Assembly: GCA_030447305.1 (NCBI GenBank)
Contig: JAUJPC010000005.1
Span: forward strand, 1 to 64,000
DNA from: Actinomycetota bacterium
GTDB taxonomy: Bacteria; Actinomycetota; CADDZG01; JAHWKV01
Length of the DNA: 64,000 nucleotides
Direction of reading: 5' to 3'
This document shows, one piece after another, positions 1-64,000 of the stretch; within the stretch, counting starts at the first letter, position 1; each line of letters opens with the position of its first letter. A program made the position numbers and the translations under genes. The notes under the pieces were generated by a model, which ran no database searches, was not told where the DNA came from, and saw only the letters and a program-made list of their open reading frames with translations.

Positions 1-564
1 GAGATCGAGCAGGCTCTGGTGACCGTCGGGCTGGCGGACCGAGCGCACGACCGGGTGGGGACCTTCTCGAAGGGCATGCAGCAGCGACTCGGGCTGGGCG
101 TCGCGCTGCTGGGCAAGCCGGACCTGGTCTTCCTCGATGAGCCTACCTCGGCGCTGGACCCGGTGGGCCGCAAGGAGGTGCGAGGAATCATCGTGGAGCT
201 CAAAAGCCGGGGGATCACCGTCTTCTTGAACTCGCACCTGCTCAGCGAGGTCCAGCAGGTTTGCGATCGGGTTGCCGTGGTCGACCGGGGCCGGGTGGTC
301 GCCTCCGGCACAATGCAGGAGCTGCTCGGTGCCGGCCAGGTCCGCATTCAGGTCACGGATCTCAGCGACGCCGGCCGGGCCGCCGCAGGCCGGTTCGGGG
401 CCGTCGAGCAGTCCGAGGACTGGCTGACCGTGGCAGGGGTGGAGCCCGAGAGGGTGCCCGACCTGGTGGCCGAGCTCGTTCGCGCGGGTGCCCGGGTCCA
501 CGCGGTGGAGCGGGGTCAGAAGACTCTGGAGGAGCGGTTCATCCAGGTGCTGGAGCGAGCGTGA
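1..564 (+). CDS. ABC transporter ATP-binding protein (5' end outside window)
   Basis: This is the C-terminal part of an ABC ATPase; the reading frame is open from base 1, so the N-terminus with Walker A lies outside the window. Visible are a signature-like segment (FSKGMQQRLGLGVALL), Walker B with catalytic Glu (LVFLDEPTSALD), the D-loop and the switch His (LNSHLLSEV). About 90 further residues follow, as in CcmA/NatA-type exporter ATPases. It energises transport at the inner face of the membrane. The next gene, a membrane protein, starts inside its stop codon, so the two form a translationally coupled exporter. The substrate cannot be read from the sequence. Confidence 0.93.
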   Translation, partial: EIEQALVTVGLADRAHDRVGTFSKGMQQRLGLGVALLGKPDLVFLDEPTSALDPVGRKEVRGIIVELKSRGITVFLNSHLLSEVQQVCDRVAVVDRGRVVASGTMQELLGAGQVRIQVTDLSDAGRAAAGRFGAVEQSEDWLTVAGVEPERVPDLVAELVRAGARVHAVERGQKTLEERFIQVLERA

Positions 565-1418
565 GGCAGATCCTTCTCTTCGCCAAGCTCACCCTGCGCG
601 AGGCGGCCCGCAAGAAGCTGATCTGGGTTCTGCTCGGTCTGACGCTGCTCGCCCTGGTCCTAAGCGCCTTCGGACTGTCCCGCCTGGTCGATACCGGCAT
701 GGAGGGCGCCTCCCCCGGCGAAGTTCGCTCCGCCACCTCGTTCATCCTCATTCTGATCATGTTCAACTACAGCTTCGTCCTGGCCCTGAGCGCAGTGTTC
801 GTGACAGTTCCCTCAATTGCCGGTGAGCTGGAGACGGGCACTGCCCTGGCGATTCTTAGCCGGCCGGTGAGCCGGGCCCATTTCCTGCTGGGAAAGTGGC
901 TCGGTCTGGTGGTCCTGATTGCCGCCTACGTGACGATCGCAAGCTCGGCGGAGTTTCTGGTCGTCGAGCTGGTGACCGACTACTCGCCGCCCCATCCGGT
1001 GATGTTCATCGGCTACATGATTGCGGAAACCGTGGTAATCCTGAGCCTGGCGATGCTGGTCTCAACCAGGATGGCCCCGATCGCCGGGGGAGTGATGGTC
1101 CTGGGGGCGTTCATGCTGGCCTGGATGGGAGGGGTGGCGATCTCCCTCGGACGCCAGTTCGGAGTGGACGCCCTAGTTACCGGGGGGACGCTCTCGCGGT
1201 TGCTTCTGCCCACCGACGGCATGTGGAAGGGCGCGATCTTCAGCCTGGAGCCAGCTGCTTTGCTCGCCACCGCTCGGGCTGCGGGTCCGAGCGGCATCGC
1301 CAACTTTCCCTTTTTCTCCCTCAGTCCACCATCGGGTTCCTACCTGTTCTGGACTGCGGGCTGGGTGGCGGCCATCATGGCGCTGGCGGTCTGGAGCTTT
1401 CGGCGCCGGGAGATATAG
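561..1418 (+). CDS. ABC-2 type transporter permease
   Basis: A 285-residue hydrophobic protein with about six membrane segments, a length typical of ABC-2/NatB-like permeases. A basic N-terminus (FAKLTLREAARKK) leads into the first membrane helix, and the segment ELETGTALAILSRPVSR resembles the conserved cytoplasmic coupling region of this family. I chose the GTG at 561 because it overlaps the stop of the ATPase gene (GTGA); an upstream extension would lie entirely within the ATPase gene. It should form the membrane channel with the preceding ATPase. Substrate unknown. Confidence 0.9.
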   Translation: MRQILLFAKLTLREAARKKLIWVLLGLTLLALVLSAFGLSRLVDTGMEGASPGEVRSATSFILILIMFNYSFVLALSAVFVTVPSIAGELETGTALAILSRPVSRAHFLLGKWLGLVVLIAAYVTIASSAEFLVVELVTDYSPPHPVMFIGYMIAETVVILSLAMLVSTRMAPIAGGVMVLGAFMLAWMGGVAISLGRQFGVDALVTGGTLSRLLLPTDGMWKGAIFSLEPAALLATARAAGPSGIANFPFFSLSPPSGSYLFWTAGWVAAIMALAVWSFRRREI

Positions 1419-1605
1419 ATGCCCTCCGCCCCGGCACCAGTCGGGTATCCTGATCCCGTCAGTTCGGTCCAATGCGTTGGCCCGGCCGGCGACCGATCTC
1501 CAGTGCGCCCTTGTAGTTGCGTGTAGGCCCGGCTGGTCGGCAGGACACCCACATCGAATTGAGGGGCTACCGCACGGCCGGTGTGGCGTTGGCTTGGGAG
1601 TGAAG

Positions 1606-2826
1606 ATGGAACTCGTTTGCATCGATGACGTACGGGAGGCGGAGACGCTTCTAAAGGGCGTCGTCGAAAAGACCCCCCTCGAGCTGTCGCGGGCGGTCTC
1701 GGACCGCTGCGCCGGCCCCGTGTTCTTGAAGTGTGAGAACCTCCAGCGGACCGGAGCGTTCAAGATCCGGGGTGCATACAACCGGATCGCCCGCATGGAC
1801 GACGAGGAGCGAGCCCGGGGGATCGTGGCCGCCAGCGCCGGGAACCACGCCCAGGGGGTCGCGCTGGCAGCCCAGCTGCTAGGAGTCCAAGCCACGGTCT
1901 ACATGCCCGAGGGCGCGGCGATCCCGAAGGTCGAAGCCACCGCCCGCTACGGAGCCCACGTGGTGCTGGAGGGGGCGATCTACGACGAGGCATTCCACGC
2001 CGCACAGCACTTCGCCAAAGCGAGTGGTGCCGTGATGATCCACCCCTTCGATCACCGCGACGTGATCGCCGGCCAGGGGACGATTGCCCTGGAGATACTG
2101 GAGCAGCTGCCGGAGGCGGGGACCGTCATCGTTCCGGTCGGAGGTGGGGGCCTTATCTCGGGCGTTGCCTGTGCCGCCAAGGCTCTCAAGCCCTCGATAA
2201 GGGTCGTCGGGGTGGAGCCGGAAGGCGCGGCGAGCGTGAGCCGTGCCTGGGAGAACGGATCGGTGATTCCGCTGGACACCCTGTCCACCGTCGCCGACGG
2301 TCTTGCCGCCCGGCAGGCGGGAGCCCTGTGTCTTTCGCACGTACAGGCTTTCGTCGATCAGATAGTCACCGTGAACGACGAGCAGATCGCCGAGGCGCTC
2401 CTGCTGATCGCCGAGCGGGCCAAGATGATCGTGGAGCCGGCGGGAGCCGCCGGGGTGGCGGCACTGATAGGCGGCGCGGCCGAGGTCACCTATCCGGTGG
2501 TGGTGCTGCTGTCGGGAGGGAACATCGACCCGCTGTTGCTGCTGCGGGTGATCCGCTACGGCATGGGGACCGCCGGCCGGTTCCTCTCGTTCGCCACCCA
2601 GCTGCCGGACCGCGCCGGTGAGCTGCACCGGCTGTCCGGGGTCATCTCGGACTCGGGCGCCAATATCATCGGAGTGGAGCACCGGAGGGACGGGGTGGCG
2701 AACCGCCTGCTGGGAGACGTCGAGATCACCATGCAGCTGGAGACCCGGGGCCCCGAGCACGTCAAGAGCGTCATCGCCATTTTGGAAGAGAACGGCTTCA
2801 AGCCTTACGCACTCTCTTTGACCTGA
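1606..2826 (+). CDS. ilvA: Threonine dehydratase (threonine ammonia-lyase) with ACT domain
   Basis: A 406-residue PLP enzyme that deaminates L-threonine to 2-oxobutanoate, the entry to isoleucine synthesis or threonine breakdown. The PLP lysine lies in RTGAFKIRGAYN (about residue 53), the substrate loop is SAGNHAQGVA and the phosphate-binding glycine loop is VGGGGLISG. The last 75 residues form one ACT domain (LPDRAGELHRLSGVISDSGAN). One ACT domain and this length match the short IlvA/TdcB-like form rather than the 510-residue form with two ACT-like domains. ATG 1606 follows a GGGAG ribosome site; GTG 1600 in frame is possible. Whether it is isoleucine-sensitive cannot be told. Confidence 0.92.
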   Translation: MELVCIDDVREAETLLKGVVEKTPLELSRAVSDRCAGPVFLKCENLQRTGAFKIRGAYNRIARMDDEERARGIVAASAGNHAQGVALAAQLLGVQATVYMPEGAAIPKVEATARYGAHVVLEGAIYDEAFHAAQHFAKASGAVMIHPFDHRDVIAGQGTIALEILEQLPEAGTVIVPVGGGGLISGVACAAKALKPSIRVVGVEPEGAASVSRAWENGSVIPLDTLSTVADGLAARQAGALCLSHVQAFVDQIVTVNDEQIAEALLLIAERAKMIVEPAGAAGVAALIGGAAEVTYPVVVLLSGGNIDPLLLLRVIRYGMGTAGRFLSFATQLPDRAGELHRLSGVISDSGANIIGVEHRRDGVANRLLGDVEITMQLETRGPEHVKSVIAILEENGFKPYALSLT

Positions 2827-2963
2827 GCGGTTCTTGGGTGGGCCGCCCGCTGAAGACGAACCGCGGATTTAGCCCGCCGGCCATCTGACCCCCCAGCGCG
2901 TCGAGGTCTGCTGCTACCCTCGAAGGAGAAGCTCCCCGCAAAACCACAGGAGGTAGCCAAGCG

Positions 2964-4259
2964 ACGAGTCGCAGACGGGTAGTCATCGTAGGCGGAGGTT
3001 TCGGCGGACTGCAGGCGGTCCGTGCGCTGGCTGACGCGCCGGTGGATGTCACCATCGTCGACCGCCGCAACCACCACCTGTTCCAGCCTCTTTTGTACCA
3101 GGTGGCTACCGCCTCGCTGAACCCCAGTGAGATCGCGGCGCCCATCCGGCGGATCTTGCGCCGGCAGCGAAACGTCGAGGTCGTCCTGGGCAATGCAGTC
3201 CGAGTCGACCGGGCTGCCCGCAAGGTCCTTCTCATGGACGGGGAGCTGGGATACGACTACCTCGTTCTGGCGACCGGAGTGACCCACTCCTATTTCGGTC
3301 ACGAGGAGTGGGCCGAGCATGCTCCCGGGCTAAAGACCCTCAGCGATGCCCTGGAGATGCGACGCAAGATCTTTGTAGCCTTCGAGGCCGCCGAGCGGGA
3401 GCCTCCCGGTGAGGGCAGGGACGCCTGGATGACCTTCGTCATTGTGGGAGCCGGTCCCACCGGGGTCGAGCTGGCCGGTGCGCTGGCCGAGATAACCCGG
3501 CATACGCTGAGATCCGATTTCCGCCACATCGACCCCCGCTCGGCCCGGGTGATCCTCGTCGAGGGTGCGGCCAGGGTCTTGCCGGCCATGAAGGAGCGCC
3601 TGTCGGGCAAGGCGCAGCACCAGCTGCAACGGCTGGGCGTCCAGGTGAGGACCAACGCGCAGGTAACCTGCATCGATGAGGCCGGGGTGAGCGTGGGTGA
3701 CGAGCACATCCGCGCCCGCAGCGTATTCTGGGCGGCCGGGGTATCCGCTTCGCCGCTGGGAAGAACCCTCGGCGTCCCGTTGGATCGGGCAGGAAGGGTG
3801 CAGGTCAACCGCGATCTGACGCTGCCGGGTGACGACCGCGTGTACGTGATAGGGGACCTCGCCAGCCTTCAGCAGGACGGCCGGCCGGTGCCGGGGGGGG
3901 CCCCCGCCGCCATGCAACAGGGCAGGCATGCTGCCGGGAACATCGAGCGGGCTCTGCTGGGTGAAGAGTTGAAGCCTTTCCGCTACTTCGACAAGGGGAC
4001 CCTGGCCACCATCGGCCGGGCATCCGGTGTCGCCGACATCCGGGGGTTACAGCTTTCGGGAGGGCTTGCCTGGTTCTGCTGGCTCCTGGTTCACATCTGG
4101 TTTCTGATCGGCTTTCGCAACCGGTTTGTGGTCATGCTGGAGTGGGCCCGCGCCTACCTCACCTACGAGAAGCAGGCTCGCCTGATCGCCGAGGAGGTCA
4201 ACGTGCTGCTTGCCGATCCCGACGACTCGGTGGTGGGCCGGCCGGAGAGCGCCGCCTAG
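2964..4259 (+). CDS. ndh: Type II NADH dehydrogenase (NDH-2), apparent ACG start
   Basis: A flavoprotein of about 431 residues that passes electrons from NADH to quinone without pumping protons. The FAD-binding VVIVGGGFGG is at the N-terminus, the NAD-binding VIVGAGPTGVELAGAL near residue 160, a second FAD motif (VYVIGDLA) near residue 295, and the membrane-associating tail (WFLIGFRNRFVVMLEWA) is typical of Ndh. No ATG, GTG or TTG lies in frame between the upstream stop at 2886 and the FAD motif. An AGGAGG at 2948-2953 stands ten bases before ACG 2964, which would begin T/M-SRRRVVIV. The start is thus either a rare ACG or a changed base. The first ordinary start (GTG 3042) would remove the FAD fold. 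Confidence 0.88.
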   Translation, partial: TSRRRVVIVGGGFGGLQAVRALADAPVDVTIVDRRNHHLFQPLLYQVATASLNPSEIAAPIRRILRRQRNVEVVLGNAVRVDRAARKVLLMDGELGYDYLVLATGVTHSYFGHEEWAEHAPGLKTLSDALEMRRKIFVAFEAAEREPPGEGRDAWMTFVIVGAGPTGVELAGALAEITRHTLRSDFRHIDPRSARVILVEGAARVLPAMKERLSGKAQHQLQRLGVQVRTNAQVTCIDEAGVSVGDEHIRARSVFWAAGVSASPLGRTLGVPLDRAGRVQVNRDLTLPGDDRVYVIGDLASLQQDGRPVPGGAPAAMQQGRHAAGNIERALLGEELKPFRYFDKGTLATIGRASGVADIRGLQLSGGLAWFCWLLVHIWFLIGFRNRFVVMLEWARAYLTYEKQARLIAEEVNVLLADPDDSVVGRPESAA

Positions 4260-4270
4260 CCAGCTAGGCG
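4253..4270. terminator. Short hairpin between convergent ndh and DUF255 genes
   Basis: A perfect 7-bp inverted repeat (CGCCTAG, loop CCAG, CTAGGCG) covers the ndh stop codon and ends one base before the stop of the convergent minus-strand gene. It has no T-run, so a role as bidirectional terminator is an inference from position. Confidence 0.35.
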
Positions 4271-6256
4271 TCAGGCAAGCTGGGCGGCCAGCACCCGGGG
4301 ATCGGAGGTGGGGGCCTTGCAGGCAAAGTGCTCGCACACGAATGCCGTCGGCCGTCCGCCGATGGCGACCTTGTCCTCGAGCAGCGGGGAATCGATGCCC
4401 GGAGGCGACCCGGCGACCACCTTGTTGGGCAGGTAGCGGTTCCAGATCTGCTCTATCAGAGGATCAGCTTCCGGGCGGCTGCCGACAACGACGATCTCCT
4501 TGGGGGTGGACAGGTGGAAGTCGAGGGCTGACAGGAAGGTGCAGACCGCCTGGGGGACCCGGTCCATATAGGGCAGCGCAATCTTAAGGACCGATTCCGC
4601 CTTGGCGGTCAGGTCGTCCTGTCCGGTGAGCAGGCCGAGCCTCAGCATCACCAGCGACGCCACCCCGTTTGGTGCCGGAGTCACGCTTTCGATGATCTCC
4701 TTCTGGCGAAGGATCAGCTTCTCGTGATCCTTGCCGGTGCTAAAGAAACCGTCTTCGTCGGTGTCCCAGAACAGATCCAGCATCTGAGCCGTCAGCTCGC
4801 GGGTGGCTTCCAGCCACTCCGGCTCGAAGGTCACCTCCCACAGCGAGAACAGACCTTCCGCCAGATAGGCGTAGTCCTCCAGCATCCCCAGCACTCTGGC
4901 CTGGCCATCCTTGTAGGAGTGCAGCAGCCGGCCGTGCTCATTGCGGGCGCTCTTCAGCAGGAACCGGGCCGCCCGGGCCCCCTGGTCCACCAGATCGGAG
5001 CGGCCGAGGGCCGCACCGGTCTCGGCAAATGCGCTTATGGCCAGGCCGTTCCACGAGGTCAGGATCTTTTCGTCACGCCCCGGCCGTACCCGGCCCTCCC
5101 GTGCGGCGAACAGCTTCTTACGAGCCTCCTCCGGAGGGTCGTCCGAAGCGGCGGTCAGGATGTTGGACCCCTCGAAGTTTCCTTCCGGCGTCACGCCGTA
5201 GTACTCGGCCGCCTCGGGCGCCAGGCCCATAAACTCGTCGTAGTCCCAGACGTAGAACTTACCCTCATGACCCTCGGAGTCCGCATCCTCGCTGGAGTAG
5301 AAGCCGCCGGTGGAGTCCTGCATGTCACGGACGAGGTACTGCAAGGTCTCCTCTGCAATACGCCGGTAGAGGGGAGAATGATCGAGCTGCCAGGCGCGGG
5401 TGTATAGACGAGCGAGCTGGGCGTTGTCGTAGAGCATCTTCTCGAAGTGGGGGGTGAGCCACGTGGCGTCTACCGTGTAGCGCGCGAAGCCACCGCCCAC
5501 CTGGTCGTAGATGCCGCCCAGTGCCATCTTCCTCAGGGTCATCTGGATCATCTCGGAAGCCTCGGAGTTTCCCGTACCGGCTTGCCGTAGGAGCAGCTCG
5601 AGCACCGGCGGCTGGGGGAACTTGGGTGCCCGGCCGAAGCCGCCATTCTGCCGGTCGAACGATCGGCTCAGCGTGGTGACGGCGTTGGGCAGGAGCTCAG
5701 GAGAAAGATCTCCATCGATCCGGGGAGGATGGTTGGACTCGGCGATGCGCCGAACCAGCTCCCTGCCCTGCTCGACGATTGTCGGGCCGCTCTCGTCCCA
5801 CGCCCGGCTGATGCCCTCGAGCACCCGCCGAAAGGAGGGCATGCCGGGGCGGTCCTGGGGAGGAAAGTAGGTGCCGCCGTAGAAGGGGATGCCCTCGGGC
5901 GACGCCCACACGCTCATGGGCCAGCCGCCGTGGCCGCTCAACGCCTGCACCGCATCCATATATATGGCGTCGATGTCGGGACGTTCCTCCCGGTCGACCT
6001 TGATGCAGACGAAGTTCTCATTCATCACCGCCGCGACCTCAGGATCTTCGAACGACTCGCGCTCCATGACGTGGCACCAGTGACATGCGGCGTAGCCGAC
6101 GGAGATGAACAGTGCCCGGTTCTCAGCCGCAGCTTTCTCAAGGGCCTCCGGGCCCCACGGGTACCAGTCGACCGGGTTATGGGCGTGCTGAAGGAGGTAA
6201 GGACTTGTCTCGTTGATCAGCCGGTTGGCCTCGGTCCCGGGGTGAGCTTCCGACAT
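4271..6256 (-). CDS. DUF255 thioredoxin-domain protein (YyaL/SPATA20 family)
   Basis: A 661-residue protein of the DUF255/YyaL family. The N-terminal third is a thioredoxin-like domain with the family signature NPVDWYPWG and a CHWCH redox motif at residues 58-62. The remainder is an alpha/alpha toroid resembling N-acylglucosamine epimerase/mannosidase folds ([19 protein letters not shown]). Length is normal for the family. No signal peptide is visible, so it is probably cytosolic. The exact reaction is not established for the family. It converges with ndh and diverges from the RDD gene. Confidence 0.9.
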
Positions 6257-6392
6257 GGCGACTGGTGCTTTCTATTAGAGGGGACGGACCTCTCCAACCT
6301 AACCCAGACCCGATACCAATGTGCCCTGGCCAACTGCCCACACTGCGGCTACCATCGGACAGACGGGGGAGCCGCCAGGAAGGGAGCTTTGA

Positions 6393-6920
6393 ATGTCCTA
6401 TGCAGGTACCGCAGAATCGCCGGCTCCGCCCGCGGTAGAGGCTTCGTCCTGGGGCAGGCGATTGGGCGCCTTCGTCATCGACAACCTCATCCTGGGTATA
6501 CCAATCGGCGGCCTTGTGATGACCAGGGTGCTCGGCGAGATGTCGGCCGCCGGCATGCTTGATTCATCGGCTCCGCCGAGTGAAGCCGCTCTCAACAACT
6601 TGATGAACGACATGATGGGTGAGTTCATGCTGTACGGCTTCATCGGGTCGATCATCAGCCTCCTGTACTTCGTCCTGATGCACGGCACGCTTGGCCGGAC
6701 TTTGGGGAAGATGGCCGTCGGCATTAAGGTGATCAAAGACGACGGTACGCCCTGCGACTTCGGCGCTGCGTTCAAGCGGGCCGTGATCTACCCCATCGCC
6801 GGTGGCGTGCCCTACATCGGCGGATTGGTCACGATACTCAACGGCCTCTGGCCTTTGTGGGACGAGAAACGCCAGTCGCTCGGTGACAAGCTGGCCGGCA
6901 CCTACGTAGTCAGGAAGTAA
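6393..6920 (+). CDS. RDD family membrane protein
   Basis: A 175-residue membrane protein. After a short polar N-terminus comes WGRRLGAFVIDNLILG, which fits the conserved Arg and Asp in helix 1 of RDD proteins; a second helix is near residues 85-105 (LYGFIGSIISLLYFVLMHG), followed by the conserved GRTLGKMAVGIKV segment and a last helix near 135-160. The ending SLGDKLAGTYVV is also typical. The family's role is unsettled; some members have been linked to ion transport. The preceding region 6257-6392 is a divergent promoter region shared with the DUF255 gene, with GGAAGGGAGC just upstream of this start. Confidence 0.88.
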   Translation: MSYAGTAESPAPPAVEASSWGRRLGAFVIDNLILGIPIGGLVMTRVLGEMSAAGMLDSSAPPSEAALNNLMNDMMGEFMLYGFIGSIISLLYFVLMHGTLGRTLGKMAVGIKVIKDDGTPCDFGAAFKRAVIYPIAGGVPYIGGLVTILNGLWPLWDEKRQSLGDKLAGTYVVRK

Positions 6921-6987
6921 CGGAACGGCGGGGCCTTAGCTGCCCGTAACTGCGTCCTGGAGAGCAAGCGACCTACAATCAATCGCC

Positions 6988-7860
6988 ATGCGAATCGGGA
7001 TGCACGTTCGCGGCTTCGATACCGGCAAGCCTGTGGCCCCGGCCAAGGCCCTCGAGCGCGGAGCCGAGGCCGTCCAGATCTTTGCCTCGAACCCCCGGCA
7101 GTGGCGGGTTCCGGAGGTTGATCCCAGCACCGACACCGAATTCCGGGAACAGATGGCCAAAGCGGGCCTCGGTCCACTATTTCTGCATGCCCCTTACCTG
7201 GTGAACCTTGCTTCGCCCACCGCCACGATCCGGGAGGCGTCGTACCGGACTGTGGAGTGGACGTTAAGGCGAGCTGCGGCTCTCGAGGCCGATGGTGTTG
7301 TCATACACGCCGGACACTGCGTCGGCCGGGAACGGTGCGACGGAGTCGAGGACTCGGCGGCGCTTCTCACCGCCCTCCTGATGAGGGCGCCGGAGGGTCC
7401 TAGGCTTTTGATCGAGCTGAACTCAGGAGCTAAGGGCGCAGTCGCGAGTCACCTGGAGCAGGCGGCGGAGCTTCTGGAGGCTTGCGGGTGGCATCCGAAG
7501 CTAGGCATATGCCTCGATACCTGCCATCTCCACGCCGCCGGTTATGACATCACCTGCCGAGACGGAATCGACCTGCTTGTGGATGGGATTGAGGAGTTCA
7601 TCGGCCTCAAGCGCCTGGTACTGATACACACCAACGACTCCCGTGACCCCCGGAGTTCCCGGCGTGACCGCCACTGGCACGTCGGGCAGGGCGAGATTGG
7701 AGCCAGCGGTTTCCGGGCGCTGGTGGAGCATCCGGCTCTCTCCGGCGTCCCGTTCGTCTGCGAGACCCCCGGGGAGCTAGGGGACGACAGGGCCAACCTT
7801 GCCTTCTTGAAGGGCTTGAGGGGCCGAGCCGAAGCACTGGGGAAAGGCAGCCCCCGTTAG
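6988..7860 (+). CDS. nfo: Endonuclease IV (deoxyribonuclease IV, AP endonuclease family 2)
   Basis: A 290-residue TIM-barrel metalloenzyme that cuts DNA 5' of abasic sites in base excision repair. The start MRIGMHVR, the strand AVQIFASNPRQW, the metal-binding His in LFLHAPYLVNLASP and VVIHAGHC, the Glu in LLIELNSG, the signature GICLDTCHLHAAGYD (Asp and His ligands), HTNDSRDP with RDRHWHVGQGEIG, and the final Glu in FVCETPGE are all present and in the right order. Length is normal. It is followed by dodecin and the purine genes on the same strand, but gaps of 60-120 bases make co-transcription uncertain. Confidence 0.93.
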   Translation: MRIGMHVRGFDTGKPVAPAKALERGAEAVQIFASNPRQWRVPEVDPSTDTEFREQMAKAGLGPLFLHAPYLVNLASPTATIREASYRTVEWTLRRAAALEADGVVIHAGHCVGRERCDGVEDSAALLTALLMRAPEGPRLLIELNSGAKGAVASHLEQAAELLEACGWHPKLGICLDTCHLHAAGYDITCRDGIDLLVDGIEEFIGLKRLVLIHTNDSRDPRSSRRDRHWHVGQGEIGASGFRALVEHPALSGVPFVCETPGELGDDRANLAFLKGLRGRAEALGKGSPR

Positions 7861-7982
7861 CCTTGAGTCCTGTCGTCCCAGGCCACTACAATTGGGTCGC
7901 AACAGGCACGGTGACGGGCTGGTCCCCCGTGCCCACTCGAAAGACCGGCCGAACTGGTACCCATGAAGGAGCCAACCAAGCC

Positions 7983-8189
7983 ATGGCCGTCGTCAAGACG
8001 ATTGATCTCGTGGGGGTTTCGTCCAAGAGCTGGCGCGACGCCGCACAAGAAGCTTTGAAGGAGGCTGCCAAGTCGCTGCGGGGCATCGAAGCGATGGACA
8101 TTCTGGACACCTCCTGTACCGTTGAAGACAACGAGATCTCCGAGTACCTGACCCACGTTCGCATCAAGTTTCGGATCGAGCGGTCTTAG
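7983..8189 (+). CDS. Dodecin (flavin-binding storage protein)
   Basis: A 68-residue protein of the dodecin family, which forms hollow dodecamers binding and buffering free flavins. It has the family pattern: KTIDLVGVSSKSWRDAAQEAL at the start, a helix, then two strands ending THVRIKFRIER. ATG 7983 is chosen because the conserved beta strand begins at residue 3 and an AAGGAG stands upstream; the longer frame back to 7863 has no family similarity. It sits between nfo and purA. Confidence 0.92.
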   Translation: MAVVKTIDLVGVSSKSWRDAAQEALKEAAKSLRGIEAMDILDTSCTVEDNEISEYLTHVRIKFRIERS

Positions 8190-8237
8190 CACTCCAGCTC
8201 CGAGATACCGAGTCGAAGTGATCAAAGGATTGAAGCC

Positions 8238-9515
8238 ATGCCGGGCATCGCGCTCGTAGGAACGCAGTGGGGAGACGAAGGCAAGGGCAAGGTCACGCAC
8301 CTGATGGCCCACCAGATGGACATGGTCGTCCGCTACTCCGGCGGCAATAACGCCGGACACACGGTGATCGTCGGGGATGAGACCTTCAAGCTGCACCTGT
8401 TGCCCGCCGGAATCCTTTACTCGCATATCGTTCCCGTCATCGGCCCCGGAGTGGTCGTCGACCCTAAGGTCCTGCTGGACGAGATGGACAGGCTGGAGGC
8501 TCGCGGCGTATCCACCGAGAAGCTCGTGATCTCCGGCAACGCCCACGTGATCATGCCGTACCACCGGGAGCTGGATGCCCTGATCGAGCGCCGGCTCGGC
8601 AGGCTGAAGCTCGGGACCACCAAGCGGGGGATCGGCCCGGCGTATTCGGACAAGGCAGCCCGCATCGGTATCCGGGTGCAGGACCTGCTGGACCAGAAGA
8701 TCTTCGTGGCGAAGCTCGAGGTCAACCTCCGGGAGAAGAACCTGCTGCTGACCAAGATCTACGGGCGGCTGCCGATGAAGCTCGACGCGATCGTCGAGGA
8801 GTATCTCGGCTTCGCCGACCGCCTCACCCCGCACATCACGGACACGGTCACCGTGGTGCACGAGGCGCTGGAGGCGGGCCGCAACGTCCTGTTCGAGGGA
8901 GCCCAGGGCACCCTCCTGGACCTGGACCACGGGACTTATCCGTTCGTCACCTCGTCCAACCCGGTGGCGGGAGGCCTCTGTGCCGGCGCCGGCGTGGGGC
9001 CGAAGGCGGTGGACCGGATCATCGGCGTCACCAAGGCCTACATCACCAGGGTGGGGGAGGGGCCCTTCCCGTCTGAGGACCGGGGGTCCGACGGACTGGA
9101 GATGGTCAACCGGGGCAAAGAGTACGGGGCCACCACCGGGCGGCAGCGGCGCTGCGGCTGGTTCGATGCCGTAATCGGTCGCTACGCAGCCCGGCTCAAC
9201 TCGCTGACCGAGATCTTCTTAACCAAGCTCGACGTGCTGAGCTCCTTCGATGTGATCAAGATCTGCGTCGGGTACGAGTACGACGGACGGAAGTACGAAA
9301 GCTTCCCGCCCCACCAGACCATCCTCCACAAGGCAGTCCCCATCTATGAGGAGATGCCAGGATGGCGCACCGACATCAGCGGTGCTCGCACCTGGAAGGA
9401 GCTGCCCCCGAAAGCTCAGAACTACATCCGGCGGCTGGAAGAGCTGGTCGACGTGCCCATCACCGACATCTCGGTGGGGCCGGAAGCCACGGAAACGGTT
9501 TCGCGCCGAGGGTGA
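8238..9515 (+). CDS. purA: Adenylosuccinate synthetase
   Basis: A 425-residue enzyme that joins IMP and aspartate using GTP, the first step from IMP to AMP. The P-loop GTQWGDEGKGKVTHL at residues 7-21, GGNNAGHT with the IMP contacts, GTTKRGIGPAYSDK, and the late segment TGRQRRCGWFD are all intact, and length is normal. It begins the purine gene run; its last bases overlap the GTG start of purD. Confidence 0.96.
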   Translation: MPGIALVGTQWGDEGKGKVTHLMAHQMDMVVRYSGGNNAGHTVIVGDETFKLHLLPAGILYSHIVPVIGPGVVVDPKVLLDEMDRLEARGVSTEKLVISGNAHVIMPYHRELDALIERRLGRLKLGTTKRGIGPAYSDKAARIGIRVQDLLDQKIFVAKLEVNLREKNLLLTKIYGRLPMKLDAIVEEYLGFADRLTPHITDTVTVVHEALEAGRNVLFEGAQGTLLDLDHGTYPFVTSSNPVAGGLCAGAGVGPKAVDRIIGVTKAYITRVGEGPFPSEDRGSDGLEMVNRGKEYGATTGRQRRCGWFDAVIGRYAARLNSLTEIFLTKLDVLSSFDVIKICVGYEYDGRKYESFPPHQTILHKAVPIYEEMPGWRTDISGARTWKELPPKAQNYIRRLEELVDVPITDISVGPEATETVSRRG

Positions 9516-10816
9516 GACTCCTGGTGGTGGGAGGCGGGGGCCGCGAGCACGCCCTTGCGTGGACGCTTGCGCGAAGCCCGTCGGTTACCGAGGTTCATGC
9601 CGCGCCCGGCAACCCCGGCATCGCGCAGGTGGCGCAGTGCCATGCCGTCGGCCTCGGGGACATCGGCGCGCTGACCGATCTGGTGGCCCATCTGGGCGTG
9701 GACCTGGTGGTGATAGGCCCCGAGGCTCCTCTGGCAGCCGGCCTGGCGGACGCCCTGCTGGACCGGGGGATCGCCGCGTTTGGCCCCCGCAAGAGCGGCG
9801 CCCGGCTGGAGTCGAGCAAGACCTTCGCCAAGCAGGTGATGGAGTTCGCCGGCATCCCCACTGCCGAGGCGCGGTCGTTCGAAACGGCCGGGCAAGCGAT
9901 CGAGTATGTGGAGAAGCTCGGCGGTCCGGTGGTGGTGAAGGCGGACGGGTTGGCGGCCGGCAAGGGGGTCACGGTGTGCGACGGGCTGTCCGACGCCCGC
10001 GCCGCCATTCTCGACGCCATGGAGCAGCGCCGGTTCGGCGACGCCGGCAGCACGGTGCTCGTCGAGGAGCGCATGACCGGTCCCGAGCTGTCGATCCTGG
10101 CCTTCTGTGACGGCGCCACCGTCCTGCCGCTGCCGGCGGCCCAGGACTTCAAGCGGTCGCTCGATGACGACCAAGGTCCCAACACCGGCGGGATGGGCTC
10201 CTACTCGCCGGTCCCGATCGCTACCGACGGGGTGCTGGACCAGGCAATGGACCAGGTCCTTAAGCCGGTTGCGGACCAGCTGGCCAAGATGGGCCGCACC
10301 TACGTCGGAGTAATCTATGCAGGGCTGATGCTCACCGCCGTAGGCCTCAAGGTGGTGGAGTTCAACTGCCGGTTCGGGGACCCGGAGACGCAAGCGATTC
10401 TGCCCCGGCTGCAGTCGGACCTGGGCGAGCTCATGGCGGCTTCAACGCAGGGCTCGCTTTCCGGAATGAAGGTCTCCTGTAGCGACCGGGCATGTGTATC
10501 GGTGGTAGCGGCGTCCGGCGGTTATCCGGAGGCTGATCCGCTGCCGACGGGGTTTGTCATATCGGGTCTCGAGGCGGCGGCGCAGCTTCCCGGAGTCCAG
10601 ATTTTTCACGCTGCCACCGCGGAGCGCGACGGTGAGCTGATCACCTCCGGTGGGCGGGTGCTGTCGGTAAGCGCCCTGGGCGATGATATTGCTGCAGCCC
10701 GCAGCCTGGCCTACCGGGCTCTGGGAAACATCAGTTTTGAGGGGATGCGGTATCGCACGGATATAGCCGAGCGAACCGCTCGGGAAGTCTTGTCGGGCAG
10801 TACTAGGCGGAGGTAG
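9512..10816 (+). CDS. purD: Phosphoribosylamine-glycine ligase (GARS)
   Basis: A 434-residue ATP-grasp enzyme that makes glycinamide ribonucleotide, step 2 of the de novo purine path. It begins RLLVVGGGGREHALAW, the PurD nucleotide-binding start, and contains VVVKADGLAAGKGVTV, the ATP-grasp segment, and FNCRFGDPETQ, the metal-binding signature. GTG 9512 is chosen because it places the GGGGREHA motif at the N-terminus and overlaps the purA stop. An upstream extension would be purA sequence in another frame. It is translationally coupled to purA. Confidence 0.95.
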   Translation: MRLLVVGGGGREHALAWTLARSPSVTEVHAAPGNPGIAQVAQCHAVGLGDIGALTDLVAHLGVDLVVIGPEAPLAAGLADALLDRGIAAFGPRKSGARLESSKTFAKQVMEFAGIPTAEARSFETAGQAIEYVEKLGGPVVVKADGLAAGKGVTVCDGLSDARAAILDAMEQRRFGDAGSTVLVEERMTGPELSILAFCDGATVLPLPAAQDFKRSLDDDQGPNTGGMGSYSPVPIATDGVLDQAMDQVLKPVADQLAKMGRTYVGVIYAGLMLTAVGLKVVEFNCRFGDPETQAILPRLQSDLGELMAASTQGSLSGMKVSCSDRACVSVVAASGGYPEADPLPTGFVISGLEAAAQLPGVQIFHAATAERDGELITSGGRVLSVSALGDDIAAARSLAYRALGNISFEGMRYRTDIAERTAREVLSGSTRRR

Positions 10817-10818
10817 AG

Positions 10819-11292
10819 ATGGCAATTCAGACGCCCCTGGTGGGCATCGTGATGGGAAGTGCATCCGATCAATCCAAGATGCAGGCGGCCGAGATCATCC
10901 TGGACCGGTTCGGCGTGCCTTACGAGTCCAACGTCATCAGCGCTCACCGCCAGCCGGAGCAGGCGCACGAGTACTCGAAGCTCGCCGAGGACCGGGGTCT
11001 TCTGGTGATCATCGCGGCCGCGGGGCGGGCAGCCCACCTGGCCGGTGTCATGGCGGCCAACACCATCCTGCCGGTTATCGGCGTGCCGGTGCACGGCGGC
11101 CACCTGGGCGGCGCCGATTCCCTCTACTCCACCGTTCAGATGCCCTCCGGCGTGCCGGTGGCCACCGTGGGGATCGACCAGGCGACCAACGCGGCCATCC
11201 TCGCGGTCCAAATCCTTGCGTGCCGCAGCGCCGACCTGCGGGAGAAGCTGCGCAACTTCAAGGTCGAGCTTTCCCAGGGGCTGAAGGTTTGA
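10819..11292 (+). CDS. purE: N5-carboxyaminoimidazole ribonucleotide mutase (PurE class I)
   Basis: A 157-residue protein with VGIVMGSASDQSKM, VISAHRQPEQAHEY (the catalytic His of SAHR) and IIAAAGRAAHLAGVMAA, the PurE signature. It moves the carboxyl group of N5-CAIR to give CAIR. Class I PurE normally works after PurK, yet no purK is visible in this window, so purK must lie elsewhere or be absent. Its stop codon overlaps the TTG start of purB. Confidence 0.95.
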   Translation: MAIQTPLVGIVMGSASDQSKMQAAEIILDRFGVPYESNVISAHRQPEQAHEYSKLAEDRGLLVIIAAAGRAAHLAGVMAANTILPVIGVPVHGGHLGGADSLYSTVQMPSGVPVATVGIDQATNAAILAVQILACRSADLREKLRNFKVELSQGLKV

Positions 11293-12596
11293 TCGAACGG
11301 TATAGCCGGCCGGCGATGGCTGCCGTTTGGAGCGAGCACACCAAGCTCTCTCACTGGCTGAGAATCGAGATCCTGGCGACCGAGTGCCGCGCCGGCAAGG
11401 GTGAGGTGCCGATGGAGGACCTCCAGACCATCAAGTCCCGGGCGGCGTTCGACGTGGACCGGGTCAAGGAGATCGAGCGCAAGACCCGCCACGACGTGGC
11501 CGCATTCATCGACAACCTGACCGAGAACATCGGCCCTGCCGCCAGGCACTTGCACTACGGCATGACGTCGTCCGATGTGCTGGACACCGCGCTGGCTCTT
11601 CAGATGCGTGACGCTGCCGACCTGTTGATCGCCGGGGCCGGCGACCTTCTCCGGGCGACGGTGAGCAAAGCCCGAGAGCACGCCCACAGCTTCATGGCGG
11701 GTAGGACCCACGGCATCCACGCCGAGCCCACCACGTTCGGCTTGAAGGTTGCCGGCTGGGCCTTCGAGCTCGACCGGGGTCGAGAGAGGCTGCACCGGGC
11801 TCGCAGGGCCATATCGGCAGGCAAGCTCTCGGGAGTGGTCGGCACCTTTGCCGGCGGCGACCCGGACATCGAGGCGTACGTCTGCGAAGCGCTCGGCCTG
11901 GAACCCGACCCCGCTTCCACTCAGGTCGTCGCAAGAGACCGCCACGCCGAGCTCACCTCCGCCTTGGCCATTCTGGCCGGGACGCTGGACCGCATAGCCA
12001 CCGAGATGCGCCACCTGGCGCGTACCGAGGTGGCCGAGGTCCAGGAGCCGTTCGTGGCCGGAGAGCAGAAGGGCTCCTCCGCGATGCCGCACAAGCGGAA
12101 TCCGTGGCGGTTCGAGCGCATGTCGGGGATGGCTCGCATCGTGCGGGCGGCGGTTACGCCGGCGGTCGAGAACCAGGCCCTGTGGCACGAGAGGGACATC
12201 TCCCACTCCTCGGTGGAGCGGGTGATGCTGCCCGACGCCTGCCTGGCGCTGGACTTCATGCTGGCGGAAGCGACGACCCTTCTGGAGGGCATGGTGGTCG
12301 ACACCGAGCGGATGCTCGAGAACATGGAGGTGTCGTACGGGCTGATGTTCTCGCAGAACGTTCTGCTTCACCTGATCGACTCGGGGATGCCGCGGGACGA
12401 CGCCTATCGGTTGGTCCAGAAAGGCGCCGTGGCCGCCTGGGAGACCCGTACGCACCTGCGGTCGGTGCTCAGCAACACTCCGGAGGTTACGTCTCGGTTT
12501 CGGGCAACCGAACTGGACGACTTCTTCGACGAAGCGCGGTATCTTGAGCACGTGGACCACGTAATCAAACGGCTCGACCAGATCGTGATCGCTTAG
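11289..12596 (+). CDS. purB: Adenylosuccinate lyase
   Basis: A 435-residue lyase of the fumarase/aspartase superfamily that releases fumarate in two steps of purine synthesis (SAICAR to AICAR, and adenylosuccinate to AMP). It starts IERYSRPAMAAVWSEHTKL; MTSSDVLDTALALQ and GRTHGIHAEP (catalytic His) follow, and the signature loop GSSAMPHKRNP is near residue 258. The TTG at 11289 is chosen since it overlaps the purE stop and begins the conserved N-terminus. It is coupled to both neighbours: its TAG overlaps the GTG of purC. Confidence 0.95.
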   Translation: MIERYSRPAMAAVWSEHTKLSHWLRIEILATECRAGKGEVPMEDLQTIKSRAAFDVDRVKEIERKTRHDVAAFIDNLTENIGPAARHLHYGMTSSDVLDTALALQMRDAADLLIAGAGDLLRATVSKAREHAHSFMAGRTHGIHAEPTTFGLKVAGWAFELDRGRERLHRARRAISAGKLSGVVGTFAGGDPDIEAYVCEALGLEPDPASTQVVARDRHAELTSALAILAGTLDRIATEMRHLARTEVAEVQEPFVAGEQKGSSAMPHKRNPWRFERMSGMARIVRAAVTPAVENQALWHERDISHSSVERVMLPDACLALDFMLAEATTLLEGMVVDTERMLENMEVSYGLMFSQNVLLHLIDSGMPRDDAYRLVQKGAVAAWETRTHLRSVLSNTPEVTSRFRATELDDFFDEARYLEHVDHVIKRLDQIVIA

Positions 12597-13516
12597 TGGC
12601 TTCCACCGCCGTCGGGACTCTCGACCTTCCCCTCCGCCGGGTTGCCACCGGCAAGGTGCGCGACATCTACGAGCTGGACGACCACCGCCTGTTGTTCGTC
12701 ACCTCGGACCGGATCTCCGCCTACGACGTGGTGATGAACGAACAGATTCCCGACAAGGGCCGGGTCCTCACCGGCATGACCCGATTCTGGCTACAGCGCT
12801 GCGTCGATCTGTCGCCCAACCACCTTCTTACGATGTCACTTGGCGACCTGCCGGAGGGCGCCAAGCCGTTCGCCGAGGAGCTGAACGGCCGCTTCATGAT
12901 TGTTCAGCGGCTGAACATGATGCCGGTAGAGTTTGTAGTCCGCGGGTACCTTGTGGGCTCGGGCTGGTCGGAGTACAAACGCAACGGAACCATAGCCGGC
13001 CTCGAGCTGCCCACGGGCCTGCGGGAGGCCGACAAGCTTCCGGAGCCGGTGTTCACGCCGGCTACCAAAGCCGTCACCGGCCACGACGAGAACATCTCGG
13101 AGGCGCAGGCGGCTGAGATTCTCGGCGCCGAACGCATGGAGGAAGCCCGCGACAAGGCGTTCGCCCTCTACAAGATGGCGGCCGGCTACGCCGAGGAGAG
13201 GGGCATCCTGCTGGCCGATACCAAGTTCGAGTTCGGCGTGGACGAGGACGGCAACGTGGTCCTCGCCGACGAGGTGCTGACCCCCGACTCCTCCCGCTAC
13301 TGGCCCGCCGACGCATACAAGCCCGGCACCAGTCCCCCTTCGTTCGACAAGCAGTACCTGCGGGACTGGCTGAGCGGGCTGGACTGGAACAAGGAGCCGC
13401 CGCCGCCAACGCTGCCCGACGACGTGATCACGGGCACCCGCAGCAGGTACATCGAGGCCTACGAGCGGATCACCGGGCGGTCGTTCGCCGATTACATCTC
13501 GACGGCGGGAGCATGA
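12596..13516 (+). CDS. purC: SAICAR synthetase
   Basis: A 306-residue ATP-dependent ligase that adds aspartate to CAIR. It shows the family start (RRVATGKVRDIYEL), FVTSDRISAYDVVMNE, the segment EFVVRGYLVGSGWSEY, and LADTKFEFG followed by LADEVLTPDSSRYW. Its length matches the longer PurC form found in many actinobacteria. The GTG start shares its first base with the purB stop, and purS starts within the last codons, so translation is coupled on both sides. Confidence 0.95.
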   Translation: MASTAVGTLDLPLRRVATGKVRDIYELDDHRLLFVTSDRISAYDVVMNEQIPDKGRVLTGMTRFWLQRCVDLSPNHLLTMSLGDLPEGAKPFAEELNGRFMIVQRLNMMPVEFVVRGYLVGSGWSEYKRNGTIAGLELPTGLREADKLPEPVFTPATKAVTGHDENISEAQAAEILGAERMEEARDKAFALYKMAAGYAEERGILLADTKFEFGVDEDGNVVLADEVLTPDSSRYWPADAYKPGTSPPSFDKQYLRDWLSGLDWNKEPPPPTLPDDVITGTRSRYIEAYERITGRSFADYISTAGA

Positions 13517-13764
13517 AGTTCGCAGCTCACCTGAACGTCATGCCCCGGGCCGAGATCTCCGATCCCCAGGGCCAGACGGTGGAGCGAACCCTGCCGGCGA
13601 TCGGCTTCGAGGGCATCACCGGTGTCCGGGTCGGCAAGCGGATAACCTTCACAGTTGAAGCCCCAGACGAGAACGCCGCCCGCACCATTGCTGCCTCGGC
13701 TTCCGAGAAGCTGTTGGCCAACCCGGTCATCGAGGATTTCGAGCTGGAGCTGAACCCCCTTTGA
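13513..13764 (+). CDS. purS: FGAM synthase subunit PurS
   Basis: An 83-residue subunit of the three-part formylglycinamidine ribonucleotide synthase. The pattern DPQGQTVERTLPAIGFEGI followed by VRVGKRITF and a C-terminal helix/strand is diagnostic for PurS. It bridges PurQ and PurL and helps ammonia transfer. It overlaps purC by four bases and purQ by four bases. Confidence 0.94.
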   Translation: MKFAAHLNVMPRAEISDPQGQTVERTLPAIGFEGITGVRVGKRITFTVEAPDENAARTIAASASEKLLANPVIEDFELELNPL

Positions 13765-14468
13765 GGCCCACCGTCGGGGTGGTCGTGTTCCCGGGATCGA
13801 ACTGCGACCGGGATGCCGACTACTCCTTCGAGTACCTCGGCGCCGACACAAAGTTCCTGTGGCACCTGGAGACCGACCTGGACGGCATCGACGTCATCGT
13901 CCTCCCCGGCGGCTTCGCCTACGGCGACTACCTGAGAACCGGCGCCATGGCGGCCTACTCGCCGGTGATGGACTCGGTGCGACGGTTCGCGGCCGCCGGG
14001 AAGCCGGTTATCGGTATCTGCAACGGCTTCCAGGTGCTCTGTGAGGCAGGACTGCTCCCGGGAGCCCTGCGCCGTAACAGCGGTTTGAGGTTCCGGTGCA
14101 TGCCGGTTCGGATCCGCGTGGAGACTTTGGAGTCACCATTCACGAGCGGCGGCATGTGGCCGGGCCAGGTTCTGACCATCCCCATCGCCCACTTCGACGG
14201 CAGCTACTATGCCGGCGACGAGACACTGGAGGAGCTCCTCGCCGAGCGGCGCATAGCGTTCCGCTACTGCGATGCCGAGGGTGAGCTTACGCCCGAGTCG
14301 AACCCAAACGGTTCCCGGCTCCACATCGCAGGGATTCTGAACCCCGAACGCAACGTCCTCGGAATGATGCCGCATCCCGAGCGGGCGGTGGACCCGGCGG
14401 TAGGCGGCACCGACGGGCGGCTGATCCTTAACTCCCTGCTGTACTCACTGCAGCCGGCGGAGACTTAA
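13761..14468 (+). CDS. purQ: FGAM synthase glutaminase subunit PurQ
   Basis: A 235-residue class I glutamine amidotransferase that supplies ammonia to PurL. It begins VGVVVFPGSNCDRD, has LPGGFAYGDYLR, the nucleophile Cys in GICNGFQVL (near residue 85) and the His-Glu pair in MMPHPERAVDP. The start is TTG 13761, overlapping the purS stop. purL follows after eight bases. Confidence 0.95.
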   Translation: MRPTVGVVVFPGSNCDRDADYSFEYLGADTKFLWHLETDLDGIDVIVLPGGFAYGDYLRTGAMAAYSPVMDSVRRFAAAGKPVIGICNGFQVLCEAGLLPGALRRNSGLRFRCMPVRIRVETLESPFTSGGMWPGQVLTIPIAHFDGSYYAGDETLEELLAERRIAFRYCDAEGELTPESNPNGSRLHIAGILNPERNVLGMMPHPERAVDPAVGGTDGRLILNSLLYSLQPAET

Positions 14469-14476
14469 GTGCCCTG

Positions 14477-16705
14477 ATGACTCCCGAAACTGCAACCGAA
14501 CCGCCCCTTCACCGGTCGCTCGGCCTCACCGACGACGAGTACTCCCGCATCCAGGAGATCCTCGGCAGGGCTCCCAACCACGCCGAGCTGGCGATGTACT
14601 CGGTCATGTGGTCAGAGCACTGCTCGTACAAGTCCAGCCGTTCCCACCTGAAGGACCTTCCCTCCGACGGCCCTCACGTGCTGATCGGCCCCGGGGAGGG
14701 GGCCGGCGTAATACAGGTGGACGGCATCGCGGTAGCCATGCGGATCGAGTCCCACAATCACCCCTCCTTCGTCGAGCCGGTGCAGGGGGCGGCAACCGGC
14801 ATCGGCGGCGTCGTGCGGGACGTGGTTTCGATGGGGGCCCGGCCGATGGCCCTTTTGGACTCCCTGCGTTTCGGGCCGCTTCCCGGCGACACCGGCGCCG
14901 ACCGGACCGCCGACCGCAACCGCTGGCTGACCGGCGGCGTTGTCTCTGGGATCTCGTCCTACGGCAACTGCATCGGGGTCCCCACCGTGGGCGGGGAGAT
15001 CAAGTTCGAGTCCAGTTATTCCGGCAATCCGCTGGTGAACGTGATGTGCGTGGGAGTGGTCCCCGTCGACAGAATCATGCTGGCCCGGGCTCCCGGGCCG
15101 GGGAACGCGGTGCTGCTGCTGGGGTCCACCACAGGACGTGACGGGATCGGTGGGGTGTCGGTCCTCGCATCCGCTGCATTCGATGAGGAGGCCGGCACCA
15201 AGCGCCCCAGCGTCCAGGTGGGGGACCCGTTCACCGAGAAGCTTTTGATCGAAGGGTCTCTCTCGCTGATCGAGAAGGGCCTGGTCGTGGGCATTCAGGA
15301 TCTCGGCGGTGCAGGACTGTGCTGCGCCACCTCGGAGTCGGCCGCCAAGGCGGGGACCGGAATGACCATCGACCTCGACGAGGTGCCCCTGCGGGAGAAG
15401 GGCATGGAGCCTTTTGAGATCCTGACCTCCGAGTCGCAGGAACGGATGCTGGTCATCATGAAGCCGGAGCTGGTCCAGGATGCCATCGACGAGTGCACCC
15501 GGCTGGGGCTGAGGGCCTCGGTCATCGGCGAGGTTACCGACAGCGGACGGCTGACCGTCACAAGGGGCGGAGAGGTAGTGGCCGATGTGCCGGCGGCCTC
15601 GCTGGGTGACGGACCGCTTTATCATCGGCCGTACACCGCTCCCACCGGCCCCCGGGTGATTCGCACGCCCGCCCCTGATCCGGTAACGGCCCCGGATGAG
15701 GCTCTGCTGAAGCTCGTCGCCTCGGCCAACATCGCCTCGAAGCGGTGGGTGTGGGAGCAGTACGACTATCAGGTGATGCTCAACACCGTGGCCGGGCCGG
15801 GGCCAGACGCCGCGATACTGCGGTTGCCGGGGACCCAGACCCGGATCGCGGTAACGGTCGACGGTAACGGTCGGTATGGCGAGATCGACCCCCGTGAGGG
15901 GGCCAGACACTCGGTGGCCGAGGCTTATCGAAACCTTTCCACCGTGGGCGCGGAGCCGGTGGCGGTGACGAACTGCATGAACTTCGGCAACCCCGAGATC
16001 CCCGAGGTGATGTGGCAGTTCGTCGAGGCTGTCCAGGGCATGGGCGAGGCCTGCCGCGTCCTGGAGACACCCATCACCGGCGGCAATGTCTCCTTTTACA
16101 ACCAGACTCTCGATGATGCGATCTATCCCACTCCTATGATTGGCATGATCGGGATAGTGGCGCCGGGCAGCATCGCTCCGCCCATCGGCTTCCAGAACGA
16201 GGAGGACATCATCGTCCTGCTGGGCCGGACAAAGGACGAGCTGGGTGCCAGCGAGTACCAGCGCACGATACTCGGCGCTCTGGAGGGACCGCTGCCCGAA
16301 CTGGACCTGAATGCGGAGGCCACCCTCGGCTGGCTGATGCGCGAGCTCATATCCCGGGACCTGCTGAACAGTGCCCATGACTGCTCGGAAGGAGGGATTG
16401 GCGTGGCACTGGCGGAGATGGCGGCGCAGGGACGATGGGGAGCGCAGATCCGTACGGAGCCGGGCCGTGACCTGATCCCTTGGCTGTTCTCCGAGACCAC
16501 CGCCCGTGTGGTCGTGGCCGTGGGCCCAGGGGACCTTGCGGAGTTGAAGGACCTCGCCAAAGGAATCGGAACCCCCGTTGCCGAGCTGGGTGTCGTCAAG
16601 GGAAAGCTTCTGTCGATCCGCGGGATGGCCGACATCAAAACCGCCGTCATTAAGGAAGCGTACGAGCAGGGATTCCCGCGTTCGATGGGTGAAATCGAGG
16701 AATAG
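14477..16705 (+). CDS. purL: FGAM synthase large subunit PurL (small form)
   Basis: A 742-residue ATP-dependent synthase that converts FGAR to FGAM using ammonia from PurQ. It has MYSVMWSEHCSYKSSR near residue 41, IESHNHPSFVEP, GGVVRDVVSMGARP and GIQDLGGAGLCCATSE. The length is that of the small PurL that needs PurS and PurQ, both encoded just upstream; the 1300-residue fused form would not. The run of coupled purine genes ends here, and about 970 bases separate it from purF. Confidence 0.96.
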   Translation: MTPETATEPPLHRSLGLTDDEYSRIQEILGRAPNHAELAMYSVMWSEHCSYKSSRSHLKDLPSDGPHVLIGPGEGAGVIQVDGIAVAMRIESHNHPSFVEPVQGAATGIGGVVRDVVSMGARPMALLDSLRFGPLPGDTGADRTADRNRWLTGGVVSGISSYGNCIGVPTVGGEIKFESSYSGNPLVNVMCVGVVPVDRIMLARAPGPGNAVLLLGSTTGRDGIGGVSVLASAAFDEEAGTKRPSVQVGDPFTEKLLIEGSLSLIEKGLVVGIQDLGGAGLCCATSESAAKAGTGMTIDLDEVPLREKGMEPFEILTSESQERMLVIMKPELVQDAIDECTRLGLRASVIGEVTDSGRLTVTRGGEVVADVPAASLGDGPLYHRPYTAPTGPRVIRTPAPDPVTAPDEALLKLVASANIASKRWVWEQYDYQVMLNTVAGPGPDAAILRLPGTQTRIAVTVDGNGRYGEIDPREGARHSVAEAYRNLSTVGAEPVAVTNCMNFGNPEIPEVMWQFVEAVQGMGEACRVLETPITGGNVSFYNQTLDDAIYPTPMIGMIGIVAPGSIAPPIGFQNEEDIIVLLGRTKDELGASEYQRTILGALEGPLPELDLNAEATLGWLMRELISRDLLNSAHDCSEGGIGVALAEMAAQGRWGAQIRTEPGRDLIPWLFSETTARVVVAVGPGDLAELKDLAKGIGTPVAELGVVKGKLLSIRGMADIKTAVIKEAYEQGFPRSMGEIEE

Positions 16706-16763
16706 TCCTTAAACGAATCGCCGTTTGTGCCGAAAGAACAACATTCAACACAGGCGGAGGACT

Positions 16764-16904
16764 ATGAAACCCAGTGGCGGCAAGAAGGTGACCGTGACGG
16801 TGACCGGTCTGTCCAAGTCGTCGTTTCCCCGCCGCCTTCGCGGGGAGCTACAGTTGCAGGACAAGATGGGCAACGTCCTCCTGCGCTCCCACGTCAGCAG
16901 GTAG
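16764..16904 (+). CDS. Small basic hypothetical protein (46 aa)
   Basis: A 46-residue open frame with an upstream GGCGGAGG ribosome site three bases before ATG 16764. The product starts MKPSGGKKVTVTVTG and ends in a basic stretch with RRLRGEL and SHVSR; it holds about ten Lys/Arg. No family recognised. Its position 58 bases after purL suggests read-through from the purine operon. Codon positions look coding (G/C at most third positions), but the length makes this uncertain. Confidence 0.5.
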   Translation: MKPSGGKKVTVTVTGLSKSSFPRRLRGELQLQDKMGNVLLRSHVSR

Positions 16905-16912
16905 TTAAGTAG

Positions 16913-17032
16913 TTAGGACCCAGGTTCTTCAGGCTGTTTGGCGCGCCTTCTCCTCCTGAGCCACAGGCCCAGGCCGGCCCCGACGCCGCCGCCGATGGCC
17001 ATGACAAGAATCGTTTCGAGGATTGAGCGCAC
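16913..17032 (-). CDS. Small single-pass membrane protein (39 aa)
   Basis: A 39-residue minus-strand frame with GGAGGG four bases before GTG 17032. The product has a glycine-rich hydrophobic segment (ILVMAIGGGVGAGLGLWL) followed at once by five arginines and an acidic tail. This looks like a single-pass membrane peptide with a cytosolic basic anchor. It converges with the small basic frame at 16764-16904, stop codons nine bases apart. Unknown function; calls rest on the ribosome site and hydrophobic profile only. Confidence 0.45.
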   Translation of the reverse strand: MRSILETILVMAIGGGVGAGLGLWLRRRRRAKQPEEPGS

Positions 17033-17162
17033 CCGTCCCTCCGGCTCTCCACAGTTGGTGCAACATTCCTACCGCCGGTGCCGGCGGATGTCTAGCCCGG
17101 AGCCCTTGAGGGATCCCGGGCCGCAGCTCTTCCAGCCGGCACCTGTGTCCGGGGCGGCCGGT

Positions 17163-17444
17163 TCATCCGACTTGCACCTTTTGGGGACTGGCGACGGCCG
17201 TCACGGCGAAGCCGGCCGCGGTCATCATCCAGGCCACCAGGTCCAGGGGCCGGCTCAACAAGAAGACCGCGGCAACCAGGTGCAGTGGCTGCGAGATGGT
17301 GGTCATGACCGCCGCCCATACCGGGACCGTTTGGGTGCGCCAGAGCGCGATGCCCAGCAGCACGGTACCGACCAGGTGTCCCAGGACGAACACGACCTCG
17401 GCCACGGCTAAGGAGGGGTGTGCGTGGGACACCAGTCCTGCCAC
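17163..17444 (-). pseudogene. C-terminal remnant of a multi-pass membrane protein
   Basis: Up to 93 residues with three hydrophobic helices (VAEVVFVLGHLVGTVLLGIALW, then two more), reading like the second half of a small actinobacterial membrane protein. Upstream the frame continues only about 25 non-hydrophobic residues to a stop at 17520-17522, and the purF promoter region follows, so a normal N-terminal half is missing. I read it as a truncated gene; a short genuine three-helix protein is the alternative. Confidence 0.4.
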
Positions 17445-17677
17445 CGTCCTGGGGAGCTGCAGGTTGCCGACCGGGCGCAGGCCATCATCCGGGCGCGGGA
17501 CGCCGGCCTCGGGAAGACCTCACGCAGGTAGCTCCGGCGCGGACCGGGATTACGTGGATCGAGCTTCTCTTGGCGAAACGGGACTTTCGACCCGGAACTT
17601 TTCGTTGAAAGTTGCGTAAGCGGCATCTGAGATGCGGGCGCCGGCTTTCCCGTATCGGCTAAGGTGGAATCAAGGAG

Positions 17678-19099
17678 ATGCGATTGAATTCTGGCCGGGA
17701 CAAGCCTCAGGAAGCATGCGGAGTCGTAGGCATCTACGCTCCGGGTCAAGAGGTATCCAAGCTCACCTACAACGGCCTGCTTGCCCTCCAGCACCGCGGG
17801 CAGGAGTCCGCCGGGATCACGGTGGCCGACGGCAGCCTGATGACCACGTTCAAGGAGATGGGCCTGGTGGCCCAGGTCTTCAACGAGAATGTCCTGAACA
17901 CGCTGACCGGTGACCTGGCCATCGGACACGTGCGCTACTCCACCACCGGCTCGAGTGTTTGGGAGAACGCCCAGCCCATCTACCGGCATCACGGCAGCCT
18001 TGGGGTATCGCTCGGGCACAACGGCAACCTGGTGAACACCATGAAGCTTGCCGCGGAGCTGGCAGGAGAGAGTGAGCGGCCCAGGGATGTGTCGAACGAC
18101 TCGGACCTGATCGCCGAGATGATCGTCACCAGCGGCAAAGCCACGGTTGAAGAGGGGATCCTCGACACGCTTCCCAGGCTCCAGGGAGCCTTCAGCCTGG
18201 TGATCCTCGACGACCAAGCGGTCTTCGGTGCCCGCGACCCGTACGGTCTGCGGCCCCTGGTGCTGGGGTCCCTGGGAGCCGGCGGATACGCCCTGGCCTC
18301 CGAGACCGCCGCCCTCGACACCATAGGCGCCACCTTCATCCGCGAAGTCGAGCCCGGTGAGCTGGTGGTTGTCGATGCCAACGGCGTCAGGTCGCATCGC
18401 TACGCGAAGGCCACGCCTGCACTTTGCGTCTTCGAGTACGTCTACTTTGCCCGGCCCGACTCCATTCTCTACGGCAAGAGCGTGCAGAAGGCCCGGTACC
18501 AGATGGGCCAGAAGCTGGCCAAGGAGAGCCCCGCCGACGCCGATATCGTCATCCCGGTGCCCGACAGCGGACGGGGAGCGGCGGCCGGTTACTCGCACGC
18601 GTCAGGGCTGCCGTACGTCGACGGGTTCGTAAAGAACTCATATGTGGGCCGCACCTTCATCCAGCCGTCCCAGGCGGTTCGGCAGCGGGGCATCGGCGCC
18701 AAGCTCAACCCCATCGCCCACCTGATAGAAGGCAATCGACTGGTGGTGGTCGACGACTCGATCGTCCGGGGCAACACCACCCGCCAGATCGTGCGCATGC
18801 TCCGGCACGCCGGTGCCGCCGAGGTCCACATGCGGATCTCCTCCCCGCCCATCAAGTGGCCGTGCTTCTACGGCATCGACACAGCGAACCGGGACGAGCT
18901 GATCGGCGGCCACCAAAGCGTCGAGGAGATCTGCGCCCACATCGAGGCCGACTCCCTCGCCTACCTCTCGGAGGAGGGGATGATCGAGGCAACCGAAGTT
19001 GCCGCCGAAAAGCTGTGCACCGCATGCTTCTCGTCGAACTACCCCATCCCGGTCCCCGATGAGGTGAAGGTGACGAAGAACATGCTCGAGCGAATTTGA
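17678..19099 (+). CDS. purF: Amidophosphoribosyltransferase
   Basis: A 473-residue enzyme for the first committed purine step (PRPP plus glutamine to phosphoribosylamine). After a short propeptide comes the nucleophile Cys in EACGVVGIY; the PRPP-binding motif is VVVDDSIVRGNTTR. Cysteines in LCVFEYVYFARPDS, KWPCFYG and the CTAC pair near the end match the Fe-S ligands of the Bacillus-type enzyme. The AAGGAG runs directly into ATG 17678; the in-frame TTG at 17684 has a better six-base spacing and may be the true start. The TGA overlaps the TTG of purM. Confidence 0.95.
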   Translation: MRLNSGRDKPQEACGVVGIYAPGQEVSKLTYNGLLALQHRGQESAGITVADGSLMTTFKEMGLVAQVFNENVLNTLTGDLAIGHVRYSTTGSSVWENAQPIYRHHGSLGVSLGHNGNLVNTMKLAAELAGESERPRDVSNDSDLIAEMIVTSGKATVEEGILDTLPRLQGAFSLVILDDQAVFGARDPYGLRPLVLGSLGAGGYALASETAALDTIGATFIREVEPGELVVVDANGVRSHRYAKATPALCVFEYVYFARPDSILYGKSVQKARYQMGQKLAKESPADADIVIPVPDSGRGAAAGYSHASGLPYVDGFVKNSYVGRTFIQPSQAVRQRGIGAKLNPIAHLIEGNRLVVVDDSIVRGNTTRQIVRMLRHAGAAEVHMRISSPPIKWPCFYGIDTANRDELIGGHQSVEEICAHIEADSLAYLSEEGMIEATEVAAEKLCTACFSSNYPIPVPDEVKVTKNMLERI

Positions 19100-20154
19100 T
19101 CCCAGAGTCACCCGGTAACCGCTCCGCCACTTACGCAGCTGCTGGGGTCGACATCGAGGCCGGCGAACGAGCCGTCGAGCTGTTCCGAAACCGCGTCCGT
19201 GCCACCGACCGGCCGGAGGTGATAGGAGGTATCGGCGGATTCGCCGGGCTCTTCGCACTCGGGCGCTCCCGGTACAAGCAGCCGCTGCTGGTTTCGGCAA
19301 CCGACGGCGTCGGGACCAAGATAATGATCGCCCAACAGATGGGGATCCACCAGACGATTGGCATCGACCTGGTCGCCATGTCCGCCAACGATGTCGCGGT
19401 GCAGGGCGCCGAGCCGCTGTTCTTCCTGGACTACATCGTGACCGGCAAGGTCGTCCCGCAGACCGTTGAGCAGATCGTCTCCGGCGTCGCCGAGGGTTGT
19501 CTCCAGGCCGGCTGTGCGCTGCTGGGCGGCGAGATCGCCGAGCACCCCGGGCACCTGAAAGAGGACGACTACGACCTCGCCGGGTTCTGTGTCGGAGCAG
19601 TGGAAGAGCGTAAGTTGCTGACGGGGGCCTCGATGGTTCCCGGCGATGTCCTGATCGGGTTCAACTCCTCGGGCCTGCACGCCAACGGCTTCTCACTGGT
19701 CCGCAAGGTGATCTCGGAGAGCATCCTCGACCTCAATGAGCAGCCGCCCGAGCTGGACCGGTCGCTGGGGGAGGAACTGCTGACCCCGACGATCATGTAC
19801 TGGAATGCGGTGGTGGCTCTCCAGGTCGAGGAGCTGGCTCGTGGCTTCGCCCACATTACCGGCGGAGGCCTGGCCCACAACCTGCGCCGCATCATTCCTC
19901 CGGGCCTGCAGGCGGTGGTCGAGCGGTCGGCGTGGACCATCCCGCCGATCTTTCGGTTGATCGGATCGGAGGGCGTCTCGGTGGCGGAGATGTTTCGCAC
20001 CTTCAACATGGGAATCGGCATGGTGGGTGTGGTGGACGCCGACCAGGCGGACCGGGCACTGGAGATAACGGCCGGCGCAGGGTATGCCGCCCAACGGATA
20101 GGGGTGATCCGGTCCCGCCCGGACGACGGAAGCCCCGAGGTCGTCCTGCCCTAG
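19096..20154 (+). CDS. purM: Phosphoribosylformylglycinamidine cyclo-ligase (AIR synthetase)
   Basis: A 352-residue ATP-dependent enzyme closing the imidazole ring (FGAM to AIR). It starts with TYAAAGVDIEAGERAVELF, then VSATDGVGTKIMIA, SANDVAVQGAEPLFFLDY, LLGGEIAEHPG, GFNSSGLHANGFSLVR and ITGGGLAHNLRRI, all in PurM order. Start TTG 19096 overlaps the purF stop. No purN or purH is adjacent; the following gene is on the other strand. Confidence 0.95.
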   Translation: MIPESPGNRSATYAAAGVDIEAGERAVELFRNRVRATDRPEVIGGIGGFAGLFALGRSRYKQPLLVSATDGVGTKIMIAQQMGIHQTIGIDLVAMSANDVAVQGAEPLFFLDYIVTGKVVPQTVEQIVSGVAEGCLQAGCALLGGEIAEHPGHLKEDDYDLAGFCVGAVEERKLLTGASMVPGDVLIGFNSSGLHANGFSLVRKVISESILDLNEQPPELDRSLGEELLTPTIMYWNAVVALQVEELARGFAHITGGGLAHNLRRIIPPGLQAVVERSAWTIPPIFRLIGSEGVSVAEMFRTFNMGIGMVGVVDADQADRALEITAGAGYAAQRIGVIRSRPDDGSPEVVLP

Positions 20155-20183
20155 AGGGCCAATCTGCCCGACGGCTGAGCCCG

Positions 20184-20858
20184 TTATTTGCCAGGATCTG
20201 CGTGCCGAAGGCCCATCTTCCTGAGCTCCAGACCGGCCAGGGGACCGTATTCCCCGTCTTGAAAGCTGCGTATCGCCTGCAATGCTCCGGCTGACCGCAG
20301 ATCAGATATCGGTCTGTTCGTTACCGCTCTGAGGGCAAACAGGTACTGGTTGGCCGGGTCGGACCGCAGACGCACCGCCGCCGAGGCATCGCGTACCCAC
20401 TTGACCCGCCGGGTGCCCCACATCCAGAGGACCACCAGTATGGGGAGCAGCGCCACCAGCGTTCCCAGCCACAGCGAAAGCGAGTTGACGGTTTCAAGCT
20501 GGCTCTCCCCGGATTGGCGCAGGGACACGCCAACGTCCACGAGACCGTCGAAGCGCTGTTTCAAAAAGCTGCCGACGACCGGCAGCCGCACCACCGAGCT
20601 CTGGACCGACGAGGCGTTGCGTTCTAGGTCCGTGCCGGCCTCCACCAGTAGGTGGCCGGCGGATGCCAGCGATCCGACCAGGTCGTGAACGTGCATTCCG
20701 AGGCGTATCCAGATGGCCGACCACACCGCGACGGCGGCGTCGCCCAAGGCTTGCCGCAATCGCTGATGAGGTAACTCCGCATAGAGCTTCAAGGGGATGG
20801 CGGGGCTCCGTCGACGGCGAGTCCGTGACAGGCCTGAAAAGCCTTGATGCCCATCCAC
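20184..20858 (-). CDS. Hypothetical membrane protein
   Basis: About 225 residues; family not recognised. A weakly hydrophobic helix near the N-terminus (GDAAVAVWSAIWIRLGMHV), a long amphipathic middle with possible coiled coil, then one strong membrane helix (LWLGTLVALLPILVVLWMW) followed by a charged cytosolic tail of about 75 residues. This suggests a membrane-anchored signalling or septum-type protein, but nothing specific. The start is unsure: GTG 20858 is in frame but lies one base after AAGGGAG, while ATG 20854, ideally spaced, is in another frame and stops after 21 residues; an in-frame TTG lies a little further on. A frameshift near the start is possible. Confidence 0.6.
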   Translation of the reverse strand: MDGHQGFSGLSRTRRRRSPAIPLKLYAELPHQRLRQALGDAAVAVWSAIWIRLGMHVHDLVGSLASAGHLLVEAGTDLERNASSVQSSVVRLPVVGSFLKQRFDGLVDVGVSLRQSGESQLETVNSLSLWLGTLVALLPILVVLWMWGTRRVKWVRDASAAVRLRSDPANQYLFALRAVTNRPISDLRSAGALQAIRSFQDGEYGPLAGLELRKMGLRHADPGK

Positions 20859-20934
20859 GCTCCCTTCATCCCGCCGGAAGATTCCCGGCCGGGCAAGCAT
20901 AGGGTGCGCTCCAGCCGGTGGGTAGTCGGGAGAG

Positions 20935-21007
20935 TGGCCAGAGCCGGAATCGAACCAGCGACACCGCGGTTTTCAGCCGCGTGCTCTACCTACTGAGCTA
21001 TCTGGCC
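20935..21007 (-). tRNA. tRNA-Phe (anticodon GAA)
   Basis: Minus-strand cloverleaf of 73 bases: acceptor GGCCAGA/TCTGGCC, D-arm GCTC...GAGC, anticodon stem CGCGG/CCGCG with loop CTGAAAA, T-arm GCTGG TTCGATT CCGGC, discriminator A. Every stem pairs. CCA is not encoded. Confidence 0.96.
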
Positions 21008-21212
21008 TTGTGGTGGCATTAGCAAGGGGCCGTCTTCACAGGTCGACGTTCCTTCCGAGGATACTACGCGGCGCAATAAGAACCGGCTCGGGAATTGTTC
21101 ACCGCTCGCCGCATCGGGTTCCCTCCGGCTTTGCATCAAGTCGTTCCGGATTGGGCAGGGTTTAACGCATGACCGTTCACCTTGCGGAAGACGAAAGGGA
21201 GGGAGTGCGCCA

Positions 21213-21332
21213 ATGACCTGGAAAAGGAAGCTGATGGCTTTGCTGCTCGCAGCAATGTCGGTGTTTGGAGTCGCTTGCGGTGGAGGAGAGGAAGCTGAGG
21301 AGGACACCACCGAGGAGACGGAGGACGATTAG
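21213..21332 (+). CDS. Small acidic lipoprotein, first of tandem pair (39 aa)
   Basis: A 39-residue peptide: basic start MTWKRK, hydrophobic signal helix, lipobox FGVAC at residues 18-22, three glycines, then a tail made almost only of Glu, Asp and Thr. After lipidation and cleavage the mature part would be 18 residues held on the outer face of the membrane. A GAAAGGGAGGGAG run precedes the ATG. A near copy lies 295 bases downstream with its own leader and terminator. No family recognised. Confidence 0.7.
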   Translation: MTWKRKLMALLLAAMSVFGVACGGGEEAEEDTTEETEDD

Positions 21333-21345
21333 GCATCCTCAATGG

Positions 21346-21377
21346 CCGCGGCCACAGCTTAGGCCGCGGACTTTTCC
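21346..21377 (+). terminator. Terminator after first small lipoprotein
   Basis: Perfect 8-bp inverted repeat CCGCGGCC / GGCCGCGG with an eight-base loop, followed by ACTTTTCC, 14 bases after the lipoprotein stop. Confidence 0.75.
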
Positions 21378-21507
21378 TGGAGGCAACCCACCAGCTCCGT
21401 GGTTGTTCACGCACTCGTCACCGAAGGTTCGCCTTCTCGTCGCCTGAAGTTTTTCTACGCTGGGCAGAGTAAGCGCGTAGCAGTCTTATCCGACGGAAGG
21501 AGTAACG

Positions 21508-21639
21508 ATGACCTGGAAGCGAAAGCTGATGGCCCTGCTGTTGTCAGCGGTGTCCATCTTTGGCGTGGCCTGCGAGGGCGGGGACGAGGCCGCTGAGGAA
21601 ACCACCGAGGAGCCCACAGAGGAGACGCCGGCAGAATAA
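21508..21639 (+). CDS. Small acidic lipoprotein, second of tandem pair (43 aa)
   Basis: A 43-residue paralogue of the lipoprotein at 21213: the first 12 residues are identical, the lipobox is again FGVAC, and the tail is rich in Glu/Thr with Pro. GGAAGGAG stands before ATG 21508. The upstream regions share a TGGGCAG(G/A)GT element (21152 and 21461), so promoter and gene were duplicated together. The mature part would be about 22 strongly acidic residues at the cell surface; function unknown. Confidence 0.7.
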   Translation: MTWKRKLMALLLSAVSIFGVACEGGDEAAEETTEEPTEETPAE

Positions 21640-21667
21640 GCGAATTGGTAGGTCAAAGCAGAATGGC

Positions 21668-21700
21668 AAGGTCGCGGCCACTGGCTGGTCGCGGCCTTTT
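21668..21700 (+). terminator. Rho-independent terminator after second small lipoprotein
   Basis: A 13-bp stem beginning AAGGTCGCGGCCA with two G-T wobbles and a short loop, followed by TTTT. Confidence 0.85.
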
Positions 21701-21744
21701 GTAGGCAAGTACCTGGGTAATCCGCCCGGTGTTAGCTTGGCTGT

Positions 21745-22977
21745 ATGGCCAGAACTGTTCAGTTCCGGTTCCTTGCGGGCCACGAGCCCTCCAATCTGAT
21801 CGACCTGCCGTGGTCGGTCCCCCTCGAGCACTGGGATCATCCGGCGCTGGTGCGCCGGACGCGGGGACAGAGCCGCCACGTCGTGCGGTTCGTCCATCTG
21901 GGGACGAAGACCTTTGCGCTGAAGGAGATGTCCGAGCACGAGGCACATAAGGAGTACGGGGTGCTTCGACAGATCCGGGCCGCCGGGCTGCCGGTGGTGG
22001 AGGCGGTGGGCCTCGTCACCGGGCGGGAAGCCGCCGAAGGCGGGGCGCTCGACGGAGTGCTCGTCACCCGTTTCCTCGACTACTCACTTCCCTTTCGTTA
22101 TCTGTTCAGCATCGAGGGCGGTGCACCTCTCAGCCACAAGCTGGTCGATGCCGCGGTCGTCCTGTTGGTTCGGCTCCATGTCGACGGTTTCTACTGGGGC
22201 GATTGCTCGCTTTCCAACCTGCTGTTCCGCCGCGACGCAGGGTCGCTCATGGCGTACCTGGTGGATGCCGAAACATCGCAGCACCGCAATCCGCTGCCCG
22301 AGGGCATGCGAGAGCACGAGCTGGAGATTGCCCGGGAGAACTTCGCCGGCGGGCTGTTGGACCTGGCCGCCCAGGGCATGCTGTCCTCCGAGGTCGAGGT
22401 GCTCGAGGTTGTGAATATGCTGCTGGAGCGGTACGGGTTGTTATGGGACGAGTTGACCGGGGTGACGGAGATCGACGCCCGGGAAAAGCATCTCATCGAC
22501 CAGCGCATCCGGCGGATAAACGACATGGGCTTCGACGTCGATGAGCTGGTGATGGAGCACGACCCGGCCGGCGACCGGCTGCGGATCATCCCCGCTCTGG
22601 TGGAGGAAGGGCACCACGCCCGGGAGCTGAGGCGCATGACGGGCCTGGAGGTCCAGGAGAACCAGGCACGACGGCTTCTGAATGACATCGCCTCCTACGG
22701 GGCCTACCTGGCCCGGGTCGAGGGACGGGCGCCTCCTCCGGCTGTAGTAGCCGCCCGTTGGATCGCAGAGGTCTACGAGCCCATGGTTGCGCAGGTCCCC
22801 GAAGACCTGCGGGGACGGCTGGAGCCGGCGGAGCTGTTTCACGAGCTGCTGGAGCATCGTTACTACCTTTCTGAAGCTGCCGGATACGAGGTGGGCAACG
22901 ACACCGGCCTTCGCTCTTATCTGGACTCCGTCCTCAGGTTCCGTCCTTCCGAGCAAGCTCTGTTCCTGGAGGATTAG
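21745..22977 (+). CDS. DUF4032 kinase-like protein
   Basis: A 410-residue cytosolic protein of the DUF4032 group, which resembles small lipopolysaccharide-kinase-type folds. The first half carries kinase-like pieces: KTFALKEM (possible catalytic Lys near residue 57), HVDGFYWGDCSLSNLLF (HxD-like catalytic loop) and AYLVDAETSQ (DxE in place of DFG). The second half is the DUF4032 helical part. ATG 21745 is the natural start. No membrane helix. Substrate unknown. It precedes the sugar importer genes by about 40 bases. Confidence 0.82.
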   Translation: MARTVQFRFLAGHEPSNLIDLPWSVPLEHWDHPALVRRTRGQSRHVVRFVHLGTKTFALKEMSEHEAHKEYGVLRQIRAAGLPVVEAVGLVTGREAAEGGALDGVLVTRFLDYSLPFRYLFSIEGGAPLSHKLVDAAVVLLVRLHVDGFYWGDCSLSNLLFRRDAGSLMAYLVDAETSQHRNPLPEGMREHELEIARENFAGGLLDLAAQGMLSSEVEVLEVVNMLLERYGLLWDELTGVTEIDAREKHLIDQRIRRINDMGFDVDELVMEHDPAGDRLRIIPALVEEGHHARELRRMTGLEVQENQARRLLNDIASYGAYLARVEGRAPPPAVVAARWIAEVYEPMVAQVPEDLRGRLEPAELFHELLEHRYYLSEAAGYEVGNDTGLRSYLDSVLRFRPSEQALFLED

Positions 22978-23015
22978 GCAGGAGTACACTGATCCCGGCA
23001 GTTCCCTAAGCGTCC

Positions 23016-24407
23016 ATGAGACACCTCAAAAGGGTGAATGGCGCTGTGGCCCGGAGGGACCGTGAACAACGTTTCGTGGCGGCGGTGGAACTAAACTCGG
23101 CCCGCGGTCGTCGATCCTCTTCCCAGCGATCACGCCGTGGTCCGGCCCTGCTCTGTTCAATCCTGCTGGCTTCGGTCCTGGCGGCCTGTGGCCAGGCATC
23201 GGCAACTCCCACCCTCAACTGGTACATCAACCCGGACAACGGCGGGCAGGCCCAGCTGGCGCAGAAATGCACCGAGCGGTCCAACGGGGCGTACGTCATC
23301 AAGACGTCGGTTTTGCCTAACGACGCGACGGCGCAGCGGGAGCAGCTGGTCCGCCGACTGGCGGCCCAGGACGCATCCATCGACCTGATGAGCCTGGATC
23401 CGCCGTTCATTCCCGAGTTCGCCAATGCGGGCTTTTTGCGCCCGTTCTCGCAAGATGAAGCAGCCGAGTTCACCCGAGGCGTACTTCAGGGGCCGATCGA
23501 GTCCTCCACCTGGGACGGCGAGCTCGTCGCGGCGCCGTTCTGGGCCAACACCCAGCTGCTGTGGTTCCGCAAGTCGGTGGCGCAGGAGGCCGGCATCGAC
23601 CCGACGAAATCGAACGTCACCTGGAACGACCTGATCTCGGCCGCCGAGCGGGCCGGCGCAACGATGCAGATCCAGGGCAACCGCTACGAGGGATACATGG
23701 TGCTCGTCTCGGCTCTGGTCTCGTCGGCGGGAGGCCAGATCCTCGCCAACCCGGAGGCCGGCAAGGATGTCCGCCCCGCCATCGCAAGCGAGGCCGGGCG
23801 CGAGGCCGCCGAGGTCATCTCCACCCTTGCCGAATCGGATGCCCGCGATCCGGCGATCTCAACCTCTGATGAGGAAACCGCCCGGGCTGCTTTCCAGTCC
23901 GACCGCGGAGGTTTCATGATCAACTGGCCGTACGTCTACGGCGCGGCGCAGGAGGCGGTGGCCGAGGGATCCCTTGACCAGGCGGCGGTCGACGACATCG
24001 GCTGGGCCCGGTATCCGCGGGTGGAAGCCTCCCAGGAGAGCCAGCCCCCGCTGGGAGGGATCAGCCTGGGTATCGGCGCTTACAGCCAGCACCACGACCT
24101 CGCTCTGGACGCCGTGCGATGCATAACCTCTCTGGAGAGCCAGACCGAGTACATGGTCGGCGCGAAAAATCCCGGCGCCCGGGCCGCAGTCTACGACGAT
24201 CCTGAGGTCCGGGCGATCTTTCCCATGGCCGACCTGATTCGGGACTCGATCAACGCTGCAGCTCCCCGGCCCAAGACTCCCTACTACACCGACGTCTCCA
24301 CCGCGGTGGTCCGCAGCTTTCACCCGCCCCGCTCGGTGAGCCCGCAAACGCCGGAGCGGGCGGCGTCGCTCATAGTCGATGTGTTGAACGATCGGGTGCT
24401 TCTGTGA
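23016..24407 (+). CDS. Sugar ABC transporter substrate-binding lipoprotein (LpqY-like)
   Basis: A family 1 extracellular solute-binding protein of up to 463 residues. A lipobox (LLASVLAAC) shows it is anchored outside the membrane; mature sequence begins GQASATPTLNWYINPDNGG, close in style to mycobacterial LpqY of the trehalose importer. The 38 residues before the hydrophobic signal are long, so the true start may be an internal GTG (for example 23046 or 23076). It captures a sugar, probably an alpha-glucoside, for the permeases that follow. The next gene starts inside its stop codon. Confidence 0.87.
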   Translation: MRHLKRVNGAVARRDREQRFVAAVELNSARGRRSSSQRSRRGPALLCSILLASVLAACGQASATPTLNWYINPDNGGQAQLAQKCTERSNGAYVIKTSVLPNDATAQREQLVRRLAAQDASIDLMSLDPPFIPEFANAGFLRPFSQDEAAEFTRGVLQGPIESSTWDGELVAAPFWANTQLLWFRKSVAQEAGIDPTKSNVTWNDLISAAERAGATMQIQGNRYEGYMVLVSALVSSAGGQILANPEAGKDVRPAIASEAGREAAEVISTLAESDARDPAISTSDEETARAAFQSDRGGFMINWPYVYGAAQEAVAEGSLDQAAVDDIGWARYPRVEASQESQPPLGGISLGIGAYSQHHDLALDAVRCITSLESQTEYMVGAKNPGARAAVYDDPEVRAIFPMADLIRDSINAAAPRPKTPYYTDVSTAVVRSFHPPRSVSPQTPERAASLIVDVLNDRVLL

Positions 24408-25321
24408 ACGTCGAAGCGGCACCGGCCCCGGTCGGAGCGAAGTACAGCGACCGAGCCGTCGGCGAACGCCGGCTCGGCTGGAAGCTGGTGGCCCCCGCGG
24501 TGCTTGTCATGCTGGCGGTCACGGCCTACCCGATGCTCAACGCCCTCTACCTGTCGCTGTTCAGCTACCGGCTGACCGACCCGGCCGGCCGCGAGTTTGT
24601 CGGTTTGCGGAACTACGCCGTGATCCTCGGTGACAGCCTGTGGTGGCAGGACGTGGCGACCACGCTAACCATCACGATCATCACCGTGGTCGTGGAGCTG
24701 GTCCTGGGGTTCGGCTTCGCCATGGTCATGCACCGCATCATCTTCGGCCGGCGCGGCGTTCGTGTTTCGATCCTGATCCCCTACGGCATCATCACCGTGG
24801 TTTCCGCCTTCGCCTGGCGCTACGCATTTGCCCTCGACTCCGGGTTCGTCAACCAGTGGTTCAACCTGGCCGACAAGGCGTGGTTCGGAGAGCGGTGGAG
24901 TGCGCTGTTCGTCATCTGCCTGTCCGAGATCTGGAAGACCACGCCGTTCATCTCCCTGCTGCTGCTGGCCGGGCTGGCGCAGGTTCCCGAGGTCCTGCAG
25001 GAGGCGGCCAAGGTCGACGGTGCCACCTGGTGGCAGCGCCTGTTCAAGGTGACGCTTCCGAACATGAAGGCGGCGATTCTGGTGGCGGTGCTGTTCAGGA
25101 CCCTCGACGCCTACCGTTTGTTCGACAACGTGTTCATCATGACCTCGGGGGCCCAGCAAACCGAGACGGTGTCGTTCCTGGCCTACCGGCAGATGATCAG
25201 CCGCACCGCCCTGGGACTCGGCTCGGCAGTGTCGGTCCTTTTGTTCCTGTCGGTGCTGCTCATCGCAGCGCTGTTCATCAAGGGGTTCAAGGTGGATCTC
25301 AGCCAAGTGCGGGGCGGATGA
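24404..25321 (+). CDS. Sugar ABC transporter permease, SugA/MalF-like
   Basis: A 305-residue inner-membrane permease with six helices and the EAA loop (EAAKVDGATWWQRLFKVTLP near residue 203), the contact point with the ATPase. The N-terminal 25 residues are cytosolic and polar. GTG 24404 overlaps the stop of the binding-protein gene; its own stop overlaps the start of the next permease. Family: binding-protein-dependent transporters for carbohydrates (CUT1). Confidence 0.9.
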   Translation: MNVEAAPAPVGAKYSDRAVGERRLGWKLVAPAVLVMLAVTAYPMLNALYLSLFSYRLTDPAGREFVGLRNYAVILGDSLWWQDVATTLTITIITVVVELVLGFGFAMVMHRIIFGRRGVRVSILIPYGIITVVSAFAWRYAFALDSGFVNQWFNLADKAWFGERWSALFVICLSEIWKTTPFISLLLLAGLAQVPEVLQEAAKVDGATWWQRLFKVTLPNMKAAILVAVLFRTLDAYRLFDNVFIMTSGAQQTETVSFLAYRQMISRTALGLGSAVSVLLFLSVLLIAALFIKGFKVDLSQVRGG

Positions 25322-26142
25322 AACAGCGCCACGGAGCCTGGACCGTCCTGGGGGCCATTCTCATCATGGTGTGGGCGATTTCCCCCGTCATCTGGATTTT
25401 CTCCCTCTCGTTCAAGGCCGGCGACGACATCAACAACAACCGCTTCTGGCCCACGCAGTTCAGCCTGGAGAACTACGACACGGTCTTCAGCACGGCCCTG
25501 TTCACCAGCTCACTGCGCAACTCGATCGGAATAGCGCTGATCTCCACCCTTCTCTCGGTGGCCATCGCCACCGTGGCCGCCTATGCCATCGCCCGGCTCG
25601 ACTTCCCCGGTAAGCGGACGGTGCTGTCGATAGCGCTGGCGATTGCGATGTTCCCGGCGGTGTCGCTGGTCGGTCCGCTCTTCAACACCTGGCGGACGGT
25701 CGGGCTGTACGACACCTGGCTCGGGCTGATAATCCCGTACATGTCATTCACGCTGCCCCTGTCCCTCTGGACCCTCTCTGCCTTCTTCAAGGAGATCCCG
25801 TGGGAGATGGAGGAGGCGGCCCAGATGGACGGCGCCACCCCGTGGCAGGCGTTCCGCAAGGTGATAGTGCCCCTGGCGGCGCCCGGAGTGTTCACCGCCG
25901 CCATCCTGGCGTTCTTCTTCGCCTGGAACGACTTCGTATTCGCAATCTCGCTCACCTCGACGAACGCGGCTCGCCCGGTGCCGGCAGCCCTGGCTTTCTT
26001 CACCGGCGAATCGCAGTTCCAGCAGCCGGCGGGAGCGATCTCGGCCGCCGCAGTGGTGGTGACCATCCCGGTCATCATCCTTGTTCTGCTGTTTCAAAAG
26101 AGAATCGTCGCCGGCCTCACCAACGGCGCAGTGAAAGGCTGA
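25318..26142 (+). CDS. Sugar ABC transporter permease, SugB/MalG-like
   Basis: A 274-residue permease with six helices and EAA loop (EAAQMDGATPWQAFRKVIVP). The start MKQRHGAWTVLGAILIMVWAI at ATG 25318 overlaps the previous stop; upstream open frame is just shadow of the first permease. The motif LARLDFPGKR-like segment (IARLDFPGKRTV) is typical of MalG-type partners. With the gene before it this makes the channel heterodimer. Confidence 0.92.
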   Translation: MKQRHGAWTVLGAILIMVWAISPVIWIFSLSFKAGDDINNNRFWPTQFSLENYDTVFSTALFTSSLRNSIGIALISTLLSVAIATVAAYAIARLDFPGKRTVLSIALAIAMFPAVSLVGPLFNTWRTVGLYDTWLGLIIPYMSFTLPLSLWTLSAFFKEIPWEMEEAAQMDGATPWQAFRKVIVPLAAPGVFTAAILAFFFAWNDFVFAISLTSTNAARPVPAALAFFTGESQFQQPAGAISAAAVVVTIPVIILVLLFQKRIVAGLTNGAVKG

Positions 26143-26148
26143 TCGGAT

Positions 26149-27330
26149 ATGGCATCGATATCGGTAAAGAACGTAGTCAAGCAGTACGCCGACGGGTTTC
26201 CGGCAGTCAACGACATCAGCCTGGACATCGGCGACGGGGAGCTCATGATTCTGGTCGGCCCATCGGGGTGCGGGAAGTCGACTCTGCTCCGCATGATCGC
26301 CGGCCTGGAGGACATCACCTCGGGCGATTTGTTCATCGGCGGCGAGCGGGCCAACGACAAGGCACCCCGGGACCGCAACCTTGCAATGGTCTTCCAGAAC
26401 TACGCGCTTTATCCGCACCTTTCCGTGTACGAGAACATCGCGTTCCCTTTGCGACTGAACGGCAACTTCTCCGACGACGAGATCCGCCGCAAGGTCGAGG
26501 AAGCGGCAGACACCCTGGAGCTCAGGGACCACCTGGAGCGCAAGCCCAGCCAGCTCTCCGGCGGCCAAAGGCAGCGGGTGGCGATGGGCAGGGCGATCGT
26601 TCGGCAGGCCGAGGCCTTCCTGTTCGACGAGCCGCTGTCGAACCTTGACGCCAAGCTTCGGGGCCAGATGCGCACCGAGATCTCCCGCCTGCAGCGGCGC
26701 CTGGGAATCACCACCGTCTATGTGACCCACGACCAGACGGAGGCCATGACGCTGGGGGACCGGGTGGCGGTGCTGCGCAAAGGCGTTCTTCAGCAAGTCG
26801 CCTCACCCCGGGAGCTCTATCAGCGTCCGGTGAACCTGTTCGTGGCAGGTTTCATCGGGTCGCCTCCCATGAACTTCGTTCCGGCAGAGATCGAGGGTCG
26901 GAAGGTCAGCTTGCCGTTTGTGTCGTTCGAGGTCCCCCAGGAGGTGGCCGACCAATTCGGCGACAGGCAGCTGCTGATCGCCGGTATTCGCCCGGAACAC
27001 TTCGAGGACGCCGCGCTGGTGGACGCCAACGACCTGTCCCACTCGGTCAGCTTCAGCGCCCACGTCGACGTGACGGAGTGGTTGGGCAACGAGCTGTTCG
27101 CCTACATCCCGTTCGAGACCTCCAGGGAGATCCACGACCGGCTCAAGACGCTGGCCCGGGAGCTGGACAGCGAGTCGTTGCGGACCCAGCTGGTGGTGGC
27201 TTTGGATGCGGGAAGCCGGATCGGACCCGGGGAGGATGCCAAGCTGACCTTCGACGCCTCGAAGATGCACTTCTTTGACCCGGTGTCGGGCGACAACCTC
27301 ACCCGCGAGCTGGCAGCGGTCGCCTCCTGA
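26149..27330 (+). CDS. Sugar ABC transporter ATPase, SugC/MalK/UgpC-like
   Basis: A 393-residue ATPase with Walker [10 protein letters not shown] (residues 39-47), Q-loop [11 protein letters not shown], signature [14 protein letters not shown], Walker [13 protein letters not shown] and switch VTHDQTEAM. The last 140 residues form the TOBE/OB-fold regulatory domain, with FIGSPPMNF at its start. In this operon it powers the preceding permease pair; MalK-type ATPases can also serve other permeases. Confidence 0.93.
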
Positions 27331-28942
27331 GCCTCTTCCGCCGCCGCTGAACCGGAAAGCCCAGGAGCGGCCGCCGGCCACCGGCCCGTGGTGGCGCGGC
27401 GCGGTTGTCTACCAGATCTATCCCCGCTCGTTCGCCGACGGCAATGGAGACGGGGTCGGGGACCTCGAGGGCATACGCAGCCGTCTCGAGTACCTGGCGT
27501 GGCTCGGGGTAGACGCCGTCTGGCTGTCGCCGTTCTACCCCTCGCCGATGAAGGATTTCGGATACGACGTGTCCGACTACTGCGATGTCGACCCGCTGTT
27601 CGGGGACCTGGGGACCTTCGACCGGCTGGTGGAGGAGGCGCACCGTTTGGGAATTCGGGTGCTGGTGGACCTGGTGCCCAACCACACCAGCGACCAGCAC
27701 CCCTGGTTCGTCGAGTCCCGCAGCTCCCGGGACAGCCCCAAGCGCCACTGGTACATCTGGCGGGACGGGAGCCCGGACAAGCCTCCGAACAACTGGAAAG
27801 CGGCCTTTCTGGGCAGACCGGCATGGACCTGGGATGAAGCCACGGAGCAGTGGTACCTGCATCTGTTCCTTCCCGAGCAGCCGGACCTGAACTGGGCGGA
27901 GCCCGAGGTCGAACAAGCCTTGCACGGCGTCGTGCGCTTCTGGCTGGACCGGGGGGCGGACGGCTTCCGCATCGACGTGGTCCATGCGCTGGGCAAGAAT
28001 CCGGAGTTGCCGGACTCGCCGCCGGAGTGGGCGCTGGACCCCCGGGCTTCGGTACACGACGACCCGGCCACCCATCCGATCCTGCGCCGGCTGCGCTCGC
28101 TGGCGGATTCGTACGCCCACGAGCCGGTGCTGGTCGGAGAGGTGCACCTGCTGGACACCGCCAAGATCGGTTCCTACTACGGGGACAACGACGAGCTGCA
28201 CCTGGCGTTCAACTTTCCGGCACTGTATGCCGGCTGGGATGCGGGCGAGTGGAGGCAACAGCTCGACCAGGCCGATGCGGTGTTCGGGCCGGTCAACGCC
28301 TGGCCAACCTGGGTGCTGAGCAACCACGATGAGCCGCGACACCGGACCCGGTACGGGTCCGAGGAGCGGGCTCGGGCGGCTGCCGTACTCCTGCTTACGC
28401 TCCGCGGTACCCCGTTTATGTATGCCGGAGAGGAGCTCGGCCTGGAGGATGCGGTGGTGCCCCCGGACCGGGTGGTGGACCCGGGGGGCAGAGACGGCTG
28501 CCGGGCTCCGATCCCGTGGGATGGCTCGGACAGCCACGGATGGGGCTCCGATCCCTGGCTGCCGTGGCCCCCGGATCCCGGCACCAGGAACATGGAGGCG
28601 CTGAGGGATGACCCGGACTCGATCCTCCATCTCTACCGCCGGCTGCTGGAGCTGCGACGAAGCTCTCCGGCGTTGCACGAGGGAAGCTCCAGAGTGCTGG
28701 AGTCGCCGGAAGGGACGCTGGCCTACGAGCGGGCAGCCCGGGACGGTCGATATGTCGTGGTGATCAACTTCTCCGATGTCTCCGCCAGATGGGACGACGG
28801 CGAAGCGGGAATCTCGGCGACCGAAGGAAAAGTCATACTCACAAGCTACCGAGCCGGTCTCGAACCGGTCGGGACTATTCGTGAGATTCCGGCATCGGGA
28901 GCGATGGTCCTCAAGCTTGAGGAACCGGAGTCCGCTTCGTGA
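27275..28942 (+). CDS. GH13 alpha-glucosidase / oligo-glucosidase
   Basis: About 555 residues, glycoside hydrolase family 13. The barrel starts [17 protein letters not shown]; catalytic parts are [14 protein letters not shown] (region I), [13 protein letters not shown] with the nucleophile Asp (region II), VLVGEVHL with the acid/base Glu (region III) and VLSNHDEPR with the third Asp (region IV). It likely hydrolyses imported alpha-linked glucosides to glucose in the cytosol. The only start before the barrel is TTG 27275, which overlaps sugC by 56 bases; no start lies between. It is the last gene of the importer operon and is followed by a strong terminator. Confidence 0.92.
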
Positions 28943-28969
28943 TCCGGGGTCTCAGTCAAGAGGCATAAA

Positions 28970-29006
28970 CCCTTGAGAGCAGCGTGGCTCTCAAGGGCTT
29001 CTCTTA
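28970..29006 (+). terminator. Terminator of the sugar importer operon
   Basis: Perfect 11-bp inverted repeat CCCTTGAGAGC / GCTCTCAAGGG with six-base loop, then CTTCTCTT, 28 bases after the glucosidase stop. Confidence 0.85.
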
Positions 29007-29049
29007 AGGCGTCTGCTCCTGGAGGAACCAGTGAGACCGACTTTGGCTG

Positions 29050-29124
29050 CGCGGGCGACGGGCTTCGATCCCGCGACCTTCACCTTGACAGGGTGACGAG
29101 CTAACCGTGCTGCTCCACGCCCGC
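29050..29124 (-). tRNA. tRNA-Asp (anticodon GTC)
   Basis: Minus-strand cloverleaf of 75 bases: acceptor GCGGGCG/CGCCCGC, D-stem GAGC/GCTC, anticodon stem TCACC/GGTGA with loop CTGTCAA, T-stem GCGGG/CCCGT with loop ATCGAAG. The loop starts with A where T is usual at position 54, a small oddity. CCA is not encoded. Confidence 0.92.
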
Positions 29125-29139
29125 AGTGTGCTGTCCCTA

Positions 29140-29616
29140 CTATCCTAACCTTAGTCGGCTCTCCCCCCTGCGAGCGTCCAGAATCTGCAGGCACAGTTCG
29201 ACGACGGCTCCCCAGCAGAGGTGATCTGCCAGTGCGAAGCTGCGGTCCTCGGCCTTCATGGCTTCCGGACCGGCAACCTTGTAGTTGACGGCCCACAGCG
29301 CCCCACCGTAGCCGGCGGCCGCCGGCAGGTGGGGGTTGGACAATCGTTTCCGGATCTCGCACGAGTACAGCAGTGCGAAAGTCGTCGAGATTGCCATGTG
29401 GGTTAACCCCCCGAGCGCCCTGCGGCTCCCAGCCGACCGGAATCGTCGGTTGCCCGGGACGATGTGGGCGATCGACTGGATAGAGCGGTCCAAATCCTGG
29501 GCTGAAAGGGTCAGAGTGCTCGGCATCCCTCCGAGCAGGCCGGCCGCCGCTCCGGCGATCAGCCCATCCCTGAGGCAGTTGCCTCGGCTCCCCAGTAACC
29601 TACGGCCAGGTGGCAT
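29140..29616 (-). CDS. Hypothetical membrane-associated protein
   Basis: Up to 158 residues. A glycine/alanine-rich helix (GLIAGAAAGLLGGMPSTL) near residue 20, a middle segment with VPGNRRF, and a second hydrophobic stretch (LTHMAISTTFALLYSCE). It resembles small conserved membrane proteins of actinobacteria, but I cannot name the family. The true start may be the in-frame TTG about 14 codons in, just before RDGLIAG. It overlaps the 3' end of the upstream lipoprotein gene by 17 bases, so the two are probably co-transcribed. Confidence 0.65.
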   Translation of the reverse strand: MPPGRRLLGSRGNCLRDGLIAGAAAGLLGGMPSTLTLSAQDLDRSIQSIAHIVPGNRRFRSAGSRRALGGLTHMAISTTFALLYSCEIRKRLSNPHLPAAAGYGGALWAVNYKVAGPEAMKAEDRSFALADHLCWGAVVELCLQILDARRGESRLRLG

Positions 29617-30460
29617 CCAGTACCGGGGTGACGAGCGGTCCGGTGCCGTTGTTGGTGAGAGTCAGGAGCGATCGCTGTCCAGACTCGATCGTGGCCGATA
29701 TGGAAACCGATCCGGGCCCGGTGTTTGATGATGAGGTGGAGGAGGACACCACCCGGTAGGCGGGCGGGGTAGGGGAGATCCCGGCCGTCGGCACCGGTAC
29801 AGCCGTCCGGATATCCAAAAGTCCCCCTCCGGGCTGCTCCCACGACGCCTTGCCGGTCAGCTTTCCGCCCCTCGTAGGAGTCATCTCAAAAGACGGACAT
29901 CCCTGTGCAAGGCACGTCGGGTCGTCACCCGGTGGATCAAGGTTGGGAAGCAGCAGGCGCACTTGGCGGTCTTGTTCGGTGTAGGTGAGGGCGATCTCCT
30001 GGAGGTCGACCAACGTCGACCTGCCGGCCAGCGCAATCTCGGCCCCCTTCACACCCGGTCCGGATGGCAGGTCCACCGCCCTATCGGCCACCGGCAGGAT
30101 GCACTGGGTGCTGGGCGGCACGCTGGTCTCGTCGGTCACCGCGCACACGGTGACCGCACGTTCGTCCTGATCGATGTTGCCGGTGATGGTTACCCGAAGC
30201 TGCGGACTGGCGTTGTTGAGCATCACCCGTACCCGGTCCCCTCCATTCTCCGCTCCGGTTTTCAGCCGCAGCCTATGGATGCGAACCGTGGCTTGGGCAT
30301 CGTAGGCAGCGCTCGCATTCGCCGGGGTGGGAGTTGCGGCCGAGGCGGCTCCAGACTCCTGGCGGGCGGCCCGTCCGGAGGTGCGCTGGCCGACGCCGCA
30401 GGCGGTGAGCACCAGCGCGAGCGTGCAAGCGAGGGCAATGATCCTTCCAAGGGAGAGCAT
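29600..30460 (-). CDS. Secreted lipoprotein of unknown function
   Basis: A 286-residue lipoprotein: start MLSLGRII, signal helix and lipobox (LVLTAC), then a long Ala/Ser/Thr-rich linker and beta-rich domains. Four cysteines in the mature part (TVCAVTDE, TQCILPV, PTCLAQGC) could form two disulphides outside the cell. No enzyme motif is visible. A divergent promoter region separates it from the CapA-like gene. Confidence 0.75.
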   Translation of the reverse strand: MLSLGRIIALACTLALVLTACGVGQRTSGRAARQESGAASAATPTPANASAAYDAQATVRIHRLRLKTGAENGGDRVRVMLNNASPQLRVTITGNIDQDERAVTVCAVTDETSVPPSTQCILPVADRAVDLPSGPGVKGAEIALAGRSTLVDLQEIALTYTEQDRQVRLLLPNLDPPGDDPTCLAQGCPSFEMTPTRGGKLTGKASWEQPGGGLLDIRTAVPVPTAGISPTPPAYRVVSSSTSSSNTGPGSVSISATIESGQRSLLTLTNNGTGPLVTPVLDATWP

Positions 30461-30554
30461 CCAGGCGAAACTACCACCGTCCTGGCTTCTTTAAGACTTT
30501 GCTTTGCCCTAGAATCCGCCGCGGGCCTCGCGGGGAGGCTGAACGGAAGGATCG

Positions 30555-31679
30555 ATGTCTGAAGAGCAGCGCAGGAAGGGCCCCCGTGGCCGGGGCATCT
30601 TCCTGCTTCTGGCTCTGCTCATGCTCATTCCCGAACCGGTTCTGGTCCGGCAAGGAGCACCGGGCCTTGAGCCTGCCGCGGTTTCAGCGGCGCCCGAACT
30701 AACGCTGGCGCTTTTCGATCCGGCGCCGGAGGCGCCACCTCCGGCGCCACTCGCTGCCGATTCAACCTTCCCGGGTGTTCGCTTTGGTCCGGAGGGAGCC
30801 GACGACGAGCCCGTAACCTACTTGCCGGACCTGCCGGCCGAAGCGATGGAGATTGCCGCCACCGGAGACGTGAATCTAGGAGGGCCGCTGGCGGATGTCA
30901 TCTCAGCCGACCCTGACTACCCGTGGCGAGGGATTAACGAGCACCTCAGCGGGGCCGATCTGGCGGTGGTCAACCTGGAGTGCGCGGTGTCCACCAGAGG
31001 CACCCCGTTTCCGAAGCAGTTCACATTCCGGGGTCCGCCGGCTGCGCTTCCGGCGATGCGCCGCGCCGGGGTGGACGTCGCCTCCGTCGACAACAACCAC
31101 TCCCTTGACTACGGGTCGGAGGCTCTGCTTGACACGCTTTCCGGCCTGCGGTCGGCCGGGATCGCACCAGTAGGCGGCGGCGCGAGCGAGAATGAGGCCT
31201 GGGCGCCCTACGTCGTGACCAGTGAAGGGATCCGGGTAGCCTTTGTCGCTGCCTCCCGGGTCATCCCGCATGGAAGCTGGTACGTGACAGCCACGACTCC
31301 AGGTCTGGCGACCGCCTACTCGGAAGACCGCCTGTTGGCCGAGGTGGCAAGGGCGAGGACTGCCGCCGACGTGGTGGTCGTGCTCATTCACTGGGGGGTG
31401 GAGCGTATGACGCAGCCTGAGCCTTACCAGGTGAGCCTGGGCCACCGGCTGGTGGACTCCGGAGCATCGATTGTGATCGGGCACCACCCCCACGTTCTGC
31501 AGCCGGTCGTCCGGTATAGGGGAGGCATCATCGCCTACTCGCTCGGCAACTTCGTCTTTACCGCACGAAGCAGGGTTCAGGAGAGCGTGCTGCTCAGAAT
31601 CGGCGTGATGCCCACCGGAGACCTAGTGGCGGCTCGGGTGCCGGTCGAGATAGTCAATGGGCAGCCCAGGCCCACCTGA
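30555..31679 (+). CDS. CapA family metallophosphoesterase-like protein
   Basis: A 374-residue protein with an N-terminal hydrophobic segment (GIFLLLALLMLIPEPVL) serving as signal or anchor, a Pro/Ala-rich linker, then a CapA/PgsA-like domain from about residue 97: ATGDVNLGG, VVNLECAVS, SVDNNHSLDYG, VLIHWGVE and IGHHPHVLQP supply the metal-binding residues in order. Family members act in capsule or poly-gamma-glutamate production or related cell-surface work; no partner genes for that path are near. GGAAGGA precedes ATG 30555. Confidence 0.88.
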   Translation: MSEEQRRKGPRGRGIFLLLALLMLIPEPVLVRQGAPGLEPAAVSAAPELTLALFDPAPEAPPPAPLAADSTFPGVRFGPEGADDEPVTYLPDLPAEAMEIAATGDVNLGGPLADVISADPDYPWRGINEHLSGADLAVVNLECAVSTRGTPFPKQFTFRGPPAALPAMRRAGVDVASVDNNHSLDYGSEALLDTLSGLRSAGIAPVGGGASENEAWAPYVVTSEGIRVAFVAASRVIPHGSWYVTATTPGLATAYSEDRLLAEVARARTAADVVVVLIHWGVERMTQPEPYQVSLGHRLVDSGASIVIGHHPHVLQPVVRYRGGIIAYSLGNFVFTARSRVQESVLLRIGVMPTGDLVAARVPVEIVNGQPRPT

Positions 31680-31787
31680 TGCACAGCTAGCACCAATGGC
31701 AGCAGTGGAGGTTACCAGCTGGGAGCGCTTCGCGAGCACCACGCCTTCCGGCCGGAAAAGCCTTTCTTCACTGATACTCTGGCCCTC

Positions 31788-34700
31788 ATGACGAGGGCCC
31801 ACCACGTCGAACCCGCAGAATCCTTGACCTCGCTGGACGATGAGGTCACGGAGCTTGCGCGCCGGATCGCAGAGCTCGGCGCCGGGGAGCAGGCACGGGT
31901 CTTCAACATGTCTTGGTGGAGCGAGCGCATGCTCGACTGGGCCATGTCGCACGAGGAGTTCAAGACCAGGCTCTTCCACTTCGTAGACGTCTTCCCGGCG
32001 CTTCAGTCGGATGAGAGCGTGGCCAGCCACCTCGAGGAGTATTTCGAGAGCGTCGACATCCCTCCGCCGCTAAAGGTGGGGCTGGATCTCGCGGACCGGG
32101 TACCGCTGGGGAAGGCGACATCCTCTCTGGTGGCCCGAAGGAACATCCGCCGAATGGCCCGCCAGTTCATCGTCGGGGAGTCACCGGATGACGCCGAGGA
32201 TGCGCTCCGCCGGCTGTGGGGGCACGGCAGCGGCTTCACGGTTGACCTTCTCGGGGAGAAGACGATCACCTCCGGCCAGGCCGACGCCTACGCCGGACGG
32301 GTACTCGAGATGCTCAACGCTCTTGCTTCATCGACCCTGCGGTGGCAGGCGCAGACGCATCTGGAGCGGGACGACCTGGGCCCCATCGCCCGGGTGAACC
32401 TCAGTGTGAAGCCGACTGCGCTCGGCCCGTTGTTGTCACCGCTCACGGCAGATGAGGGTCTGGATCAGGTCAAGTCCCGCCTCCGTTCCATCCTGCGACG
32501 GGCGCAGACCGTGGGGGCATTCATAAACCTGGACACCGAGCACTACGACGTGAAAAGCCTCACCTACCGACTGGTGAAGGAGTTGTGGGGCGAAGCCGAG
32601 TTCGAGGGCATGGAGGGAGGGGTGGTGGTCCAGGCCTATCTAAAGGAGTCGGCCGAGGACCTTGCCGATCTCATCGAATGGTCTGCTCAGCGGTCCCGCC
32701 CCTTTACCGTCCGGCTGGTCAAGGGGGCCTACTGGGACGCCGAGACGGTGATCGCCCAGGCCGAGGGGTGGCCCACACCGGTCTACGAGCACAAGGCGCA
32801 GACCGACCTCAACTACGAGAGATGCGTGCGGATGCTTCACCACAAGCACGGCAAGATCAAAGCCGCGTTTGCCAGCCACAACCTGCGGTCGCTCGCCTAT
32901 GCCGTGACCTACGCCCGAGAGCTGGGCATCTCGGACAGGGGATACGAGCTGCAGATGCTCTATGGGATGGCCGAGCCTATCCAGCAGGCCATCCGCAGCC
33001 TGGGCTTGCGGCTTCGGATCTACGCCCCGGTGGGGGAGCTGATCCCTGGAATGGCCTACCTGGTCCGCAGGCTTCTGGAGAACACCTCCAACGAGTCGTT
33101 CATCCGGCACCGCTTCGCCGAGGACTGGTCGCTTGAGGAGCTGGTGGCGCCCCCCGAGGCGATGGTCTTGCCGGAGCCCCAGCCTCCCCGCCTCCGCTCC
33201 GCCACCGAACCGTCCCATCCCCGGCCGTACTCGCCCGAGCCGCTAAACGAGTGGAGGCAGAACCAGGTGCGGGATGCATTCGGCGCTGAGATTGTGCGCC
33301 GCGGCTCCGCTTTGGATTTCGATGTGCCGGCGGTAATCGGCGGGCGGGAGCTCGGAACCAAGGATGCCATTGTCTCGGTCGATCCGGGGGATGCAGCAAC
33401 GGTGGTTGCTCGCTCCGCCGCCTGCGGGCCGGACCACGCTCACGATTCAGTGGCCGCCGCTGCCGCCGGCTGGTCCAAATGGAGTCGCACCCCAGTGTTG
33501 GAGAGGGCCGCGATCCTGTTGCGAGCTGCCGCCTGGATGCGGGCGCGCAGGACGGAGCTTGCTTCGCTGGAGGTGTTCGAGGCCGGCAAGCCGTGGAAGG
33601 AGGCCGACGCCGACGTCTGCGAGGCGATCGACTTCTGCGAGTACTACGGCCGGGAGATGCTTCGGCTGGATCTCGGCGCACCGGTCCAGTCCCCGCCCGG
33701 AGAGCGCAACCGGCTCACCTACGCCCCCCGAGGGGTCGGGGTGGTCATCGCTCCCTGGAACTTCCCCCTGGCCATTCCGATGGGAATGACTGCCGCGGCG
33801 CTGGTTGCCGGTAACCCGGTGGTCCTCAAGCCCGCGGAGCAGACCCCCGGCACGGCGTGGCAGATAGTCCGGGCCTTCCGTGCCGCCGGGTTGCCGGAGG
33901 GAGTGCTGAACTTTCTCCCGGGCTACGGTGAGGAGGTCGGGCCGGCTTTGGTGGAGCACCCCGAGGTCTCGTTCATCGCCTTCACTGGTTCTCGCCCCGT
34001 GGGGCTGGGCATCGTCGAGACCGCCGCCTGCACCGCGACCGGCCAGTCGCACGTCAAGCGGGTGGTCGCCGAGATGGGCGGCAAGAACGCCATCATCATC
34101 GACTCCGATGCCGACCTGGACCAGGCGGTGCCCGGAGTCATCTATTCCGCGTTCGGGTACGCGGGACAGAAGTGCTCGGCGGCGAGCCGGCTGATCGTTC
34201 TCTCGTCCGTCTACGACCAGATGATCGAGCGGCTGGCGGAGGCCACCAAGGAGATCCTCGTCGGACATCCCCGGACCTCTGGCGTGCTCGTCGGGCCGGT
34301 GATCGACCAGGAGGCTTACGACCGGGTCCGGTCCTGCGTGGAGAAGGGGCGTGCCGAAGGACGAGCGGTTCTGGCCCGGGAGGACCTTCCCGAGGCCGGT
34401 TGGTTCGTCGGTCCGGCGATCTTCGACGAGCTGAGCCCCCACTCTGAGCTCGTGCAGCAGGAGATCTTCGGTCCGGTGTTATCGGTGCTGCGGGCAGAGT
34501 CGTTCGACGAGGCTCTGGCCCTGGCCAACGACACCGACTACGCGCTCACCGGCGGCCTTTACTCGAGGCTTCCGTCGCACATGCAGCGAGTGGAGGAGGA
34601 GCTGCGAGCGGGCAACGTCTATCTGAACCGGCCGATAACCGGGGCGGTGGTGGGCCGCCAGCCGTTTGGAGGGTACGGCATGTCGGGCGTGGGCTCGAAG

Positions 34701-34805
34701 GCCGGAGGACCCGACTACCTGCTGCAATTCCTGAACCCCCGCACCGTCTCGGAGAACACCCTGCGCCAGGGTTTCGCCCCCTCCGAGGAAGTCGGCGGGG
34801 TCTGA
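31788..34805 (+). CDS. putA: Fused proline dehydrogenase / P5C dehydrogenase (PutA-like)
   Basis: A 1005-residue bifunctional enzyme converting proline to glutamate. The FAD-dependent proline dehydrogenase half spans about residues 80-460 (RPFTVRLVKGAYWDAE; LYGMAEPIQQAIRSLG), the NAD-dependent aldehyde dehydrogenase half about 490-1000 (VGVVIAPWNFPLAIPMGM, VAEMGGKNAIIID with Glu, GQKCSAASRL with catalytic Cys). It lacks the N-terminal ribbon-helix-helix DNA-binding domain of the E. coli form and has no extra C-terminal domain, so it fits the short PutA type. Transcription is monocistronic or joined with the gene after. Confidence 0.95.
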   Translation: MTRAHHVEPAESLTSLDDEVTELARRIAELGAGEQARVFNMSWWSERMLDWAMSHEEFKTRLFHFVDVFPALQSDESVASHLEEYFESVDIPPPLKVGLDLADRVPLGKATSSLVARRNIRRMARQFIVGESPDDAEDALRRLWGHGSGFTVDLLGEKTITSGQADAYAGRVLEMLNALASSTLRWQAQTHLERDDLGPIARVNLSVKPTALGPLLSPLTADEGLDQVKSRLRSILRRAQTVGAFINLDTEHYDVKSLTYRLVKELWGEAEFEGMEGGVVVQAYLKESAEDLADLIEWSAQRSRPFTVRLVKGAYWDAETVIAQAEGWPTPVYEHKAQTDLNYERCVRMLHHKHGKIKAAFASHNLRSLAYAVTYARELGISDRGYELQMLYGMAEPIQQAIRSLGLRLRIYAPVGELIPGMAYLVRRLLENTSNESFIRHRFAEDWSLEELVAPPEAMVLPEPQPPRLRSATEPSHPRPYSPEPLNEWRQNQVRDAFGAEIVRRGSALDFDVPAVIGGRELGTKDAIVSVDPGDAATVVARSAACGPDHAHDSVAAAAAGWSKWSRTPVLERAAILLRAAAWMRARRTELASLEVFEAGKPWKEADADVCEAIDFCEYYGREMLRLDLGAPVQSPPGERNRLTYAPRGVGVVIAPWNFPLAIPMGMTAAALVAGNPVVLKPAEQTPGTAWQIVRAFRAAGLPEGVLNFLPGYGEEVGPALVEHPEVSFIAFTGSRPVGLGIVETAACTATGQSHVKRVVAEMGGKNAIIIDSDADLDQAVPGVIYSAFGYAGQKCSAASRLIVLSSVYDQMIERLAEATKEILVGHPRTSGVLVGPVIDQEAYDRVRSCVEKGRAEGRAVLAREDLPEAGWFVGPAIFDELSPHSELVQQEIFGPVLSVLRAESFDEALALANDTDYALTGGLYSRLPSHMQRVEEELRAGNVYLNRPITGAVVGRQPFGGYGMSGVGSKAGGPDYLLQFLNPRTVSENTLRQGFAPSEEVGGV

Positions 34806-34901
34806 GGGCGGGATGACCTCCCGCCACGGCAAGAGCAGGGCGGGTCAAAGTCAGTCCAATTGAGGGAGTGCAGTCAACTGCTTTGGGGTATCAAACTGCG
34901 C

Positions 34902-35807
34902 ATGGCACAACTACGAAGAGGCGCGACATCCAAAGCGCCCTCCAGCGCCGTCCCATCGAAGACGGGCGGCACCGGAGGCCCGGAAACGCCGCTGGACCTC
35001 TCCAAGCAGGACTTGAAGGCGACCCTCAAGCGCACGTTCAAGGAGGTCAAGAACGACCGGATCACCCTCGTGGCGGCGGGAATGGCCTTTTACTGGTTCC
35101 TCGCCGTCTTCCCATCGATGATTGCCGCGGTGGGAATCGTCGACCTGCTCGGCCTGGGACAGCAGGTGCTCGACTCCGTCAACCGGTCCATCGGTTCCAC
35201 CATTCCCGGCAGTGCGGCGGCGATAATCACCACGGCAATTGACAGCGCTCAGAACGCCCCCAGGAGCACCTCATTGTTGGCCACCACTTTCGGTATCGCC
35301 CTCGCGCTGTTCGCTGCCACGGCCGGCATGGTCGCCCTGCAGGTCGGCTTGGATGTCGCGTACGACGTGAGGGAGGACCGTGGGTTTCTCAAGAAGCGGG
35401 CCTACGCCCTGCTGCTGATCATCGCCACCGGGCTGTTGGTCGCCCTGCCGTCGCTGTTTTTTGCCGCAAAGGGGATAGTGTGGTCGATCCTCGGCTGGGC
35501 GACCCTGGTCGTGACGATCATCACCTTGTTTGCTGTCTTCTACTATCTGGGTCCAAACCGGGAGAAGCCCCACTGGAAGTGGGTCAGTCCGGGGGGATTG
35601 GTCGGTGCCGCCATCTTCCTCCTGGTATCGGGCGGATTTTCGGTATACGTGGGCAACTTCGGGCAGTACGGGGAGACCTACGGCGCCTTTGCGGGAGTGG
35701 TCGTCCTTTTGTTCTGGATGTATCTCAGCGCCATCGCCATCATGTTGGGCGGCGAGCTGAACGCCGAGCTGGAGCGTCAGACGGCCATGCGTGAGGGCCG
35801 GGTGTAA
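34902..35807 (+). CDS. YihY/virulence factor BrkB family membrane protein
   Basis: A 301-residue membrane protein. A polar N-terminus of about 55 residues leads into TLVAAGMAFYWFLAVFPSMIA, the family hallmark, and about five further helices; the segment LGPNREKPHWKWVSPGGLVGA is a second hallmark. The start ATG 34902 is preferred; an upstream TTG at 34860 gives an atypical extension. Once called ribonuclease BN in error; present evidence in the family points to an integral membrane role. Function here unknown. Confidence 0.9.
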   Translation: MAQLRRGATSKAPSSAVPSKTGGTGGPETPLDLSKQDLKATLKRTFKEVKNDRITLVAAGMAFYWFLAVFPSMIAAVGIVDLLGLGQQVLDSVNRSIGSTIPGSAAAIITTAIDSAQNAPRSTSLLATTFGIALALFAATAGMVALQVGLDVAYDVREDRGFLKKRAYALLLIIATGLLVALPSLFFAAKGIVWSILGWATLVVTIITLFAVFYYLGPNREKPHWKWVSPGGLVGAAIFLLVSGGFSVYVGNFGQYGETYGAFAGVVVLLFWMYLSAIAIMLGGELNAELERQTAMREGRV

Positions 35808-35907
35808 TCAACGGTTCGAGGGCTACAGGCGGGGCCATCCACCGGCTGGACAGTTAGTAGTTTAGGAGCAGCTGATCGACAGTTCCCGTGCTTACCGGCA
35901 GTCCTGG

Positions 35908-36591
35908 GTGCCCGATGAGCTGAGGCATGCTGGACGAGAGCACCTCGACGCCGCACACGCTGCCCGGTACGACGACATAGAAGATGCCGGAGCGGCTGAT
36001 GAGATCATGCTTCTACGGGAGCTCGGCATCGATGAGAGTGCTACGGTCGTGGACTTCGGTGCCGGTACCGGGCAGTTCGTCATGGAGGCGGCTTCGACCG
36101 TCCGGCAGGTCACCGCAGTTGACGTTTCCCCGGTGATGCTCGGCCGGCTGGAGCAAAAGGTGCAGCTGACCGGCGTCCAAAACGTTGAATGCGTGCTGGC
36201 GGGTTTCTTAAGCTACGTTCACAAAGGTGAGCCGGTCGATCTCGTCTACAGCCGGTATGCGCTTCACCACCTTCCCGACTTCTGGAAAGCTCTGGCGCTG
36301 GGGATGATGGCTCAAATTCTCCGCCCGGGTGGAATCCTGCGCCTTTGGGACGTGGTGTACAGCTTCGAACCGGCCGAGGCCGCTCGTTGGCTCGAGGCTT
36401 GGATGGCCAGTGTGCCGGTTCAGGCGGAGAGCGGTTGGACCCGCGATGACCTTGAAGAGCACGTTCGAGACGAGAACAGTACTTTTACCTGGCTTCTTGA
36501 GCCCATGCTCGTCAAAGCCGGACTTTCCATTGAGCGGGCCGAGTACAGTGAGGATCGAATGTTCGCGCGCTACATCTGCGTGAAGAACTGA
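35908..36591 (+). CDS. Class I SAM-dependent methyltransferase
   Basis: A 227-residue protein with the SAM-binding motif I (ATVVDFGAGTGQFVME near residue 46), an acidic post-motif (VTAVDVSPVML), and YALHHLPDFWKALAL, then RPGGILRLWD, the usual motif III area. Substrate unknown. The GTG at 35908 is the first start of the frame; a later one would cut the helical cap. Neighbours give no hint of pathway. Confidence 0.87.
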   Translation: MPDELRHAGREHLDAAHAARYDDIEDAGAADEIMLLRELGIDESATVVDFGAGTGQFVMEAASTVRQVTAVDVSPVMLGRLEQKVQLTGVQNVECVLAGFLSYVHKGEPVDLVYSRYALHHLPDFWKALALGMMAQILRPGGILRLWDVVYSFEPAEAARWLEAWMASVPVQAESGWTRDDLEEHVRDENSTFTWLLEPMLVKAGLSIERAEYSEDRMFARYICVKN

Positions 36592-36633
36592 GTCGCACCG
36601 TGGCTTGATCACTTGGAATGAGGAGCAACCAGG

Positions 36634-37254
36634 ATGATCAGAGGAATTGTTTCCCTCATCGGAGTGCTTGCGCTGAGCCTCTGTGCCGCATGCTCGGGAG
36701 GGAATCCTTCTACGGAGTCCCGGGCCACTCAGTCCGCCACTTCGCCGGTAGCCTCACCGACGGCGGGGCCGGCCGGATCCCCCTCCCCTGCTTCGAATCC
36801 TCTTGTGCTTGCCGAGGGAAACACGGGATCGGGCATCGACTGGAGATTTGTCGTGCAGCCCGGGGACCCGGTTTGTGCGCAGCTACGGAGAACCAACGAC
36901 GCTGGCGACTTCCTTGTGTGCGACGAGGACTCGGAACAGGACTTCAACGGCGACGAGCGCCTGCGCTATGCCTTCGGAGGTCTGAATGAGGAGCAGGTGC
37001 CCAAGTTCGTGATCGGGATCACCGCTCCGGAGGTCGCCAAGGTGGTCATCGATGTCCCGTCGGGCCAGCCTCCGGAGGCCGAGACGGTGGCGTCGTCCCA
37101 GGCGCCGGGACGGCGATTCTTCGTGGTGCAGCTGGCCCCCGAGCCGGCCCAGGAGGTCCAGGCAGTCCGGGGTTTGAACAATGAAGGTAGGACGGTCGCC
37201 GGTTTCCGTTTGGGTCCTCCTGACGAAGAGCCGTCGCCGCATCGCACCGGCTGA
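36634..37254 (+). CDS. Secreted lipoprotein of unknown function
   Basis: A 206-residue lipoprotein: signal helix MIRGIVSLIGVLALSLCAAC with the lipidated Cys at position 20, a Ser/Pro/Thr linker of about 30 residues, then a small globular domain with two cysteines (VCAQLRR, LVCDED) that could pair. GAGGAGC precedes the ATG. It converges with the UbiA gene, five bases away. Unknown family. Confidence 0.75.
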   Translation: MIRGIVSLIGVLALSLCAACSGGNPSTESRATQSATSPVASPTAGPAGSPSPASNPLVLAEGNTGSGIDWRFVVQPGDPVCAQLRRTNDAGDFLVCDEDSEQDFNGDERLRYAFGGLNEEQVPKFVIGITAPEVAKVVIDVPSGQPPEAETVASSQAPGRRFFVVQLAPEPAQEVQAVRGLNNEGRTVAGFRLGPPDEEPSPHRTG

Positions 37255-37258
37255 GTCC

Positions 37259-38260
37259 TTATGTCTGCTGTTCCACAGCGGGTACCATCCGCAGGTCGCC
37301 CGCGGGCTTGCGCTCTTGGAGCACCGACCACGACACCCATGTGAACAGCCCCGTTAATGTTGCGGCGACCAGGGCGTGCTGTCCGGCGGAGTGACCCAGG
37401 TCGAGCATCGAGTAGTACGCCAGCAGGGCCACCGCCATGCCCCGACCGATCATCGCGACGGCGGCGATGATCGCCCACTCCTCGTAGCGGGACGATTCCC
37501 GAGCCAGCTCCCGTAGCCCGAACAGGGCACACCCAACAAACACGGCGAGCGACGGAATAAGCGCGGAATCCCATGGGATCAGCAGCAGCAATGAGGCACT
37601 GCCGGCGGTCCAGCAGATGGCGCTGACGGCGCAGGTCGTCCGCCTTCCGTGGCGCAGGAGGAAAGTCCTCTTGCCGAACTGAGCATCCCCCTGGACGTCC
37701 CGGAAGTCCTTGAGCAGGATTCGCCCGATAAAGCACATCCACAAGCCCGCCAGCAGGATCATCTGGTCCCGGCTCAGGGAAGGTTGGACGCTGAACACCC
37801 CCACCAGGAACGGGAAGGCGACATAGCAGGCCGGCAGCAGGAATGATGCCAGACCGCCTCGGGCGCTGACGCGCAACGGCGGAAGTGAATAAGCCGCGCT
37901 CAGGGCCAGGGCGGCGGCAACCACCGTGCCAACCCTCCAGTTGACGGCGAAGCCGGCGGCCAGCGAGACGAATCCAGCCGCCGCTCCGAGGAGCAGAACC
38001 TCCTGCCTGGTCGCTTCGCCGGACGCCAGAGGGCGGCGCCCGACCCCCGGGAAGTTCACCCGATCGATCAGCTCGTCCGCCAGGTCGTTGAGGGCTCCAG
38101 CACTGACAAACCAGGCGGCAACCACAATCAGAACGGTGGTCATAAGGGGGTGGAGCTCTTCGGCATGGCCGGCCTGTGCCAGACCTATGGCGGCGAACAT
38201 CATGAAGAGCACGAAGAGCGGGGGGCGAAGCATGGCGACTGCCAGGCGGGCGGCTCTCAC
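37259..38260 (-). CDS. UbiA family prenyltransferase
   Basis: A 333-residue membrane enzyme with eight or nine helices. The aspartate motif NDLADELIDRVNFPGVGRRP near residue 65 corresponds to NDxxDxxxD of UbiA proteins, and a second aspartate motif, KDFRDVQGD, is near residue 170. These bind prenyl diphosphate with magnesium. The family transfers prenyl groups to quinone, heme or sugar-phosphate acceptors; which one cannot be told. GTG 38260 is chosen because it overlaps the stop of a 40-residue upstream frame and precedes the first helix. Confidence 0.87.
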   Translation of the reverse strand: MRAARLAVAMLRPPLFVLFMMFAAIGLAQAGHAEELHPLMTTVLIVVAAWFVSAGALNDLADELIDRVNFPGVGRRPLASGEATRQEVLLLGAAAGFVSLAAGFAVNWRVGTVVAAALALSAAYSLPPLRVSARGGLASFLLPACYVAFPFLVGVFSVQPSLSRDQMILLAGLWMCFIGRILLKDFRDVQGDAQFGKRTFLLRHGRRTTCAVSAICWTAGSASLLLLIPWDSALIPSLAVFVGCALFGLRELARESSRYEEWAIIAAVAMIGRGMAVALLAYYSMLDLGHSAGQHALVAATLTGLFTWVSWSVLQERKPAGDLRMVPAVEQQT

Positions 38261-38379
38261 TTGTTGTTGGCCCAACTGGACAGGGCGATGTAGATGAAGA
38301 CCAGGAACCCAACCCCGGTCAGCCCGATAAGGCTGAAACAACCGCTGCAACGGTCGCAACGGTCCTCTGGGTGGTGCAC
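38257..38379 (-). CDS. Cysteine-motif membrane microprotein coupled to UbiA (40 aa)
   Basis: A 40-residue frame from GTG 38379 whose stop overlaps the UbiA start (GTGA). It holds RCDRCSGC, a CxxCxxC cluster suited to a metal, then one membrane helix (GVGFLVFIYIALSSW). A TAA lies directly before the GTG. In another frame the same bases end a hydrophobic peptide starting MSSLIIVLVVAG at 38453, so the true protein might be a two-helix product split by a frameshift near 38380. The coupling to UbiA supports translation of this frame. Confidence 0.45.
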   Translation of the reverse strand: MHHPEDRCDRCSGCFSLIGLTGVGFLVFIYIALSSWANNK

Positions 38380-38600
38380 TTATCGTAGCGGCTGCGAGCT
38401 ATCCAGGAACCGACGATGCCCGCTACGACCAGCACGATGATCAGCGACGACATCGCTAGCCGGTGAGCCGGTCGCCGAAACGTTCGTTCTGGTACACAGT
38501 CCGGCAAGGATAGGTTCTGTCTGAGAACTCCGTCATTAACTATTGGATCATGTCACTGGGATTGCGTTGTGCTGGTTCGTCCCCATCCTCGTGAACTACC

Positions 38601-39157
38601 TCATCCCTCGACAGGAAAGTTGAGTCCGTGCTCTTCACAAAGGCGCTCCATGCTGTCGTAATCGGCCTCAATGCCGTAGCGGGCATCGAGTGCTAAGGCC
38701 GCCTCACCAGTCATTGTCTCCGGATCCTCGGCCATTTCCTTGAACACATGCTCGAATCCTCCAGGGGAGATGATCTCAAGGATCCGGCACGGCCCGTCAC
38801 CGGCGTTCCAAAAGGTGTGCCACTGGTCACGGGGTTTGAAGACGAGATCCCCCTTCTCCGCATACACGACCTCATCTCCGAGCTGCGCTCCTATGCGCCC
38901 TTCAAGGACACGTAGCTGTACTCGTCCTCGTTAGTGTGACGGTGAAGTGGAGCAGCGAGCGTCCGCGGGGGGATCGGATGCTCCACAAGGCAGAACCCAC
39001 CACCGGATTCCTCACTCCAAACCATGAACCGAACCCCAAAGGAGCCAAAGTCGACAGCTTTCCCGTCGTTGGGTCCGAGGATGCGTGGGCCCTGAGAGGC
39101 CTCGAAGCGATGAGGGTTGGTAGTTGCCGCATCATCGGAAGGCGGTATTTGTTCCAT
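38601..39157 (-). pseudogene. Cupin-domain protein, frameshifted
   Basis: Two abutting frames make one cupin of about 185 residues. The first (to 38891) has LGPNDGKAVDFGSFGVRFMV and PLHRHTNEDEYSYV, cupin motif 1; the second resumes with LEGRIGAQLGDEVVYAEKGD and RDQWHTFWNAGD, cupin motif 2. Near 38910 one base is missing or two are extra, just after the motif 1 Glu. Everything else is intact, so this is a recent frameshift or a base-call error. Metal-binding His and Glu residues remain. Confidence 0.8.
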
Positions 39158-39317
39158 AGTTCTCTTCCGTCACCTTTCTAGGTTAGTGAACAACAAACCT
39201 TACAGGTGATGTTTGCAAGAGACTCAACGGGTCAGCACTAGTGTCGGTCGACCGAAGACACCAGAATCAGATTACAAGCGACGGATCCTGCGGCTGATAA
39301 GCAGGCTTGCCTTGGGG

Positions 39318-39485
39318 CTACGTCTCCTTCTCGCCCATCGCGTTCACACCGGCACCCCCGAAGTTCTTCAGGACCACGCCTTCGACCCGCGTCATGTCCT
39401 TCCCGCACCGGGGGCACGGCTCGGACTCACTAAAATCGTCCTCCATCATGTCCAGACCGCAGTCGTCGCATCTGAAGTTGGCCAT
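39318..39485 (-). CDS. Small zinc-ribbon protein (55 aa)
   Basis: A 55-residue protein with two CxxC pairs (FRCDDCG and EPCPRCG, 18 residues apart), the spacing of a rubredoxin-like zinc ribbon. The ATG at 39485, five bases after GAAGGAG, is preferred over the ATG directly before it. The rest is acidic. No other domain. Probably a metal-binding accessory protein; target unknown. Confidence 0.65.
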   Translation of the reverse strand: MANFRCDDCGLDMMEDDFSESEPCPRCGKDMTRVEGVVLKNFGGAGVNAMGEKET

Positions 39486-39579
39486 CATCTCTCCTTCGCC
39501 GGGACTATCGCTGTTCAGCGATTCTGTCACCTTCGTGGCAGCTGGCGGCAGGCCTTCATGGCCTCGGGGTTCATCTTCT

Positions 39580-40512
39580 TCAAGCCGCTTTGATGGCCGG
39601 CTGGACAGGCGGTTTCCTGGAGGACAGGGCGCCAATGTAGACACCGAGTATGACCAGCATGCCTCCGCCGACTATCTCCAAAGTGATCGGCTCATCGGCG
39701 AATAGCGACCCTGTTATCACCGCAATCACCGGCATAAGGGTCAGCGCATAAACCGAGGCAGAGGCAGTCCACCGTTTGATCACGAAGACAAACAGTCCGA
39801 AGAGTCCCACCGATCCGACAATGACCAGCCATGCCAGCACCAGCCAGGTGGATCTGGCTTGGGGCAGCAGCCAAGGCTCTCCGAAGCCCACGGAGGTTGC
39901 GAAGAGGAGCATCGAGGCGACCGCCATCCCGATCCCATTTGTGGTTACCGGATGTGCCCGCGGAAAGCCTTTCACGACGACGCTGGACTCCGCCGCAGAA
40001 CACGCCGCCACGAATGCAGCAAACATGTAGAGGCCGGGTGCCTGATCCCCCAGTGACCGTAGCGACAGCGTCGCGATCCCGGCCAGCGCAAGCATGCCCC
40101 CAAGCACTCCCCGCCAGGTGAATTGTTCCTGGCCATTGAGCACGGCCAGTATCAAGGTCAGCAGGGGGACCAGTGCCATGATTACCGAGGTCGTCCCCAC
40201 TTGAAGCCTCGTCAGGGCGAAGTACAGCAACGCATACCCAAGCCCAAAGTTGAGCAGTCCGTAGACCATCGACCCAATGAGCGCTCGGCCCCGCGGCATG
40301 GGCATTTTCTTCACCAGCGCAATCCCGAAGAACACCAGCGCAGCTGCGGAGAATCGGACGGCTGCGCCGTAGAGGGGAGGAAGCTCCGAGTTGCTCAGTT
40401 TCACGAGCATGAAGTTCAGCCCCCCGATCAGCACCGTCGCAGAAAATGCGAGCAATGTGGTGCGGTCCGGGCGACGCCCATCGATGATCCCGCTCGACGG
40501 CCGTGAACTCAT
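39580..40512 (-). CDS. EamA/DMT-family transporter
   Basis: A 310-residue membrane protein of ten helices made of two EamA repeats: GGLNFMLVKLSNSELPPLYGAAVRF is cut here to its key part (NFMLVKLSNSELPPLY), and the second half repeats with LFGLFVFVIKRWTASASVYA and GSLFADEPITLEIVGG. It likely exports metabolites or drugs. ATG 40512 fits the first helix; a 19-residue longer start is possible. A decayed copy of its 3' end lies at 45090-45185. Confidence 0.87.
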   Translation of the reverse strand: MSSRPSSGIIDGRRPDRTTLLAFSATVLIGGLNFMLVKLSNSELPPLYGAAVRFSAAALVFFGIALVKKMPMPRGRALIGSMVYGLLNFGLGYALLYFALTRLQVGTTSVIMALVPLLTLILAVLNGQEQFTWRGVLGGMLALAGIATLSLRSLGDQAPGLYMFAAFVAACSAAESSVVVKGFPRAHPVTTNGIGMAVASMLLFATSVGFGEPWLLPQARSTWLVLAWLVIVGSVGLFGLFVFVIKRWTASASVYALTLMPVIAVITGSLFADEPITLEIVGGGMLVILGVYIGALSSRKPPVQPAIKAA

Positions 40513-40640
40513 GGAGGGAGATTCTTGCAGAAAACCTATAGCGGAGGCCCGGTCCGACCATGCAGACAATTCGGTTCTGCAGTCTGCAGCCCACCAGATC
40601 GATTTGGCGCGCAGTGAACGTCAAGCCTTAGCGGTGTCTG

Positions 40641-42965
40641 CTAATCGAGCGCCTTGCTTATTGCGGCTGCCGGGCTGAGTCCTCGGCCCCTGGAGAAGGC
40701 GACTTCCCAGGCCGCATCTCCCGCCTTCCGCGCTTCGGTAAGAAAGCGACCGGGGATGGCGTCGTCGAATGGCGCCGGTCGCGCCGCTATTGTGTCGCGC
40801 ACTGCAGCGGCGGCGCCGCTGAGCTCTGCCGCGCACTCTCGGTCTCCGGCGGCAGCCTTGATTGCTCCCATGGTGACGAGCGCCTCCGCTGTGCCTTGTC
40901 GCTCGGAGGCGGTCGCGAATGCCGACAGCGCGGTTCGTGCGAGTTCCTCCGCCTCGGCGTTGTTTCGACGGGCAAGCGCTACGTGGGAAAGGAGCACCCT
41001 GGCTCTCGCGGCAAAGGTTTCGTCGCCAAGCTGAGAATAGATCCTCAGGCCCTCTTGCAACACGGTTTCTGCATTTTCCAGACGAGCCGAATGGAGCATA
41101 GCGACGCCGAGATTCAGGTATGACGTCGCCAGCTGCCAGGTTTGTCCCAGATTACGGCAGAGATCGAGTGCCTTCTGCAACGGTCCAACCCCGCCCGCGT
41201 ACCGTCCCTCCACCAACGCCACAAGGCCGACCATTGTGTGTGCGTTGCGAAGATCCATCGGTTCTCCGCTCTGCATCGCAAATGCCAGGCTGCTCGATGC
41301 AAGCTCGGACATTCGCTTGTAGTCCCCTTGGGGGAAGGCCAGCGCGGCTGTGCCCCAATATGCCTTCGCTCTAAGGGAAACCGGACAGTCGCCCGGAAGA
41401 GAGATTGCCGACTCGCACCAGCGCCTGCCCTCGGTGAGCTGTCCGGTGTGGCGCCAGTACCGCCAAAGCGCTACGACGAATTTGAGCGCCGGCTCAGTCT
41501 CGCGGCGTTCGATGAGCCATCCAAGGGCTTTGCGCAGATTGTTATGTTCGGCATCCAGCATGGTAATCGAGTGCGTTTGATCACTGGTGACCAGACGATC
41601 CTCCGCACGCTCGGCAAGGTCGAGGTAGTAGCGGGCATGGCGGCCGGCGAGCTCGTGCCTTTCGCCTGCGCTGGCTAAGCGGTCTTCTCCGTACTCACGA
41701 ACTACATCGAGCATGTCGTATCGGGCAGCCGGCCCATCGCCCGACCAGTGGATCAAGCTCTTGTCGAGCAGGCCGCTCAGCGTGTCCAGCGCTGCGTCCT
41801 CGAGCTGGCATACCGGCTCGACTGCTTCGAGGTCCCAGCCGCCCGCAAATACCGACAGTCGACGAAACAGGACTTGTTCTTTCCGATCCAGCAGGTCGTG
41901 ACTCCAGGCGAGTGTGTCGCGCATGGTGCGCTGGCGCGGCGGAAAGTCAACCCCGCCCCGGACCAGCAGCTCGAGCCGGTGCTCCAGCTGGTCGCGCAAA
42001 AGCTCCAACGGCAAATGCCTGACTCGGGAGGCCGCAAGCTCTATGGCTAACGGCAGACCCTCGAGCCGACGGCAAATTTCAACGATCAAACGGCTCGAGT
42101 CAGGGTCAAGCTTCAATCGGGGCTTCACGGCCAGAGCTCTTTGAAGGAAAAGCGATGTTGCCGCCCAGTCGCTCAATGGCCTCTCCGAGTCGTTCGCCCG
42201 AGCGGGAGGCAGCTCGAGGGGCAGAATGTGAAACTCGTGCTCGGCCCGAAGTCGCAGGGCGGTGCGGCTCGTGACGAGGAAGGAGGTTTCGGGGCACTTG
42301 AGTAGCAATGAATGGACGACCGCCGCCGCGCCCAGGACATGCTCGAAGGTGTCGAGAATGATCAGATACCGCCCCTCCGCTAATCGCCTGGTAATCGAGG
42401 TTTCCAGGTCTCCACCGGCCTCGACGACGCCGAGCGCTCGAGCCATGGCGATCGGCACCAGGGAGGCACTGTTGAGTTCTCCGAGAGAGACAAAGAAGAC
42501 GCCATCCGGAAAATGGGATAGAGACAAGCGGGCAGCTTCCAGAGCCACCCGAGTCTTCCCGACGCCTCCCGGTCCCGTGAGGGTGACCAGTCTGTGATCG
42601 TTTCCAACAACCGCGTCGGTGATCACTTGCGTCTCATGGGACCGCCCGATGAGTGGGGTCGGAGGGGTTGGCAGACCATGTCGCGACGCAGGCTCTGCGA
42701 ATTCGCCCTGACTTCGAAACGAGGACAGAAAGACCCGCCGTTCCGCCTCCCCGAGACCGAGCGCTGATGCCAGGCAACGTGCCGTCGTCGGGTAGACCTT
42801 CGATCGGAGGCCTCTCTCCACGTCGCTGATCGTTCGGGCGCTGATCCCGGAACGCTCAGCGAGTCCCTCCTGCGTCAGCCCAGCACTGAGCCGGCTACTT
42901 CTCAGCGTATGAGCCAAGGTCTGTTCTGGCAGGTTTATCACCGCAAGTGAATGGTATCGCCGCAA
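40641..42965 (-). CDS. XRE-HTH, NB-ARC-type ATPase and TPR regulator
   Basis: A 774-residue STAND-type protein. Residues 18-72 form an XRE helix-turn-helix (LSAGLTQEGLAERSGISART), then an ATPase with Walker A GPGGVGKTR at 131-139, Walker B YLIILDTFE, sensor LVTSRTALRL and GLPLAIELAASR. The C-terminal 350 residues are TPR-like helices. Such proteins bind DNA and switch on an unknown ligand. The start may be GTG 42941 rather than 42965. A near-direct repeat covers this start area, and a SnoaL-like gene diverges from it, a possible target. Confidence 0.88.
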   Translation of the reverse strand: MRRYHSLAVINLPEQTLAHTLRSSRLSAGLTQEGLAERSGISARTISDVERGLRSKVYPTTARCLASALGLGEAERRVFLSSFRSQGEFAEPASRHGLPTPPTPLIGRSHETQVITDAVVGNDHRLVTLTGPGGVGKTRVALEAARLSLSHFPDGVFFVSLGELNSASLVPIAMARALGVVEAGGDLETSITRRLAEGRYLIILDTFEHVLGAAAVVHSLLLKCPETSFLVTSRTALRLRAEHEFHILPLELPPARANDSERPLSDWAATSLFLQRALAVKPRLKLDPDSSRLIVEICRRLEGLPLAIELAASRVRHLPLELLRDQLEHRLELLVRGGVDFPPRQRTMRDTLAWSHDLLDRKEQVLFRRLSVFAGGWDLEAVEPVCQLEDAALDTLSGLLDKSLIHWSGDGPAARYDMLDVVREYGEDRLASAGERHELAGRHARYYLDLAERAEDRLVTSDQTHSITMLDAEHNNLRKALGWLIERRETEPALKFVVALWRYWRHTGQLTEGRRWCESAISLPGDCPVSLRAKAYWGTAALAFPQGDYKRMSELASSSLAFAMQSGEPMDLRNAHTMVGLVALVEGRYAGGVGPLQKALDLCRNLGQTWQLATSYLNLGVAMLHSARLENAETVLQEGLRIYSQLGDETFAARARVLLSHVALARRNNAEAEELARTALSAFATASERQGTAEALVTMGAIKAAAGDRECAAELSGAAAAVRDTIAARPAPFDDAIPGRFLTEARKAGDAAWEVAFSRGRGLSPAAAISKALD

Positions 42966-42967
42966 GT
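42936..42967. promoter_or_regulatory. Direct repeat upstream of the HTH regulator, candidate operator
   Basis: The 13-base unit TATCACCGCAAGT (42936) recurs as TATCGCCGCAAGT (42955), 19 bases apart, on the boundary between the divergent HTH-ATPase and SnoaL-like genes. If the regulator starts at GTG 42941 both copies lie at or before the start; if at 42965 they are coding. Confidence 0.35.
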
Positions 42968-43078
42968 CGGTGACAACCCGGTGAGTTCGTTTCCTGGTTA
43001 GCCCGGGGACTGGAGTTCATGATCGAGGTGTCGGGAACGGGTCTCAGGAACAGGCCGGTAGGGTCGGGAGGTAACGAA

Positions 43079-43510
43079 ATGTCAACGCAAGAAAACAAGG
43101 ACATCATCAAGATGCTGTACGAGGAGGTCGTGAACAACGGCCGCCTAGAGCTACTCGATGAGATCACATGCACAGATCATGTGGAGCATCACCCACTGCC
43201 CGGACAGGGCCAGGGTATCGAGGGTTTCCGCCAGCGGGTGAGTCTGATCCGGGCCGCCCTCAGCCCCCACTTCACACTGCAGCACGTCATCGCAGAGGAC
43301 GACAAAGTGGCAGTCATGTGGCGGAATCAAGGGACGCAGGTTGCCGACTGGTTCGGCGTTCCGGCGACCGGCAAAGACTTCGACGTCGAAGGCGTGGACG
43401 TTCACCTGTTCCGGGACGGCCGGCTTGCAGAGCACTGGCACGTCGTAGACGTCTTCACAATGATGATCCAGCTTGGCGGCATTCCTGCTCCCGCCGGGGC
43501 GCCCTCCTGA
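43079..43510 (+). CDS. SnoaL-like / NTF2-fold ester cyclase family protein
   Basis: A 143-residue single-domain protein with the SnoaL-type cone fold: MLYEEVVNNGRLELLDEI, DHVEHHPLPGQGQG (active-site type His pair), and the C-terminal strand pair DVHLFRDGRLAEHWHVVD, as in the polyketide cyclase-like SnoaL family. ATG 43079 follows GGGAGGTAACGA. It is divergent from the HTH-ATPase regulator and 42 bases before the NmrA-like gene, with which it may form a unit. Confidence 0.88.
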   Translation: MSTQENKDIIKMLYEEVVNNGRLELLDEITCTDHVEHHPLPGQGQGIEGFRQRVSLIRAALSPHFTLQHVIAEDDKVAVMWRNQGTQVADWFGVPATGKDFDVEGVDVHLFRDGRLAEHWHVVDVFTMMIQLGGIPAPAGAPS

Positions 43511-43552
43511 GGTAGCGGCACGTCCATCTGACCATTAGGAAAGGAGCAGTCA

Positions 43553-44420
43553 TTGATTCTCGTCGTTGGCGCCACCGGGATGTTGGGAGGAGCCATCGTC
43601 CGCCGTCTTGTCGGCCGTGGCGAGCAGGTACGGGCTCTGGTCAGGGATGCCTACGGAAAAGCGGCCCTGGGCCAGGCGGGTGCCGAACCGGTATGGGGAG
43701 ATCTAAAGGAAGCGGCGTCACTGGTGGCCGCCTGCAAGGGTGTCTCCACGGTTGTTACTACCGCCAACTCAGCCGGCAGGGGTGGCGACGACAACGTTGA
43801 AACCGTGGACCTTAACGGCAACCGCTATCTCATCGAGGCGGCCACGGAAGCGGGGGTCGAGCATTTCATCTTCATTTCGGCGCAGGGGGAGCATCCGACC
43901 AGTCCGGTGCCCTTCCTGCAAGCCAAGGGACTGGCGTCCAAACTCCTCAGGGAGTCGGGCATGGGATATACGGTTCTGCTGCCCGACATCTACATGGATG
44001 TGTGGACTTCCGCTGGTCGTGATGAGTGCGGCCGATTCGGGAAGACCGGTGATGATCGTCAAAGAAGGCACTCGCCGGCATTACTGCGTAGCGGTCGAGG
44101 ACGTGGCCGGCGTCGCCGTCGGATGTGTGGACAACCATGTTTCGGTGAATCGCGATTTCTTGATCGGGGGCCCAGACGCACTATCGTGGCGGGAGATCAT
44201 CTCTGCCTTCGAGCGGGTGAACGACGTGAAGCTGGAGGTCAAAAGCCTGGAGCCCAGCACCACGATGCCGGGATTCCCGGAAGCCGTAGCAGGCTTGATG
44301 GCCGCCTTGGAAACCTACGATTCACCGAAGCCAGTCTCCGCCGCCGAAGCTCAGAGCCTCTTCGGAGTTCAACTTACGACCCTCGAAGGATTCTTACGTC
44401 AAAAAACGAAGGCCGGTTAG
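43553..44420 (+). pseudogene. NmrA-like NAD(P)-binding protein, frameshifted
   Basis: About 289 residues of an NmrA/atypical short-chain dehydrogenase protein. The N-terminal part starts ILVVGATGMLGGAIVRRL with the Rossmann GxxGxxG, followed by EHFIFISAQG. Near 44006 (GTGTGG-A-CTTCCG) one extra base shifts the frame; the rest continues in the next frame as LPLVVMSAADSGRPVMIV to LTTLEGFLRQK and stop 44420. The start is TTG 43553 (AAAGGAG nearby). A second copy of only its 3' end lies at 51814-52081. Confidence 0.85.
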
Positions 44421-44459
44421 GGAGGCGGCGCAGGCGGAGGTGGTACTCGGCCGGAGGCC

Positions 44460-44768
44460 TCAGCAGGAGGTAGCTATCCTCAGCGCCCGGCAAACTTCAA
44501 ACATCCGGGCGGTGCCGAGCTGGCAGATAAGCTCGGTGAAGTAAGCCTTCGGAATCGTGGCGATTTGGTCAAGGGCAACAGCCGAAGCCTGAGGCATTCC
44601 GTCGCTCTCGTCCAGGAAGACCTCACTTGGGATGCCTCGAATCGTACGCGTGGCGGGAACGCAGATCAGGTATTTCAGCACGGATATAGCCTCAGGACGA
44701 GTGATGATGAGATAAGGGCGCCTGCCGCCTTCCGGTGATTCCGCCCACCAAACCTCTCCCCGGTTCAC
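44460..44768 (-). CDS. MazF/PemK-type toxin
   Basis: A 102-residue protein starting MNRGEVWWAESPEGGRRPYLI, the characteristic MazF/PemK opening, with the next strand LICVPATRTIRG and later ALDQIATIPKAYF. MazF toxins cut RNA in a sequence-dependent way. Its ATG overlaps the antitoxin stop (four bases), the usual order antitoxin-toxin. Confidence 0.88.
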   Translation of the reverse strand: MNRGEVWWAESPEGGRRPYLIITRPEAISVLKYLICVPATRTIRGIPSEVFLDESDGMPQASAVALDQIATIPKAYFTELICQLGTARMFEVCRALRIATSC

Positions 44769-45010
44769 CAGGGTTCTTGGGCAATGGAAGCCCTGGCCGC
44801 TGCTTCGATCCAGGGGTCGTCTTGCTGGGGAACTCGTGTGTAGCCTTCGACGATCCTTCGGTCAATCTCTGCCTCGAAACTGTTGCTTAGATATCGCTCA
44901 ATAGCCTCCCGGATCAGGGCCGAACGGGACCGCTGCTGCCTTGAGGCTTCCTCGTCCAACAGAGCAAGGAGCTTGTCGTTGAGCTGGACAAGCGTCTGAG
45001 TGCGCGCCAT
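44765..45010 (-). CDS. Ribbon-helix-helix antitoxin (MazE-like partner)
   Basis: An 81-residue protein with an N-terminal ribbon-helix-helix: MARTQTLVQLNDKLLALLDE then SRSALIREAIERYL. The C-terminal half (DPWIEAAARASIAQEPW) is acidic and likely wraps the toxin. ATG 45010 begins the conserved strand; an ATG at 45025 lies inside the operator palindrome. It forms an operon with the MazF gene. Confidence 0.85.
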   Translation of the reverse strand: MARTQTLVQLNDKLLALLDEEASRQQRSRSALIREAIERYLSNSFEAEIDRRIVEGYTRVPQQDDPWIEAAARASIAQEPW

Positions 45011-45032
45011 GCCATATGGTACCATATGGCAT
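45009..45032. promoter_or_regulatory. 24-bp perfect palindrome, operator of the MazEF-like operon
   Basis: Twelve bases ATGCCATATGGT followed by their exact reverse complement, overlapping the antitoxin start codon. Ribbon-helix-helix antitoxins repress their own promoters from such palindromes. There is no room for a usual ribosome site upstream of ATG 45010 outside the palindrome. Confidence 0.8.
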
Positions 45033-45089
45033 CATTAAACGGAAGGCATGGGGTAGTTGCCAGCCAACGTTACCGCACCTTGCTGTCTT

Positions 45090-45185
45090 AAGCCGCTTGA
45101 TTGCCGGCGGGACAGGCGCTTCTTTGAGTACAGGGCTCCAATGAGAGCTGAACATGCCAGGAGACCTCCGGCGGCTCATCGGTTT
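45090..45185 (-). pseudogene. Decayed 3' end of an EamA transporter gene
   Basis: About 95 bases align with the 3' end of the EamA gene at 39585-39695: both contain AAGCCGCTT, GGACAGGCG, ACAGGGC(T/G)CCAATG and GGCTCATCGG in the same order, with substitutions and gaps. No frame survives. It lies between the two toxin-antitoxin operons. Confidence 0.6.
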
Positions 45186-45209
45186 GGGAGGGGTGCGTGA
45201 CCCCGAATT

Positions 45210-45656
45210 CTAGGACCGCCCGCTGAGTTCGCCGAACGGGTTAGTGACCTTCACGCCTTGATAGGTTTGGCCGTCGTTTAGATCCTCAGACCACAGGTTT
45301 GCACATCCCATCTGTGCAGCGCTCCGTACCACCATGGCGTCCCAGAAGCTGATCCGCAGATCGTCGTGGATGTCGATGGCACCTAGGACATCGGCAGCGC
45401 TCGGCTCATGCAGCGGCCAAGTGGCGAAATCAGAAACTAGCCTTCGGGCATCGGTGCGGCTGAGGCGGTTGGGAATCTTGGTGGTTACCGTTACGAAGAA
45501 CTCTTGCAGTATCTGTAGGCTCAGACAGCCACTGCGTGACTCGCCCAGTTCTCCGACAAGACGCATCGCGCTCTCTCGTCTGTCGCCGGCTGAGGTGTCG
45601 TAAGCATAGACGAGCACGTTGGTGTCGACGAAGCTGAGCGCTAGCTTATCGCTCAT
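45210..45656 (-). CDS. PIN-domain toxin (VapC-like)
   Basis: A 148-residue PIN-domain ribonuclease. It starts ALSFVDTNVLVYAYD (first acidic residue Asp), carries a mid Glu (LQEFFVTV) and ends with ISFWDAMVVRSAAQMGC and LWSEDLNDGQ, the remaining acidic residues. ATG 45656 is chosen; its first 11 bases overlap the antitoxin gene. Confidence 0.87.
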   Translation of the reverse strand: MSDKLALSFVDTNVLVYAYDTSAGDRRESAMRLVGELGESRSGCLSLQILQEFFVTVTTKIPNRLSRTDARRLVSDFATWPLHEPSAADVLGAIDIHDDLRISFWDAMVVRSAAQMGCANLWSEDLNDGQTYQGVKVTNPFGELSGRS

Positions 45657-45888
45657 GCAGTTCATCCCGGTTCCAGGCAACCTTGCCGCCGGTACCCATA
45701 TTGAAGCCGCTCTCCATGTCCTTTTTAGCCCGGGCCCAGGCTTCCGTGTAGGCGTCTTCCCCGCGAACCACATCCTCCAGCAGACCGGCCAGAAGGCCCG
45801 AGATGGAGGTGCCCCGGTGGACCGCCAGGATCTTGACCTTTCTCAGCAGCTCTTTCGATAGCGAGAGCGTGACGTTCTGTGTCTCCAT
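45646..45888 (-). CDS. Antitoxin partner of the PIN toxin
   Basis: An 80-residue protein: METQNVTLSLSKELLRKVKI followed by TSISGLLAGLLEDVV is a ribbon-helix-helix pattern, then an acidic-basic tail. The order and 11-base overlap with the PIN gene mark it as the antitoxin. The longer frame to 46068 includes remnant DNA from another gene and is rejected. Confidence 0.82.
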   Translation of the reverse strand: METQNVTLSLSKELLRKVKILAVHRGTSISGLLAGLLEDVVRGEDAYTEAWARAKKDMESGFNMGTGGKVAWNRDELHER

Positions 45889-45989
45889 GTCTGCCACGCT
45901 AACACATAGGTACGTGTGACACGTGAATGCGTGGAGCAGCGGACTGGTCGCCGGCTTCCTGACTGCTCTCGAACGGAGACCGCCGTCCA

Positions 45990-46340
45990 ACTGACGCAAA
46001 CCTTCCCGGGGACCTGGCAAGTCGTGCGCTGCGACCCGCAAACCGACAAGCGGAATTCGGGAGCCCATGAGGCAGAAGTTCAGGAGAATCGCATCCGACC
46101 ACCGTGCTCCCGCCAGGTGGAACCATTCGCCACATGCTAGGAATCCCGTCGCCGAGACGCTGATCTAGCCGAGCAGCCGAGAAGTACAATCCCGTCGATG
46201 GGGAGCGTCTTGTTCTTGACGTGGAACGGAGGGGGCAACCTGCCTCCGGGTTTCGGTGCGCTCAGGAACTTCGAAGCCGCGGTCACCACGTAGTCTTCGC
46301 CGGACAAGAGTTGCGTGATCCAGAGCCCCGTCCCGGTTTT
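45990..46340 (-). pseudogene. Decayed 3' end of the membrane glycosyltransferase gene
   Basis: Broken frames on the minus strand match the C-terminus of the intact glycosyltransferase at 52188-54404. LVGLRVAAHDLPGPREGL (45990s) resembles its FVGLRGAAHDLARPAKRL, and FLSAPKPGGR upstream resembles FARTPKVSGR. Order and orientation are the same. About 350 bases remain, with several indels. Confidence 0.6.
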
Positions 46341-46429
46341 CAAGAGAACGAGTCGCTGGAGTCCCGATGTCTCAGGCGGGATTTTCCGTTTACCTTGCTC
46401 GAGCGTTCGTCACAGATGTGGGAACAGTA

Positions 46430-47378
46430 ACCGCCCAACCCCGGCCGCGTCGTTACGGCGATGATGGCCTGCAAGGAGCATCTCCGCGAAACTAAGCAAC
46501 CTATTCAGTAGGCGCCGACCGATGTGGTGGTGGTCGATTGCCTTATGTTCGGCGCACTTGCCGCAGCGGAGCAGTTGGGGATACGGTGTGCGGTGCTTGT
46601 CCATAGTCCGCCCGACCTCATCATGGCTCCCGGCGGCGGCATGGAAGGCTTCCTGTTCGGACCGGTCAATGATTTGCGTACTGAGGCCGGCCTGCTCGGC
46701 GTCGGGCGGCTCTGGGACTGCTGGGCCCCCTTCACGCGGTGTGCACGACAATCACCGAGCTGGATCCGCTGGCCCCTCAGGTCCCTTCATCGTTCAAGTA
46801 CACAGGACCGGTCTTCGATGAGTTCTCCGGCGGACAATGGGTTTCGCCTTGGAGCTCCGACGATCCGAGGCCTCTCTGGTCCTGGTGAGCTTCGCAAGCA
46901 GCGCGGCCTGGAACCAGACCTCTAGGATTCAACGCACCCTCGACGGGCTCGCAGGAACCGATTATCGGGTCTTGGTGACGACCAGCCTGGCCGACGCCAC
47001 AAAGCTGGGGGTGCCGGAAAACGCGGTAGTGGTCGAGAGTGTGCCCCATCAGCAAGTTCTGCCCCATGCCTCTGCAATGGTCAATCACGCCGGACATGGC
47101 AGTGTGGCCATGCCTTTGTCGTACGGAGTCCCGGTGGTCTGTCTTCCGAACCCGGTAGCGGATCAACCGCCGATAGCGAAGCACGTCGAAAGACTTGGTG
47201 CCGGCCTTTCGCTGGACGGTGAGTCCGCAACCCCTGCCCAGATCCCCACGCCGTCGACTCGGTGGTAAATGACCAGTCTTTCACCGACGCAGCGCAGCTA
47301 ATAGGAAGCAAGATGCTAGCCGCCGGCGGTGCATCCGCTGCTGCATCAAGCCTCGAAGAGTTGTTTGGAGATTATTAG
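46430..47378 (+). pseudogene. UDP-glycosyltransferase (MGT/GT1-like), multiply frameshifted
   Basis: A glycosyltransferase of the macrolide/flavonoid GT1 type in three or more frames. Pieces in order: VVVVDCLMFGALAAAEQLGI (46517-), then CTTITELDPLAPQVPSSFKY in another frame, then LVSFASSAAWNQTSRIQRTL, the donor-site signature VNHAGHGSVAMPLSYGVPVV, and the tail SLEELFGDY with stop at 47378. Shifts fall near 46740, 46885 and 47250. The first half of the gene is missing or unrecognisable. Clearly not functional as read. Confidence 0.82.
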
Positions 47379-47441
47379 GCGACCATCTACCACCAGCCGG
47401 GCAGTGACGGACCGGTGAGCGTAAGGTTTATCGAGGCGCTG

Positions 47442-50070
47442 TCACATCGCTTTAGGCGCCGTACCCGAGAGCGCGAGGCGGACGATCTCTTCCAGGGGTG
47501 CAGCGCGGCCACGCGCCGAGTCCACCTCGTACCGCTCGCTCCCCAGCTCTTCAAGCGCGCGGCCTGCGACATCGGGAATTCCTATGAGCTCAAACGGTGG
47601 CGTTCCCCGAGCCGCTCCGCGAGCTGTTCCTCAGCGGCCTTTAGTACTGCGGCGCGCTCCGGGTCTCCCTCGAGCAAGGCGAGATCGGCCAATGCGACGA
47701 GGCCCAAGGTAAGTCCCATGTGGGAGCCGTTACGCTCGGACCGGACAACAACGTCGAGGTATCGCCGCCGGGCAGCGTTCAGATCACCCCTAAAGCGTGA
47801 ACAGAAGCCCCGCAGTCCGACGCCGATCAGGAGCATGTTCTCATCGCCGGCTCCCTGGTACAAAGCGATGCCCTCGTCAAGGAGCCTCTCAGCTTCTGCG
47901 AGGTTGCCCAGCCGCATCTCGGCGAGCGCCATCCCGAACAAACCCTCACCGATGTCCGGGTGGCCTCCCGACCGGCGGTACGCTTCAATGCTCTCCCGAA
48001 ACAACTCGATTGCCCCGGCCGGATCGGGCAGGATGGTCCCCCATCCGATTGAGCTCAGCTGCTGAGCGATACCCGCGTCGTCGCCAAGCTCTCGGTATAG
48101 CGCGAGGGCTTGCTCAGCCATCGGTGCGCTGGCACCGAAGTCGCCCTGAAATGTTGCCAGGCTGCCCCCGAGCCCAGAGCCGCGGCACGGGCGCCGAGGG
48201 ATTCAGCCGGAGTGGGAAGCGCGAGTAGCCGCTCGAGATGCCATCGCCCCTCCTTTACGTGGTTACGGAATAGCCAGAACCTGGATAGTGAGGAGGTGAG
48301 CCGCAGACCCTTCTCGACTTCCCGGGAGTCGATAGCCCAGCCGATGACCGCTCGGAAGTTATCCAGGTCCCGCTCCAGAATGTCGAACCATAGCTGTTGG
48401 TCCGCTCCGGGGGGGGGGCTTCCAGCCGGTGGCGCGGCGACTTCCAGGAAAAACTCCGCGTGGCGCCTGGCGAAGTTCAGACGCCTCACCTGAGGCTTCC
48501 AGCCGGTCCAGCGCGTATTGCCGGATGGTTTCCAGCATGGTCACGCGCAATGAATCTGAGGCCTCATCGCGCCGCAGGAGGCTCTTGTCATGTAGCGAGA
48601 GGACGATCTCCACCGCGTCAAGGCTCAGCTCGTCCGGCAGGCAAACCGCCTCGATCGCCTGGAGCGTGCAGCCCCCGGCAAACACCGACAGACGCCGGAA
48701 GACGAGCTGCTCTGCCTCAGGGAGCAACCGGTAGCTCCAGTCGATGGCGCCCCGCAGCGTCCGCTGGCGCTCATCGACGTCGCGGCCGCCGGCCAGGAAT
48801 GAAAGGCTTCGGTCGAGCCGGGACAGGAGCTCTCCGGGCTCAAACAGGCGGGCTCGGGCGGCCGCCAGCTCCAGGGCCAGCGGCAGGCCGTCTAGCCGCG
48901 CGCAGATTTCCGCCACGGCTGCTGCGATGTCCGGAGTGAGGTCGAAGCCGGGGCGGACCGAGCGCGCACGCTGAAGGAAGAGCGCCACCGAATCGACAGT
49001 CCGCAGCTCGTTGACCCGGTTCTCTGCCCGGCCGGCGTGGGGCAACTCCAGGGGCGGGACCGGAACCTCCTGCTCGCCGGCGATGCGAAGCGGCTCCCGG
49101 CTGGTGACGACGACCTTGAGGCCGGGCGCCGCCCGCAGGAGCTCCGCCACCGTTCGGGAGGCGTCGATGACCTGCTCGAAGTTGTCCAGGACGAGCAACG
49201 TGGTCCGGTCACGAAGCTCACTCTTGAGGGTTTCCAAAAGGGGCCTCTGACCCTCCTTTCCCATGCCTAGAGTCGAACCGATCACACTGGGAACCAGCTG
49301 GGGGTCGGTGATGGGCGCCAGTTCGACGAAGTAGACGCCGTCCGGGAAGCGATCGAGCACCACGGAAGCGACGGTCAGAGCAAGCCGGGTCTTTCCGGTC
49401 CCTCCAGGACCGGTCAACGTGACCAGGCGGGCGGAATCCAGGAGCTCTGTGATCTCGCCAAGCTCCCGTTGGCGCCCCACAACGAGGTCAGCGGAACGGG
49501 CAGGTTGGTGGGGACGTTCAAGGTCTTGAGCGGGGGGAAGTACTCAGGAAGACCCTCGATTACAAGCTGATGCATGTGTTTGGGCTCGTCGAAGTCCTTT
49601 AGCCGGTGGTCTCCCAGGTCTCGAAGCCTGACGCCGTCGGGGAGGTCTAGCTCCACCAGGGGCCGTGTGGAGTGCGATAGCAGCACCTGGCCCCCGTGAC
49701 CCGCGGCAGCGATGCGCGCTGCAAGGTGAACGTCCAAGCCGACGTACTCCTTGCCGTCCAGCCTGCCTTCACCGGTGTGCAGGCCCATGCGAACCCGGAC
49801 CGGAGACCCTTCCGGCCACGAGTGCTGCGCCAAGGACCTCTGAGCCGAAGCAGTGCAGGCCACCGCATCGACCGCGGAGGTAAAGACGGCGAAAAACGAG
49901 TCCCCTTCTGTGCTCACTTCGATCCCGTGGTGGGTCCGAATGGCCTCCCGCAGCAGGTTGTTGTGCTCGGCCAGAACCTGCGGCCACCGGGAGCCGAGGG
50001 CCCGAGCCAGGTTCGTGGACCCTTCGATGTCGGTGAACAGGAACGTGACCGTCCCGGTGGGTAGCGTCAC
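47442..50070 (-). pseudogene. Adenylate/guanylate cyclase-ATPase-TPR regulator, four frameshifts
   Basis: One gene in five frames. It starts MTLPTGTVTFLFTDIEGST, a class III nucleotide cyclase with GIEVSTEGDSFFAVF and VRVRMGLHTGE. The ATPase follows with GPGGTGKTR, TLLVLDNFEQV and GLPLALELAAAR, then TPR-like helices (AEQALALYRELGDDAG) and a tail ending SGTAPKAM at 47442. Frameshifts lie near 49485, 48490, 48150 and 47610. The cyclase part is whole and could still be made. A run of ten G at 48409-48418 lies inside the coding region. The ATPase and TPR modules resemble those of the HTH regulator at 40641. Confidence 0.83.
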
Positions 50071-50335
50071 GATCGCTCACTAAGCGTCACGGCGATGGGA
50101 ATATCCGGAGGAGCCTTGCTCTTAGTGGCCATGACGTCTCGCTCACCATTTGCTCGAGCCTGAAGGTTGCCAGATCCATAGTCCTGTAGTGTCGCTGTGT
50201 AATGGCAATCTGACCCAGCCAACGGACCGTCAGTGATCGGAACTCTGGTCGCTCAGCTGATTGTTCTCGCCCGTGAGGAGATCGGTGCATGGACACCAGG
50301 AAGCTAACCTCCTCCCTGATTATTCTCAGTACTTA

Positions 50336-51813
50336 ATGCGTAGAACGGACGCGATCGTAGTCGGTGCCGGCCACAATGGGGCTCGTCGCCTCCTGCTATC
50401 TCGCTCGCGCCGGGCTTTCGGTGCTCGTTCTGGAGCGCCGGCCGGTGGTCGGCGGGGCGGCCGTAACCGAGGAGTTGATGCCAGGCGTTAGCATCTCCGC
50501 CGCCTCGTACTCACTCTCTCTATTGCGCCCAGACGTTCACCGGGACCTCGAGCTGACCCGGCACGGGCTTGCGTTCACCCCGAAGGATCCGCAGATGTTC
50601 GTGCCGCTCCCGGACGGTCGGCACTTCTTCGTTTGGCGGGACGAGGCCCGGACCCAGGAGGAGCTGGCGCGGATTCATCGACCGGATGCCGAGGCCTATC
50701 CGCGCTGGGAGCGGTTCGGGAGGAGGCGGTGGCCCTGCTCCGGCCCTTCGCCGAGAGCCCGTCGCCTCCGCCGCCCCTTGAGGTGGAGCGGGAGCTGGCC
50801 CCGCGGCCGGTCGGAGGTGTCGCGCCTGGCGGTCGCAGGCAGCGCTGCTGAGTGCGTGGAGGAGTTCTTCGAGTCCGACGAGGTACGAGGCTGCTTTGCC
50901 ACCCAGGGGATCATCGGGACGCAGGCTGGTCCTCGGGAGCCGGGCACGGCCTGGGTGATGGCTTATCACGCAATGGGAGGAGAGCTGACGCGCCACCGGC
51001 ACCTGGGCGTGGGTGCGCGGCGGCATGGGAGCGCTCACCGCAGCGCTGGCATCCGCTGCATCCGAGGCTGGCGTTGAGATCCGCACCGACGCCGCAGTCG
51101 CGTCGGTGCTACGAGGACCGAAGAGTGGCAGGAGTGGTGACCTCCGGCGGCGCCGTCAAGCGCGCCGGCGTGGCCCTCTCCAACGCCGACCCGAAGCGGA
51201 CCTTTCTCGACCTCGACCCGGCGGACGCCCTGGAGCCGGAGTTCCGGCGCCACGTGGAGGAGTGGCGGGTCGACGGCGCGGTGGCCAAGGTCAACCTCGC
51301 CCTGGCCGAGCTGCCGGAGTTTCGGGCGCTGCCCGGAGGGCTCGGCCCCCAGCACCTGGCGACCACCGAGATCGCTCCCTCGATCAACTATCTCGAGGCT
51401 GCAGCAGCCGAGGCCGCGGACGGGCGGTTCTCCCCGGAGCCGTTCATGGAGGTGTTCGTGCAGTCGGCGTCGGACCCGACGCTTGCGCCGCCCGGGCCGC
51501 CACGTGGTCTCGGCGTTCACCCAGTACGCACCGGCGACCGGGTGGTCACCCGGTGACGCCCTGCATTCCGTGGTCGACACGCTGGCATGGTACGGCCCCA
51601 AACGTGCCGGACGCGGTGCTCGCTTCGCAGGTGCTCGGGCCTCTCGAGCTCGAGGAGCGCTTCGGGCTGACCGGGGGCGACATCTTCCACGGAGCGATGG
51701 TCCCCGAGCTGAGCTTCGGAGCCCGGTTCGCCTACCGGACGCCGGTGCCCGGCCTGTACCTCTGCGGGTCGGGGGCGAGCCCGGGCGGGGGCGTGATGGG
51801 AGCGCCGGGGCGC
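50336..51813 (+). pseudogene. CrtI/PYROXD2-like FAD oxidoreductase, copy A, broken
   Basis: A phytoene-desaturase-like flavoprotein. It begins MRRTDAIVVGAGHNG; an extra G near 50376 shifts the frame to LVASCYLARAGLSVLVLERR. Further shifts fall near 50720, 50800, 51000, 51110, 51495 and 51590. The last part (FGLTGGDIFHGAMVPELSFG) is in one frame. At 51813 homology to the family stops and the 3' end of an NmrA-like gene continues. Copy B is at 58604-60125. Confidence 0.85.
51182..51813 (+). repeat. 632-bp near-identical repeat, copy A
   Basis: The 3' part of the oxidoreductase pseudogene, almost base-for-base equal to 59451-60083. Only a few substitutions and one 1-bp indel (near 51611) were seen by eye. 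Same orientation. Confidence 0.9.
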
Positions 51814-52081
51814 CCTGAACGGCGATTTCCTGATTGGAGGGCCTCAGGCACTGTCCTGGCAAGACATCATCTCGACGTTCGAACGGGTCCATGGCGTGAA
51901 ACTCGAGATCCAGAACCAGGAAGCGGGTTCGCCGATGCCAGGGTTTCCCGACGCCATATCAGGATTCATGGCCGCCCTCGAAACCTACGATTCACCGAAG
52001 CCACTCTCGGCCGCCGAAGCCGCGAGTACCTTTGGCGTCCGGCTGACGACGCTCGAAGACTTCCTACGAGATACGGCATAA
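51814..52081 (+). pseudogene. 3' fragment of an NmrA-like gene, fused to oxidoreductase copy A
   Basis: In frame from LNGDFLIGGPQALSWQDIIS to the tail LTTLEDFLRDTA and stop at 52081. It matches the last 90 codons of the gene at 43553-44420 (DFLIGGPDALSWREIISAFE ... LTTLEGFLRQK), including the shared segment AALETYDSPKP. The rest of the gene is absent; the left edge is the abrupt end of the oxidoreductase sequence. Confidence 0.82.
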
Positions 52082-52187
52082 GGTGAATCGGCCTACCAGC
52101 GCTCAGCGACCGGCGTGTGGTTGTTGGTTGGCACCGCTCTTTAGGTCGGTGCCGGCCCACCGATGCTCTCCGAGTAACCGGTAACAT

Positions 52188-54404
52188 TCACCGCCACATG
52201 GATGCAAGCCTCTTGGCGGGTCTGGCAAGGTCGTGAGCTGCGCCGCGCAAACCGACAAAGCGGATGATTCCGTAGCCCATGAGGAAAACGTTCATGAGCC
52301 CGAAACTCGCATGCGACCACCGAGCTCCTGCCAGGTCGAATCCACTCGCCATTAGCCAGTAACCGAGGATGACCACCTGTGCCGATAGGTAGCGGGCCGG
52401 CACGCCCGTACGGCCCGAAACCTTGGGAGTTCGGGCGAAGGGCAGCTTCTTGTTCGTAACTGCCTGATGAATAGATCGAAAAACGCCGGCCAGGTTGACC
52501 GGTAATAGCGCCAGGTTCAGGGCGTACACCCTGATGACGTCGCTTTTTAGGTATCCCGAGTGGGTGAGGTCGCGAGCGTAGACGACGAAGTAGGGGAGCG
52601 CTGCTAAGGGCAGCCACGGACTTGCCAACTGCAGCTCCTTGGCAAAGGGGTAGCACAGCACGATCAGCAGTCCAAGGTTGGCGCTCGCGATCGACGTGAG
52701 GTAGTGAAATCGAACCATTCCCTCACGCAACTTCACGATGCTGATGGGCCGGGAAAACATGTGGCGCAGGAGCTTCGGGAGAATGATGAGCCCACCGTTT
52801 GCCCATCGGCCGCGCTGGATTATCAGGGAGCCAAAATCCGGAGGCGTGGCACTTACGGACAGGCGGTCGGGGTAGTTATGCAAGAGCCAGCCGGAGCGCA
52901 CTAAATCGATGCTCGACTCGGTGTCTTCGATCACCGTACGATCTTGAATGTAGCGGGTGACGGGAAACCCTCTCTCGAGCACTACTGTCCGTATGCCGTC
53001 CAGCGCTTTCTTGCGAAGCACCGCGTTGGCACCGACCCAAAAGGTTGCCGCATAGTGAGTGGACCCTTGATGGAGTATGTGCTGAATGTCCGTGGTGGCT
53101 CCGGCGATTCGCTCAACGGCGCTCGCGGCCCCGGGCACTGCGCAGTACGGCGTTTGGATAACCGCCACTGAATGGTTACAGGGGCGCTCCATCTCGAAGA
53201 TGAGCCGTAACGCATAATCGGGAGCCAGCAGACTGTCGGCGTCCAAAGTCAGCAGATAATCGGCGGACGGAACCACAAGGTCTGCATCGTCGGCCGTCGT
53301 CGGCTCCAGCCGCAGGCCGTCACTACTCTCCACCTCTCGAAACGATGACCCGAGCAGGCCGATGTAGCTGTTGAGGTTCATCGCCTTGTTCCGTTCATGA
53401 GACAGGTTCACGTACCGCTTACGCTCGAAGCTTGTGAACTCAACATCGAAAATGCCGGTGAGCCGGCGATATTCTGCGGTCAACTCGCACTCATCAAGCT
53501 CCAGGCGCTCCACCTCGCAGGCTCGTTGAATCGCCTGACGGCCCGGTGCGCGGAGAACATGCTCTACAAAAAACCTGTCCGTGTGATCGGAGACCCTGTA
53601 TCCATCTGCTTGTCTGAAGTACCAATGACCGATCCATCGCCAAAGGGAAGACAGTTCCTTCGCTTCTGCAGATGGGCAAAGCCGACCCCCCTCGGCCCTG
53701 GCAAGGAACTCGAGTTGCCTTAGCCGAATCCGGCGAGCCGGCATGGACATCAGGTTCGCCATCTCGGCGGGTAGCAGACGCATCTCGTCCAACGCCTCAC
53801 GGTCACCTTCGCTCTGGGCGGTGGGCGGATCATCGATGAGCAGCACTATTCGCTTCTTCCGGTACTGCTGTAGCCCGCTCGATAGCAAGGTCTGAGCAAC
53901 GACATGTAACTCTTCCTTGTAAGACGGCACCAGGATGGTCAGGCTGGGAGGATCCTCACGGGCCAAAAGGGCGGCAAGCTCGGAAGTAGATGCTTGAAGG
54001 TGAGCGCCCCGGCGGCGCAGGTATCCCAACCGGGTCAGTTGGTAAACGAAGTTACCGAAGAGTAGGAAGAACAGCACTCCGGTGAAAAGCGACAATTCCA
54101 CGGTACTCCGGAGGCGGTTCTCCTGAATTTGATCGCCTATTCCGATGATGCTGTCACCGACGAACAGCAGAGACCCAATGACGCTGATCGCCAGGAGGAC
54201 CCACGCCCACCGAATTTCGAGGGCCATCTTGGCGTTAGAGGACTCATCGGCACTGGTTCCGTGAAATCGGGTCATCGGTGGGACCGGCCCAGCGGAGAAA
54301 CCGACGTGGGGGGTGTCGATTGTCGGTTTGAGGTCGCAGGTGGAGAGACCTTGATCCTCTATTTGGACACTGCTCGATCGCCCTTGTCCCGCGCCTTTGT
54401 TCAT
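52188..54404 (-). CDS. Membrane family 2 glycosyltransferase (cellulose-synthase-like)
   Basis: A 738-residue processive-type glycosyltransferase. Two N-terminal helices (WVLLAISVIGSLLFVGD; LFTGVLFFLLFGNFVYQL), then the GT-A domain from SLTILVPSYKEELHVVAQTL, the DxD in LLTLDADSLLAPDY, the TED-like base in VIEDTESSIDLVRSG and the QxxRW motif QRGRWANGG, then four or five C-terminal helices. It should build or extend an exported glycan or glycolipid from UDP-sugars. Intact, in contrast with its surroundings. A decayed 3' copy lies at 45990-46340. Confidence 0.85.
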   Translation of the reverse strand: MNKGAGQGRSSSVQIEDQGLSTCDLKPTIDTPHVGFSAGPVPPMTRFHGTSADESSNAKMALEIRWAWVLLAISVIGSLLFVGDSIIGIGDQIQENRLRSTVELSLFTGVLFFLLFGNFVYQLTRLGYLRRRGAHLQASTSELAALLAREDPPSLTILVPSYKEELHVVAQTLLSSGLQQYRKKRIVLLIDDPPTAQSEGDREALDEMRLLPAEMANLMSMPARRIRLRQLEFLARAEGGRLCPSAEAKELSSLWRWIGHWYFRQADGYRVSDHTDRFFVEHVLRAPGRQAIQRACEVERLELDECELTAEYRRLTGIFDVEFTSFERKRYVNLSHERNKAMNLNSYIGLLGSSFREVESSDGLRLEPTTADDADLVVPSADYLLTLDADSLLAPDYALRLIFEMERPCNHSVAVIQTPYCAVPGAASAVERIAGATTDIQHILHQGSTHYAATFWVGANAVLRKKALDGIRTVVLERGFPVTRYIQDRTVIEDTESSIDLVRSGWLLHNYPDRLSVSATPPDFGSLIIQRGRWANGGLIILPKLLRHMFSRPISIVKLREGMVRFHYLTSIASANLGLLIVLCYPFAKELQLASPWLPLAALPYFVVYARDLTHSGYLKSDVIRVYALNLALLPVNLAGVFRSIHQAVTNKKLPFARTPKVSGRTGVPARYLSAQVVILGYWLMASGFDLAGARWSHASFGLMNVFLMGYGIIRFVGLRGAAHDLARPAKRLASMWR

Positions 54405-55189
54405 GACTTCCGCCCTTTGCTTTAGTCGGTTAGGAACGTTTAGGTCGTGGGTTTTCGGCCGCCCGCCGCGTCGCTTTATGGTCGGGCGAACTTCTGCCTT
54501 TTTTCAGTGCCCGCTCAATCTGTGGGACCGCGGGTCCACTCGCTTTGAAGATGAGTCATGGACCGCATCGATGCCAGATCCGCACCCTGTCTGCCGGGTG
54601 TGCATCGTGATTGATCCACTCTAACGCTCATCAGCCTTCGCATGTTGGGACGGAACTGTCGTCGTGAGAGGTCCGCACTTGATTCCCCTTTTGATCGATG
54701 GGAACAGTGTCGATCCTGGAGTTAAAGGGCGACTGAAGGTTGTGTTAATCGGAAATGAAACATGGCCGAGCAGGATGTGAATGGCCGGCCGGTCATCCTG
54801 CTATACCTGCGACCATGCGGGTTGGGCAACGCAGCCGTAGGTCCAGCACCGTCGCGCCGGGCGGTTACGGTGCCTTCGTTCATTTACTGCGGGGCTTCAC
54901 CCGTGATTGCTCCCATTCTTGCCGCGGCGCGGTTAGCGGGTCTCAGCTTTGTGGTTCACCGCGCCCTGTCGATGTTCGCTCCTCTGAACCTGCTGCTATG
55001 GAGAGGGTACCGGCGCTATGGGCGAGTCGCAGGCCTCGCGCTGGGGGCTCTGGGAACGCTGTCAATCTGGATCCACCTTTTCGAGCACAACTTCGACGAA
55101 ATATCCTGCCTCTCTCTGGGCAGGAACACGGTTCTGCTTGTAGCGGGGCGCACTGATGGACCGCAGAGCCGAAATCGCACGCCTTCCCG
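54405..55189. other. Stretch without a convincing gene
   Basis: Only weak frames. The plus-strand frame from 54762 includes one hydrophobic piece (SPVIAPILAAARLAGLSFVV) and a second (LALGALGTLSIWIHLF), perhaps the rest of a membrane domain belonging with the cyclase remnant that follows in the same frame. No start or family could be assigned. Confidence 0.5.
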
Positions 55190-55440
55190 GGAACTGACTC
55201 CGGAGGAAATCGAGCGCTACTGGAAAGCGGTGCTGAGCGGCACGCACCCCCGTTTGAGGAGGGCCGTCGCTTTTATCGTCTTCTCCCCAGGGAGCCGCGG
55301 TGCAAGCTGTGCAACGCCCCGTTTAGCCGGACCCGGGGCTTGGATCGGAAAGCTTGTCGGGAAGGGCCCGTCTGAAAGGAACCCCAATCATCCCGAACTG
55401 GAAGCTGCAGCCCACACTTTTTCGGAGGAGTGGTACAGCA
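55190..55440 (+). pseudogene. Remnant of a class III cyclase with Cys-rich N-terminal domain
   Basis: LTPEEIERYWKAVLSGTHPR begins in one frame; a shift gives RGRRFYRLLPREPRCKLCNA and APFS, a further shift returns to GKLVGKGPSERNPNH. The CKLC motif and this order are typical of the domain that precedes the catalytic part of some actinobacterial adenylate cyclases. No catalytic domain follows; the frame dissolves before 55500. Confidence 0.55.
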
Positions 55441-55531
55441 AGGATCCGCGTCCTCCGACAAGCACTTACCGGCACCGGCTTCTACGTGATGCCTGCCACC
55501 CGGGCGAGAACTTAGCAACCCTTGTAACGCG

Positions 55532-55566
55532 GCTCCGCCCCCGGGGCTGTGGGCCGGGGGCGGAGC
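55532..55566. terminator. Strong GC hairpin at the 3' end of the SRPBCC gene
   Basis: An 11-bp GC-rich inverted repeat (GCTCCGCCCCC / GGGGGCGGAGC) lies 10 bases beyond the stop of the minus-strand SRPBCC gene. No clear T-run on either side, so termination is an inference. Confidence 0.45.
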
Positions 55567-55575
55567 GAGCAAAGG

Positions 55576-56067
55576 TTAGCCCAGGGTGACGGCGTACTCC
55601 TCGAGACGGTCATAGGTCTCTGCGGCGCCCTCAGCCATTCCGGAGGCCGCCATAGCATCACGGCTTTCGAACGACGGGGCGACCGAGGTGACTCTGATGG
55701 TCGTCTTGCCGTCCTCCTCGGAGAAGACCACCGTCTCGACTGCCGCTTGCTCGTTGAACGGCGGGACGTCGTATATGAACGTCCAGGTTATGCGCTCGGG
55801 AGCTTGAATCTCCCGGAACTCGCCCTTGAAGGGCTGCTGGTTGCCCTCCGAATCCTGGAGCACATAGCGCCAGGTGCCGCCTTCGACGAAGTGCATCTCG
55901 CAGCTCACGAAGGAAGTCCTCCTAGGGCCCCACCACTGCCTTATGTGCTCGCAGCTGGTGTGAGCCTTGAAGACGAGCTCACGGGGCGCATTGAAAGTTC
56001 GGGTCATGATGATCTCGGGGCGGTCCTGCGGGATTTCCATCTCCAGCTTTCCGACGGTTGTGGTCAT
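55576..56067 (-). CDS. SRPBCC/AHSA1-domain protein
   Basis: A 163-residue protein of the Aha1/START-like (CalC) fold: IMTRTFNAPRELVFKAHT, HIRQWWGPR, FSEEDGKTTIRVTS and the C-terminal helix DRLEEYAVTLG. The fold binds hydrophobic ligands. Its ATG overlaps the stop of the upstream ArsR-type gene (four bases), a common gene pair in which the regulator controls the SRPBCC protein. Confidence 0.9.
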   Translation of the reverse strand: MTTTVGKLEMEIPQDRPEIIMTRTFNAPRELVFKAHTSCEHIRQWWGPRRTSFVSCEMHFVEGGTWRYVLQDSEGNQQPFKGEFREIQAPERITWTFIYDVPPFNEQAAVETVVFSEEDGKTTIRVTSVAPSFESRDAMAASGMAEGAAETYDRLEEYAVTLG

Positions 56068-56423
56068 TCTTCGACTCCCTCTTGACGACTTCTACTTTTG
56101 AGATCCTCCAAGTACTCATCCAGACGTTCGTAGCTCTCTTCCCAAAACCGCTTGTACTCGCCGATCCAGTCCGCCACCTTCTTCAGTGGCTCGGGGTCGA
56201 GCCGGCAATAGCGCCACTGCGCCTCCCGGCTTTTTGTGATGAGACCAGCTCCCTCCAGCACCTTCAGGTGTTTCGAGACTGCCGGAAGACTCATCTGAAA
56301 GGGCTCTGCCAGCTCCGTCACCCCTGCTTCCCCCTGGGCCAGCCGGGCAAGGATCGCTCGGCGGGTTGGATCGGCAAGTGCCCCAAAGGCTCGGTCGAGA
56401 AAATCCGCTTCTGTTCTGGTCAT
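56064..56423 (-). CDS. ArsR-family winged-helix repressor
   Basis: A 119-residue regulator: AFGALADPTRRAILARLAQGE, recognition helix MSLPAVSKHLKVLEGAGLI, wing REAQWRYCRLD. No cysteine cluster for metal in the recognition helix, so it is of the non-metal type usually paired with SRPBCC proteins. It is the first gene of the pair; a compound palindrome lies 17 bases upstream. Confidence 0.92.
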   Translation of the reverse strand: MTRTEADFLDRAFGALADPTRRAILARLAQGEAGVTELAEPFQMSLPAVSKHLKVLEGAGLITKSREAQWRYCRLDPEPLKKVADWIGEYKRFWEESYERLDEYLEDLKSRSRQEGVEE

Positions 56424-56440
56424 GCCTCCTGCTTGCCCTA

Positions 56441-56460
56441 AACCGTACGGTTAATTAACC
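56441..56460. promoter_or_regulatory. Overlapping palindromes, likely ArsR operator
   Basis: Two 12-bp perfect palindromes overlap by four bases: AACCGTACGGTT (56441-56452) and GGTTAATTAACC (56449-56460). Together they stand just before the ArsR-type gene, the usual place of its own operator. Confidence 0.65.
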
Positions 56461-56516
56461 GCATAGTAAAGTCCCGGAGGGTAAGTTGTCAACCAACAGG
56501 TTAAATCAGGGCAAAA

Positions 56517-57660
56517 CCTAGGATGTCCTATCTCCGAGACCTAGCGACACTGTCTCAAATCCACGACTCAACTTAGGAGGCGACGCATCCTTCTGTTTGA
56601 CCACCACGTCGAGCAGAAAGGAGACGTCGCCTTGACTCAAGATGATGCCCTGTTCCGGTTCAGAGTACGAGTCTTTGGACTAGCTCACGAGATGGGCAAT
56701 GTAAGAGCCGCCTGCCGGGCAATGGGATCCATCCCTCGACCTACTACCGCTGGAAGGGCCAGGTCGAGCGTTTCGGCATCGAGATCTTGGCCCCCGGGAG
56801 CGCCGGCGGCCCCGGATGCCCAACGCCACCTCACCGATGATTGAGCAGCGGGTGATCGCGTTCGCCCTGGCGTTTCCCACCGTGGGTCCGCAACGCATCA
56901 GCGACGAGCTGGCCCGGCGCAAATGGGGATCGATCAAGATCTCGCCCAACGGGGTCCACAAGGTCTTAAGGCGCCATGGGCTAAACACCAAGGCGAAGCG
57001 GCTGGGGATGGTGGCCGGCTACGCCGCCCCCTACGAGCCGATCGAGAGCCGCCAGCCCCCGCCTGAGCGCCACATCGAGGTCGACCACCCGGGTGAGCTG
57101 GTCCAGATGGACTGCTTTTGCATCGGTCGGCTCTCGGGTGCCAAGGGCACGGCATGGCAGTACACCGCGATCGACGTCGCCTCCAGCTTCTGCTGGGCCG
57201 AGACCATCTCAGTCCGAAAAACGCCCAGGGCCGGTTCACCTCCGCTTTTGGCTAGCCGGGTGGCCGAGGATCTGTCCAACCGGGGGTGGAGGCTGGAGGC
57301 GGTGTGCACCGACAACGGTTCAGAGTTCCGCTCGGCCGAGTTCGACAAGGAAATCGCCCGGCTCAAGGCCCGCCACATCTTCATTCGCGCCGGAAGGCCC
57401 CAGTCCAACGGGTGTGTCGAGCGGGTTCAGCAAACCATCCTCGAGGAGTGCTGGAAGCCAACCTTCGCCCGCTACCTGATTCCCAAGTACACCGGCCTGC
57501 GCCACGACCTTGACCGGTACCTGCACCTTTACAACACAGACCGCCCACACCACGGCAGACTGACCCAGGGACGGATCCCCGAGGACATTATCGGTAAGGT
57601 GAAGATGTGGGCCCGCTAGCAAGGATGCGTCGCCACAACTCAGAGACAGGACAACCTAGG
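56517..57660 (+). mobile_element. IS481-like insertion sequence with uneven ends
   Basis: The transposase is bounded by inverted repeats. The inner 14 bases GGCGACGCATCCTT (56579-56592) recur as reverse complement at 57621-57634. The outer 18 bases beginning CCTAGG match at 16 of 18 positions between 56517 and 57660. On the left, about 35 more bases separate the inner and outer parts than on the right, so the left end carries an insertion or a duplicated end. No clear target duplication seen. Confidence 0.65.
56632..57619 (+). pseudogene. IS481-like transposase, two frameshifts
   Basis: The N-terminal part (FGLAHEMGNVRAACRAMG) is followed after a shift near 56727 by IHPSTYYRWKGQVERFGIE, and after a second near 56797 by PRERRRPRMPNATSPMIEQ in the frame that runs to 57619. 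The catalytic core is whole: VQMDCFCIG (first Asp), VCTDNGSEF (second Asp) and GCVERVQQTILEE (Glu). As read it cannot make full transposase. Confidence 0.83.
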
Positions 57661-57858
57661 AGTTCAACCAGTTGATCCGACAAGACGAGTTCTCAACAAC
57701 TGGGCCGGTTGAGCAACAGACGAATGATTTTGTGGACTGTAATCCGGGGAAGAGATCTCAGGGGTGGCTGCAAACCCGGCCCACGTAGGAACTTCGAAGC
57801 TCCCTAAAGAAGCTGATATTGCCGGGTGAAGTTCCGCCGGTCAAGAAAGGAAAACTAA

Positions 57859-58296
57859 ATGTCTGACGACGCCGGCACGAACTCCGGGTCTATCCCGGAC
57901 CCCATTCCCGAGGTCCGCGACGAGGGCCCCGGCGGCACCGATTTGAGCTCAGGTTCCAACACCGCCGGTGTCGAGGGCACTGAAGGTTCCGGCGAGCCAG
58001 GGTCCCTCCCCGACCCCGTCCGCCATGGAAGCACCGAGGGTCCGGTTCCAGAGACCGACCGAACAGTCTGCCTTCTCGGCCTGACCTCTTTGCTCCCGTG
58101 GTGCGGACATCGCACCCGGCGGAGTCCAACCCGGCGGCGAACGCTTGCTAAAGGCCGAGGTAACGGATACGGCCCGAGTCGAGGTATCACTCAGATCGGG
58201 TCGCCCACAATGGCAGGTTCCTTGGCTCAGACAACCGATCTTGCCACCGGCGAATTGCGGGCCAGGTGGTCGGTAACGTACTTGGCGTCTCGCTAG
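57859..58296 (+). CDS. Hypothetical protein with Gly/Ser/Pro-rich acidic start
   Basis: Up to 145 residues. GAAAGGAAAA precedes ATG 57859. The first 68 residues are acidic and rich in Gly, Ser, Pro and Thr (IPDPIPEVRDEGPGG) and look disordered; the rest is basic and unlike the start, so a frameshift near 58065 is possible. No family recognised. Low trust in the second half. Confidence 0.35.
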   Translation: MSDDAGTNSGSIPDPIPEVRDEGPGGTDLSSGSNTAGVEGTEGSGEPGSLPDPVRHGSTEGPVPETDRTVCLLGLTSLLPWCGHRTRRSPTRRRTLAKGRGNGYGPSRGITQIGSPTMAGSLAQTTDLATGELRARWSVTYLASR

Positions 58297-58613
58297 TGCC
58301 CGAGAATGGTCTCGGAGGCGAGTGAGTACTGGAAGTGGAGGCCGACGAAGTACAGTCCCGGTTGGGATGTGATGACGCCCCGGTCGTGGATCGGCTGCTG
58401 AGGTTCCCTCGCCTCCTCTAGCTCTCGCCGGATGGCGGCCGCTGCGGCATCGAGCTTGCCCTGCGCCATCCTGAGCAGTGCCAGGCCCCGATGGGGTGAA
58501 TGCCCAGTTCGGCGGTCGCCGAGTTCTTCATTGCGGCGTTCCGGAGCGGGTGCATGGATCCTGCTCACGGGCTCAGCTTCCACTTGACTATTCTCCGTAG
58601 TCGATGCGTACAA
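58293..58613 (-). pseudogene. Chimeric remnant: TPR-regulator piece joined to a flavin monooxygenase tail
   Basis: One frame that joins two unrelated scraps. GLALLRMAQGKLDAAAAAIR and the residues after it read like a TPR piece of a LuxR-type regulator; ITSQPGLYFVGLHFQYSLAS reads like the C-terminus of a flavin-containing monooxygenase. Neither has its proper surroundings. Taken as joined gene remains, not a gene. Confidence 0.5.
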
Positions 58614-60125
58614 CCGACGTGATCGTGATCGGCGCCGGACATAACGGGCTCGTCGCTGCCTGCTATATCGCTCGCGCCGGGCTGTCGGTGCTCGTCCTGG
58701 AGCGCCGCCCGGTGGTGGGAGGGGCCGCCGTCACGGAGGAGCTGATGCCGGGCGTTCGAGTCTCCGCTGCCTCGTACTCACTGTCGCTGCTGCGACCCGA
58801 CGTCTACCGGGACCTCGAACTTGCCCGGCACGGCCTCGCGTTCACCCCGAAAGATCCGCAAATGTTCGTGCCACTTCCGGACGAGCGGCACTTCTTCGTG
58901 TGGCGGGACGAGACCCGCACCCAAGATGAGCTGGCGCGGATCCACCGTCCCGATGCCGAGGCCTACAGGCGGTGGGGACGGTTCTGGGATGAGGCGGTGT
59001 CGCTGCTCCGGCCCTTCGCCGAGAGCCCGTCGCCTCCGCCGCCCCTTGAGGTGGAGCGGAGCTGGGGCGCGGCCGCTCCGACGTGTGGCGCCTCGCGGTC
59101 GCGGGCAGCGCCGCCGAGTCTGTGGAGGCGTTCTTCGAGTCGGATGAGGTGCGAGGCTTCTTCGCGACCCAGGGAATCATCGGTACGCGGGCGGGGCCGC
59201 GGGAGCCAGGCACGGCCTGGGTGATGGCGTATCCGCGCTCGGAGGAGAGTTGAACGGCGCCACCGGCACCTGGGCGTGGGTGCGCGGGGGCATGGGAGCG
59301 CTGACCGCGGCATTAGCTTCCGCTGCATCCGAGGCCGGGGTCGAGATCCGCACCGACGTAGCCGTCGTGTCGATGCTCGTCGAGGAGGGGAGAGCGGTGG
59401 GAGTGATCACCTCCGAGGGCGCCGTGGAGCGCGCCGGTGTGGTTCTGTCCAACGCCGACCCGAAGCGGACCTTTCTCGACCTCGTCCCGGCGGACGCCCT
59501 GGAGCCGGAGTTCCGGCGCCACGTGGAGGAGTGGCGGGTCGACGGCGCGGTGGCCAAGGTCAACCTCGCCCTGGCCGAGCTGCCGGAGTTTCGGGCGCTG
59601 CCCGGAGGGCTCGGCCCCCAGCACCTGGCGACCACCGAGATCGCTCCCTCGATCAACTATCTCGAGGCTGCAGCAGCCGAGGCCGCGGACGGGCGGTTCT
59701 CCCCGGAGCCGTTCATGGAGGTGTTCGTGCAGTCGGCGTCGGACCCGACGCTTGCGCCGCCCGGGCCGCCACGTGGTCTCGGCGTTCACCCAGTACGCAC
59801 CGGCGACCGGGTGGTCACCCGGTGACGCCCTGCATTCCGTGGTCGACACGCTGGCATGGTACGGCCCCAAACGTGCCGGACGGCGGTGCTCGCTTCGCAG
59901 GTGCTCGGGCCTCTCGAGCTCGAGGAGCGCTTCGGGCTGACCGGGGGCGACATCTTCCACGGAGCGATGGTCCCCGAGCTGAGCTTCGGAGCCCGGTTCG
60001 CCTACCGGACGCCGGTGCCCGGCCTGTACCTCTGCGGGTCGGGTGCGAGCCCGGGCGGGGGCGTGATGGGAGCGGCGGGGCGCAACGCCGCCGCGACGGT
60101 CCTGGCCGATCTCGGGCGTCAGTAA
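58604..60125 (+). pseudogene. CrtI/PYROXD2-like FAD oxidoreductase, copy B, broken
   Basis: It begins MRTTDVIVIGAGHNGLVAAC with the FAD-binding glycine motif intact and reads cleanly for about 155 residues, further than copy A. Shifts follow near 59065, 59230 and 59760 and 59880; the end (GVMGAAGRNAAATVLADLG) shows the usual second FAD-contact region and a proper stop at 60125. The last 630 bases equal copy A almost exactly, and the shift at the CGCCCGGGCCGCCACG stretch is present in both. Confidence 0.85.
59451..60083 (+). repeat. 632-bp near-identical repeat, copy B
   Basis: Same orientation as copy A at 51182-51813, offset 8269-8270 bases. The identity ends where copy A jumps to the NmrA fragment, while copy B runs on to the natural gene end. 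Confidence 0.9.
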
Positions 60126-60221
60126 CGACAGCTGTGGCTTGATTTTCAGCTCACACCTCCCGGCGCGGGCAACGCGCAAGGAAAAACATCCAGCCTTACT
60201 TCGTTTGGCCGGTGTTCAGAT

Positions 60222-60246
60222 GACGGGAATCGAACCCGCCCACCGG
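60222..60246 (-). repeat. Duplicated T-arm segment of selC
   Basis: 25 bases identical to 60317-60341, the T-arm and variable-arm side of the tRNA-Sec gene, 95 bases beyond it on its 3' side. Such part copies of tRNA 3' ends are common scars of site-specific integration, but the acceptor stem is not part of this copy. Confidence 0.7.
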
Positions 60247-60308
60247 GCCGGGTACACGGCGGGCGGGTGAGATCGGCACCGGGCTTGGCGGGTCCGGCGA
60301 AGCGTCAG

Positions 60309-60400
60309 CGGAGACGGACGGGAATCGAACCCGCCCACCGGCTCATCACCGGTGCACTGGTTTTGAAGACCAGGAGAGCCACCAGGCCCCATTCGCCTCC
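60309..60400 (-). tRNA. selC: Selenocysteine tRNA (anticodon TCA)
   Basis: A 92-base minus-strand gene: acceptor GGAGGCG/CGTCTCC (one G-T pair), long D-stem beginning GGGGC, anticodon stem CTGGT/ACCAG with loop CTTCAAA (anticodon UCA), a long variable arm with perfect 6-bp stem CACCGG/CCGGTG, and T-arm GCGGG TTCGATT CCCGT. The long variable arm with UCA anticodon is diagnostic. selA, selB and selD are not in the window. Confidence 0.95.
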
Positions 60401-60548
60401 GTAGCCAGCATAGTCGGATACGAATTTTCGGTCTCTCGACACGCATTTTCAAATAACTCTGGCCTTTTGTCGGTGCCGTGTTGTAGAAACTCTGCCAACA
60501 CTTCCGTACGGAAAAAGCTTCCCCGCGGTTCCGAGCCAAGGGGGATCC

Positions 60549-61817
60549 ATGTCCGTATCGCCTACCGTTCTGGTCGCTTGTGACGACCCAATCCTTCTCG
60601 ATGAGGTCATTCGCCATCTCGAGGAGACTCCGCACTGGAGGCTGGTGGCGTCGGCCCGCTCGGCCGGGGAGCTCCTGCATTCCGTGAAGCAACCTGACTG
60701 CGTGCTGGTCTCCGCTTCTCTGGCCATCGAGCTCGCCGAACATCCTCGAGCGGCTCACCTAACCACAGAGATTGTGGCATTCGGCAGGCAGGAAACCACC
60801 ACGGCACTAAGGGCGGCTCTCAAGCTGGGCGCCCGGGGTTTCGTGCAGTGGCCACAGCAGCGGGAGCAGCTTCGAGCGTTGGTCGAACGGGAAGTCGTTC
60901 TTCCGGCACCAAGCGCCACTCCGTCCGGGGATCTGCACGCCGTCTGGGCACCCAAGGGCGGCGCTGGGGCCACGGTGATCGCGGCGCATCTGGCGGGCGC
61001 ATTCGCCCGCCTGGGAGGGCGCACGATTCTGGTCGACCTGGATCTGGACCACGCGGATCAGACCTGCGTGCTCGGGGCGGAGTCGGACACCAAGACGGTC
61101 GGAGACTTGCTGCGAGTGGCCGACGAGCTTTCGGTCGCTACCGTTCAGAGTGTTTTCTGGTCGCACCCGCTTGGATTCAACGCCGTCTTGGCACCGGGCC
61201 ATGGCACCCATGTCCCAGAAGCCAGCGAAGTGCGAAGACTGCTGCACACCATACGGGGAATGGCCGACCACGTGATTGTGGATCTCGCTTCGGGAGCCAA
61301 TCCGGTTGCGGTCGCGGCGATGGAGGATGCCAGCTCGGTCCAGGTTGTCCTGACTCCGGACCTGTTGAGCTTGAGGCGAGCGAGGGACTCGCTGAAGGCT
61401 TTGAGAGCTGCGGGCCTGCAGACCCAAGGAATGAACGTGGTTCTCAACCAGGCCGGCGCGTCCGACATAACTGCCAAGGAGGTGGACGCCGTCCTGGGAA
61501 TCAAGGAGGTCACCCGCATAAGGGCCGATCTTCAAATCTACCGTCTGGTGAACCGAGGCCAGTTGAGTCCTTTGGCTTGCAAGCTGCTGAGTCCGCTGGC
61601 AAGGCGATTGACCGACGAGGCCGCGCGTCATCGGTTCCGCCCCGTCCAGAAGGAGGAGCAACGTCTCCCGCAGACCATGAGGCCGATCCCGAACCACAAG
61701 GCCCCCTGGGGGATATCAGCGCCGAGGGGCAACGTTGCCGCTGTGCCCAGGCCGGTCCGGGATCCGGCTCGGGCGGAGCTCCGAAGAAACGGGCCGGCTC
61801 TCAGGGGCAGGACTTAG
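60549..61817 (+). CDS. CpaE-like pilus assembly ATPase
   Basis: A 422-residue protein: an N-terminal receiver-like domain (VLVACDDPILLDEVIRHLEE) and a MinD/ParA-type ATPase starting near residue 133 with the deviant Walker A WAPKGGAGATVIAAHLA, then TILVDLDLDHADQ and VIVDLASGANP. CpaE proteins place the Tad/Flp pilus machine. The C-terminal 60 residues are basic and Pro-rich, probably disordered. It is followed by cpaF after 26 bases, so it heads the operon. Confidence 0.87.
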   Translation: MSVSPTVLVACDDPILLDEVIRHLEETPHWRLVASARSAGELLHSVKQPDCVLVSASLAIELAEHPRAAHLTTEIVAFGRQETTTALRAALKLGARGFVQWPQQREQLRALVEREVVLPAPSATPSGDLHAVWAPKGGAGATVIAAHLAGAFARLGGRTILVDLDLDHADQTCVLGAESDTKTVGDLLRVADELSVATVQSVFWSHPLGFNAVLAPGHGTHVPEASEVRRLLHTIRGMADHVIVDLASGANPVAVAAMEDASSVQVVLTPDLLSLRRARDSLKALRAAGLQTQGMNVVLNQAGASDITAKEVDAVLGIKEVTRIRADLQIYRLVNRGQLSPLACKLLSPLARRLTDEAARHRFRPVQKEEQRLPQTMRPIPNHKAPWGISAPRGNVAAVPRPVRDPARAELRRNGPALRGRT

Positions 61818-61843
61818 GTCTCGACTCGTCTAACGGGGGTTAG

Positions 61844-63106
61844 GTGTCAGAGCTGAACGGTAGCAACGTCGAACTCAAAGACCGGATCCGCCAGCGCCTG
61901 CTGGACAAGCGGGATCCGGCCCTCTTCGAGGGCAACCAGGCGGATAAGCGTCTCAACCTTCGAGAGGCCGTCCGGCGAGTGCTGGAGGAGGACCGAGTCA
62001 TCATTCCCGGGTCCGAGATGGCCCGCCTGGTGCGGGAGATCTCGGACGAGGTGGTGGGGTTGGGACCACTCGAGGAGCTGCTGCGCGACCCGCGAATCAC
62101 CGAGGTGATGATCAACGCACCGGACAACATCTATGTTGAGATGGGCGGCAGAATTCAGCGGGCATGGGTGAGCCTGGATTCCGAGGCTCAGGTCCTTCAT
62201 CTCATCGAGAGGGTGATCGGCCCGCTCGGTCTCCGGATCGATGAGTCCCAGCCGTACGTGGAAGCCCGGCTACCGGACGGCAGCCGGCTACACGCAATCA
62301 TCCCTCCGCTCTCGATCCACGGTCCGGCCGTGACCATCCGGCGGTTCTCCGCCCTACCGTTCACCTACGACAGCCTGGCGGCCAACGAGACAGTCACCGA
62401 GCCGATGGTTCGGTTTCTCGACGCGGCGGTCCGGGCCAGGATGAACATCATCATCTCCGGCGGCACCGGGAGTGGGAAGACCACCCTGCTCAACGTTCTT
62501 TCTTCGTCGATCCCCGAGCACGAGCGGCTGATCACCATCGAGGACGCGGCGGAGCTGCGGCTGGCCCGTGAGCACGTCGTCTCACTGGAGGCTCGTCCGG
62601 CCAACATAGAGGGCCGCGGACTGGTCACCGTACGGGATCTCCTGCGCAATGCGCTGAGGATGCGGCCGGACCGGATCATCGTCGGCGAGGTCCGGGGTGG
62701 CGAGGCACTGGACATGCTTCAGGCGATGAACACCGGCCACGAGGGCTCGCTCTCCACCTGTCACGCCAACTCGCCCGCAGACCTGCTGGTCCGGCTCGAG
62801 ACAATGGTGATGATGGCAGAGTTGGGGCTGGCGCCGGGTCCGGTGCGCCAGCAGATCGCGGCGGCTCTCGACCTGATCGTGCACACCAGCCGGCTCCAGG
62901 ACAGCTCGCGCAAAGTCGTGCGGATCACCGAAGTCCGAGGATTGTCCGACCGGGGACTGGAGCTGGTTGATGTCTTCCGCTTTCGTGCTGCCGGACTGGA
63001 CGATGAGGGCCGGGTCGTCGGCCGCTGTGAGGTGGGGAATCCCCCTGCCTGCCTTGATCGAATCGCCGCTGCCGGCGTTGTCGACCTGGTGTGGGGGAAC
63101 AGTTGA
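61844..63106 (+). CDS. CpaF/TadA type IV pilus/secretion ATPase
   Basis: A 420-residue hexameric ATPase for Tad/Flp pilus or secretion. The N-terminal part has [19 protein letters not shown], Walker [14 protein letters not shown] near residue 206, the Asp box [11 protein letters not shown], Walker B-type [18 protein letters not shown] and the His box STCHANS. Length is normal. Start GTG 61844 with an upstream GGGGG site. Its stop overlaps the next gene's ATG. Confidence 0.94.
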
Positions 63107-64000
63107 TGGACCTGTTCGTGTCCATGGTGGCGGGGGTGGTCCTGGCCGGAGCGGTGGCTGCCCAACAGGCGCTGCGCCACTCCCGGGAAGCGTCCCGGCT
63201 GCTCGACAGGTTGGAGGTCATGGGGGTCGAACGGCCTGCGCGAGCTCCGGGCGGCCCCCTGCTCGAGGGTTGGGCAGCTCGGGTTGCCGGCACGCACTGG
63301 GGGGAGCGGCTGAGGGCGCGGGCATCCATCCGATACCCGGGAGCGCCGTTCTCCGATGTCCTTGCCGCCGGCCTTGCAACGGCCCTCGGCGGGGGACTGT
63401 TCGGAATGTTTCTGTTCGACAGCGGGGCTGTGGACTGTGGTGACAGCCGTAGGAAGTCCCTACGCAGTGGACCGGTTCTTTACGAAGCTTCACGGCAACC
63501 GGGCGGCCCGGATCGAGAAGCAGCTTCCCGAAGCTCTGTCCCTGCAGGCCAGCGTGCTGCGAGCCGGTCAGTCGCTCGGCCGTTCGCTTCGGGTTTTGGC
63601 CGAAGAAACAAAGGCTCCGCTGCGGGAAGAGCTCGAAACGATGCTCGGAGAGGTCGACTTTGGCCGTCCCCTGGAGGAGGCGCTCGAGCGGTTTTCGGCT
63701 CGAATACCCAGCAAGGACCTCGACATGTGGGTCACGGCCATGCTCGTGCACCGCCAGACGGGCGGCAACCTCGCCGGGGTAATCGACTCTTCTGCTCTAA
63801 GGGTTACTCAACGGCTTCAGCTGCGGAGCGAGGTGAAAGCCATGACTGCACAGGGAAGGCTTTCAGGCCTGGTAGTGGCGGTAGCGCCTATGGCGTTCTT
63901 CCTTCTGCTGTCGGCCGGTTCTCGGGAACAGATGGACTTTCTCTTCTCAACGCCGCTGGGGTTGACGATCTTGTTTGCGGGGATGGCGATGAACGGTCTG
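63106..64000 (+). pseudogene. TadB-like pilus membrane protein, frameshifted and cut by window edge
   Basis: ATG 63106 overlaps the CpaF stop and gives [20 protein letters not shown] and about 105 further residues to the second helix (LFGMFLFDSGAV). Near 63430 one extra base shifts the frame; the rest continues as WTVVTAVGSPYAVDRFF, then RIEKQLPEALSLQASVLRAG, a GspF/TadB domain, open to base 64000. Either a lost gene or a base error; its neighbours are intact. Confidence 0.8.

Follow-up and report, generated by a model that had tools for sequence, protein, structure and literature searches.

The window analysed here is a 64,000-nt stretch of an Actinomycetota contig. It contains a selenocysteine tRNA gene (selC), and the features around this gene are listed in Table 1. 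Rfam and ARAGORN both call the clear selenocysteine tRNA that the sequence-only reading had described, and it is the sole tRNA-Sec match in this genome at E ≤ 1e-11. Twenty-five bases of selC recur exactly on its 3′ side; the starts of the two copies are 95 bp apart and 70 bp lie in between. The recurring stretch had been described as a T-arm copy. Its exactness and its position on the 3′ side were confirmed, but the repeat covers the T-arm and the last part of the extra arm and leaves out the acceptor strand: it extends 12 nt upstream of the T-loop and ends 7 nt short of the selC 3′ end.

A two-T-arm pattern, which was written from this locus, gave one match in the window and none in 100 shuffles. 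A profile of the 19 selC genes of the class was run over the window and the following 20 kb; it found the T-arm copy at E = 0.00046 and the runner-up at E = 0.066, and there was no other selC remnant with an E below that value. A search of the whole genome with the 271-base selC region gave no second match at E ≤ 0.001. A degenerate second tRNA gene was rejected because ARAGORN and Rfam find selC alone there, and selC was the only RNA that Rfam reported between 38000 and 61000 (E ≤ 1). No tyrosine integrase was matched on the 240-kb contig, in agreement with the earlier statement that no integrase gene is left; all 13 matches were on other contigs.

Table 1. Features of the selC locus, in window coordinates
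Feature	Position	Strand	Basis
Accessory interval, of other length in G003	39500..60306	.	Same-genus DNA comparison
Decayed flavin oxidoreductase adjoining selC	58585..60083	+	Pieces in several frames
Repeat unit with fold-back arm, core, GC hairpin and T-arm copy	60215..60301	-	Models R1 (E 2.0e-11) and R2 (E 6.3e-11), this 87-base unit being among the input sequences of both
T-arm copy, CCGGTGGGCGGGTTCGATTCCCGTC, right arm of the unit, acceptor strand absent	60222..60246	-	Exact match
Inverted T-arm ATCTCACCCGCC, 2-nt mismatch opposite TC of the T-loop	60262..60273	-	Alignment
Conserved core GCCAAGCCCGGTGCC	60275..60289	-	Alignment A3, core pattern
Left outer arm; in some relatives complementary to the selC acceptor, here weakly so	60290..60299	-	Alignment A3, 4/7 outer pairs
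selC, selenocysteine tRNA gene	60310..60400	-	Rfam RF01852, 77.1 bits; ARAGORN 60308-60400
The 25 selC bases (end of extra arm and T-arm) that recur downstream	60317..60341	-	Exact match
First two genes of a Tad-like operon (CpaE-like ATPase, TadA-like ATPase)	60549..63106	+	NCBIfam, synteny

Neighbours of selC and selC loci in the class

The CpaE-like ATPase gene lies at 60549 and the TadA-like ATPase gene at 61844; for these genes the best NCBIfam models score below their curated cut-offs. The left neighbour, the flavin oxidoreductase gene, looks decayed as read from its frames, and assembly errors could contribute to this appearance. A second decayed copy of it, at 50317-51813 and 8.3 kb apart, is 90% identical to the copy beside selC. 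The accessory region also holds two NB-ARC/STAND-type ATPase genes (40641-42965 and 48359-49480), the first of which has an HTH domain as well as a TPR match.

The genus comprises the window's genome (G000), G001, G002 and G003. No selC was found in G001 at E ≤ 1e-11, and the same-genus comparison by DNA covered three selC loci, one in G002 and two in G003 (contigs C101 and C108). The Tad side was collinear in all three, with 72-73% identity. G003 C101 has 1.4 kb between selC and the block ending at 39.5 kb in the window, G003 C108 has 10.8 kb and the window itself 20.8 kb; the G002 contig ends before the conserved block and gives no distance. A collinear Tad side together with a variable distance 3′ of selC supports selC as the edge of a variable region. 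In G003 C108 an open oxidoreductase frame of 473 codons, related to the broken gene of the window, ends right at selC. The three loci carry no second T-arm copy, and the repeat unit that includes this copy at G000 selC is absent from them; the flank there is too diverged to define a precise empty site.

The sequence-only reading had made selC the boundary between decayed accessory DNA and the Tad operon, had taken the T-arm copy as the mark of an element that once entered, and had proposed the selC locus of relatives as a check. In the relatives the Tad side was indeed constant and the 3′ side variable, so that selC remains the edge of a variable region with Tad-like genes on its right, but the T-arm copy bounds no accessory DNA and is missing from all three same-genus loci. 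Its role as a mark of entry was not upheld, as the two copies enclose only 70 bp and the downstream one is part of a separate family of repeats of about 87 bp. An island of accessory DNA bounded by two T-arms was rejected, since no second remnant reaches an E below 0.066. The unit is located between selC and the accessory region, and it did not bring the latter in.

At E ≤ 0.001 the tRNA-Sec search was unspecific, with matches in 100 of 100 genomes and 73 above the cut-off; therefore E ≤ 1e-11 was used in the class. At this threshold selC was found in 16 of the 24 class genomes, with 19 genes in all. Two selC genes on different contigs were seen in G003 (identical to each other), G006 and G016; these may reflect true duplication, transfer or strain mixture, and for the identical pair of G003, mixed strains in a metagenome assembly may be the cause. 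Contigs end 2 bases behind selC in G010 and 10 bases behind it in G012, and further arrays may be hidden there. A displaced 3′ part of selC lies 4.5 kb downstream of the gene in G020, in the same orientation; it starts at the anticodon arm and matches exactly over 51 nt. G022 has a diverged 3′ part 1.9 kb downstream. The G020 locus (L066) has selC at 10186-10275, the 3′ part near 5659 and open frames in between. A third selC half was found in G018 C101 (L132), and the DNA upstream of it resembles by eye that of G020. By eye, the similar DNA upstream of the displaced halves of these two genera (L132; L066 near 5720) reads GAAAGTCCTGGTCAG ... TACGCACCGGTCTTC, and it probably marks the end of an island present in both. 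Behind G021 selC, at a distance of about 135 bp, is a tyrosine integrase broken across two frames. These halves and the integrase look like ordinary islands with a crossover at the anticodon arm, and selC is an integration hotspot in the class.

A repeat unit behind selC and ssrA genes

The repeat unit is ordered as left outer arm, core, inverted T-arm, GC hairpin and copy of the local T-arm and acceptor. The family is about 87-105 bp long, and the ten units compared were 83-98 nt. The left outer arm tends to complement the acceptor strand or tail of the local gene. The core is close to GCC-AT-GCCCGGTGCC, and the inverted T-arm, mostly ATCTCACC, pairs with the T-loop region save for two bases; neither the G008 ssrA unit nor the G016 selC unit has this mismatch. 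Where a gene is adjacent, the right arm repeats its 3′ tail, exactly over 25 nt in the window, over 23-32 nt in five other units and over 14 nt in G016. It reaches the gene 3′ end in G008 selC, G008 ssrA, G016, G021 and G015, and stops 7 nt before it in the window and 1 nt before it in G020. The selC gene of G008 has the variant GATCCCC and its T-arm copy carries the same variant, as would be expected if the copy were the displaced tail of the local gene.

A module downstream of selC is common to G000, G008, G020 and G016, with two in tandem in G016; G023 selC is followed by the first half of the module and G021 selC by a short remnant. A selC-module pattern gave six matches in the 24 class genomes, five of them behind selC (G000, G016 twice, G020 and G023), and the sixth, in G013, lies by eye in coding DNA and was taken as chance. 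R1, a covariance model built from selC units only, gave four matches outside its input, with E of 1.2e-4 to 0.0055 per genome. One is behind the tmRNA gene of G015 and one behind the selC 3′ half of G018 C101. Another belongs to an array in G018 C123, the first 54 nt of which score as a tmRNA 3′ end (27.4 bits, under the Rfam cut-off of 47), and the last is in G011, with no tRNA called nearby.

Two patterns written from known units speak to specificity and give no independent finds: the core pattern, in which the T-arm copy is ignored, had seven matches in the 24 class genomes, which are its seven source units, that of the window among them, and the core plus T-arm pattern matched six of 396 phylum genomes, all of them known class units. 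Their reversed controls gave no match. A looser core pattern, with two matches in its reversed control, gave 16: four known units, three new ones (G013 C42, G016 C29 and G010 C74) and nine that are coding by eye.

R2, a covariance model built from ten units, gave 16 matches in nine of the 24 class genomes at E ≤ 0.05. Four are behind selC, one is behind a selC half and four are in ssrA settings (G015, G008 and G018 twice); around the remaining seven no tRNA or tmRNA was called within 700 bp. The weak matches (E 0.0046-0.043) comprise four of these seven and one in G018. The window's genome has one copy, and no genome of the 24 has more than four. At E ≤ 0.001, R2 gave 11 matches in nine of the 396 phylum genomes, all nine within the class of 24; ten of the matches are its own input and the other, in G008 C7 (E 7.3e-6), is in an array behind the tmRNA gene. 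A spread of the family over the phylum was rejected, as the searches of the 396 genomes, a sample drawn from a larger group, matched 4, 6 and 9 of them, all in the class. Two records were returned by a scan of GTDB contigs, and a scan of viral contigs gave no match. Nothing supported a phage or plasmid origin of the unit: the only match was one of 41 nt with 85% identity (E 0.007) in a Nocardia phage, and a second search for such a source gave no match. These searches give good support for a gene-less unit family that sits at the 3′ ends of selC and ssrA within a single Actinomycetota class. It looks undescribed so far; a literature search, mostly of titles and the starts of abstracts, found no description of a gene-less selC/ssrA unit family.

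Pairing of the arms was evaluated in A3, an alignment of ten units that includes G018_selCx, which has lost its right arm and was dropped from the arm comparison. A3 leaves out the second unit of G016 and that of G010, the units of G016 C29, G023, G021 and G008 ssrA, and the second G018 core; an alignment with the G008 ssrA unit, A4, misplaces the inverted arm and was excluded from the counts. In A3 81.0% of the cells were paired versus 72.8% after shuffling, and the covariation score was 0.219 versus 0.108; neither value was reached in 500 shuffles, and with partners slid the covariation scores were 0.041 to 0.086. The A3 structure was drawn up after the sequences had been seen and both arms resemble the local gene, so that the pairing would show complementarity to the target and not necessarily an RNA. 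RNAalifold gave a weak fold for A3 that has the same outer stem, with 8 of 12 pairs changed on both sides and an energy of only -7.6 kcal/mol; for the selC-only set A2, one of 15 pairs was changed on both sides and there was a covariation penalty. Single-strand folding energies were ordinary (nine units, z -2.1 to +0.3). Over nine rows, three of which are units with no adjacent gene whose target labels we set ourselves, the outer arms formed 5.2 of 7 pairs when matched to their own partner, against 4.9 when matched to other units of the same target and 3.5 in cross-target matches; the own-partner sum was reached by 98 of 20000 permutations. The outer arm of the G008 selC unit (3/7 pairs) is weaker than that of the window (4/7). 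By eye, the inverted T-arm of the G008 ssrA unit, GTCGAACC, is the exact complement of the T-loop stretch of this genome, GGTTCGAC, and therefore the arm follows the local gene there.

Origin of the second T-arm

The tandem array behind the tmRNA gene of G008 (C7, L140:1279-1658) repeats the tmRNA 3′ end four times, at spacings of 92, 92 and 104. In two of its units the tail is followed by TCAGATCCC or TCAGATTCC; the core unit begins differently, and behind its own tail copy TCAGATTCC stands again. These may be read as a filled and an empty junction side by side. The relatives are mostly fragmented metagenome assemblies in which repeats and arrays may be misjoined; as assembled, the G008 junctions are the pattern that an insertion at the gene tail would leave, the displaced copy being about 21 bases long.

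The selC and ssrA units of G008 share the core within one genome while their arms differ. When the cores of selC and ssrA units were compared in four chosen cross-target pairs, 7, 0, 0 and 0 of 1000 shuffles reached the score. Ten comparisons of the core with selC and tmRNA showed no clear derivation, the best being reached by 22 of 300 shuffles.

We propose, with a probability of about 0.5, that the second T-arm forms the right arm of a mini-element without genes, which recombined site-specifically at the T-loop of selC or ssrA. At the window locus the unit was probably inserted at the tail of selC and is not the scar of the decayed region beside it. The mini-element would be non-autonomous, and a recombinase supplied in trans would bring about its entry. 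Its insertion would restore the gene and displace a copy of the gene tail, as islands do at the T-loop sublocation. Several points weigh against this proposal. No recombinase lies beside the window copy, this copy has no acceptor strand, and its identity over 12 nt upstream of the T-loop is unexplained by a T-loop crossover alone. In the genome assemblies compared, neither an excised form nor mobility of the unit was seen. In G016 C29 a CcrB-like large serine recombinase (L131:843-2441) lies about 1.5 kb from a weak ssrA-type unit; its best NCBIfam match is CcrB with 130.9 bits, far below the cut-off of 900. By eye it is also near a decayed ssrA-like tail. This single case is an anecdote and no proof.

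Local duplication, in which the tails of selC and ssrA were duplicated and folded back by slippage or template switching with no element involved, is possible though unlikely. Both arms look derived from the local gene, and two 92-nt units of the G008 ssrA array repeat the tmRNA tail together with downstream sequence; for these two, which may be plain tandem duplications, such an event suffices. The core is what opposes it. Common to selC-type and ssrA-type units, it is not clearly derived from either gene, and in G008 a pair of units at different genes has the same core and different arms. Independent local events would not be expected to produce the same core and are therefore disfavoured. 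We consider it improbable that the unit is a 3′ trailer or structured RNA of the two genes, co-transcribed with them and kept by selection; such an RNA would account for arms that covary across targets. A terminator scan of the selC strand from 60000 to 60620 of the window found no terminator-like site, and by eye a hairpin followed by five T stands behind the unit near 60180-60215, both of which would suit a trailer. However, Rfam finds no RNA besides selC around the locus, terminator-like hairpins stand by eye before the unit in G008 selC and in the G018 array, and the three other selC loci of the genus do without the unit.

Least probable, and in our view very unlikely, is that a larger island brought the accessory DNA, then decayed and left the T-arm copy as its attachment scar. 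It is true that selC serves as an integration site in relatives, as seen from the partial copies 4.5 and 1.9 kb away and from the split integrase behind G021 selC. Those partial copies, however, start at the anticodon arm and not at the T-arm. Only 70 bp lie between the copies here, and the similar lengths of the ten units are unlike the outcome of independent deletions. Neither the window nor the next 20 kb has another selC remnant with an E below 0.066, and in G003 C108, where the oxidoreductase gene ends directly at selC, no T-arm copy is found.

The mini-element itself might act in another form, to which we give little credence: the unit could be an attachment site folded from a single strand, in which the inverted arm and the T-arm copy mimic the duplex T-arm of selC or ssrA. 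The mostly fixed mismatch, TC opposite TC, would then lie in the T-loop, where the crossover would occur. A hairpin of single-stranded DNA would recombine with the tRNA gene, like an attC or CTX site, and would build gene-less arrays. If true, tRNA genes would be the targets of an integron-like way of inserting DNA.

Meaning and relation to known systems

Duplicated tRNA tails are routinely taken as island ends; here such a tail belongs to a gene-less repeat of about 90 bp, and island callers and tRNA annotators could be misled by repeats of this kind. Should the units be mobile, they would represent site-specific insertions of very small size at tRNA genes. Their fold-back arms, which fit the local target, raise the question of how an insertion would acquire complementarity to its target.

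REP and other palindromic intergenic repeats are short, gene-less and palindromic, and the unit resembles them in these properties and in its intergenic position. REP elements occur in many dispersed copies, whereas the unit has one match in its own genome and at most four in any of the 24, and nine of its 16 matches are at selC or ssrA gene ends or fragments thereof.

The attC sites of integrons and the attP of phage CTX contain imperfect inverted repeats, and folding of one strand gives a duplex recombination site. The attC boxes are RYYYAAC and GTTRRRY. In the hairpin of the unit, as read from the alignment of units, ATCTCAC and GTTCGAT each differ from them by one base; the T-loop sequence GTTCGAT misfits the GTTRRRY box at the fourth base. 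The imperfect inverted repeats of the unit, with their fixed mismatches, could fold from one strand in a way comparable to attC, in so far as the consulted part of PMC3053210 describes it, and to CTX attP. Unlike an integron attC, the unit has no cassette gene.

Williams reportedly classed the islands in tRNA and tmRNA genes by sublocations in 2002. With such islands, as they appear in the part of the Islander report consulted (PMC4383910), the unit shares a restored gene and a displaced 3′ fragment in direct orientation. It differs from them in having neither an integrase nor a payload between the two copies, which are 70 bp apart in the window. In the ssrA-specific islands of Dehalococcoides, according to the portion of PMC3146451 consulted, integrations follow ssrA in tandem, and a 20-bp repeat of the 3′ end of the gene bounds them; some are described there without an integration module, and the integrase is a serine recombinase that was compared with CcrB. 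The unit is like these islands, as far as that portion describes them (PMC3146451), in forming tandem units behind ssrA with a copy of the 3′ end. The Dehalococcoides islands bear genes in the same account, whereas the unit is gene-less, about 90 bp long, has a fold-back arm and also uses selC (PMC3146451). The unit is set apart by the combination of having no gene, a fold-back arm that fits its target, and the use of both selC and ssrA.
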